A stretch of 30,035 bases of DNA from a virus. The stretch covers positions 1 to 30,035 of IMG/VR virus record IMGVR_UViG_3300032267_000079; one strand, given 5' to 3'. The notes under the pieces are model-generated. The model was not told the origin of the DNA, did no database searches, and saw only the letters and a list, made by a program, of their open reading frames with translations. Both the position numbers and the translations under genes were made by a program. Position 1 is the stretch's first letter. Each line of letters opens with the position of its first letter. Shown one piece after another: positions 1-30,035 of this stretch.

Positions 1-69
1 ATCATCGTTTCTCAGTAGGAGCTATCGCTCATTCTACTATTTACTTGGGCAAATTATAGGAATCTAATT

Positions 70-456
70 ATGTCAGATATCAATAATCTGGAATCTCAAA
101 TCAGTTGTATGGCTTATGCTATTTATGCAGAAGCTAATACACAATCGTTACAAACAAAACATGGTGTTGGATATCTAATCCTCAATCGTGTCAGGTCTCA
201 TAAATTTGGTAAAGACATTTGTGATGTAGTATATAGCAAAGGTCAGTTCATTGGTATACAAGATATGCTTACCAATAAACATGATGAACCATCTTTAGAA
301 GACTTACTTAAAACTAAACTTATTGCATTAAATGTGTATTATGGTAAAGTAACAAATCCTGTCGGTCGTTCATTATACTTTCATGATGACTCAATTGACA
401 TGAAGCATGTGTGGGGTAGGAAAGCTGTTAAACTTGACAATCTTGTATTTTATTAG
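70..456 (+). CDS. SleB-like cell wall hydrolase
   Basis: A 128-residue protein resembling the catalytic domain of the SleB/CwlJ (Hydrolase_2) family, which cleaves the glycan backbone of peptidoglycan. The family signature is visible as AIYAEANTQS at residues 17-26, with Glu21 in the catalytic position, followed by GVGYLILNRV (32-41) and a KGQF motif (57-60) that corresponds to the usual S-x-Q-F segment. There is no signal peptide or cell-wall binding domain, so this is a bare catalytic domain. Start ATG is preceded by AGGA. It lies in the rightward block with two small genes, one of which encodes a membrane protein, and far from the holin/endopeptidase genes of the leftward block. It could be the endolysin or an early wall-remodelling enzyme; the fold call is firmer than the role. 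Confidence 0.8.
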   Translation: MSDINNLESQISCMAYAIYAEANTQSLQTKHGVGYLILNRVRSHKFGKDICDVVYSKGQFIGIQDMLTNKHDEPSLEDLLKTKLIALNVYYGKVTNPVGRSLYFHDDSIDMKHVWGRKAVKLDNLVFY

Positions 457-465
457 GAGACAATT

Positions 466-645
466 ATGGCTGATGATTATGATAATCATGAACAACTTGA
501 AGGTCAAATAGATCAAGAAGAAGCACACTTCTATTGGACTATTCAAGAGTTTCAAGACTGTATTGACAAATACGGTTGTGCATTTGTATTAAGTAAAATG
601 AATGACAATATTAAACAACTTATGAAGGAGAAATTAGATGTGTAA
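466..645 (+). CDS. Small acidic protein, unknown function
   Basis: A 59-residue protein starting MADDYDNHEQ, with ATG preceded by TAGGAGA 5-11 bases upstream. It is strongly acidic in its first 20 residues and has an amphipathic helical look later (YWTIQEFQDCIDKYG). It has two cysteines and no recognisable domain. It begins ten bases after the hydrolase and its last 8 bases overlap the start of the next gene, so the three are probably cotranscribed and translationally coupled. Function not recognised. Confidence 0.65.
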   Translation: MADDYDNHEQLEGQIDQEEAHFYWTIQEFQDCIDKYGCAFVLSKMNDNIKQLMKEKLDV

Positions 646-793
646 TCATGAAGAAGACTTTCGTGGTGTTGCAAAGTATAAACATAAATATACAGCAGTC
701 GATAGATACATCATAGGTATCTGTTTACTTAGCTTAACAATCGCTGTTGGATTTATGGCTGTATGTTTTTATCAACTTGTTTCAAGCCTATGA
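638..793 (+). CDS. Small single-pass membrane protein
   Basis: A 51-residue protein starting MCNHEEDFRG. A polar, basic N-terminal part (residues 1-24) is followed by a hydrophobic stretch of about 25 residues (roughly 25-49, IIGICLLSLTIAVGFMAVCF) and only two or three residues after it. This is a single-pass membrane anchor with a short cytoplasmic tail. AAGGAG (625-630) lies seven bases before the ATG, inside the previous gene. Its stop codon TGA forms the foot of an intergenic hairpin. Being in an operon with the SleB-like hydrolase, it might help present or release that enzyme, but the sequence does not prove a holin or spanin role. Confidence 0.6.
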   Translation: MCNHEEDFRGVAKYKHKYTAVDRYIIGICLLSLTIAVGFMAVCFYQLVSSL

Positions 794-826
794 ATGCAGC
801 ACGGATGGTGCCTGCATTCTAGGCAC
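792..826. other. Intergenic hairpin with an alternative fold
   Basis: GAATGCAG (792-799) pairs perfectly with CTGCATTC (812-819), and CAC (800-802) can extend the stem to GTG (808-810) with one bulged base. The arm GGTGCCTGCATTC (807-819) is repeated exactly at 4864-4876. A second, mutually exclusive hairpin uses GTGCCT (808-813) with AGGCAC (821-826). There is no T-run after either, so a classical intrinsic terminator is not supported. The element starts on the last two bases of a stop codon and lies about 30 bases before the amidoligase gene. Confidence 0.6.
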
Positions 827-853
827 TGCTATTAATCATAAAGGAAATCATAT

Positions 854-2407
854 ATGAAACCATATAGTTATAGTGAGTTCAACAATAGGTTTAATATGTT
901 TGGTTGGTTACATCCTGACATACGACAAACCTATTGGACTAAAGAAGATAATCAATGGGACTATCAAGAACAGGCAACTGTTCGTAAGACCTTTACATTA
1001 TCTACACTTTGGTACAAAGATACAAGAGTATTACAATTCTATACCAATGACGAAGGCAATGGCAGCAGACGATTAAGTGTATATAATTTCTATCGTGAAG
1101 CTGCTCATGAAACAGACCTTGTAACAAGTGCAAGTTATAGAATCAATGCATCAACTGTTATTGATGCGTTGTATTACAAAGCTAATGCACCTGTGTTCTA
1201 TAATCAAAATGGTACATTAAAGAAAGGGTTCTGGGGTGCTTTGCGTAGACGACTACGCTCACAAGCTATGCGTACTAGTTGGGTAACTAACCTTATGTTA
1301 CAAGAAGCAGTAAGAATAGCAGAGTCAACTACAAGTGACATAACTATTCAAGACTATCTTGTTGATAAAGACATACCAACTTATGCATACTATCAAGATG
1401 AGTTAACAACTGAATATCATGTTGATGGTAATCAACGACGCATACGACTTGGTTCTACTAGTTGGACTGAAATACATAAGTCTACTGATCCAAGGTTATA
1501 TGGGTATACATTCAATGAACGACATGACATATGGCTCAAGCCTGAGCAATTCTTTCATGGTGGTGAGATATATAATCGTAATGAAGTAGATATTGCTACA
1601 TGTTCTTCATGTGGTAATGAATCTGTTACGGAACTTATGATTGATGGTGTGTGTCATCATTGTCTTGATGCCACATTTAAAATACATAACTATTCAACAC
1701 GAGTAGAAAGTATGCTCAAGTTCAAAGCTACTAGGGTTAGACCTAATACTGTTTACCTTGGCTGTGAATTAGAATACGAAACTAACAATCGTAATCGTGC
1801 ACAACTTGCAGTAGGTAAACTAATGCATGGTCATGCACTTATGAAGTCTGATGGTTCTATTCGTAACGGCTTTGAAATTGTTACATGTCCAGCTACATTA
1901 GATATACATCTAGATATCTTTAAGAAATTCTATGACAACATACCACCTGATCTTAAGATAGAAAAGAATGTAGGTATGCATGTTCACATCAGTCGGAAAC
2001 CCTTGTCGCAGTTGACTCTTGGCAAGATGACTGAGTTTCTTAATCGTCCAGAAAATAAACTATTCATTGCATTTATAGCAGGTCGTACAGATAATCAATA
2101 TGCTCGTATGGATAGTGGACGCAATGTTACATATGCATGGCGTAACAAGAATGGTGGTGACAGATACAATGCACTCAATCTAAACAATCAGAACACAGTA
2201 GAAGTTAGGTTGTTTGCTACACCAATGAACTACAAAGAGTTTGCATCTCGCTTACAATTTGTACAAGCATTAGTTGACTATTGTATGCCTGCTCAGTCTA
2301 ATGAATCCCTCAAGAAACAAACTCATTACGAAGCATTCATGGGTTGGTTATCTAATCGTAAGCGTATGTTCCCCGAACTTAGTTATCATTTAAAGGAGTT
2401 TGTATAA
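854..2407 (+). CDS. Amidoligase family protein (GS fold) with zinc ribbon
   Basis: A 517-residue protein whose C-terminal half matches the Amidoligase_2 family, a glutamine-synthetase-fold COOH-NH2 ligase predicted to form amide or peptide bonds with ATP. Visible motifs in order: a zinc ribbon with Cys250, Cys253, Cys267 and Cys270; YLGCELEYE (301-309), which supplies acidic metal ligands; KSDGSI (331-336) and FEIVTCP (340-346); GMHVHISR (374-381); and RYNALNL...EVRLF (437-454). The first 240 residues are not recognised and look like a lineage-specific region. The next gene starts on its stop codon (TAATG), and a GATase and an ATP-grasp ligase follow, so the three probably form one biosynthetic or modification pathway. 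The substrate is unknown. The family call is strong; the chemistry is inferred from the family. Confidence 0.8.
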   Translation: MKPYSYSEFNNRFNMFGWLHPDIRQTYWTKEDNQWDYQEQATVRKTFTLSTLWYKDTRVLQFYTNDEGNGSRRLSVYNFYREAAHETDLVTSASYRINASTVIDALYYKANAPVFYNQNGTLKKGFWGALRRRLRSQAMRTSWVTNLMLQEAVRIAESTTSDITIQDYLVDKDIPTYAYYQDELTTEYHVDGNQRRIRLGSTSWTEIHKSTDPRLYGYTFNERHDIWLKPEQFFHGGEIYNRNEVDIATCSSCGNESVTELMIDGVCHHCLDATFKIHNYSTRVESMLKFKATRVRPNTVYLGCELEYETNNRNRAQLAVGKLMHGHALMKSDGSIRNGFEIVTCPATLDIHLDIFKKFYDNIPPDLKIEKNVGMHVHISRKPLSQLTLGKMTEFLNRPENKLFIAFIAGRTDNQYARMDSGRNVTYAWRNKNGGDRYNALNLNNQNTVEVRLFATPMNYKEFASRLQFVQALVDYCMPAQSNESLKKQTHYEAFMGWLSNRKRMFPELSYHLKEFV

Positions 2408-3324
2408 TGTGTATTGCAATCTATAAACCAGAAGAAAAGATTATCAGTAAAGCAACATTACAAGAATGTTATTCATCTAACCCAGATGGTGCAGGCTTTA
2501 TGTTTGCTGATAACAAACAATTAAATATTGAGAAAGGTTTCTTTAGCTTTGATTCCTTTTACAATGCATACAAGAAACATCAAGATAAAAAAGTTGTTAT
2601 TCATTTTAGGATTAAAACTCATGGTGAAATTAATAAAACAAACTGTCACCCATTCGCTGTCAATAGCAGTCTGGCTTTTGTGCACAACGGTATTATTAAT
2701 GGGCTTGATGGTGATAAGACTTTGTCTGACACTATCCACTTCAATGAACAAATACTTCAACCGTTAGTAAACAAATGGGGTAACTTAGCTTTATTCCAAG
2801 ATCCTATGATTAACCTTCTTGAAACTCGTATTGGTTATAGCAAGCTTATCTTCTTAGATAGACATGGTAACCATAAGATTATGAATGAACACAAGGGTGA
2901 ATGGGATGATGGCATATGGTATAGTAACAACAGTTACAAACCTTATGTCCCACCAGTTACAACATCATGGCTTAATGATACATACAACTATGGCAACTGG
3001 CGTAAACCTGTAGCTATTACTAAACCTAAACCTAAAGTAGTAGCAATAGGTGCAATGGTAGAATTACTAGAAGATGTAGCAGATCCTGGTACTCTTACAG
3101 TGTATGAGACTGGTGAACTATGTGAGATAGTTGCAGTTAATAAAGACTTTACATGTGATCTAATGCATGATGGTTACAATGGTAAAAGTTCTTTTCTTTA
3201 TAATGTTCCTTATCATTCTTTATCTTTTATAGATGAGTTTGAAGATGACTCTATTGATCCAGTAGGTATCCCTGCATATCAACAATATGCATCACCATCT
3301 TTATTGAAAGGTAAATCTAAATGA
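2407..3324 (+). CDS. Class II glutamine amidotransferase
   Basis: A 305-residue protein with an Ntn-hydrolase glutaminase domain (GATase type 2). After removal of Met1, Cys2 (MCIAIYKP) becomes the N-terminal nucleophile that releases ammonia from glutamine. Family motifs are HFRIKTHG (66-73), NCHPF (79-83), FVHNGIING (91-99) and SDT (107-109). The region after about residue 195 is not recognised. It lacks the synthetase domain found in large amidotransferases, so it presumably passes ammonia to a partner, and the flanking amidoligase and ATP-grasp genes are the obvious candidates. Its start overlaps the amidoligase stop by one base, and its stop overlaps the next start as ATGA. The glutaminase domain is confident; the acceptor is inferred. 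Confidence 0.8.
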   Translation: MCIAIYKPEEKIISKATLQECYSSNPDGAGFMFADNKQLNIEKGFFSFDSFYNAYKKHQDKKVVIHFRIKTHGEINKTNCHPFAVNSSLAFVHNGIINGLDGDKTLSDTIHFNEQILQPLVNKWGNLALFQDPMINLLETRIGYSKLIFLDRHGNHKIMNEHKGEWDDGIWYSNNSYKPYVPPVTTSWLNDTYNYGNWRKPVAITKPKPKVVAIGAMVELLEDVADPGTLTVYETGELCEIVAVNKDFTCDLMHDGYNGKSSFLYNVPYHSLSFIDEFEDDSIDPVGIPAYQQYASPSLLKGKSK

Positions 3325-4070
3325 GTCTTAAGATATTTCCTTACAAGTTAGGTAGTGTGTCTGCTAAACGATTGGCTAGAACCCTTGGTACTCTAAGGGT
3401 TTCACCATCGTATAATGCTAGACGCAAAGATGTAATAGTTAACTGGGGTAACTCTGCACCACCACACTTTAGGTGGATGGAGCAAGACTTAAACAATCCG
3501 CATGCCATCTCATTAGCTAGTAACAAACTTAATACATTCTTAGAGTTTCGTAACAAATCTTTTACTGATGTACCAGACTGGACTACTAACCCTAACGAAG
3601 CTCAACACTGGCTTGACTTAGGGCTTAAAGTATATTGTCGTACAACAACTAGAGGACACAGTGGTAATGGTATAGTTATATGTAGTGATGGTGATAGACT
3701 TGCGTATGCACCACTATATACATTACATAGTAAACATAAGCACGAGTATCGTGTCCATGTATTCCGTGGACAAGTACTCGATGTTCAAATGAAGCGTAAG
3801 CGTAATGGTGCCGGGGGCGGCACAGGTATTCGTAACCATGCAAATGGATGGGTGTATGCACGGGCAGAAATCGCCCCGTCCGAAGAACTACTATCATCAG
3901 CCTGCAAGGCTGTGAAATTATTAGGGTTAGATTTTGGTGCGGTGGACATCGGACACAGAGTCATTGATAATAAATTCTTTGTATTCGAAGTTAATACTGC
4001 CCCAGGATTAGAAGGAACAACGCTTGACAAGTATTCAAAAGCCATTTATAATTACTATAGGAGTCTATAA
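3321..4070 (+). CDS. ATP-grasp ligase (RimK-like)
   Basis: A 249-residue protein with an ATP-grasp fold of the RimK/COOH-NH2 ligase type, which activates a carboxylate as an acyl-phosphate and joins it to an amine. Recognisable elements are HEYRVHVFRGQVLDVQMKRK (141-160), the glycine-rich NGAGGGTG (162-169), DFGAVDIG (204-211), and FEVNTAPGLEGTT (222-234), where Glu223 and Asn225 are in the usual Mg-ATP binding position. Its ATG overlaps the GATase stop by four bases, showing tight coupling in the amidoligase-GATase-ligase triad. Comparable phage triads have been predicted to modify peptides, cell wall or proteins; nothing here identifies the substrate. Confidence 0.78.
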   Translation: MSLKIFPYKLGSVSAKRLARTLGTLRVSPSYNARRKDVIVNWGNSAPPHFRWMEQDLNNPHAISLASNKLNTFLEFRNKSFTDVPDWTTNPNEAQHWLDLGLKVYCRTTTRGHSGNGIVICSDGDRLAYAPLYTLHSKHKHEYRVHVFRGQVLDVQMKRKRNGAGGGTGIRNHANGWVYARAEIAPSEELLSSACKAVKLLGLDFGAVDIGHRVIDNKFFVFEVNTAPGLEGTTLDKYSKAIYNYYRSL

Positions 4071-4072
4071 TT

Positions 4073-4399
4073 ATGTCAGTAGAAATTGGTAATTTCGTAT
4101 CATTCTTTGGTATTGAAGATAACTTTCAACATGTAACACTTAAAGACATTGATCGCTTTGTTGATGACGCTTCTTGGTATGAAGTAGAAGATGTGGGTGA
4201 TACTTGGCTAGATGTTAGAGCAAGAGATGGTGTTAGAACTATCCATGTTGATGAAGCTTATGACGAATATCAAGTGTTTACTAAAGAAGGTCTTAGAGAG
4301 CATTTAAAAGAAATGCTTACTAATAACAATCATGCTGCAGTAATTGCTAAAATTAGACAACTATATCGTAAACAAGAGTTTCAATTTAAAGGAGTATAA
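4073..4399 (+). CDS. Hypothetical protein after the ligase triad
   Basis: A 108-residue acidic protein (MSVEIGNFVSFFGIEDN...), starting three bases after the ATP-grasp gene with AGGAG about ten bases upstream. It has two parts: residues 1-70 look beta-rich (SWYEVEDVGDTWLDVRARDG resembles a small SH3-like barrel strand pattern), and residues 71-108 look helical and basic. No domain is recognised with confidence. Its place in the operon makes it a candidate accessory or target protein of the amidoligase system, which is inference only. Confidence 0.7.
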   Translation: MSVEIGNFVSFFGIEDNFQHVTLKDIDRFVDDASWYEVEDVGDTWLDVRARDGVRTIHVDEAYDEYQVFTKEGLREHLKEMLTNNNHAAVIAKIRQLYRKQEFQFKGV

Positions 4400-4401
4400 C
4401 G

Positions 4402-4623
4402 GTGAGATGTTTAGCTTGTAACAAAGCGTTAAATGATTTCGAAGCTACACGCAAGTCGGCAACGACTGGCACATATGTAGACTTATGTAATCATTGTTTT
4501 CATGATGTTGAGTATGACATTGAGTCTCTCGAACGAGAAGACTTAAGGGAAACTAACGATGTCGAAGACGAGATAGAACTTGATGACTTACAGGGAGATT
4601 TATTTAATGGTGTCGCGGAATAA
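4402..4623 (+). CDS. Small zinc-ribbon protein
   Basis: A 73-residue protein with a probable GTG start at 4402, supported by AAAGGAG (4388-4394) seven bases upstream. Two CxxC pairs (CLAC at residues 3-6 and CNHC at 29-32) make a zinc ribbon resembling the small zinc-finger proteins common in T7-like phages. The C-terminal half is very acidic (residues 35-70), typical of a protein that contacts a partner or mimics nucleic acid. Specific function not recognised. Confidence 0.65.
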   Translation: MRCLACNKALNDFEATRKSATTGTYVDLCNHCFHDVEYDIESLEREDLRETNDVEDEIELDDLQGDLFNGVAE

Positions 4624-4843
4624 TATTACAGGTGATAGGCTTATTAATAAAAGACTATCTAAAGAAGGTGAAGATAATTGGGATCGTATCTTTAAAAAAC
4701 AAGGCATTACTTTAACTGAAGAAGAGTTAGCTAATGTAGAAATTATTGCTGATATTGTACAACATCATCATGATAAAAAACAATTAGCTGAGTATGAACT
4801 TGACAAGTCCACGGGTGAAGTGATTAAGAATTATAAGCCGTAG
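4607..4843 (+). CDS. Hypothetical small protein
   Basis: A 78-residue protein starting MVSRNNITGD. The frame is open further upstream with TTG and ATG options at 4580 and 4583, but ATG 4607 has AGGGAG (4592-4597) at a normal distance, so that start was chosen. It overlaps the preceding gene by 17 bases. The product is charged and helical with a hydrophilic C-terminus (HHHDKKQLAEYELDKS). No family is recognised. The TAG stop is the foot of a GC-rich hairpin, which marks the end of this rightward gene group. Confidence 0.6.
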   Translation: MVSRNNITGDRLINKRLSKEGEDNWDRIFKKQGITLTEEELANVEIIADIVQHHHDKKQLAEYELDKSTGEVIKNYKP

Positions 4844-4876
4844 AACGCAGGGCATCCCACACGGGTGCCTGCATTC
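4843..4876. other. GC-rich intergenic hairpin, second copy of shared arm
   Basis: GAACGCAGGGCATCCC (4843-4858) pairs with GGGTGCCTGCATTC (4863-4876) around an ACAC loop, with two one-base bulges. The right arm GGTGCCTGCATTC is identical to 807-819. The stem starts at the last base of the upstream stop codon (TAG), as in the first copy. It lies between convergent transcripts (the 4607-4843 gene and pqqA on the minus strand), so it may define 3' ends for both. Neither strand has a T-run, so it is not a textbook intrinsic terminator. Confidence 0.6.
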
Positions 4877-4881
4877 ATACG

Positions 4882-4908
4882 GTATGTAATTACTTATTCA
4901 TTACATAC
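4882..4908. other. Inverted repeat across the pqqA stop
   Basis: GTATGTAAT (4882-4890) and ATTACATAC (4900-4908) form a perfect 9-bp inverted repeat with a 9-base loop. It spans the last codons and the stop of pqqA on the minus strand, and sits just downstream of that gene's reading direction next to the GC-rich hairpin 4843-4876. It may protect the 3' end of the short pqqA mRNA or be a protein site; no T-run follows. Confidence 0.5.
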
Positions 4909-4961
4909 ATTGTAACTTCAAAACCGAAACGCATTTCTGTAGCAGCTGGTTTAGTCCACAT
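4890..4961 (-). CDS. pqqA: PqqA, coenzyme PQQ precursor peptide
   Basis: A complete 23-residue ORF in the gap between two rightward gene groups. It begins MWTKP and contains RFGFEVTMY at residues 11-19, ending in an Asn-Lys pair. This matches the PqqA family closely: the classical Klebsiella-type peptide is also 23 residues with Glu15 and Tyr19, and here both fall at exactly those positions in E-V-T-M-Y. In known pathways the radical-SAM enzyme PqqE, with PqqD, cross-links this Glu and Tyr; proteolysis and PqqB/PqqC then yield pyrroloquinoline quinone. No other pqq gene is in the window, so the peptide would depend on host enzymes. AAAGGA (4974-4969) precedes the ATG by seven bases, and an extended -10 promoter and a 5' stem-loop lie upstream. 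The host is inferred to use PQQ dehydrogenases, for example for methanol oxidation. Confidence 0.88.
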
Positions 4962-4985
4962 GATATTTTCCTTTATGAAAGTTAA

Positions 4986-5005
4986 TATAGAATTTTCATT
5001 CTATA
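4986..5005 (-). promoter_or_regulatory. 5' stem-loop of the pqqA transcript (GAAA loop)
   Basis: A perfect 8-bp inverted repeat (4986-4993 with 4998-5005) with a four-base loop. Read on the minus strand the stem is TATAGAAT/ATTCTATA and the loop is GAAA, a GNRA tetraloop. From the -10 box at 5016-5011, transcription should start near 5004, so the mRNA would begin almost exactly with this hairpin. Such 5'-terminal stem-loops are known to stabilise bacterial mRNAs. It could instead be an operator, since it also lies upstream of the primase gene. Confidence 0.55.
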
Positions 5006-5010
5006 CAACT

Positions 5011-5039
5011 ATTATAACATAATGAATGAAAACAATCAT
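5011..5039 (-). promoter_or_regulatory. Extended -10 sigma70 promoter for pqqA
   Basis: On the minus strand the sequence reads TGTTATAAT: a consensus -10 (TATAAT, 5016-5011) preceded by TGn, the extended -10 element. A weak -35 (ATGATT, 5039-5034) with the TGA core lies 17 bases upstream. The predicted start is about 43 bases before the pqqA ATG. This promoter points away from the replication genes and serves only pqqA. Confidence 0.6.
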
Positions 5040-5072
5040 GCGTGTAACTCTTAACTTAATCTAAGGATATTC

Positions 5073-5765
5073 ATGAGTAAATTTATCGGTCATATACCTT
5101 GTCCAAGTTGTGGTAGCAAAGATAACTTGGCAGAATATGACGATCATTTGTTTTGTTTTGGATGTAAATATTGGAAGTCTAAGAACACAATCGAAGGAGT
5201 TCGCAGAAGATTGCTGACAATCGACGAAGAATGTCCCAATGATTTAAACTTAGATTTAGTACTTGACATTCCTAAAGAAGCAATGCAATGGCTTTTACAA
5301 TATGAAATAACAAGTAAAGATTGTGAGACTTATCACATTACTTGGTGTCCGTCAAGGAAAGCTTTAGTACTTGTGTACCTACCACACTATTACCAAGCTA
5401 GAAACTTTAACGAAGGACCTAAGTACTTGTCTAAAGGAAACAAACCCTTGCTATTCTATGGTAACAGTGATACAATAGTTATAGTAGAAGACGTTTTATC
5501 TGCCATAAAAGTTAGTAAAAGTAACAATAGTTACACAGGGTGTCCTCTACTAGGTTCAAGTATGCCTCTAAAACTTACAGAAACCATCCTAGAACGCTTT
5601 AAAAAGGTTTGGGTATGGTTGGATAGGGATAAAGCAATTGATGCCGTTAAAATGGCTAGAAATTTAAAACAGAAGGGTATTGATGCTGATGTTATTATTA
5701 CAGATAAAGATCCTAAAGAGTATAGCACACACGATATAGACTTGATTATAAAGGATAAACAATGA
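5073..5765 (+). CDS. DNA primase (T7 gp4 N-terminal type)
   Basis: A 230-residue primase that makes RNA primers for lagging-strand synthesis. A zinc-binding domain uses Cys10, Cys13, Cys28 and Cys31 (PCPSCG...FCFGC), as in T7 gp4 and related primases that read template trinucleotides. A TOPRIM domain follows, with VIVEDVLSAIKV (Glu139), VWVWLDRDKA (Asp184/Asp186) and TDKDPKEYS (Asp211/Asp213) as metal-binding residues. In T7 the primase is fused to the helicase; here it ends after TOPRIM and the helicase is a separate gene. ATG 5073 has AAGGA six bases upstream. Confidence 0.87.
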   Translation: MSKFIGHIPCPSCGSKDNLAEYDDHLFCFGCKYWKSKNTIEGVRRRLLTIDEECPNDLNLDLVLDIPKEAMQWLLQYEITSKDCETYHITWCPSRKALVLVYLPHYYQARNFNEGPKYLSKGNKPLLFYGNSDTIVIVEDVLSAIKVSKSNNSYTGCPLLGSSMPLKLTETILERFKKVWVWLDRDKAIDAVKMARNLKQKGIDADVIITDKDPKEYSTHDIDLIIKDKQ

Positions 5766-5992
5766 AACAACCTGACGCTTGGCTGTATGAAGAGTATGAT
5801 ACTACTGGAGCACTCCGTGCTAAATACCTTTGGTCATTCCTTCCTGCAGATTTACAACAGATTACCAGACTCAAAGACGTGCATCACTTTGTGCTCACGC
5901 CTTTGTATCTGGATGTGAATGAAAGAAAAGTTTACAATAAAGAAAATAAATACAACAGTAAGAAATTAACAGAAGCTTTTTGTGGTCTGTAG
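5762..5992 (+). CDS. Hypothetical protein between primase and helicase
   Basis: A 76-residue protein (MKQPDAWLYEEYDTTGALRA...), with ATG overlapping the primase stop (ATGA) and AAAGGA upstream. Aromatic-rich and without a recognised family. Its position between the two halves of a replicative primase-helicase suggests it is cotranscribed with them; a linker or adaptor role is possible but not shown. Confidence 0.68.
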   Translation: MKQPDAWLYEEYDTTGALRAKYLWSFLPADLQQITRLKDVHHFVLTPLYLDVNERKVYNKENKYNSKKLTEAFCGL

Positions 5993-6003
5993 AAAGGAGT
6001 TAC

Positions 6004-7245
6004 ATGGTAGAGAAACAAATCATTAAATTGTTTTGTGAAGACGTAAATCTCTTTACAAAGTATTACAAGTATGTTAACATTAATTATATAAAGATTAATT
6101 ATAATGATATATATAAATTATTTAATATAGTATCATTATACTATAGTAAATATAATACTAGTACTACTATTACTAATAATGAATTAGAGATATTCTATAA
6201 TAGTAATTACTTATTACGTGATCAAGAAAGAAAAGAACTTAGTGTTCTTTTAGAAGACATCTTTAATCAAGATACTACTAACAAGGGTATCATTGTCTCA
6301 TTACTAGAAGAACATCGTAGACGCTCACTAGCAGGACAAGTAGCTATGATGGCATTAGATGTAGAAGGGGGTAAGAAATCTACTGAAGATCTTCTTAATT
6401 TATTTAATGAGTTTGAACATCAAGAGGTTGAGTCTGATGACATTAAACCTGTTGATATGGATTTGGAAAACTTATATGACACACAGATTTCAACTCCTGG
6501 TTTACGCTGGCGTCTTGATTGGCTTAATAAGTCTCTTGGATCTTTGCGTAAAGGTGATTTTGGTTTTATCTTTGCTCGCCCCGAGACAGGCAAGACTACG
6601 TTTCTTGCGAGTGAAATTACGCACATGGTGGGTCAAACTACTGGTGATGTACTATGGTTTAATAATGAAGAACAAGGAAAGAAAGTTGGCATTAGAGTAT
6701 ACCAAGCAGCCCTTGGATTACCATTAAGTGAGTTGTTTAAAGACAAAGTTATGAGTAAAATACAATACAATGAACTAACAGGTAATCGTATTCATATCTT
6801 AGACTTTGAAGATTCAAGTAGCAAAGCAAGAATAGAAGCAGTACTTAAACAATATAACCCAGCTCTTATTATCTTTGACCAGATAGATAAGATCCGTGGT
6901 TTTAAAGGAGAAAGAAATGATCTTGAACTTAAGCAGATTTATCAATGGGCTAGAGAGATTGCTAAAACATACGCACCTGTCATCGCTGTATCGCAAGCAT
7001 CAGGCGAAGCGGAAGGCAAGCTATTTCTAACAATGGATCAAGTCGACGGCTCCAAAACGGCTAAGCAGGGCGAAGCCGATTGGATCCTAGGGATAGGTAA
7101 AGAACAAGATAACCTTAGTCGTAGTAGATATTTTAATATCTGCAAGAATAAACTAGTAGGTGACACTGACACCTTACCTGATCTAAGACATGGTTCTAAA
7201 CAAGTATTAATTAAAGCAGACATTGCAAGATACATTGACATTTAA
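6004..7245 (+). CDS. Replicative DNA helicase, DnaB/T7 gp4 C-terminal type
   Basis: A 413-residue helicase of the DnaB superfamily that unwinds DNA at the fork. The ATG at 6004 follows AAAGGAG (5993-5999) at a normal distance; an upstream in-frame ATG at 5980 lacks such a site and was not used. The N-terminal domain (1-140) is Asn/Ile/Tyr-rich and encoded by an extremely AT-rich stretch. The RecA-like domain (about 165-413) shows Walker A ARPETGKTTF (191-200), WFNNEEQGKKV (218-228) with the catalytic Glu, Walker B ALIIFDQID (287-295), and a C-terminal CKNKLVGDTDTLPDLRHG segment resembling the DNA-binding/arginine-finger region of T7 gp4. It follows the primase, of which it is the physically separate partner. 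Confidence 0.88.
   Translation: MVEKQIIKLFCEDVNLFTKYYKYVNINYIKINYNDIYKLFNIVSLYYSKYNTSTTITNNELEIFYNSNYLLRDQERKELSVLLEDIFNQDTTNKGIIVSLLEEHRRRSLAGQVAMMALDVEGGKKSTEDLLNLFNEFEHQEVESDDIKPVDMDLENLYDTQISTPGLRWRLDWLNKSLGSLRKGDFGFIFARPETGKTTFLASEITHMVGQTTGDVLWFNNEEQGKKVGIRVYQAALGLPLSELFKDKVMSKIQYNELTGNRIHILDFEDSSSKARIEAVLKQYNPALIIFDQIDKIRGFKGERNDLELKQIYQWAREIAKTYAPVIAVSQASGEAEGKLFLTMDQVDGSKTAKQGEADWILGIGKEQDNLSRSRYFNICKNKLVGDTDTLPDLRHGSKQVLIKADIARYIDI
6061..6190. other. Extremely AT-rich tract inside the helicase gene
   Basis: About 130 bases are nearly all A and T (for example 6081-6130), encoding Asn, Ile, Tyr and Lys in the helicase N-terminal domain. The bias is far stronger than in the flanking coding sequence. 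It may be a DNA-unwinding element near a replication origin, or simply a low-constraint protein segment. No clustered DnaA-type or iteron repeats were recognised. Confidence 0.4.
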
Positions 7246-7263
7246 ATTAAAGGAGTATCTATT

Positions 7264-7422
7264 TTGAATAATGATTTTACAGAAGTTTTAAAAGCTAGAC
7301 CTGACTTGAACAGAGCAGACATTTATGATATAATAGATCTAATGGGTCCTAATGAAACCCTTCTTGAAGCAGTAAATAAATACTACCCACTCAACCAAGG
7401 AACTGGCGATTGCGCAGCTTAA
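7264..7422 (+). CDS. Small hypothetical protein, TTG start
   Basis: A 52-residue protein read from TTG 7264, with AAAGGAG (7249-7255) eight bases upstream and no ATG at a suitable place. It begins MNNDFTEVLKARPDLNRADI and looks helical and acidic, like a small helix bundle. It fills the gap between helicase and polymerase and overlaps the polymerase start by 13 bases, consistent with translational coupling. No family recognised. Confidence 0.6.
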   Translation: MNNDFTEVLKARPDLNRADIYDIIDLMGPNETLLEAVNKYYPLNQGTGDCAA

Positions 7423-8579
7423 TCTTAGATGTTGAAACAACCATAAGCAACAAGGGCAATCCATTTGATGAAAGGAATAAACTTTGTTATGTTGGACTCT
7501 ATAGTACTGATGGCACTTATTTATACGACATTGATTATAGCGGAAGTCCTAACAGAGAAAGACTTGACGCTATACAAAGAAGCATCGACAGCCACGATAC
7601 TCTTGTTGGCTTTAACATTAAGTTTGACTTGCATTGGTTAAGACGCTATGGAATTAATTTTATGGATAAGCGTATTTGGGATTGTCAGTTGGCTCATTTT
7701 ATACTTACGGGCCAACAATATCCCTATCCAAGTCTCAATGGTGTTGCTGACTACTATGCTTTGGGTAGTAAACTTGATATCATTGCTACTGATTATTGGA
7801 AGAATGGGATAGATACTGACAAGATACCTAAAGACTTGTTAGAAGAATACCTCACACAAGATTTGCAGTTAACGCAAAAAGTGTATGAGAAACAGATGGA
7901 AGAATTTGCAGTTGGCACAAAACAAATGCAAAGACTTCTTAGCTTACATAACCAAGACTTATTAATATTAGAGGAGATGGAATACAATGGTCTTAAATTT
8001 AATGAAACAGAGTGTGTTAGGCTTGGGGAAGAAACTACAAAAGATATTGAACGTATTGATTCAATCCTTTATACTTATCATAAGCTTCCTGAGTTTAATG
8101 CTAATAGCACTGAACATATTAGTGCTCTTCTCTATGGGGGATCTATTAAAGTCAGACGTCAAGAAGTTATTGGTACTTTTAAAACAGGGACTAGAGCGGG
8201 CTTACCTAAAAGCCAATGGAAAGAATACGTCATAGAGTTTGAACGTTTGGCTAATCCTCTTAAAGGTTCTGAACTAGAAAAAGAAGGTTACTTCTCTAAT
8301 GATGAACAGACATTACGATCATTAAAAGGTAGTAAACAAGCTAAAGAATTAATAGAACTTATCTTAGCTAGGGCTACATTAGAGAAACGATTATCTGCAT
8401 ACTATGAAGGATTGGTAGTACTACGCAAGACTATGAACTGGAAAGAAGGTACACTACACGGTGTTCTTAATCAATGTGTTGCTAAGACAGGAAGACTATC
8501 GTCTACTAAACCTAACTTACAGAACTTTGATGGAGAAATTAAACAACTATTTGGGAGTAGGTATGCTGTTACAAGCTGA
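7410..8579 (+). CDS. Family A DNA polymerase, N-terminal part (3'-5' exonuclease and start of polymerase domain)
   Basis: A 389-residue protein holding the proofreading exonuclease and thumb/early palm of a T7-like family A polymerase. ExoI is LILDVETT (Asp7, Glu9), ExoII GFNIKFDLHW (Asn69, Asp73) and ExoIII EEYLTQDLQL (Tyr147, Asp151). Near the C-terminus, KTGRLSSTKPNLQNF matches the conserved TGR/PNLQN segment just before motif A. The ORF then stops at TGA 8577-8579, and motif A lies in the +1 frame in the next ORF. The start is TTG 7410 with AAGGAA eight bases upstream; no ATG is available before ExoI. This is either a true two-subunit polymerase, a +1 frameshift, or an indel. Confidence 0.85.
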   Translation: MRSLILDVETTISNKGNPFDERNKLCYVGLYSTDGTYLYDIDYSGSPNRERLDAIQRSIDSHDTLVGFNIKFDLHWLRRYGINFMDKRIWDCQLAHFILTGQQYPYPSLNGVADYYALGSKLDIIATDYWKNGIDTDKIPKDLLEEYLTQDLQLTQKVYEKQMEEFAVGTKQMQRLLSLHNQDLLILEEMEYNGLKFNETECVRLGEETTKDIERIDSILYTYHKLPEFNANSTEHISALLYGGSIKVRRQEVIGTFKTGTRAGLPKSQWKEYVIEFERLANPLKGSELEKEGYFSNDEQTLRSLKGSKQAKELIELILARATLEKRLSAYYEGLVVLRKTMNWKEGTLHGVLNQCVAKTGRLSSTKPNLQNFDGEIKQLFGSRYAVTS

Positions 8580-9282
8580 TGCTAAAGCACTAGAATGGGT
8601 ATGTGCAGCTTATCTATCACAAGATCAAACTGCTATTAAGGAGATATGGGATGGGACAGATCAGCACACGGATAATCAGGTTAGGTTCGGTTTACCTTCT
8701 CGTCTCATTGCTAAGACATTTGTATTCAGACTCATCTATGGTGGCAGTGCTTATAGTTATGCTAATGATCCTAACTTTACTGATACCAGTAAACAAGAAA
8801 CATTCTGGCAGAACATCATTGATGAGTTCTATAAAAAGTATAGTGGACTTGATGCCTGGCACAAAGAGATTGTTGAGAAAGCTAAAAGAGATAGAAAAAT
8901 AACTATGCCTACAGGGAGGGTATATCATTATGAACCAGAAATAAGATATGGTAAAGCTAAATGGCCCCGCACACGAATCCTTAACTATCCAGTGCAAGGA
9001 CTCGGTGCTGATTTGATGGCTATAGCAAGAGTTAGTCTAGCTAATAGACTAAAGAAAGTGGAAGGAACTAAGTTAATAAACACTGTTCATGATTCGATTA
9101 TAGTTGACTTTGATGAGAAACTATGCGATAATAATAGTATAGTTAAGTTAGTAGATGATTGTTTTACGGACATCCCTCTTAACTTTAAAAAGTTATTTGG
9201 GGTTGAATTTAATCTTCCTATGAGGGTCGAATGTCAAGTTGGATCTAATTGGGGTAACATGGAGATAGTAAATGCTAATTAA
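8563..9282 (+). CDS. Family A DNA polymerase, C-terminal catalytic part
   Basis: A 239-residue palm/fingers fragment that supplies all catalytic residues. Motif A is QADAKALEW (Asp6). The O-helix is R-x3-K-x7-YG (Arg47, Lys51, Tyr59-Gly60) with Phe55 at the position equivalent to E. coli Pol I 762. Motif C is NTVHDSIIVDF (His176, Asp177). The frame is open from 8461, but ATG 8563 has GGGAG five bases upstream and starts just before motif A. It overlaps the N-terminal ORF by 17 bases in the +1 frame. Together the parts total about 628 residues with no conserved segment missing, close to a compact T7-like polymerase. It cannot work without the N-terminal part or a frameshift joining them. Confidence 0.85.
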   Translation: MLLQADAKALEWVCAAYLSQDQTAIKEIWDGTDQHTDNQVRFGLPSRLIAKTFVFRLIYGGSAYSYANDPNFTDTSKQETFWQNIIDEFYKKYSGLDAWHKEIVEKAKRDRKITMPTGRVYHYEPEIRYGKAKWPRTRILNYPVQGLGADLMAIARVSLANRLKKVEGTKLINTVHDSIIVDFDEKLCDNNSIVKLVDDCFTDIPLNFKKLFGVEFNLPMRVECQVGSNWGNMEIVNAN

Positions 9283-9799
9283 TATTGTTGATGTTGGAAC
9301 ACCTAGTACTAAAGCTTCATCTAATGGTAGATCTTACCAAGAGATTGAAATAACTTACAAGACTGAAAATGGTCAAGTAGCTAATAAAAAGCTTATGTCT
9401 TTTAGTAACCCATCGGTATTTAATCATATCAAAGGTTTAGCTAAAGGTGAGGTTGTTAATGTAACGACTGTTAAAAATGCCAAAGGGTTTTGGGATTGGA
9501 CAGGTATTGGTAATGAAGGAGATGCACCAGTGGCTACACAAAGTAAACCAGCAACTGCGCAAGCAGGTGGTAGAGTAACAGGAAGTAACTATGAAACTAA
9601 AGAAGAAAGAGCTGCACGACAAGTGTTTATTATTCGTCAGTCATCTCTATCAACTGCAGTAGAGTTACTAGGACAAGGTAAATCTGTTGATGAAGTTATT
9701 GCAACAGCTAAACAATTCGAAGCTTATGTATTTAGTAAAGATCCAAACCCTACTAAAGAAGTAAACTTTGATGATTTAGAGGATGACATCCCAGTCTAA
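9272..9799 (+). CDS. Single-stranded DNA-binding protein
   Basis: A 175-residue protein with the layout of a phage SSB: a beta-rich OB-like N-terminal region (residues 1-75, with alternating polar/hydrophobic strands and the aromatic FWDWTGIG at 69-76), a flexible linker rich in Ala, Thr and Gln, and an acidic C-terminal tail (FDDLEDDIPV) of the kind that recruits polymerase and helicase. It overlaps the polymerase gene by 11 bases and the exonuclease gene by one, firmly in the replication operon. The call rests on layout and context rather than a diagnostic motif. Confidence 0.7.
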   Translation: MLINIVDVGTPSTKASSNGRSYQEIEITYKTENGQVANKKLMSFSNPSVFNHIKGLAKGEVVNVTTVKNAKGFWDWTGIGNEGDAPVATQSKPATAQAGGRVTGSNYETKEERAARQVFIIRQSSLSTAVELLGQGKSVDEVIATAKQFEAYVFSKDPNPTKEVNFDDLEDDIPV

Positions 9800-10473
9800 T
9801 GAAAGCACTTATTGATGCTGATATAGTAGCGTATAGGGTTGCTTGTACGCTACAAGATGATGATGCTCAGGACTTTGCGTATGCTAGGACAGAAGATCTA
9901 GTTGATCATATCCTAGTTAGTACGGAAGCTTCTGAGTATAATCTTTATTTAACGGGTAAAGATAACTTTAGGTATAGTATATACCCTGAGTATAAAGCCC
10001 ACCGTCCTAAAGAGAAACCATTCTGGTTAGAACCTATTCGTCAATATCTTATTGCAACATTCAATGCAGAAGTTATTGATGGTATGGAAGCTGACGATGC
10101 ACTTGGGTTAAATCAAACAGATGATACTGTTATTTGTTCTATAGATAAAGATCTTCTTATGATTCCTGGTAAACATTTTAACTTTGTTAAGAATGAATTC
10201 TGTGAGGTTAATGAGTTTGAAGGACTTAAACACTTCTATAAGCAATGTCTTATGGGTGATAGGTCTGATAACATTAAAGGCATAGAAAAGATTGGTACTA
10301 AGAAAGCAGATAAAATCTTAGCTGAATGTGAAACAGAACAACATTTGTTTGACGCAGTTAGGAATGCTTATAGTAACGATGAAGAGTTTAAAATGAATGC
10401 TCAGGTTCTTTGGATTAGACAAAAAGGAAAGGAAAACTGGTTAGATGCTTATATCAAACTGTGTACAGAATAA
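9799..10473 (+). CDS. 5'-3' exonuclease (FEN / T7 gp6-like)
   Basis: A 224-residue flap-endonuclease/5'-exonuclease. Metal-binding acids are in family order: LIDADI (Asp6, Asp8), EYKAHRP (64-70), GMEADDALG (Glu97, Asp99, Asp100), CSIDKDLLMIPG (Asp116, Asp118) and LMGDRSDNIKGIEKIGTKKA (Asp154, Asp157 then the helix-hairpin-helix that grips DNA). In T7-like phages this enzyme removes RNA primers and degrades host DNA for nucleotide recycling. It starts on the SSB stop codon. Confidence 0.88.
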   Translation: MKALIDADIVAYRVACTLQDDDAQDFAYARTEDLVDHILVSTEASEYNLYLTGKDNFRYSIYPEYKAHRPKEKPFWLEPIRQYLIATFNAEVIDGMEADDALGLNQTDDTVICSIDKDLLMIPGKHFNFVKNEFCEVNEFEGLKHFYKQCLMGDRSDNIKGIEKIGTKKADKILAECETEQHLFDAVRNAYSNDEEFKMNAQVLWIRQKGKENWLDAYIKLCTE

Positions 10474-10639
10474 AGACGGGTCATTAGACTTTGAGTTTCA
10501 TGTAGACCCTAAAGAGGCTGCCTTCTTAATGGACTATGCTATCAAAGAACTGGTGCGTAGAGGTGTCTTTGAAGTTGCAACAGATGCCGTTGAACAAGAG
10601 TTAGATTTATTCAAACAAGAAGGTGGTCAAATCAATTGA
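10445..10639 (+). CDS. Small hypothetical protein
   Basis: A 64-residue acidic protein (MLISNCVQNKDGSLDFEFHV...), overlapping the exonuclease by 29 bases. The only ATG in frame is at 10445, and its Shine-Dalgarno sequence (GGAAAGGA near 10425-10432) is more distant than usual. The sequence KEAAFLMDYAIKELVRRGVFEV suggests one amphipathic helix pair. Such small proteins are common between phage replication genes; no function recognised. Confidence 0.62.
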   Translation: MLISNCVQNKDGSLDFEFHVDPKEAAFLMDYAIKELVRRGVFEVATDAVEQELDLFKQEGGQIN

Positions 10640-10689
10640 TCATCCTTCTTTGGGTAGCTCTAATGATTTTAATTTATGAAGGAGAGTAG
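10636..10689 (+). CDS. Possible 17-residue hydrophobic micro-ORF
   Basis: A TTG at 10636 overlapping the previous stop (TTGA) opens a frame encoding a purely hydrophobic peptide (IILLWVALMILIY flanked by a short polar end). It ends at TAG 10687-10689, just before the next ATG. AGGTGG lies nine bases upstream. It could be a membrane micropeptide or just a leader ORF giving translational coupling; chance is also possible at this length. Confidence 0.22.
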   Translation: MIILLWVALMILIYEGE

Positions 10690-10690
10690 C

Positions 10691-10894
10691 ATGAGTAACG
10701 GAAACTCACCAGCATTCCCGTGTCAAGATAACAAGAAACAAATTTATACTGGTATGAACCTTAGGGATTACATAGCTATGGAAGCATTACATGCATTCAT
10801 TGATTCTAATTGGTCAGATGATCCTATAGAATTAGCTAAACAAGCTTATAAGGTTTCAAACGCAATGCTTGACGAACGTGTTAAGTATCCGTAA
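10691..10894 (+). CDS. Conserved small phage protein, unknown function
   Basis: A 67-residue protein starting MSNGNSPAFP. ATG 10691 is chosen because AAGGAG (10679-10684) is six bases upstream; the upstream in-frame ATG at 10676 overlaps that site. It has the pattern of a widespread phage small protein: FP near the N-terminus, GMNLRDYIAMEAL in the middle and AYKVSNAMLDER near the end. I recognise the pattern but no function has been assigned that I know of. Confidence 0.72.
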   Translation: MSNGNSPAFPCQDNKKQIYTGMNLRDYIAMEALHAFIDSNWSDDPIELAKQAYKVSNAMLDERVKYP

Positions 10895-10921
10895 TTACTA
10901 CTATCATCACTTGGAGTCCTC

Positions 10922-11248
10922 ATGAAAAAACTATTGTTAGTTATTGGGTTATGTTTAAGTACAAGTGCAATTGCTGAAGCTTATAAATATTTACATTACA
11001 GATATAATCAAAATGTAATTATAACCATTTCAAATATTGATTGTGTTTTACCTGAACTTAAAAGTTTATACCCTTTAACTGCAGTAGCTACTAGGATTGA
11101 CGGTAACCGTCTTCTAGCATGTTATACTCACGAGGGTGAAGATGTTGTAATACAATGGTACAAAGGTGATACAAGCAGATTCCCTGCTAATGTCTTTCTT
11201 ACTAATCCTAAGATAGATGATACTTATAAAAAAGAACCTACACTATAA
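10922..11248 (+). CDS. Small exported protein with signal peptide
   Basis: A 108-residue protein with a clear signal peptide: MKK, a hydrophobic core (residues 4-13) and a likely cleavage site after Ala18 (SAIA/EA). The mature domain of about 90 residues is beta-like with two cysteines (Cys41, Cys67) that could form a disulphide in the periplasm. A phage protein secreted to the periplasm could act in superinfection exclusion, receptor masking or lysis control; the sequence does not decide. GGAG precedes the ATG and the next gene starts on its stop. Confidence 0.7.
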   Translation: MKKLLLVIGLCLSTSAIAEAYKYLHYRYNQNVIITISNIDCVLPELKSLYPLTAVATRIDGNRLLACYTHEGEDVVIQWYKGDTSRFPANVFLTNPKIDDTYKKEPTL

Positions 11249-11631
11249 TGGAGTGGACTGATGGCAGAATCAAAGGATTTATTACGTCCGTGTTGCGGGG
11301 AGGGTACAGACGTTGGCCTCCTAAATACGAAACGCTCAAAGAAGCACAAACTGGTAAAAAGATTAACGAACTTACTAAGCGCATGGGTATGCACTACAAA
11401 TGCAAGTCTTGTAAAAACGAGTACCCTGCTAAACAAGTTCAAGTTGATCATATCAAACCAGTGGTTGATGCTAAGGTTGGGTTTACATCTTGGGACGAAT
11501 TCATTGAAAGACTTTATTGTACCAAAGATAATTTGCAAGTGCTCTGTAAAAACTGCCACGACAAGAAAACTCTAAAAGAAAAGAAACAAAGAGTAATAAC
11601 AAGTAAAAATAATAAGATAGAACTTTATTAA
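11248..11631 (+). CDS. HNH endonuclease
   Basis: A 127-residue HNH nuclease. Zinc-binding cysteines Cys52/Cys55 (CKSC) and Cys100/Cys103 (CKNC) frame the beta-beta-alpha metal site with Asp67-His68 (QVDHIKP), Asn95 (DNLQVLC) and His104 (NCHDKKT). It begins on the stop codon of the exported protein (TAATG). A WPPKYETLKEA segment at 23-33 is shared by T7-group HNH proteins. It could be a homing nuclease or a Holliday/debranching-type nuclease; its location in the replication operon without interrupted genes argues for a normal phage function. Confidence 0.82.
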   Translation: MEWTDGRIKGFITSVLRGGYRRWPPKYETLKEAQTGKKINELTKRMGMHYKCKSCKNEYPAKQVQVDHIKPVVDAKVGFTSWDEFIERLYCTKDNLQVLCKNCHDKKTLKEKKQRVITSKNNKIELY

Positions 11632-11643
11632 TAAAGGAAATAT

Positions 11644-12213
11644 ATGAGTAATACAGTACAAGAATTAGATAAAGTATATTTTATAAAAAAAGCTGTGTCA
11701 GAAGGTTTTTGTAATAATATTATTAAAGAATATTCTAAACCAGAAAATAAAAAAGAATTACCATTTATTGGTGAAGGTAGAGATCCTGTTAAAAATATTG
11801 ACCTTAACATTCGTAATGTATTAAGACTTCCATTACCTATGAACCAAGGTATAGGTGCTACGCTTACTTCATGTGCTTTAAATATAAATCATGCTTATTG
11901 GAAATTTGATGTAACACATTCTAATCAAACAGAGTTTCTTATGTATGATGTTAATGGTTTGTATGCAGCTCATGTTGATACAATTCATATGCATAGTAAT
12001 ACAACAAGAAAACTTACTGCAATAGCAATTCTTAATGATGACTTTGAAGGCGGTAAATTTTATATAATGGATGGTGATGATAAGATATATCCATCTCAAG
12101 AAAAAGGTGATATAATTGTATTTCCTTCTTTTATAACACATGGTGTAGAACCAGTAATAAAAGGAATGAGATATACGGTAGTAACATGGATGGTAGGTCC
12201 ATACTTTAAATAG
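11644..12213 (+). CDS. 2-oxoglutarate/Fe(II) dioxygenase (prolyl-hydroxylase-like)
   Basis: A 189-residue double-stranded beta-helix oxygenase. Iron ligands are His110, Asp112 (AAHVDTIH) and His166 (FITHGVEP), and Arg176 (MRYTVV) sits where 2-oxoglutarate is held. LTAIAILNDDFEGGKFYI and KGDIIVFPS are typical of prolyl-4-hydroxylase-like members found in many aquatic phages. The substrate may be a protein, nucleobase or sugar; unknown. ATG follows AAAGGAAATAT. It lies between the HNH nuclease and a DnaQ-like exonuclease, hinting at nucleic-acid work, which is inference. Confidence 0.8.
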   Translation: MSNTVQELDKVYFIKKAVSEGFCNNIIKEYSKPENKKELPFIGEGRDPVKNIDLNIRNVLRLPLPMNQGIGATLTSCALNINHAYWKFDVTHSNQTEFLMYDVNGLYAAHVDTIHMHSNTTRKLTAIAILNDDFEGGKFYIMDGDDKIYPSQEKGDIIVFPSFITHGVEPVIKGMRYTVVTWMVGPYFK

Positions 12214-12221
12214 GAGATAAG

Positions 12222-12968
12222 ATGAGTAAAATACTTTTATTAGATATTGAAATGGCACCAAACGTAGCCCATGTATGGGGTATCTGGGATCAGAACATTG
12301 GTATCAATCAATTGCAAGAGAGTTCATATGTCATGTGCTACGCAGCTAAATGGCTTGGTAGTAAAGAAATGATGTTCCAGTCTGTAAAAAAGTCTGGTGA
12401 AAAGAAAATGCTAGAGGGTATACACAAGCTTCTTGATGAAGCTGATGCAGTTATACACTACAATGGTAAACGTTTTGATATCCCTTCTCTTAATAAAGAA
12501 TTCTTATTACATGGTATGTTCCCACCAGCACCTTTTAAAGAGATTGATTTATTAACTGTAGCTAGAGGTAGGTTTAGATTTGTATCTAACAAGCTAGACT
12601 ATGTAGCACAGCAACTAGGGTTAGGTAAAAAGACTGCACACAGTGGTCATGAACTATGGGTACAATGTATGGCAGGTATCCCTAAAGCTTGGAAGACTAT
12701 GGAAGAGTATAACAAGAACGATGTTATTCTTTTAGAAAAAGTCTATGAACGTTTTAAACCTTGGATTAAAAACCACCTTAACCGTAACCTTATTGAAAAC
12801 AATGGACTATGTTGTCCTACTTGTACTTCTAAATCTTTCCAGAAAAGAGGGTATAACCTTACTTCTACAGGCAAATACCAAAGATATCAATGCCGTACGT
12901 GTGGTAACTGGTTTAGAGATGGTACTAACCTTAAAGAAAAAGGTTCTATAAAGCTTGTAAATGTTTAA
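12222..12968 (+). CDS. DnaQ/RNase H-like 3'-5' exonuclease with C-terminal zinc ribbon
   Basis: A 248-residue protein in two parts. Residues 1-180 form a DEDD exonuclease of the YprB-like RNase_H_2 kind: LLLDIEMAP (Asp8, Glu10), HYNGKRFDIPSL (Asn81, Asp86) and EEYNKNDVILLEKVYERF (Tyr163, Asp167). Residues 195-235 form a zinc ribbon with Cys198, Cys201, Cys224 and Cys227 (CPTC...YQCRTCGNWF), similar to the DNA-binding ribbon seen in IS1-type InsA proteins. It is a second exonuclease in addition to the one in the polymerase. The ribbon probably targets it to a nucleic acid structure. Confidence 0.8.
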   Translation: MSKILLLDIEMAPNVAHVWGIWDQNIGINQLQESSYVMCYAAKWLGSKEMMFQSVKKSGEKKMLEGIHKLLDEADAVIHYNGKRFDIPSLNKEFLLHGMFPPAPFKEIDLLTVARGRFRFVSNKLDYVAQQLGLGKKTAHSGHELWVQCMAGIPKAWKTMEEYNKNDVILLEKVYERFKPWIKNHLNRNLIENNGLCCPTCTSKSFQKRGYNLTSTGKYQRYQCRTCGNWFRDGTNLKEKGSIKLVNV

Positions 12969-12983
12969 AAAAGATGGTATAAT
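12955..12983 (+). promoter_or_regulatory. Sigma70 promoter predicted to give a leaderless mRNA
   Basis: TTGTAA (12955-12960) and consensus TATAAT (12978-12983) are separated by exactly 17 bases. The expected start point, six to seven bases after the -10, falls on or next to the A of the ATG at 12990. No Shine-Dalgarno sequence precedes that ATG. It would drive the DUF3310-RNR group separately from the upstream operon, read by host RNA polymerase. Confidence 0.6.
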
Positions 12984-12989
12984 AATAAT

Positions 12990-13214
12990 ATGACTAAATT
13001 TCCAGAACTAAAAAAAGCTATAACTAAACAAGTGGCAGGTACACATTACACTAAGTATGCAATCCAACCTGTTGAGTTTATTACTAAAAACAATATCCCT
13101 TATATTGAGGGTAATATTATTAAATACATCTGCCGTTGGCGTGATAAAGGTGGAGTGGAAGACTTAGACAAAGTTATCCATTATGTAGAACTATTAAAAG
13201 AATTGAAATCATAA
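12990..13214 (+). CDS. DUF3310 family protein (nucleotide-kinase-like small protein)
   Basis: A 74-residue protein with the DUF3310 pattern: AGTHYTKYAIQPVEFI, then EGNIIKYICRWRDKGGVEDLDKVIHYVELL. These small phage proteins are often annotated as nucleotide-kinase-like, with little direct evidence. The gene starts at a predicted transcription start, so it may be translated from a leaderless mRNA. It precedes a ribonucleotide reductase, in keeping with nucleotide metabolism. Confidence 0.82.
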   Translation: MTKFPELKKAITKQVAGTHYTKYAIQPVEFITKNNIPYIEGNIIKYICRWRDKGGVEDLDKVIHYVELLKELKS

Positions 13215-13215
13215 C

Positions 13216-13398
13216 ATGCAACTAACTTTAGAAGAGTTAAAAGAACGGCTTGCGGATAGACTGGATGAAATAACTCTTCTAGAGTTACTAAACATTACTT
13301 CTTACGATTTGGTAGAAAGGTTTTCAGATCTAATAGAAGATAACTACGATAAACTTCAGAAAGAAATTAACGATGACTACGAAACTGACGAACTATAG
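13216..13398 (+). CDS. Small acidic helical protein
   Basis: A 60-residue, highly acidic protein (MQLTLEELKERLADRLDEIT...), likely all-helical with heptad-like leucines. It starts two bases after the DUF3310 gene and overlaps the RNR gene by 26 bases. Similar short LTLEEL...LLELLNITSYDLVERF proteins occur in many phages; function unknown to me. Confidence 0.68.
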   Translation: MQLTLEELKERLADRLDEITLLELLNITSYDLVERFSDLIEDNYDKLQKEINDDYETDEL

Positions 13399-15250
13399 TA
13401 AGTTTATACATAAGTCTCGATATGCTAGATACATTGAGGCTGAACAAAGACGAGAGTCTTGGGAAGAAACTGTTGATAGACTTGTATCTTATTTAAAGAT
13501 TAAAACTACTGCTAAGTCTATACCATGGGATGATTTAAAACAATCTATTATAGACCTAGAAGTTATGCCATCTATGCGTCTATTAATGACCGCAGGTGAA
13601 GCATGTGACAGAGATAATATCTCAGCTTATAACTGTTCTTATCTTGCTATTAATAACAAGAGAGCATTCTCTGAAGCTCTTTACATTTTAATGAATGGTA
13701 CTGGTGTAGGGTTCTCATGTGAACGTCAAGAGATTGATAAGTTACCCCCACTACCTAGTACTTTTAAGGAGGTTGATGATGTCATATCAGTTGGAGACTC
13801 AAAGCTTGGGTGGGCTAAAGCCTTTAAAAAGCTCTTGTCCTCATTGTGGGAAGGTGACATCCCTAAAGTTGACTATAGCAAAGTTAGACCAGCTGGATCC
13901 AGACTTAAAACATTTGGAGGGAGAGCTAGTGGGCCTGACCCATTGCGAAAGTTGTTCAAGTTCACGGTGGATACTTGCAAAGGATCTGCAGGAAGAAAAC
14001 TTAATAGCTTAGAAGTACATGACATCTTATGTATGATTGGTGAGATTGTTGTAGTAGGAGGTGTAAGAAGATCAGCTCTTATCTCTTTAAGTAACTTAAC
14101 AGACAAAAGAATGCGTGATGCTAAAACAGGAGCATGGTATAATGATTATCCGTACAGAGGTCTTGCCAACAATTCAGTTGCGTATACTGAGAAACCCGAT
14201 AGTGAAACTTTCATGGAAGAGTGGGTCAGTTTGGTTAAGTCCAAATCAGGTGAACGAGGAGTATTTAATAGAGTTGCTTCTCAAAATCAAGCAGCAAGAT
14301 GGGGACGACGAGATCCAACTCTCAGCTACGGAACCAATCCATGTTCAGAAATTATCCTCCGTGATAAACAGTTCTGCAATCTTACGGAAGTGGTTGTACG
14401 GGAAAAAGATACCAGAGATTCCTTACTTAGAAAAGTTAAATTAGCTACAATCTTAGGTACTATACAGTCTACACTCATAGACTTTCAATTCTTATCTGAA
14501 GAATGGAAAAAGAATACTGAAGAAGAACGTTTACTAGGAGTGTCATTAACAGGTATCATGGATTGTAAAGTAACTAGCAATCCTGATCCATTATTATTAG
14601 AGGAATTACGTGATGCTGCGAGAGAGACAAACAAACAACTTTCTAAGGAACTTGGTATACCTCCTTCTGCTTCTATCACTTGTGTTAAACCCTCAGGTAC
14701 CGTATCCCAGTTGGTTGATAGTGCTAGTGGCATTCATGCTAGACACAATGCTCATTACATACGAAGGGTACGTATTGATAAAAAGGATCCTGTATACTCG
14801 TTCCTCAAGGAAAAAGGTTTCCCAGTGGAAGACGAAGTGTTTCGCCCTGACTCGACAGCTGTGTTCAGCTTTCCGATAAAAGCCCCTAAGGGTGCTATAA
14901 CTCGTAATGATATGACTGCTATAGAACAACTTAACTTATGGTTAATCTATCAACGTCATTGGTGTGAACACAAACCTTCTGTAACTATTACAGTAACAGA
15001 TAATGAATGGCCTGAAGTAGGTGCATGGGTATGGAAATACTTTGATGAGGTTAGTGGTATTAGTTTTTTACCACATTCAAATCATACATATCAACAAGCA
15101 CCATATGAAGACATTACAGAAGAGCAGTACAAAGAATTAGCATCCAAGATGCCTAGTGATATTAACTGGGAAGATCTTATTGAAAAGGATGATAATACCG
15201 AAGGGTCCCAGACACTAGCGTGTACTGGTGGAAGTTGTGAGATAGCATAA
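13373..15250 (+). CDS. Adenosylcobalamin-dependent ribonucleoside-triphosphate reductase (class II)
   Basis: A 625-residue monomeric class II RNR, converting ribonucleotides to deoxyribonucleotides with a B12-generated radical. Active-site residues in order: Cys88 (AYNCSY), the specificity/loop segment ILMNGTGVGFSCE (106-118), NPCSEI (322-327) with thiyl-radical Cys324 and Glu326, and Cys335 (QFCNLTEV). The C-terminal CTGGSC (617-622) provides the swinging cysteine pair for re-reduction. Shorter than the roughly 740-residue Lactobacillus enzyme but like compact phage forms. No small subunit is needed, but the host must supply cobalamin. Start ATG 13373 has only a weak Shine-Dalgarno sequence inside the upstream gene. 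Confidence 0.9.
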   Translation: MTTKLTNYSKFIHKSRYARYIEAEQRRESWEETVDRLVSYLKIKTTAKSIPWDDLKQSIIDLEVMPSMRLLMTAGEACDRDNISAYNCSYLAINNKRAFSEALYILMNGTGVGFSCERQEIDKLPPLPSTFKEVDDVISVGDSKLGWAKAFKKLLSSLWEGDIPKVDYSKVRPAGSRLKTFGGRASGPDPLRKLFKFTVDTCKGSAGRKLNSLEVHDILCMIGEIVVVGGVRRSALISLSNLTDKRMRDAKTGAWYNDYPYRGLANNSVAYTEKPDSETFMEEWVSLVKSKSGERGVFNRVASQNQAARWGRRDPTLSYGTNPCSEIILRDKQFCNLTEVVVREKDTRDSLLRKVKLATILGTIQSTLIDFQFLSEEWKKNTEEERLLGVSLTGIMDCKVTSNPDPLLLEELRDAARETNKQLSKELGIPPSASITCVKPSGTVSQLVDSASGIHARHNAHYIRRVRIDKKDPVYSFLKEKGFPVEDEVFRPDSTAVFSFPIKAPKGAITRNDMTAIEQLNLWLIYQRHWCEHKPSVTITVTDNEWPEVGAWVWKYFDEVSGISFLPHSNHTYQQAPYEDITEEQYKELASKMPSDINWEDLIEKDDNTEGSQTLACTGGSCEIA

Positions 15251-15393
15251 TGGAAGTATCAATTAAACCTATATGCGGTGTATCACTTGGTTTTGAGTTA
15301 GTTGATACTAAATATATACCAGAGTTAGACGACGATGGTTCTTATTTAGTATTAGAACTTCTCATATTTAGAGTAGTAATTACATTAACATAA
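15250..15393 (+). CDS. Small hypothetical protein
   Basis: A 47-residue protein (MEVSIKPICGVSLGFELVDT...), starting on the last base of the RNR stop codon. The C-terminal third is hydrophobic and beta-like (YLVLELLIFRVVITLT). Similar short GFEF/LLIFRV proteins are found beside phage replication genes, but I know no function. Its coupling to RNR suggests coexpression. Confidence 0.6.
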   Translation: MEVSIKPICGVSLGFELVDTKYIPELDDDGSYLVLELLIFRVVITLT

Positions 15394-15402
15394 GGAGATA
15401 GT

Positions 15403-15549
15403 ATGAATTATGATGGCGTGCAAGTAAATAAAGTATCAAATGGTTACATTGTCAATGCAACAAAACTTGATGTTCTGACCAAAACACAGGATAACAAGAT
15501 TGCAATCTTTGCAACCTTTGATGAAGTACTAGCCTTTCTGAAGGGCTAA
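15403..15549 (+). CDS. Small hypothetical protein, last gene of rightward block
   Basis: A 48-residue protein (MNYDGVQVNKVSNGYIVNAT...), with TAAGGAGATAGT giving a strong Shine-Dalgarno site before ATG. Predicted beta strands followed by a final helix (FATFDEVLAFLKG), a pattern seen in several phage small proteins of unknown role. It ends nine bases before a strong terminator. Confidence 0.62.
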   Translation: MNYDGVQVNKVSNGYIVNATKLDVLTKTQDNKIAIFATFDEVLAFLKG

Positions 15550-15558
15550 TTGTAGTAG

Positions 15559-15584
15559 GGGGAGTGCAACGCTCCCCTTTTTTT
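15559..15584 (+). terminator. Intrinsic terminator of the rightward block
   Basis: GGGGAG (15559-15564) pairs with CTCCCC (15572-15577), extended by T-G and G-C inside to leave a CAA loop, and is followed by seven T (15578-15584). It is oriented for plus-strand transcription. The T-run overlaps the stop codon of the first leftward gene, so convergent transcripts meet here. Confidence 0.85.
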
Positions 15585-15975
15585 ATTCTATTATAAGTTC
15601 TATAGTCTTTTCTAATTCCATCTTATCAAACAATGGATCAAAAGCAATCTTAGAATTACCAATAAAATCTTTCCCTGCCCACGTAGTACCCAATAGTATA
15701 CACCCTTCAGTGTCCGCACTAGAGTTTCCTGTGTGGATACGCACACCCTCAAATCCAGGGACATTTAATACATGAGGTAGTCTGCGCTTAAAACGATTAG
15801 AAACATCAATAATGACAGAATAAGTGCCAGTAGGAATAGCTGTTTGTCCATTTATCTTTTCCCCTTTAGGTCTAACTGTGTCTTCTAAAGTGTAACAATA
15901 AAACGTACCATTAACATATAGTTTACCTACAGTGTAAGTTTTAGCAAATTCAAATCTTTTAATTGATAATCTCAT
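15583..15975 (-). CDS. DUF5675 family protein, probable lysis or tail peptidase
   Basis: A 130-residue protein of the DUF5675 type. Visible signature: YTLEDTVRP, then IPTGTYSVIID, LPHVLNVPGFEGVRIHTGNSSADTEGC in two conserved blocks (residues 66-92) with His77 and Cys92, and ILLG. The HxGN...TxGC arrangement recalls L,D-transpeptidase/endopeptidase active sites, and family members are often linked to phage lysis. It is the last gene of the leftward block, directly after a tail gene. The role is inferred from context and motif likeness. Confidence 0.7.
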   Translation of the reverse strand: MRLSIKRFEFAKTYTVGKLYVNGTFYCYTLEDTVRPKGEKINGQTAIPTGTYSVIIDVSNRFKRRLPHVLNVPGFEGVRIHTGNSSADTEGCILLGTTWAGKDFIGNSKIAFDPLFDKMELEKTIELIIE

Positions 15976-16421
15976 TATGTAGCCTGTGTTTGTGCAGTTA
16001 AAATTCCGTTAACAAAAGTCATACTACCATTAGCACCAAGAGTAGTAAGTTTAGCTGTAGTAATAGTTACAGATAAACCACTTCCTAACCCTAAGTTAGT
16101 CCTAGCTGTTGCTGCTGTAGTAGCAGCAGTACCTCCATTAGCAATAGATAAAGGCAATGAAAGTGCAGTTAAAGTTGCATATTGGGTAGCATCTAAATGG
16201 TAATACTCAGTACCACCTACATTACCACCTTGTAATCCTTGTAATGTATTGTGAGCTCTTGTTTGGATACTAGTTAAGTTAGACCCTGTAAAGTTTAAAC
16301 CTGTATAAAAGATTTGTCCTTGAGATCCACCTAAACTTTCCCATAGGTTAAAGAACCACTCTCTCCATTCATGAGTGTTTCCTACAGGTTGATTGGGTAT
16401 TGGTGCTAATCCTTGTGCCAT
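15975..16421 (-). CDS. Tail fibre or tail-associated protein
   Basis: A 148-residue protein. A short N-terminal domain with WREWFFNLWESLGG (19-32) is followed by GGTEYYHLDATQYATLTAL, a motif common in phage tail/virion proteins, and a repetitive Ala/Thr/Gly region (NGGTAATTAATARTNLGLGS) typical of trimeric fibres. The C-terminus is beta-rich. It shares a base with the stop/start of its neighbours, so it is coexpressed with the ejection proteins. Likely a small tail spike attachment or fibre component. Confidence 0.65.
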   Translation of the reverse strand: MAQGLAPIPNQPVGNTHEWREWFFNLWESLGGSQGQIFYTGLNFTGSNLTSIQTRAHNTLQGLQGGNVGGTEYYHLDATQYATLTALSLPLSIANGGTAATTAATARTNLGLGSGLSVTITTAKLTTLGANGSMTFVNGILTAQTQAT

Positions 16422-19400
16422 TAGAAGCCTCTTAATTGTCTTTCAAGTCTACGTCTAAGTGAATCTTTAGCTGCCTCACGTTTACGTTTCTCAGTAGAAA
16501 CATATTGAGCAGCTGTTGGAGATTCAATATCAATTTGACGAGCAGCCATTGCACTATATCCTTCACCTGTCTTATCAGACTCAGCACGTAATGCTTGGCT
16601 AGCCATTGGTAATTGCATACCAACATAACGAGTTATATCAGATGCTAGGGTTACAGGATCACTTTGTGGGTTATAAATAGCTTGACCATTATACCAATTA
16701 GTATTCATACCAAGTTGTACTAAACCACTTAATGCTGGGTTCCATGTAAATACAGAGTTCATAGCTGCGGCAGGAGACTTAGCTCCTGATACTACATCTT
16801 CCATAGCATGTACTAAATGGTAAGGACCTGCACGTCTAAACTTAGCTTTATCATTATCAGTCATTGATTTAGCCATCATATCCATTACTGGGTATAAAAC
16901 TGCTAAAGCAACAGCAACAGCTGCGGCAGAATCTATACCTTGTTTAAACTCTTTAACACCTGCAGCTCCTTTACGTATAGCACCAACCTCACGTACCATG
17001 TTAACCAAAGACTTAACCATACCATAGTGGTAGCGACTAAACACTGAAATGTTAGGGTTTTGCATAATATAACTTAAACCTCTACCTACATTCTCCCCAA
17101 CAACTTTCTCACCAATCATTGATGGAAGTCTATAGTTAGGCATATGTCGTTCTGCATAAGCAATAGCTTCAGGGTGTGACAGTCCTTTAGTTTCCATTAT
17201 CTCTCTAAGATATTGCATATACATAATATCACGAGTAATCCACATAGCTCTGTTAGATTGTTTAGAGATACCATTGTATAGTTGTTTAAGAGATACACCC
17301 ATATCATTAGCTAGTTCTTTAAACTCACCAGTCTTAGAGAATTCATGTAAACCTTTACCAAATAGTGCTTCTTGAAATGCAGTAGCTCTTGTACCAGGTG
17401 ATAATAAAGAACCACCAAGTCTAATTGTTTCTTCATAGAAATGTGATAAATTAATTACATCATTAGCAGCTTCTTTTGTATACTTATGGAACCTAGCAAT
17501 ACCACCTGGAGTTACCCAACCTGATAATCCACGAGCATTATACAAGTGGAATGCTTCGTTTAACATGTGGGCTATAGGGTTAACCATCATGTTTTTAACA
17601 ATGATGTTAGTTAAATTAGTTAACACAGTAGGATCCCATACTCTAGCAAAATCATTAATAATGTTAGCTACTCGGGTAGGGAACATGTAACCAGCTAATG
17701 CTGGGTACTTCTGTACATTCTTAGGTACAACGTAACCTTCAGGTACTTCTTGTAGTTTACCATCTACATGAGTAGGTAAAGCAATGTCTTTCATCATAGG
17801 AGATGCCATAAGTTCTTTAAGGAATAAATCTTGACGTACTTCCTCACGAACTTCTTTCATCTTTTCAAGTAGTACAGCTAAAGAGTTTCTATTATAAGTT
17901 ATAGGGGCATTAGTTTCAAGTTCTTCAATAGAACCTTGAGCTAACTTACCACCTAAAAATGTATCACCCTCACGTAACATCTCTGCCCTGGGTGGCATTT
18001 TACCCATAGATATAGCTTTTTGATTTTCCCATTTCCAGATTTTACCATCTTTAGCTATTTGAACTACATCACGAGTACCATTAGCATTTTCAACTACCCA
18101 AAATGAACGGGTCTTAGAAGCACTTGATAGTTTACCCAAGTTAGGATCAAATCCACCTTCTAGTTTACCACCTAGTTCAGCAAAAGTATTCTTAATTTTA
18201 CCAAAGAAATTAGGATCTTCATAAGTACCATTCTCTTGCATAGCTTTAATTTGTTCACGAGTTAATGGGTTCATCATTCTACTAAAGAAGAATTTACCAT
18301 CTCTCATTTCACCAAGTTGATTAGCAAGCTCAGGGTTAATATTCTTAAGGTACTCATAACCTTTAGTAAGTTCAGCAATTAAAGGTGCATAATATTTATC
18401 AAAGATTGCTTGTTCAGCAGCATTTAAAGGCCTAGGGTTAACACCTTCTAAATGCATTCTAATATTGTTTTGCATTTCAGGAGTTAAGTTATCATTCTTA
18501 ATAGCTAATTCATAAATCTTAGCAGCTCTAATCTCATCAACCATTTTAGCATTAGCTGATATAAATGCAGCATCTGCTAATTCTTTTTCATTAGTAGGGG
18601 TAGGTGGTAGTCCTAAACTATCCATGTTATAAAATGGATTAATAGCTGCTTCTTCCATAGCAGTATTGTTTAGATAGCTTTCATAAGCTTTATCTAAATT
18701 AGGTACTTTAGATTCTTTATCAATAGCTCTATAAGCTTCTAATGTAGGCTCAGCATTCTTATAGTTTTCAGTAAGAAGATTTCTCATCTCTTCTACTGTA
18801 GATCTGTCTTTAGCATACTCTTCTAATTTAACATCATCATTTAAAAGTTCTAAACGTTTAGCTTGATCTTGTTCTAATTGAGTTATTTTAACTTGAACAT
18901 GGCGATCACTTAAACCTTTAGTTTCCATTTCAGATTTAATTCTATCAACTTCAGTTTGAATTTCAGGAGTAAGAGCAGGTTCTTCACCTTCCATTACTTG
19001 CATTTTAGATTTAAATACATCTTTAGGTTCTTGATGCTCAGTCTTAACTCTTTGAAGTTTAAAATCTAGATATGATTGAAAGTCTTTAAAAGCAGTGTCT
19101 GGTAAATTATATAATTTAGTCCACTCTTTATTAGCAAACTCACTGGCTAGGCCATCATAGTTTACTTCAATAGTTGGTTTGTTTTCAGTAGCTACAGTTT
19201 GACGTTTAGTTTGTAAAGCTTCAATAATGTCATTTGGAGTAGTATTAGCTTCAACTTTAATTCCATTTTGTTTAGCCACCCTTCGTAAGTTATTAGTCAT
19301 GAATGATGGAACACCACCTTCATTAACAGATTTTAATAAATCATCAGCTTCTCTTGTTAGATTAGATTTAGTTTCAGTCTTAACTTCATGTACTCTAACA

Positions 19401-21496
19401 GTGTCTTGATTAGTATTACGAGTTTGTTGGTGTGTATCTACTTCACCTTCGGTGATACCATGACGAGTAGCATAGTCAATTTTAGACTCTTTACGTAAGT
19501 CTACGATTGGAATCTCATCTACTTGTTTAGGTATAAAGAATTCAGAACCTCTAATCCTACTAATAATATCTTCTACTTTTTCTTTTGGTTTAAAGTTTAC
19601 ATTTTCAAATGATACAGCTTTACCAAGACGAGTTTTGTCGCCACTAACTAATGGCATCATCATACCACTAATTAAGATACGTGTAGGATCAAACTCACCC
19701 TGCACTGCTTGTGATACACCTTCAATACCTGCACCAAAACCAGCTGCAACTAAAGGTTCTGTATATGTTTTTAATGATTTAATTTTAGAATAGTCACCAG
19801 TTTTAGCTAAATTATAAGCTTCACCAATTTCTTTACTAGCAGCTTTAGATAAACCAAACCCACCATATAAACCAAAGGGTAAAAATCCACCTACCATAGC
19901 TGCTGTAGGATGTTGTGCTTCCCCTTGTTCTAGGGTTTTGTTAATAGCTTCTGGGAGTAAATTCTTCTGCACAGCACTAGCACCAGTATGAGCTCCTATA
20001 AAGGTACCAATACGTGCTGCAAGGTTAACTGCTAAAGGTACTAGTGCTAATGAAGCACCACCAGTTTCAGGAGCTAGGGCAGCTCCAACAATCTCTGATA
20101 CTCCGTAACCAATACCCGTAGGTATAACTTCTTTTAAAGCTGTTTGACCTAGTACTCTTAGAGCACCTTGTTCTTTGACTGGTTCTGCTGGAGGTGCCTG
20201 AGTTGCGGGTTGACCTTGAGGTTGTTGAGGCATTTGACTTGCAATAGTATCTAAATGACTAGCATACTGCTCAGCTAAGTCTCTTCTATTAGAAGCTAGT
20301 AAACCTCTAAGCACTCGATCATTAAGTTCTTTATTAGGTATTTGTTGTTTTTCATAGAGACCATCAAGACCCTTAGTAAAATCAACTGCTGTATCATAAT
20401 GTTTATCTTTTAAAGCTCTAAGAACATTATCATTAAACTCTCTATTAAAAGGTGTTTGATTTATAGGGGCAGGGGTTGGTTGTTGTGGTTGATTAAACTT
20501 AAACTTGTTAGGATCATACCCAAACTTTTGAGGAATAGATTGTGGTAAATCTGTAAGAGGTGCAGCTACATCACTAGCTACATTAGGATTTGTATTAGCT
20601 GCTACTTGTATAGGTAAAGTATTAACAAACACAGAGGATGCTTGTTGTTGCCCTTGAGGAGCATACATTTTTTCTTGATCTTGATGAAGGGATTGAGCAT
20701 AAGTGTTAGCAGCATCAACAGTTTTAAATTTACCTAAGTGTTGACCAGATGATTGATAAGATTTAATAGCTTCATTATCAGACATAATACGACCATCATT
20801 AGATACAGTAGGAATAAGTACTTCATTTTTACCATCATTAAAAGACATACTACGAACTGTACTTATAGAACCATCTTTGTTTTGTACAACAGGTCTTTTA
20901 GTAAGGTCAATATTACCTTGTTCTACAGTATTTTGAGCAACTTGAATAGGTGCTACTGGAAGAGTAGCTTGAGGTGGTTGCTCTTGAGGAGCCCCAGCAA
21001 AGTTTTGTAATGAATTAGTTTTAGTAGGTGTAGCAAATGCAAGTTGATTTTGAAATCTACGGTCTTGAATACCTTGATTAAATTTACCATCAACTAAATT
21101 ATATTCAGGCATTTTAGCCGCAATCTCTTCATCAGAACGATTGCCTTTATCAGTTAACGCTAAGAAGTTCTTTTGACCAGTGTTGTAGTGAAAGTCTACT
21201 AAACTATAAACCTGTGAGTCATTCCAATCATAACCTTTAACCTTAGCAAAGTTACGAACAAATTTCTCACGAGTATCTAAATCTTTAAGTAGGGCTTCTT
21301 CTGCCCTAGCATAAGTAATAGTATCTTTAGGTCCAGAAGCTTTAGTACCAAATCCTATAGAATAATGATCACCATCTTTATAGGCTTTTTTACTAAAACC
21401 CTCTCTATCTTTAACAAACTGAATAAGTTTATCTTTAGTGAGGGCTTCACCTTCTTTTAAAAAAGGATCTTCTGTAAATTGAGCTGGAGTTGCCAT
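16421..21496 (-). CDS. Giant internal virion/ejection protein with N-terminal lysozyme domain
   Basis: A 1691-residue protein comparable in place and size class to T7 gp16. Residues about 20-165 are a GH24 (T4-type) lysozyme: [11 protein letters not shown] (Glu32, Asp41) followed by YSIGFGT, with Ser46 where Thr is usual, then DFHYNTG (127-133). Residues about 205-275 carry a virion domain with [18 protein letters not shown] and GQHLGKF. Gln/Pro-rich linkers follow. Around 455-520 hydrophobic Gly/Ala segments could insert in the membrane, and a long charged coiled region runs to about 1000. The C-terminal 700 residues ([32 protein letters not shown]) resemble large phage ejection proteins. 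Predicted to cut peptidoglycan and build the DNA channel at infection. Confidence 0.8.
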
Positions 21497-23293
21497 TTAA
21501 GATTTAGTAAGAGCTTCTAATTCTTTTTGAGCTTTTAATAACTCTTCTTCTTGAGCCTGTCGTTTTTTCTTACCTGTTAATACTTCTTTAACAGCTTCTC
21601 TATTTTGTTTAGCTTTAATAGAGTTTTGTTTTCTTCTTTCAAGGTCAGACTCTGTTTCCATTCCAGGATTTAAAGACTTTTGTCTAGACTCAATAATAGC
21701 TTTTAATTGTTTTATTCTAAGTTCTTTAGCTGCCTTCTCTTTAGTAAGTTCTGTACTAGTTTTAGCAGGTGGTGTTTCTGGGTTATAACCACCAGCAGTA
21801 TCATCAGACTCTTTACCTTTTAATATACCAGAAGAATAAAGTGTATTTACAGGTTTAACAGGAGTTGCACCTGGTTGTGGATTAACTGCAGCTGGGGCTG
21901 CTCCTGGTTGTACATTAGTAGCTACAGGTTGTGTTTTAATAGTAGAAGAAGATTCAATTCCCATGTTAGGAACTGTTACATTTATACCCTTACTATTTAA
22001 TACTTTAGCAGAATCTTGAAGAAGTTTTAAGTTAGCTTCATAAACAGGTTTTAAAGCCTCTTTATCTTTTTCATTTATTGTAGAATTTATACTATTAATA
22101 GCTTGATATTGTAACTTAGTCAATTCAGCTGTACGGGTAAAGGATGAAGTAAATTGTTCACGGTTATCTTTATTTATAGCTAAGGCAGTATTAATTTTAT
22201 CAAGGGTTAATCTTTCTTGTTTAATAGCAAGTTCTGAATTCTCAAATACAGATTTCTGAGCAGTTGCTGCTTGTCTAAGACCAAGTTCAGCTTTTTCTAA
22301 CACAGTACCAGAATTCTTTTCTAACATTTTTAATGTTTTAATGTTCTCTCTAGGGTCTAAACTAAAAGGTATTTTACCAGTATAACCTAAGTCTTCTTTA
22401 GCACTTGTCATAGTATCTAAGAAAATCTTATTAACATCAGCATTTGGCTCTTGAATTGCTTCTAAAGCATTACTAGCCATGTCACCTACTTTTTTAGATA
22501 GGGCAGCCATTGTTGTAAACTTTGTATGATCAGCTTGAGCTAGTGTAAGCTCTGCTGTAGCTACTTTACCTTCATACTCTAAGGCTGCTCTAGCATTACC
22601 ACTTTGTTGAAGTTTTCTAATGACTCTCATATTATACTCATAAGCGTCTTTAGCTAGATCTGCAGCAATAACTTTTTCATTTAAAGTATTTAACACTTTA
22701 GGTTTAACAGAGTCTTGAGTAGTTTCTGGCTTATTAACAGCAAGATCTGCAAGATTATTTACTTGTTCATTTTTACCAGTAAAAGGTCTATCTTGAAATT
22801 GATCAGTTGTATCTTGTTGCATTCTAAGAGTGTCAGCTTGGGTAGGTTTCTCACCTTTAAAAGAAGCAGTAGTACCATAGTTACCTATTAATGTTTGAGC
22901 TGTAGCAGGGTTAGCAGAGGTATTAGGTTCTGGCTCATAGTAACCATTTGTATCAATACCAGGAGTTACCTCTTCACCCGGACGAGACATATAACCAGGA
23001 GGTGCTGTAGGCACTGTGGTTTGTATAGGTTTATTACCTACTTGATACCCTCTAAGTCCTATTGAGTCACCTTGTTGGTAAACACTAGGATTTACAGGCT
23101 CTGCAGACATTGTATCAACAGGTTTAGAAGACTCGACAAGCTGTCTTTGTTGATCTTTAAAGTCTTTTTCTTTTTGTATTTCTTCTTGAACTAATTTACC
23201 AGCGTCATCAATAGACTGCTCAAAACTTCTTTGTCTAAAGGCAGCAGCCATCTGCTGTCCTAATACAAAACCTTCACCAAATGATTGTGCCAT
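21497..23293 (-). CDS. Internal virion protein (coiled-coil, T7 gp15 position)
   Basis: A 598-residue protein starting MAQSFGEGFVLGQQ. The N-terminal 60 residues and the middle (about 200-430) are rich in Lys, Glu, Ala and Gln and look like long coiled coils. Pro/Gly/Thr-rich linkers occupy about 70-190 and 430-510, and the C-terminus is a very basic/acidic helix (KKKRQAQEEELLKAQKELEAL). It ends one base before the giant ejection protein, as T7 gp15 precedes gp16. No enzymatic motif seen. The role is inferred from layout and position. Confidence 0.65.
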   Translation of the reverse strand: MAQSFGEGFVLGQQMAAAFRQRSFEQSIDDAGKLVQEEIQKEKDFKDQQRQLVESSKPVDTMSAEPVNPSVYQQGDSIGLRGYQVGNKPIQTTVPTAPPGYMSRPGEEVTPGIDTNGYYEPEPNTSANPATAQTLIGNYGTTASFKGEKPTQADTLRMQQDTTDQFQDRPFTGKNEQVNNLADLAVNKPETTQDSVKPKVLNTLNEKVIAADLAKDAYEYNMRVIRKLQQSGNARAALEYEGKVATAELTLAQADHTKFTTMAALSKKVGDMASNALEAIQEPNADVNKIFLDTMTSAKEDLGYTGKIPFSLDPRENIKTLKMLEKNSGTVLEKAELGLRQAATAQKSVFENSELAIKQERLTLDKINTALAINKDNREQFTSSFTRTAELTKLQYQAINSINSTINEKDKEALKPVYEANLKLLQDSAKVLNSKGINVTVPNMGIESSSTIKTQPVATNVQPGAAPAAVNPQPGATPVKPVNTLYSSGILKGKESDDTAGGYNPETPPAKTSTELTKEKAAKELRIKQLKAIIESRQKSLNPGMETESDLERRKQNSIKAKQNREAVKEVLTGKKKRQAQEEELLKAQKELEALTKS

Positions 23294-23308
23294 AATTATG
23301 TTCCTTAA

Positions 23309-24004
23309 TTAAATAGGTAGTTTAGAGTAGTCTACAACATAACCAGTATTAGTCATATGTACTACATGTTTATATTCAGGCATCTCAAGAAGATCTTGAG
23401 CCATAACACCAACTGATTTAATATAAGACCAGATATAATTAAAACTATATATTTTAATACCATTAATAGTATTAATATGTTTAATATTAGTTTTAAGATT
23501 TTTATCAGACGAATTAAATAAACCACCAGGAGCTAATAGAGCACCTCCAATTGTACCAAGCATACCAGGTATTTGGCTTGCTCCTTGGGAAGACGACTGA
23601 GTTGAGTTTGCTACCAAACCAGCACCAGAAGCTGATACAAGATTAGCAACTTGTTTTTGAAGGTAATCACCAGCATATTGATTTTGGAAGTTATTAATAG
23701 CTAAGTTTTCATAACCATTGGGACCTACCCCAGTAGAAGCAAACCTTCTTTGAAGGCCCTCTTGACCCATTTCACTACCTAGCATAAATCCTGGTTGACT
23801 TTTAATATAATCAAGAGACGGACCTCCTCCTAAGAGTAAGTTACTTAGGGCTTCTTCATAAGGAGCTCTTGCTCCCACACCAAAAAAGTCTACAGGTGTA
23901 GAAGTAGAAGTAGAAGAACCACCCCCACCTTTACCACCACCATAGAAAGTAAAAGACTCTACGAGAGTAGTTACCCAATTAAATAAGTTAAACATCTTGT
24001 ACAT
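23309..24004 (-). CDS. Small ejection/virion protein with C-terminal S74 chaperone domain
   Basis: A 231-residue protein. N-terminal Gly/Ser-rich stretch (22-36), central helical Gln/Ala/Gly region (45-160) like T7 gp14 or P22 gp7 ejection proteins, then a Peptidase_S74 intramolecular chaperone from about residue 163: SSDKNLKTNI with likely nucleophile Ser166 and Lys171, followed by GIKIYSFNY and VGVMAQDL. S74 domains normally trimerise fibres or spikes and cleave themselves off; about 65 residues would be released. GGAG lies before ATG 24004. Being in the ejection gene series rather than a fibre gene is notable. Confidence 0.75.
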   Translation of the reverse strand: MYKMFNLFNWVTTLVESFTFYGGGKGGGGSSTSTSTPVDFFGVGARAPYEEALSNLLLGGGPSLDYIKSQPGFMLGSEMGQEGLQRRFASTGVGPNGYENLAINNFQNQYAGDYLQKQVANLVSASGAGLVANSTQSSSQGASQIPGMLGTIGGALLAPGGLFNSSDKNLKTNIKHINTINGIKIYSFNYIWSYIKSVGVMAQDLLEMPEYKHVVHMTNTGYVVDYSKLPI

Positions 24005-24006
24005 TG

Positions 24007-24423
24007 TTAGTTCTCCAGAGGTAATTCATAAAATATAAAACGTTTAGTATAACCATAGTTAGCCCAGACTCTTTCCCAACCAGGACGTCCATAGCTATCA
24101 ATTAACTTACAACCATTATCTTTACCAAACTGTTGCACTAGTTTAAGCATAGGTTCTTTCCATGTTTCAAAGTCAACCCCTGCTAAGAAGTGTACAGTTA
24201 AAGCTGTCATCCTAGGGTATTTAATTACTTCAGTAACTACAGCACCATAAATCTTTTTATCATCAAAAGCAATCCAAAGTTGTTGAGGTTGCTTTAGTAA
24301 TCCTTCTTTAATATCTTCAGCTTCAAATCTACCATAAGTATATTTAGCTGCTCTTTTCATGTAACCTTCTATATGAGGCCAAACCCGTTCAACATCTTTT
24401 GTGTCTACAATAGATACTTGCAT
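24007..24423 (-). CDS. GNAT-like virion-associated protein (T7 gp13 position)
   Basis: A 138-residue protein with an acetyltransferase-like layout: QLWIAFDDKKIYGAVVTEV (strands 2-4), then MTALTVHFLAGVD and a helix leading to CKLIDSYGRPGWERVWANYGYTKRFIFYEL, typical of the GNAT C-terminal half. The P-loop for acetyl-CoA (Q/RxxGxG/A) is not clear, so activity is doubtful. T7 gp13, also about 138 residues and encoded just before the internal core genes, has the same kind of fold; this gene is in the same position. Probably a morphogenesis factor. Confidence 0.68.
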   Translation of the reverse strand: MQVSIVDTKDVERVWPHIEGYMKRAAKYTYGRFEAEDIKEGLLKQPQQLWIAFDDKKIYGAVVTEVIKYPRMTALTVHFLAGVDFETWKEPMLKLVQQFGKDNGCKLIDSYGRPGWERVWANYGYTKRFIFYELPLEN

Positions 24424-24426
24424 AAA

Positions 24427-26079
24427 CTATTCTTGTTTTAAATCCAATCTACCATTAATATTAAATTCTACTTTTTCTAAACGGAAAGGGTTATTTCCTG
24501 TATAAAGATACTCATAAGCTCTACGTCTAAATCTACCAAGTTGATATAAACAAGGTTTCTGTAAGTTTAATTGTACTTGTCTATACTGAGACCAATTAGT
24601 ATAATCATCTTCAGTATGTCTAACTTGCATTACATCATTAATGTTATCACCAAACATGGTTAAACCATACCCAGTTTTAAAAGCATAAGTATCAAAATCC
24701 ATACGATCAGTTACAATACGCATTCTAATAGGTCCAAAAGGATCTACATAGTTATTAGGACTTAAGGTAAACACTAAACCATTAACAGCATCTAATACAT
24801 AGAAGTTACCACTATTAAATGGAAACTGTACTACAAAAGAACATTCAAAGTAGTTTTCACCACCACCAATATAGTCTTTACTTGTAGTCCAATAGTGCCA
24901 TTCTTTTTCATTTATATCAAATACAAGTGTAACATTTTGATCTGTTAGTACAAGTCCATATAAAGTATGTCCTGCAATTTTATATAACCAAGAGTATGTA
25001 CCTGATAAATCACTAGCGTTTAGAAAGTTCTCAACTGCTTTAGTTGATACTTTTATAGGAGATAGTCCATCTAACATAAAAATACCTCTACCACCTTCAA
25101 CTACAGTTCCCATCCAAATTAAAGTTTGTTCTGGATTTTGTATTGAGTTACCATCAGCACAACCTATTTCCATATGAGCTGATTGGTTAATACTTAATAC
25201 TGACCCTGCGGCATTACCAGCATCATAGAAAAAATCAGCTGTCCACTCTTTAAAAGCTATAACATAGTTAAGATGTCTAGCAAGTGCTTTACCTTTGTCT
25301 GCTTCTGATACTGCTGAAGTGTAGTTTAAAGGTCCCCATATATTTGGGTTTTCATTATCAGATTGAAATATCTGACCTTTAGAGTCCATAGCAAATACAT
25401 AACCATCAAGGTATACTAAACCTGGGACAGGGTTTGTAGGAAATGAATTTAAATAAGGAGTAACTACTGCACCACTACCAGCACCTGAAAGTACAACAGC
25501 TAATGTTCCAGCATAATTAGATCCATTAGAAGTTAAAGTTACACTTGTTATTGTAGATCCATCAGAAATATAAGTACCAGCTGCACCAGAGCCACTAATA
25601 GATCCTGTAACTGTAAAGGTACCTGTAGTAGATGTATACCCAGTACCACCGCTAACTAAAGTAACTCCTGCTACTTGTTTATTTATTACAACAACAATTC
25701 CTGAGGAATTCATTGAGTACCCTGTTACTTGGTCATGAAAGACCATATAAGGACGGGGTGCTGTTGTAGCTAGAGTATTAACCCAACTAACGTTTTGCCC
25801 ACTCATACCTGTAAGTAATTGAGTTGAAGTACCTCCAGTAATACTATATAAATATGTACCAGCTGCTGCATATAAATTATTATTATAAGTCCAAAGGCCA
25901 TTACCATCAATGGGTAGTGCAGGAGTAATTGTATATGCAGCTTTACCTGGACGTTTAATAGCTAAAGTAGCCCCACCTGGCATAGTTTCTTTAAAACAAT
26001 TAACCATCTTAGCATCTTTGCTAGTATCATTGGTACGTTGTTTTATAGGTGTTGTTAACGGGACATTAACAATAGGCAT
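24427..26079 (-). CDS. Tail hub / packaged-DNA stabilisation protein (P22 gp10-like)
   Basis: A 550-residue protein resembling P22 gp10, the hexameric tail hub below the portal/gp4 ring. Similar segments include the start (variable) MVNCFKE...RPGKAAYTI, GLVYLDGYVFAMDSKGQIFQS (220-240), FKEWTADFFYDAG, and WMGTVVEGGRGIFMLDG then PIKVSTKAVENFL. An extra beta-rich domain at about 136-208 (VSGGTGYT, GSGAAGTYISDGSTITSVTL) interrupts the N-terminal part and has a sister in the adjacent gp4-like protein. It starts on the stop base of that gene. Confidence 0.75.
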   Translation of the reverse strand: MPIVNVPLTTPIKQRTNDTSKDAKMVNCFKETMPGGATLAIKRPGKAAYTITPALPIDGNGLWTYNNNLYAAAGTYLYSITGGTSTQLLTGMSGQNVSWVNTLATTAPRPYMVFHDQVTGYSMNSSGIVVVINKQVAGVTLVSGGTGYTSTTGTFTVTGSISGSGAAGTYISDGSTITSVTLTSNGSNYAGTLAVVLSGAGSGAVVTPYLNSFPTNPVPGLVYLDGYVFAMDSKGQIFQSDNENPNIWGPLNYTSAVSEADKGKALARHLNYVIAFKEWTADFFYDAGNAAGSVLSINQSAHMEIGCADGNSIQNPEQTLIWMGTVVEGGRGIFMLDGLSPIKVSTKAVENFLNASDLSGTYSWLYKIAGHTLYGLVLTDQNVTLVFDINEKEWHYWTTSKDYIGGGENYFECSFVVQFPFNSGNFYVLDAVNGLVFTLSPNNYVDPFGPIRMRIVTDRMDFDTYAFKTGYGLTMFGDNINDVMQVRHTEDDYTNWSQYRQVQLNLQKPCLYQLGRFRRRAYEYLYTGNNPFRLEKVEFNINGRLDLKQE

Positions 26080-27077
26080 TAACGGAAACTCCTATTAAAG
26101 CCTGATCTTACATCTGGTTGGAAGAATGTAGAAGTCCATTCAATATCCCAATCCATTAATTCATTCTTAAGAACATTTGCTTTTTGTTCGTAGTACTGTT
26201 TATCAGTTAGAGTCTTTTCATAATCTGATGCAAGCTCTGCAACTAGACCCCATTTGAGAGCTAAAAACCACTCTGAAGGGAAATCAAAGTTCTGGTTAGC
26301 TGATGTAATGTCTTCAATAGGTGTCTGTACAAATAAATGTAAATCATAGTTTGTAGCAGTAAAAGTATTAGGAGTTAAGAATACACTTAGTTCTCCATAG
26401 TCTCTCCAAGGTTTATAGTAAACAGTGTTTACGTTACCTTGTGATTGTTTAGCACCCAAGATATTATACTCTTGTTGTGAGATAATAGTCATTGGCATAT
26501 CTGTAAATACACTTAAAAGTGAATCTACTGTAACTGTACAGGGTGTAGTAAAAGTACCACCTTGCATTGTTAATACATCACCTACAGCATAACCACTACC
26601 ACCAGTGTTAGCAAGCATTACACTTGTAACAGTAGGACCAGTAAATGTTAAGTTAAATGTAGCACCAGAACCTGTACCTCCAGTAGAAGATACAGCATTA
26701 GTTGGTTGTACTGTATAACCTGTACCACCAGATGTTAAAGAGATTTTACCTACTGAGTATGTAGCATTAGATAAGTTTCTTAAATAACATTGAATAAGTC
26801 TTAAAGGTTTAGCAGCATTATAATTATAAGATGCTGAAGGTCCAATAGTATAAGAAGTTTGATTAGGAACTAAAGGTAGTGTATACTCCTTAATAGTCCA
26901 TAGTTTAATACCCTCTGACTGCCATTTCTTTAAAATAAGATTTAAAGAGAAAGAAGCATTCTCTAAAGCATTAGGCCCAGGTGTAGCACCTTCTTCTAGT
27001 ACTGCTAAACTACGTAGAGCAGCCTCAATAATCTGATCTCTGGTAACGGTAAATGTAGTAGTACCTGAAGTAGCCAT
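26079..27077 (-). CDS. Head-tail adaptor protein (P22 gp4-like)
   Basis: A 332-residue protein. The N-terminal TRDQIIEAALRSLAVLEEGATPGPNALENA and LILKKWQSEGIKLWTIKEYTL resemble P22 gp4 and related head-completion adaptors that bind the portal. FPSEWFLALKWGLVAELASDY (about 275-295) is the second helical block. An insertion at about 109-185 is Gly/Thr/Ser-rich beta sequence (SLTSGGTGYT, GTGSGATFNLTF, GGSGYAVGDVLTM), making the protein twice the size of P22 gp4. The following gp10-like gene has a similar insertion. Confidence 0.75.
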   Translation of the reverse strand: MATSGTTTFTVTRDQIIEAALRSLAVLEEGATPGPNALENASFSLNLILKKWQSEGIKLWTIKEYTLPLVPNQTSYTIGPSASYNYNAAKPLRLIQCYLRNLSNATYSVGKISLTSGGTGYTVQPTNAVSSTGGTGSGATFNLTFTGPTVTSVMLANTGGSGYAVGDVLTMQGGTFTTPCTVTVDSLLSVFTDMPMTIISQQEYNILGAKQSQGNVNTVYYKPWRDYGELSVFLTPNTFTATNYDLHLFVQTPIEDITSANQNFDFPSEWFLALKWGLVAELASDYEKTLTDKQYYEQKANVLKNELMDWDIEWTSTFFQPDVRSGFNRSFR

Positions 27078-27078
27078 A

Positions 27079-27258
27079 TTATTCCTTAGTTTTACCTAAT
27101 AGTTTTTGTATTGTCTTAGTTTCGTAAATACGAATTAAAGTCCAAACAATTGTAAATAAAGCAGCTATTGCTGGTAGCACTTGCATTATAGTTCCTACTG
27201 CTGTTGCAATAGATGCTGTATCTATTACATGTTTAGTTGATTCTTGTAAATGTTCCAT
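27079..27258 (-). CDS. Single-TM holin candidate
   Basis: A 59-residue protein starting MEHLQESTKHVID. One hydrophobic segment of about 28 residues (IATAVGTIMQVLPAIAALFTIVWT within residues 18-43) is followed by a positively charged tail (IRIYETKTIQKLLGKTKE). This matches the layout of small class II/III-type holins in podoviruses, including T7 gp17.5. Start ATG overlaps the stop of the protease gene (TAATG). A second holin-like gene lies just upstream, so it may be a pinholin, antiholin or virion membrane protein instead. Confidence 0.65.
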   Translation of the reverse strand: MEHLQESTKHVIDTASIATAVGTIMQVLPAIAALFTIVWTLIRIYETKTIQKLLGKTKE

Positions 27259-27596
27259 TATAAGTCCTTAGGTTCCCAGCCGTATATCTCGGCTATTTGA
27301 TATGTTAGTTTATAGAAGTTTTTGTTATGGAGTTCATATCGTTTACCCTGAAGGTATAAAATAAGATGCACCATTTCATGTGCCATTGTTTTCTCTAGGG
27401 TTTGGAGTAGACTCATCTTACTTGTACTCATGGTAATACAGTGAGGTTCAGGTGAATAAGACCCATACATTTCAGGATCATCTACAACTAAAAACTCTAT
27501 CTCGGAGGGTCTGGGTAACTTATATTTGTTGAAGGGAGGAAGTTCACGTAACATTCTGTAAACTGCCTTACACGATTCAACTGTTATAAGGTTCAT
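27258..27596 (-). CDS. SprT-like zinc metallopeptidase
   Basis: A 112-residue zincin with HEMVH (His73, Glu74, His77), in context MAHEMVHLILYLQG, and His90 (ELHNKNFYKL) as the probable third zinc ligand; this HExxH...H(N/G)xxF pattern is typical of SprT/SPRTN-like peptidases. SPRTN enzymes cut DNA-protein crosslinks; phage versions are uncharacterised to my knowledge. No signal peptide. It is sandwiched, with overlapping starts and stops, between two holin-like genes, suggesting a role in lysis or morphogenesis, but that is inference. Confidence 0.78.
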   Translation of the reverse strand: MNLITVESCKAVYRMLRELPPFNKYKLPRPSEIEFLVVDDPEMYGSYSPEPHCITMSTSKMSLLQTLEKTMAHEMVHLILYLQGKRYELHNKNFYKLTYQIAEIYGWEPKDL

Positions 27597-27958
27597 TTCT
27601 TTTTAATATAGAATAGGCTACGTTCACCAAAGAGGTAGAATCCTACTGCCGAAGCAAAGTTATCTACCTCAGGAGTTGATGTACCAGATACATGCATATA
27701 TACCCATGTAGAAAGCACAAGAAGGCCTATTAGAGGCCTCATTAATCTAACAATAGCTTCTACCCAAGGGTATGAAGAATTACCTGCTCCAGCATCATTC
27801 ATAACCTTAAAGAACTCTAAGTCGATGTTCTTCATCTGAGCATACTGTTCTATAGTAGCAGGTTTAAACTGATCAGGTGCTACAAACTTGTTAATAAGGG
27901 ACTTACCCAAGTCCATTACTACAGGAGCAAAAGCTGATAATATTGTTATTGGATCCAT
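27593..27958 (-). CDS. Holin of the three-TM (GTA-type) family
   Basis: A 121-residue membrane protein. Hydrophobic segments are at about 4-16, at 68-90 (RLMRPLIGLLVLSTWVYMHV) and at 100-115 (FASAVGFYLFGERSLFYIKKK). The SSYPWVEAIVRLMRPLIGL stretch and the FGERS ending match the holin family known from gene transfer agents and many alphaproteobacterial/aquatic phages. It would open the inner membrane for the wall hydrolase(s). It overlaps the protease gene by four bases. Confidence 0.78.
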   Translation of the reverse strand: MDPITILSAFAPVVMDLGKSLINKFVAPDQFKPATIEQYAQMKNIDLEFFKVMNDAGAGNSSYPWVEAIVRLMRPLIGLLVLSTWVYMHVSGTSTPEVDNFASAVGFYLFGERSLFYIKKK

Positions 27959-27971
27959 TAGTTATCCTTTA

Positions 27972-28547
27972 TTATTGAATTGATGCTTCCCATTCGTCAC
28001 CATCTACATACCAACCAAACATCCACATAATTCTTAAATCACCAATTTGACCTATTACTTTTTCTACTGAATGTTCGTGTTTTGATACAAGATACTGCAT
28101 CATATCACCTTTTTTAAGTTGATACGATTCACCGTTAACCCAAATTAAACCACCTTTAGTTTCAGATGTAAGTATATTGCATCTTAAAGTATGCTTTGGT
28201 TCTTGATTATCTACAGGGTCTTTATGTAAATATACATCACCATCAGGCATTGTAGCACTTACCACAACACCATCTTTTCCATGTATGTGTTTAGGTTCTG
28301 CCCATTTAGTTAGATTAAATTCTGTTTCTATTTGTTTATGAATATCTTTAACTAATTGTGGATATTCGTAGTTTTGTGATAGTCTAGTTGTATATCTAAA
28401 AGGTGTAGTGTATGTCTCTTTTGTATGCCAATTGCCTGTAATTCCATGTTCAATATTGCCTTTAGCTATATTGCCTCTTACCCAAGCATTTAATAATTCA
28501 CATTTATCATTATCTAAATAGTTAGGAATAACATTAACTATCTTCAT
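27972..28547 (-). CDS. 2-oxoglutarate/Fe(II) dioxygenase-like protein
   Basis: A 191-residue oxygenase fold: HxD motif His108-Lys-Asp110 (VYLHKDP), distal His157 or His159 (SKHEHSVEKV), and Arg172 (DLRIMWMFG) as the likely 2-oxoglutarate binder. LRCNILTSETKGGLIWVNGESYQLKKGDMMQY is the jelly-roll core. It differs from the 11644-12213 oxygenase in sequence and lies in the late gene block beside a cupin and tail genes, so modification of a virion or tail protein, or of a surface molecule, is possible. Substrate unknown. Confidence 0.7.
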   Translation of the reverse strand: MKIVNVIPNYLDNDKCELLNAWVRGNIAKGNIEHGITGNWHTKETYTTPFRYTTRLSQNYEYPQLVKDIHKQIETEFNLTKWAEPKHIHGKDGVVVSATMPDGDVYLHKDPVDNQEPKHTLRCNILTSETKGGLIWVNGESYQLKKGDMMQYLVSKHEHSVEKVIGQIGDLRIMWMFGWYVDGDEWEASIQ

Positions 28548-28548
28548 T

Positions 28549-28923
28549 TTATAACATATCGGTTGGTAATAATTCTTTACCTTGAATTTCTATTAAAGGT
28601 GTTACGCCAGCTGGAATATCTGCTGGATCAATAATATCACCAACATCTTCTCCATCTCTTAATGCATGGATACAATAAACAATAGTATCATCTTCAAGAG
28701 CTACCATGCCATGTTCATACCCACCACCAATAAAAATAATATGAGGTGCTACAAAAACTGTTTCTTTATCATTTACAGAAACTTTAACACTACCTTTTGC
28801 TAATAAAGTTTGATGACTAAATGTATGTTTATGTCCTTCATTAATATCTCCAGCTTTTACAAAGTGCATTTGTTTAACCCATGTATTTGCAACAATACTA
28901 ATCTTTGAATCGGGACAAGCCAT
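28549..28923 (-). CDS. Cupin-domain protein
   Basis: A 124-residue small cupin. Motif 1 is GHKHTFSHQTLLAKGSVKV (30-48), with His31, His33 and His37, a His replacing the usual Glu; motif 2 is IFIGGGYEHGM (63-73), with His71. This gives a four-His type metal site. The C-terminal 30 residues are outside the barrel. It starts two bases after the 2OG oxygenase frame ends upstream in transcription order and is likely cotranscribed with it. The reaction, if any, is unknown; sugar or tail-related roles are possible. Confidence 0.7.
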   Translation of the reverse strand: MACPDSKISIVANTWVKQMHFVKAGDINEGHKHTFSHQTLLAKGSVKVSVNDKETVFVAPHIIFIGGGYEHGMVALEDDTIVYCIHALRDGEDVGDIIDPADIPAGVTPLIEIQGKELLPTDML

Positions 28924-28935
28924 TTTATCTTTTCC

Positions 28936-29274
28936 TTATTTTGTAACTGTTAATGAAGCTATTAGGTTTTCTAATTGTTTAATTTTTGTAGTTAATTCTG
29001 TTCTGCTTAATGTGTCCCCATTATTATACTTACCAAAAGATGTTGATGGAATTTGATTAGTATTAACAATAACTGCATTAGGATCAACATAATCTTTATC
29101 TGCTAATTCTATTAATTGTGTGTTTATATTATACATATAATCAACATCATTAATTGTATCGTCACATTCAATCCATTTTAAATCAGGGTGAACTTCAAAT
29201 ATAACATCTGAAATCTGAGCTATTCGTTTACCATTGTAATAATTAACATTATTATCTATTAAAGCGTATTTCAT
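28936..29274 (-). CDS. Small tail-associated protein
   Basis: A 112-residue protein (MKYALIDNNVNYYNGKRIAQ...), following the glycine-rich tail gene. Residues 1-60 look like a beta-rich module (FEVHPDLKWIECDDTINDVDYMYN) similar to short proteins found beside fibre genes, and the C-terminus is a helix (TELTTKIKQLENLIASLTV), which could trimerise. Probably a fibre chaperone or fibre tip accessory; not recognised with certainty. Confidence 0.6.
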   Translation of the reverse strand: MKYALIDNNVNYYNGKRIAQISDVIFEVHPDLKWIECDDTINDVDYMYNINTQLIELADKDYVDPNAVIVNTNQIPSTSFGKYNNGDTLSRTELTTKIKQLENLIASLTVTK

Positions 29275-29285
29275 AATTTATCCTT

Positions 29286-30035
29286 TTAATATTCAACAAC
29301 TACAACACCAGCACCACCAGCACCACCTGGTTGAGCAGGAGATTTACCTTGGCCATCACCACCTTGACCATATCTTCCATACCCATAATTTGGTCCTAAA
29401 ATTCCTATAGAAGAATAATAACTAACATTTCTATTTCCAGCATCTGCAGCGTTGCCATTTGCTGTTGAGAAAACAGTATTATTATTAAGTGTTGATCCTG
29501 TTGCTTGTCCACTTCCCATTTGAGTTATAGGTTGATAGGATCTACTATTTCCAGCAACCCCTCCTGTGCAAGATAAATAAGCTCCAAAAGATGATGTTCC
29601 TCCAGTGCCACCACTACCATTAACTGCTCCAGCAGTACCTCCAGCCCCTACTGTAACTGTTACTGTTCCACCAGAAGTTAATCCTGTAAACCAACCTATA
29701 CCAACACCACCCCAACCACCCCAATATCCTTGCTGGCTAGCTGTGTTACCACCAGCGCCTCCACCACCACCACCAATAACTGTAACTTTAACAGCAGTTA
29801 CGCTAGTGGGCACAGTGAATGTACCTGACGATGTAAAAACTTGAACTCTTGGACCTGGTAAACCGCCACCTGCGGCTGTTTGGAATGTTGGTAAAGCACC
29901 AGCACCATTAGAGGTTAATACTTGACCAGATGTTCCTACTGAAGCAATGGATTGATGAGCTCCTGTAGAAGTTGTACCACCACATTGAACAGCATAAGCT
30001 GTTGCACTAGCAGAACCTGTTCCGCCTTGTGCTAC
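29286..30035 (-). CDS. Glycine-rich tail fibre protein, 5' end beyond window
   Basis: The frame is open to the right edge, giving the last 249 residues of a longer protein; an internal GTG at 29813 is not the real start. Upstream segments AVQCGGTTSTGAHQS and SVGTSGQVLTSNGAGALPTF are typical phage fibre repeats (GTSGQVLTSNGAG). Then VFTSSGTFTVP leads into VTVIGGGGGGAGG, a widespread C-terminal glycine-rich domain of phage fibres with polyglycine loops, ending GGAGGAGVVVVEY. Glycine-rich fibre tips often contact the receptor in phages of Gram-negative bacteria. Function is probably host recognition. Confidence 0.75.
   Translation of the reverse strand, partial: VAQGGTGSASATAYAVQCGGTTSTGAHQSIASVGTSGQVLTSNGAGALPTFQTAAGGGLPGPRVQVFTSSGTFTVPTSVTAVKVTVIGGGGGGAGGNTASQQGYWGGWGGVGIGWFTGLTSGGTVTVTVGAGGTAGAVNGSGGTGGTSSFGAYLSCTGGVAGNSRSYQPITQMGSGQATGSTLNNNTVFSTANGNAADAGNRNVSYYSSIGILGPNYGYGRYGQGGDGQGKSPAQPGGAGGAGVVVVEY

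What the first reader, a model, noticed from the sequence alone, without database searches (positions are those of the whole stretch)
4890..4961. Phage-encoded PqqA: a 23-residue PQQ precursor gene hidden in an intergenic gap
The minus strand between two rightward gene groups encodes a full-length peptide with MWTKP at the start and GFEVTMY at 13-19. Glu15 and Tyr19, the two residues joined by PqqE to make PQQ, are at the exact positions of the classical 23-residue PqqA. Length, ends, Shine-Dalgarno site and promoter all fit. Ordinary gene callers miss 72-bp ORFs. It would act as an auxiliary metabolic gene that boosts PQQ supply for host quinoprotein dehydrogenases (for example methanol dehydrogenase) during infection. 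No pqqB-E genes are visible, so host enzymes would be used.
Basis: partly seen in the sequence, partly recalled or inferred. Interest (0 to 1): 0.95.

Follow-up and report, generated by a model that had tools for sequence, protein, structure and literature searches.

The report
Phage-borne pqqA cofactor-precursor gene
A tiny gene that database annotations of these phages overlook really is a copy of the bacterial gene for the peptide from which the cofactor PQQ is made, and unrelated phages that attack methanol-eating bacteria keep carrying it, which suggests that they top up the raw material their hosts need to burn methanol.

Summary
Confirmed. Window 4890-4961 (minus) encodes [23 protein letters not shown], a genuine PqqA: Pfam 42.4 bits (cut-off 21.1), NCBIfam equivalog 40.4 (cut-off 20). 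It is letter-for-letter the PqqA of the Methylophilaceae. It is not isolated. The six distinct phage types isolated on Methylophilaceae that I know of (Venkman, P19250A, MEP301, MEP401, MEP402, Melnitz) carry the same gene, uncalled or buried under a wrong-strand 'hypothetical protein'. Their terminases and capsids are mutually unrelated, apart from the sister pair MEP401/402; Melnitz is T4-like. A capped IMG/VR scan gave at least 589 further stretches. In phages found through other genes, 28 of 46 records have it. Glu15 and Tyr19 never change (pN/pS 0.05-0.09). The gene sits at about four different sites within the window's own subfamily, always antiparallel to the replication genes. Nearest relatives infecting SAR11 or Vibrio lack it. 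No PqqE or methanol dehydrogenase accompanies it. Many copies form a compact unit: -10 box, leader hairpin of variable sequence, Shine-Dalgarno, ORF.

Best explanation: a substrate-type auxiliary gene that keeps the consumed precursor flowing to host PqqB-E during infection. The function is inferred. One viral PqqA (Lake Baikal, 2020) was reported before; the breadth, recurrent gain and leader structure appear new.

The parts
4890..4961 (-). pqqA ORF, 23 codons plus TAA
4905..4919 (-). codons 15-19 (Glu15-Val-Thr-Met-Tyr19), the residues PqqE crosslinks in known PqqA
   Evidence: position in PF08042 match; Glu15 and Tyr19 invariant in 77 distinct viral sequences and in the 29 genes of the PqqA-independent sample
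4969..4974 (-). Shine-Dalgarno AAAGGA, 7 nt before ATG
   Evidence: an SD is present in the relatives
4985..5006 (-). leader hairpin GTATAGAAT-GAAA-ATTCTATAT, 9 bp
5011..5019 (-). extended -10 promoter element TGTTATAAT
   Evidence: -10-like hexamer at 50-59 nt upstream at a rate of 0.55 per viral leader
4840..4882 (-). 3' stem-loop between pqqA and the convergent gene 4580-4843; terminator-like, weak U-tract
   Evidence: whole unit folds at z = -4.0
5073..5765 (+). DNA primase, start of the MEP401-type replication module that flanks pqqA
4402..4843 (+). two small genes upstream; MEP402 homologue of the first (gp10) directly abuts primase with no pqqA between

Best explanation
It is a genuine, functional pqqA gene carried by a phage (Zobellviridae-like, MEP401-type replication module) of a methylotrophic Methylophilaceae bacterium. 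After infection it is read from its own promoter as a short transcript with a 5' hairpin, and translated into the 23-residue precursor. Host PqqD/PqqE crosslink Glu15 to Tyr19, host protease and PqqB/PqqC finish PQQ, and PQQ loads host methanol dehydrogenase. The phage brings only this part of the pathway because PqqA is the one component consumed one-for-one, so it has to be kept supplied by translation, while the enzymes act catalytically and persist. Shown: identity, invariance of reactive residues, breadth, recurrent gain or relocation, absence of other pathway genes, recurring gene architecture. Inferred: expression, processing by host enzymes, benefit through methanol oxidation.
For: HMM identity. 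100% identity to Methylophilaceae PqqA. Host family: 120 of 120 genomes have pqqA, 1-12 copies; published work says pqqA is multicopy while pqqBCDE is usually single copy (PMC4109929), as expected if substrate supply matters. Six isolated methylophage types carry it, and the annotated phage collection gave no other true phage carrier except the metagenomic genome ctXG6705 (two 'Acinetobacter phage' hits are chromosomal pqq operons). Carrier terminases and capsids unrelated by BLASTP. Nearest non-methylotroph relatives (HTVC010P-type and Hodr pelagiphages, Vibrio ICP2) lack it. Sample found by other genes: 28 of 46 records, pN/pS 0.09. About four insertion sites in one subfamily, all antiparallel to polA. 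No pqqE above cut-off or PQQ-alcohol dehydrogenase in 91 records. A paper cites conversion of added PqqA peptide to PQQ by cell extract at 70-80% (PMC9851590), so peptide supply alone can drive PQQ formation.
Against: No transcript, peptide or phenotype data. Some near-complete relatives lack any PqqA-like ORF (7 checked), so it is not essential to the lineage. Hosts already hold several pqqA copies, so the size of the benefit in one infection cycle is unclear. Host assignment of the window rests on its replication module, not on an isolate.
Confidence: 0.82

Rival explanations
1. The peptide is a decoy that binds host PqqD/PqqE and shuts PQQ synthesis down, as host takeover or superinfection exclusion.
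For: Phages often inhibit host pathways; no PqqE or PQQ-dehydrogenase gene is carried.
Against: A decoy would not need both crosslinked residues, yet Glu15 and Tyr19 are invariant in the viral copies, and the commonest peptide is identical to the host substrate.
Confidence: 0.07
2. The conserved element is a regulatory RNA (leader hairpin plus short transcript), the peptide being incidental.
For: Leader hairpin in 72 of 109 viral leaders against a mean of 21.9 in shuffles; whole-unit fold z -4.0.
Against: Synonymous positions vary freely while residues are held (pN/pS 0.05-0.09); stem sequences differ completely between phages (60 distinct stem-loops); no Rfam family.
Confidence: 0.04
3. Passive hitch-hiking: host DNA picked up by transduction and not yet lost.
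For: Peptide identical to host; sequence too short for a phylogeny.
Against: Recurs in unrelated phage lineages; 77 distinct nucleotide versions, high synonymous divergence, only 11 peptides; kept at different sites.
Confidence: 0.03
4. Genuine PqqA and PQQ supply, but benefit through another quinoprotein or through redox or antioxidant PQQ, not methanol dehydrogenase.
For: Gammaproteobacterial-type PqqA occurs in other viral contigs, up to 340 kb, whose hosts were not identified and may not be methylotrophs.
Against: Methylophilaceae depend on PQQ-dependent methanol dehydrogenases (xoxF/mxaF; PMC4109929); one Baikal methylophage pair carries methanol dehydrogenase as well as PqqA (PMC7678222).
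Confidence: 0.15

Closest known systems
PqqA, precursor peptide of pyrroloquinoline quinone (PF08042, TIGR02107)
   Same: Length, W2-T3-x-P5, R11, G13-F14-E15-V-T-x-Y19, over both curated cut-offs; identical to Methylophilaceae copies
   Different: Lies in a phage without pqqB-E
PqqA reported in Lake Baikal virus population VP_266 (PMC7678222)
   Same: A viral PqqA assigned to a Methylophilaceae-infecting virus, read as an auxiliary metabolic gene
   Different: That was one T4-like population with methanol dehydrogenase also encoded; here stand-alone in a MEP401-type phage, and shown to be part of a pattern across unrelated phages, including the isolates
Free-standing extra pqqA copies of Methylophilaceae (3-12 per genome, PMC4109929)
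   Same: Same peptide, many copies unlinked, some with hairpin leaders
   Different: Chromosomal; host leaders show a weaker excess of stems (24 of 115 against 12.5 expected)
MEP401/MEP402 and 'group II' metagenomic viral genomes (Zobellviridae, PMC10580990)
   Same: Homologous replication module and order
   Different: The window's structural genes have no MEP402 homologue, matching the paper's group II description; pqqA at a different site; that paper does not mention pqq genes

Membership tests
PqqA (TIGR02107 equivalog / PF08042) | Score above curated cut-offs | tested here: met
   40.4 vs 20 and 42.4 vs 21.1 bits
PqqA (TIGR02107 equivalog / PF08042) | Glu-x3-Tyr at the crosslinked positions | tested here: met
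   E15, Y19; invariant across viral copies
PqqA (TIGR02107 equivalog / PF08042) | Coding constraint | tested here: met
   pN/pS 0.047 (PqqA-ascertained set) and 0.09 (set found by other genes)
PqqA (TIGR02107 equivalog / PF08042) | Substrate of PqqE with PqqD, ending in PQQ | not testable with these tools
   needs biochemistry
PqqA (TIGR02107 equivalog / PF08042) | Linked pqqBCDE (usual but not defining; host copies are often unlinked) | tested here: not met
   no SPASM domain in the window; no PqqE above cut-off in 91 other carrier records
Phage auxiliary metabolic gene | Lies in a virus genome between virus genes, with a host homologue | tested here: met
   nine isolate records
Phage auxiliary metabolic gene | Expressed and alters host metabolism during infection | not testable with these tools
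   no transcriptome or infection data
Zobellviridae, MEP401-type subfamily | MEP401-type replication module | tested here: met
   primase, helicase, split polA, exonuclease and RNR 44-75% identical and in order
Zobellviridae, MEP401-type subfamily | Terminase/capsid phylogeny | not tested
   no terminase or capsid gene was identified in the 30 kb window

The most novel reading that the evidence does not exclude
Phages of PQQ-dependent bacteria have repeatedly acquired a substrate-type auxiliary gene (the consumed RiPP precursor rather than an enzyme) as a compact self-contained transcription unit with its own structured leader. It is near-universal in methylotroph phages of unrelated lineages and extends to other PQQ-making hosts, which would make PqqA supply a general bottleneck during infection.
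Probability: 0.5. Interest if true: 0.8.

Novelty: new member of a known kind. Interest (0 to 1): 0.68.

Why it matters
Every Methylophilaceae phage type isolated so far that I could examine carries a metabolic gene that its database record does not annotate. It points to PQQ precursor supply as a limiting step for cells living on methanol, and suggests that viruses can hold a pathway by its consumable substrate with 72 bases instead of by an enzyme. It also gives a marker for phages of methylotrophs, important in coastal and lake carbon cycling. It can be tested in isolated phage-host pairs (for example Venkman with H5P1, MEP401 with FZCC0133).

Tried and rejected
Acinetobacter phage MD-2021a hits (H11, H12) looked like non-methylotroph phage carriers; annotation shows a chromosomal pqqABCDE operon, so rejected. 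A Methylobacterium-type PqqA scan of viral contigs found nothing. Methanol dehydrogenase or PqqE as companions: none (the two PqqE-model hits, 27.7 and 26.4 bits against a cut-off of 381, are generic radical-SAM level). Rfam match for the leader: none beyond chance. MAFFT alignment of leaders was too shifted for a pair count, so stems were counted per sequence. Degenerate pqqA in 7 near-complete phages without a match: none found (of one record, G167, the last 2 kb was not read).

Full report
Observation. The minus strand of 4890-4961 encodes [23 protein letters not shown] followed by TAA. It scores 42.4 bits with Pfam PqqA (cut-off 21.1) and 40.4 bits with NCBIfam TIGR02107, an equivalog model (cut-off 20). 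The record has one such match and 14 control genomes have none. PHROGs has no family for it, which with its length of 72 bases helps to explain why it is overlooked. Shine-Dalgarno and an extended -10 are present; the simple promoter scan does not call a full sigma-70 site.

The phage. The 30,035-base record is an IMG/VR virus record with no end repeats, probably a fragment. From 854 to 15250 it matches the replication half of the OM43 phages MEP401/MEP402: amidoligase, glutamine amidotransferase, primase, helicase, split family-A polymerase, exonuclease, ribonucleotide reductase. The structural genes have no MEP402 homologue. That is what the describers of MEP401 call group II: MEP401-type replication, different morphogenesis, mostly predicted to infect OM43 (PMC10580990). 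The host is therefore probably a Methylophilaceae bacterium.

Breadth. Searching all 50,697 annotated phage records, the peptide is found in Venkman, P19250A, MEP301, MEP401, MEP402, four Melnitz isolates and one metagenomic genome, ctXG6705. PMC10580990 names Venkman, MEP301 and Melnitz as the only OM43 phages known before MEP401/402; P19250A is the freshwater LD28 phage. In most of these records nothing is annotated at the site; Melnitz and ctXG6705 have a hypothetical protein called on the opposite strand. I found no mention of pqq genes in the MEP401/402 and MEP301 papers or in the Venkman paper; the Melnitz paper mentions PQQ only as a medium component. Supplementary tables were not checked. 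Terminase and capsid proteins of MEP402, Venkman/ctXG6705, P19250A and MEP301 show no BLASTP similarity to one another; Melnitz is a T4-like myovirus. Two Acinetobacter records are chromosomal contamination.

Selection. In 88 viral loci there are 77 distinct nucleotide sequences but 11 peptides; Glu15, Tyr19 and eleven other residues never vary; pN/pS is 0.047. That set was picked by peptide patterns, which inflates conservation. A second set was found through polymerase or terminase genes instead: 28 of 46 records carry pqqA (16 of 20, 5 of 6 and 7 of 20 by group, many being fragments), with pN/pS 0.09 over 26 distinct sequences. Scores there are 36-41 bits with nothing between the cut-off and 36, so no decaying copies. 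Seven near-complete genomes have no PqqA-like ORF, so the gene is frequent, not obligatory.

Gain and position. In the MEP401-type group pqqA lies about 2.2-2.6 kb before polA (nine records including the window), 4.1 kb before it, 7.3-9.5 kb before it, or 7.4-8.7 kb after it; some of these placements (G166, G172, MEP402) assume a circular genome. It is always antiparallel to the replication module. Record G173 carries two copies at two of these sites. The MEP402 homologue of the window's gene 4402-4623 directly abuts primase without pqqA. Nearest relatives on other hosts (HTVC010P-type SAR11 phages at 48-50% terminase identity, Hodr at 42%, Vibrio ICP2 at 55%) lack it. A Manatee Spring genome, MW202697, with 75% terminase identity to MEP402, also gave no match. 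Repeated gain or relocation with retention speaks for function.

Gene architecture. In 72 of 109 distinct viral leaders a stem scoring at least 6 bp is found, against 21.9 on average (maximum 35) in shuffled leaders; the 3' arm mostly ends 19-24 nt before ATG, and the stem-loops are of 60 kinds. Leaders fold better than dinucleotide shuffles (mean z -1.52; control ORF leaders -0.23; host pqqA leaders -1.15), and -10-like hexamers peak 50-59 nt before ATG. The window's whole unit folds at z -4.0. The likely reading is a short, stabilised mRNA with its own promoter. Because stem sequences differ completely, a single protein operator is unlikely.

Host side. All 120 sampled genomes of the host family have pqqA, with 1-12 copies, and streamlined 1.3-Mb OM43 genomes mostly keep three. 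Lake Washington strains have 3-12 pqqA copies but mostly single pqqBCDE (PMC4109929). In one methylotroph strain the five copies are expressed very differently (PMC9851590). The substrate seems to be the amplified step in the host too.

Mechanism. The commonest viral peptide equals the host's, no PqqE or methanol dehydrogenase accompanies it (91 records), and the reactive residues are invariant. The simplest account is that phage PqqA feeds host PqqB-E and so sustains methanol oxidation after host messages decline. Expression, modification and benefit are inferred.

Wider. A scan with gammaproteobacterial-type PqqA gave 80 more viral loci with different peptides, in contigs up to 340 kb; the seven variants tested all pass TIGR02107, and again no PqqE or dehydrogenase is present in 50 records. 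A few of these, with K. pneumoniae-type peptides near contig ends, may be prophage borders. Hosts were not identified.

Known or new. One earlier report of a viral PqqA was found: Lake Baikal VP_266, T4-like, with methanol dehydrogenase (PMC7678222). The kind is therefore known; the breadth across lineages, the un-annotated copies in isolated methylophages, the repeated placement and the leader structure were not found described in the open-access library searched, which lacks most subscription journals.

Noticed in passing
L494-L573: Other PqqA types (e.g. [47 protein letters not shown]) in viral contigs up to 340 kb, without pqqE or PQQ-dehydrogenase.
   Followed up: partly
upstream of pqqA in viral loci, e.g. 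window 4985-5006: Leader hairpin at a fairly constant place with unrelated stem sequences in different phages; some host pqqA genes have one too. Role unknown (mRNA stability or regulation).
   Followed up: partly
record G173 (loci L471, L493): One 50.8 kb phage contig carries two pqqA genes at two of the sites used singly by relatives.
   Followed up: partly
window 7410-8579 and 8461-9282: Family-A DNA polymerase split over two overlapping ORFs, as in MEP402 gp13/gp15.
   Followed up: no
window 854-4070: Cluster of amidoligase, class-II glutamine amidotransferase and an ORF matching the phage 'ribosomal protein S6 glutaminyl transferase' family (phrog_2599); looks like a peptide or cell-wall modification module.
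   Followed up: no
phage records CAKLQF020000010, CAKLQH020000055: Records named Acinetobacter phage MD-2021a contain a chromosomal pqqABCDE operon; likely misfiled bacterial contigs.
   Followed up: yes
MW202481.1 2067-2195; MZ577097.1 76100-76195: Hypothetical proteins called on the strand opposite to pqqA are probably spurious.
   Followed up: partly
OM43 genomes (L104, L105, L108): Two pqqA genes about 200 bp apart, one a variant [23 protein letters not shown], in highly streamlined genomes.
   Followed up: no

Follow-up and report, generated by a model that had tools for sequence, protein, structure and literature searches.

Two adjoining genes of a short-tailed virus of bacteria encode a P22 gp10-like tail hub and a gp4-like head-tail adaptor, and each of these ring proteins carries an inserted beta module of ca. 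80 residues. Both genes lie on the minus strand of a 30,035-base viral record, referred to here as the window. In the reading that we favour, with a probability of roughly two in three, the two inserts represent a widespread phage beta module: each would have been recruited separately from a pool circulating among tailed phages and placed in a slot on the surface of a conserved ring protein, and the modules would serve as accessory, exchangeable contact modules. Exchanged beta modules on phage structural proteins are already known; what is new is a module to which no family name could be assigned and which is spread over ring proteins.

The hub, the adaptor and their inserted modules

The adaptor gene (positions 26079-27077, minus strand, 332 aa) stands directly before the gene of the tail hub, or nozzle protein (Hc3; 24427-26079, minus strand, 550 aa), with base 26079 common to the stop codon of the former and the start of the latter. 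The hub matches the profile of P22-type hubs, PHROG 578 (head closure Hc3), with an E of 1e-38. Its AlphaFold model (pLDDT 87.2) has the fold of P22 gp10 (8eap; Z 34.8, rmsd 2.8, 438 of 471 residues aligned) and matches the hub of cyanophage Pan3 (9vyg) at Z 35.2, the same whole-chain core fold being found in P22 gp10, Sf6 gp8 and the Pan3 and Pam1 hubs (all Hc3; Z 32.3-35.2). The best PHROG family of the adaptor is phrog_12985 (E 3e-29), which has no stated function, and there is a weak match to phrog_637 (adaptor Ad3; E 0.0068). P22 gp4 (9pgg) is the top structural match of its AlphaFold model (pLDDT 79.5, pTM 0.58), with a Z of 13.9 and an rmsd of 3.3 over only 114 aligned residues; this fold and the gene position directly before the hub are those of a P22-type adaptor. 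PHROG 578 and the structural matches to P22 gp10 and gp4 indicate that both proteins had been correctly named in the original prediction, which was made from the DNA alone.

The hub module (25447-25683, residues 133-211, minus strand) is composed of two related three-stranded halves, whose mutual resemblance is equalled in 5 of 5000 shuffles. It contains the motifs SGGTGYT (143-149), GSGA (163-166 and again 201-204) and TITSVTL (176-182), with predicted strands at 136-143, 152-159, 162-172, 177-190, 193-197 and 205-210 and a pLDDT of 89-95 by blocks of ten. In the model, four-stranded groups counted by eye precede it at 59-90 and 98-131 and follow it at 222-255, so that the module is predicted to lie between the second and third complete four-stranded blades of a propeller. 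Profile searches of the PDB sequences with the hub reached the Pan3, Pam1 and Sf6 hubs solely by way of the core, and the alignment to Pan3 and Pam1 starts at 'sfPtnpvpGlvYlDgy', at about residue 212, directly after the module. Against the 550 residues of the window hub, the solved P22 gp10 chain has 471, which is 79 fewer, and as far as alignment ranges tell the two align over 438-443 residues. The P22 and Sf6 hubs (ca. 79 residues shorter than that of the window) and the Pan3 and Pam1 hubs (ca. 105 residues shorter) have no counterpart of the module. The earlier statement that the modules are absent from P22 therefore stands, and they are insertions relative to that phage.

The adaptor module (26511-26762, residues ca. 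106-189, minus strand) is an 84-residue optional insertion in a beta domain that extends over residues ca. 60-253 between helices. Its motifs are SGGTGYT (116-122), GSGA (136-139) and TVTSVML (149-155), and its predicted strands are at 108-116, 129-132, 140-146, 149-155, 168-171 and 181-188. An internal repeat was not significant in this module (399 of 5000 shuffles as high). The motif pieces had been noticed earlier in both genes and all fall inside the modules, the limits of which had been placed at 136-208 in the hub and 109-185 in the adaptor, correct to a few residues.

Judged by their sequences, the two modules are confirmed as one kind, as had been predicted. Alignment of hub residues 133-211 with adaptor residues 106-189 gives 30 identities over 69 positions, a similarity above chance: the Smith-Waterman score is 97, where shuffled sequences average 52 (sd 8), and it was reached by none of 5000 composition-preserving shuffles, nor by any of 5000 when the roles were exchanged. 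Profile-profile comparison with hhalign gives a probability of 95.9% over 55 columns, with an E of 5e-9 that applies to this single comparison. Each module has six strands in two groups of three, in the same predicted order, and in the models strand states agree at 47 of the 69 aligned positions, none of 68 circular shifts being as good. The likeness is carried by the first halves (equalled in 33 of 5000 shuffles), whereas on their own the second halves are only weakly alike (356 of 5000). As to a third copy in the window, only the two known modules passed the HMMER inclusion threshold among the matches listed for both module profiles.

Presence, pairing and slot use among relatives

The adaptor module is optional: it is present in 17 of 30 aligned adaptors and absent from the other 13, and in near relatives without it the alignment shows a clean gap (e.g. 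LRNLS-VSPNIDMPMT in L030). The short form that occurs naturally has ca. 248 aa. The adaptors of L030 and L047, with cores 84% and 77% identical to that of the window, are without the module and those of L080-L082, with cores 53-60% identical, carry it. On the adaptor core tree (243 columns), well-supported branches force at least three changes of module state, gains not being separable from losses on this tree, and none of 500 label shuffles gave a number as low.

Hubs fall into several sizes, with 473 aa when there is no module (L106, in which the PHROG 578 match runs over residues 3-470), ca. 550 aa with one module, and ca. 690-754 aa with further stretches. In these largest hubs, as seen by eye, either an extra stretch of ca. 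145 residues interrupts the end of the module or other inserts split it. One insert of the L082 hub has a CBM_5_12 match with an E of 0.0058, below the Pfam cut-off, and in the hub of L109 a module of the adaptor type precedes the Hc3 match. Such varied inserts indicate that the hub position is a slot that takes different inserts. By eye, stretches like the L082 insert, with the pattern W...Y..N.LYTVT, were also seen in L030, L081 and L084.

Relatives lacking one or both modules were also found when hubs and adaptors were considered as pairs. There were 62 distinct hub-adaptor pairs, near-copies being retained and exact copies entering only once. A contig end truncates 16 of these, which were set aside, and module states were scored by profile in the 46 complete ones. 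Both modules occur in 26 of the complete pairs, neither in three, and the hub module alone in 16, L109 being included by means of the adaptor-type profile. The adaptor module alone was scored by profile in one pair, that of L082, in which the motif pieces of the hub are split by inserts. In all, the hub module was found in 42 of the 46 pairs. The 16 pairs with the hub module only make an obligatory partnership of the modules unlikely, and the interlocking in the neck that had first been envisaged is disfavoured in that form. That the modules dock with each other and lock the adaptor to the hub would agree with the two proteins being tail neighbours and with extra beta domains of sheath proteins having been suggested, in excerpts of PMC9230969, to cement tails. 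Such docking is nevertheless very unlikely in the face of these unpaired hub modules, and the early-blade propeller slot and the adaptor beta domain would moreover lie at different levels in solved tails.

A pool of modules and the history of the two window modules

The signature of the module can be written GG-x-GY ... G-x-GA ... VTSVxL ... GY over ca. 80 residues, with six strands in two halves. Both window modules belong to the GG-x-GY pool as defined here by virtue of sequence matches to modules of other phage proteins. Thirty hand-picked module-bearing ORFs were scanned against PHROG (10 at E up to 1e-3 and 20 at E up to 1e-8); 16 of them have identities that extend beyond the module, the other 14 having module-only, partial or no matches. 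PHROG identifies L202, L214, L143, L147 and L210 as tail sheaths, L207 as a sheath stabiliser, L198 and L201 as baseplate wedges and L144 as a tail fibre. L113, from Kyanoviridae virus AG-345-P14, is a head-tail adaptor Ad2 (E 5e-42), and L209 is a head closure Hc2 (E 4e-139). L211, L146, L184 and L182 are structural proteins for which no role is given, and L165 falls in a family of unknown function. Ad2 presumably corresponds to T4 gp13. Pfam agrees above its cut-off for five of the seven ORFs run, with the T4 neck protein in L209, the T4 gp15 sheath stabiliser in L207, sheath domains in L214 and L202, and T4 gp8 in L198; L201 matches a T4 gp6 domain below the cut-off and L113 gave nothing relevant. 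Proteins of the neck, sheath and baseplate in unrelated phages are connected by a module that has no Pfam or NCBIfam family. In a broader reading, for and against which the odds seem to us even, this unnamed beta module would be a general decoration cassette of tailed phages, repeatedly inserted at defined slots (P22-type adaptor and hub, T4-type adaptor and neck protein, sheath, sheath stabiliser and baseplate wedge), and in P22-type hubs also a minimal nozzle domain where the particle first touches the cell.

The window modules have no Pfam match up to E 1, eight sequences searched against NCBIfam had no hit at E 0.01 or better, and no above-cut-off Pfam family covers the module in eight other sequences that carry it. 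PDB sequence searches with both proteins and with the module profiles brought up no significant match to the modules, and the adaptor profile matched nothing in the PDB up to E 1. In an annotated phage collection, tblastn gave a single record with the adaptor module as query, no record with the hub module and two records of one phage with a multi-unit stretch of L084, numbers that the low-complexity filter of BLAST may have kept down. Among 84,980 cellular species genomes, the adaptor-module query yielded 12 relatives among 128 pattern matches. Among the papers listed, titles and abstract openings contained no description of the GG-x-GY module. A name for it would prevent misleading transfers of annotation, as with module-only matches to families called 'head closure Hc2' or 'baseplate wedge'. 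The phrog_460 (Hc2) matches at positions ca. 222-300 are likewise matches to the module and do not speak for the window proteins being Hc2.

Uncultured viral contigs scanned with the module profiles gave at least 599 pattern matches for each profile, and among the matches listed at least 178 (adaptor profile) and at least 20 (hub profile) were confirmed as relatives; for the adaptor profile, the best 80 of the at least 178 were taken on. Within the first 112 loci, no further module-bearing ORF had an E below 0.01. The modules in the window match each other at 40.4 bits, with 40% identity over 75 residues, and this value was exceeded against the adaptor module by at least 76 ORFs in 73 loci that were not recognised as hub or adaptor (at least 61 once module segments are clustered at 90% identity; best listed 65.1 bits). 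Against the hub module it was exceeded by at least 22 such ORFs in 22 loci (still at least 22 after collapsing at 90% identity; best listed 60.8 bits). These ORFs come from loci fetched by module similarity and from two phage records, and the counts are to be read as a claim of existence rather than as a rate.

The closer kin that each module has elsewhere count against a local duplication, that is, a copying of the module between hub and adaptor in this phage lineage followed by divergence. The adjoining genes, the common motifs and the 40.4-bit match would all suit such an event. At the DNA level, however, the modules are no more alike than codon use would make them (165 of 1000 codon shuffles as high), so that any common ancestor of the two would be old, and the presence of the adaptor module in the more distant L080-L082 and its absence from the nearer L030 and L047 also run counter to it. 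Local duplication is largely refuted and is, if anything, even less probable than docking. The modules look separately recruited rather than locally duplicated, and of the two origins offered originally, duplication or shared acquisition, it is the latter that fits, in the form of recruitment from a common pool.

Replacement of a module was indicated in one close relative. The adaptor core of L005 is 92% identical to that of the window, and at fourfold third bases the two agree at 54 of 65 sites in the core and at 11 of 31 in the module (p 6e-6). Among 136 adaptor pairs, five pass the Bonferroni threshold and every one of them involves L005, which in effect amounts to a single event, and silent sites thus indicate that the adaptor module is replaced in this relative. 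A module-specific excess of synonymous change was not found in the hub (for L005, 26 of 47 sites agree before the module, 19 of 36 within it and 75 of 97 after it). No recent transfer of the adaptor module between far lineages, which would leave the module more alike than the core at fourfold sites, was significant among the 12 pairs with the largest difference (smallest p 0.16). That the modules are near-neutral passengers, inserts tolerated in loops and spread by recombination without a function of their own, would be in keeping with an adaptor module that is both optional and replaced. This is improbable in view of the hub module occurring in 42 of the 46 pairs, of a GG-x-GY core that is invariant in all six aligned hub modules, and of 35 columns of the adaptor module that do not vary among nine aligned sequences (two of these sequences being identical).

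Position on the particle and possible roles

The predicted position of the hub module is that of the nozzle in SU10/T7-type tails, an insert between early propeller blades. According to excerpts of PMC9509320, the SU10 nozzle protein gp17 is a propeller of seven blades, the second and third of which are separated by inserted beta domains, and the window hub resembles it in having a beta insert between blades 2 and 3 of its modelled propeller (blades counted by eye). In SU10 gp17, as given there, four Ig-like domains rearrange into the nozzle, whereas the window hub has one module of ca. 79 residues. In T7 gp12, excerpts of PMC6702177 describe a loop of blade 3 (in another numbering) that leads to a nozzle tip pointing to the outer membrane, and the insert is likewise on an early-blade loop at the distal end; the tip is a larger beta-barrel with a helix, and no sequence relation to the window module was found. 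The hub module probably stands, as the model suggests, where other podophages carry a distal domain that is absent from P22.

In the adaptor, the beta domain is probably equivalent to the fibre dock of T7-type adaptors (PMC10575957, in excerpt), as suggested by the order of elements and by structural matches of high rmsd. T7 gp11 and P-SCSP1u gp22 have, as far as the excerpted descriptions go, the same helix bundle, embracing helix and beta domain as the window adaptor, which differs from a T7-type dock in the extra 84-residue module. The matches concerned are those to the GP4 adaptor (204 residues aligned at 5.5 A), to A4 (197 at 7.1 A) and to T7 gp11 (117 at 4.3 A). Those confined to the beta domain are baseplate proteins with Z below 8. 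A BFVD search with the adaptor returned mostly unnamed proteins of uncultured phages, in which the module was not resolved.

Under the favoured reading of separately recruited surface modules, six copies of the hub module, in the slot of SU10-type nozzle domains, would be placed close to the distal opening of the tail, and twelve copies of the adaptor module, extending the dock-like domain, would ring the head-tail junction, the two sets being exposed and apart from each other. By analogy with these tails, the modules are probably on the outside of the particle. The adaptor module would be dispensable for assembly, and recombination could tune the modules with the ring cores keeping assembly unchanged; least certain of all, the modules may serve for weak contacts, either to the host envelope or to fibres. 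Optional presence, replacement, reuse of the slot and spread over ring proteins all fit accessory surface modules. Hubs and adaptors of phage tails are commonly regarded as conserved plumbing, and here they would appear with swappable surface slots; the module also makes it possible to test directly whether decorations of the neck contribute to host contact.

A more specific role, that of outward Ig-like decorations with putative binding of host-surface sugars, is possible but doubtful. The weak CBM5/12 match in the slot of the related L082 hub and the similar inserts of L030, L081 and L084 would speak for it, as would phrog_9703, called head decoration, which is matched by adaptor-type modules (E 0.01 for that of the window and 1.7e-11 in the L109 hub). 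The idea is also in print for the additional Ig-like domains of sheath proteins, suggested in excerpts of PMC9230969 to aid adhesion or stability. The window modules themselves, however, match no lectin, carbohydrate-binding or Ig profile, Pfam having been searched up to E 1 and NCBIfam up to E 0.01. The Ig-like and carbohydrate-binding domains that phages exchange are, in excerpts of PMC10684548 and PMC9230969, likewise optional and swapped on virion proteins, and the GG-x-GY module differs from them in that its sequence found no match in Pfam, NCBIfam or the PDB. The former excerpts (PMC10684548) count neck passage structures among the proteins that domain shuffling has diversified.

Insertions within the hub slot

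Hubs of about 690 aa (L027:5001-7085, L032, L034, L037, L039, L044 and others of that length) hold, as judged by eye, an extra Gly/Ser/Thr-rich stretch of about 145 residues in the slot, with the motifs ..SGTGV..GT.I..QLT.. and ..GTYTVS.SQTV.ST.I... The end of the GG-x-GY module is broken up by this stretch, which is a nested insertion.

CBM5/12-like inserts nested among GG-x-GY units were also observed in the slot of four hubs (L082, 1515-3587; L081; L084; L030). A Pfam CBM_5_12 match, itself sub-threshold, was obtained for L082 only, and the inserts of the remaining three were recognised by eye.

The module in other proteins

A GG-x-GY module 47% identical to that of the window's adaptor is found in the head-tail adaptor Ad2 of Marine virus AG-345-P14 (Kyanoviridae; L113:3734-4801, an unannotated record). 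An adaptor-type module also occurs in an Hc3 hub distant from that of the window (L109:5729-7582; phrog_9703 "head decoration" match), where it precedes the Hc3 match and where its two halves, as judged by eye, seem to stand in reversed order. In a T4-type neck protein (L209:2221-3633), the module lies C-terminal to the neck domain and is followed at residues 383-466 by a sub-threshold match to the Ig-like Pfam family GBS104-like_Ig (E 0.0011).

Relatives of the module are further present in contigs filed as bacterial genomes (L215-L226), under labels including Prochlorococcus, Neorhodopirellula and Bacteroidetes.

Other genes of the window

In the window's tail gene cluster, a protein of 231 aa (23309-24004, minus strand) matches Peptidase_S74, the chaperone of endosialidase, at its C-terminus (E 1.8e-6). 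The structural cluster is closed by a DUF5675 gene (15583-15975, minus strand; E 4.7e-35), which neighbours a gene for a 148-aa protein with tail-fibre matches.
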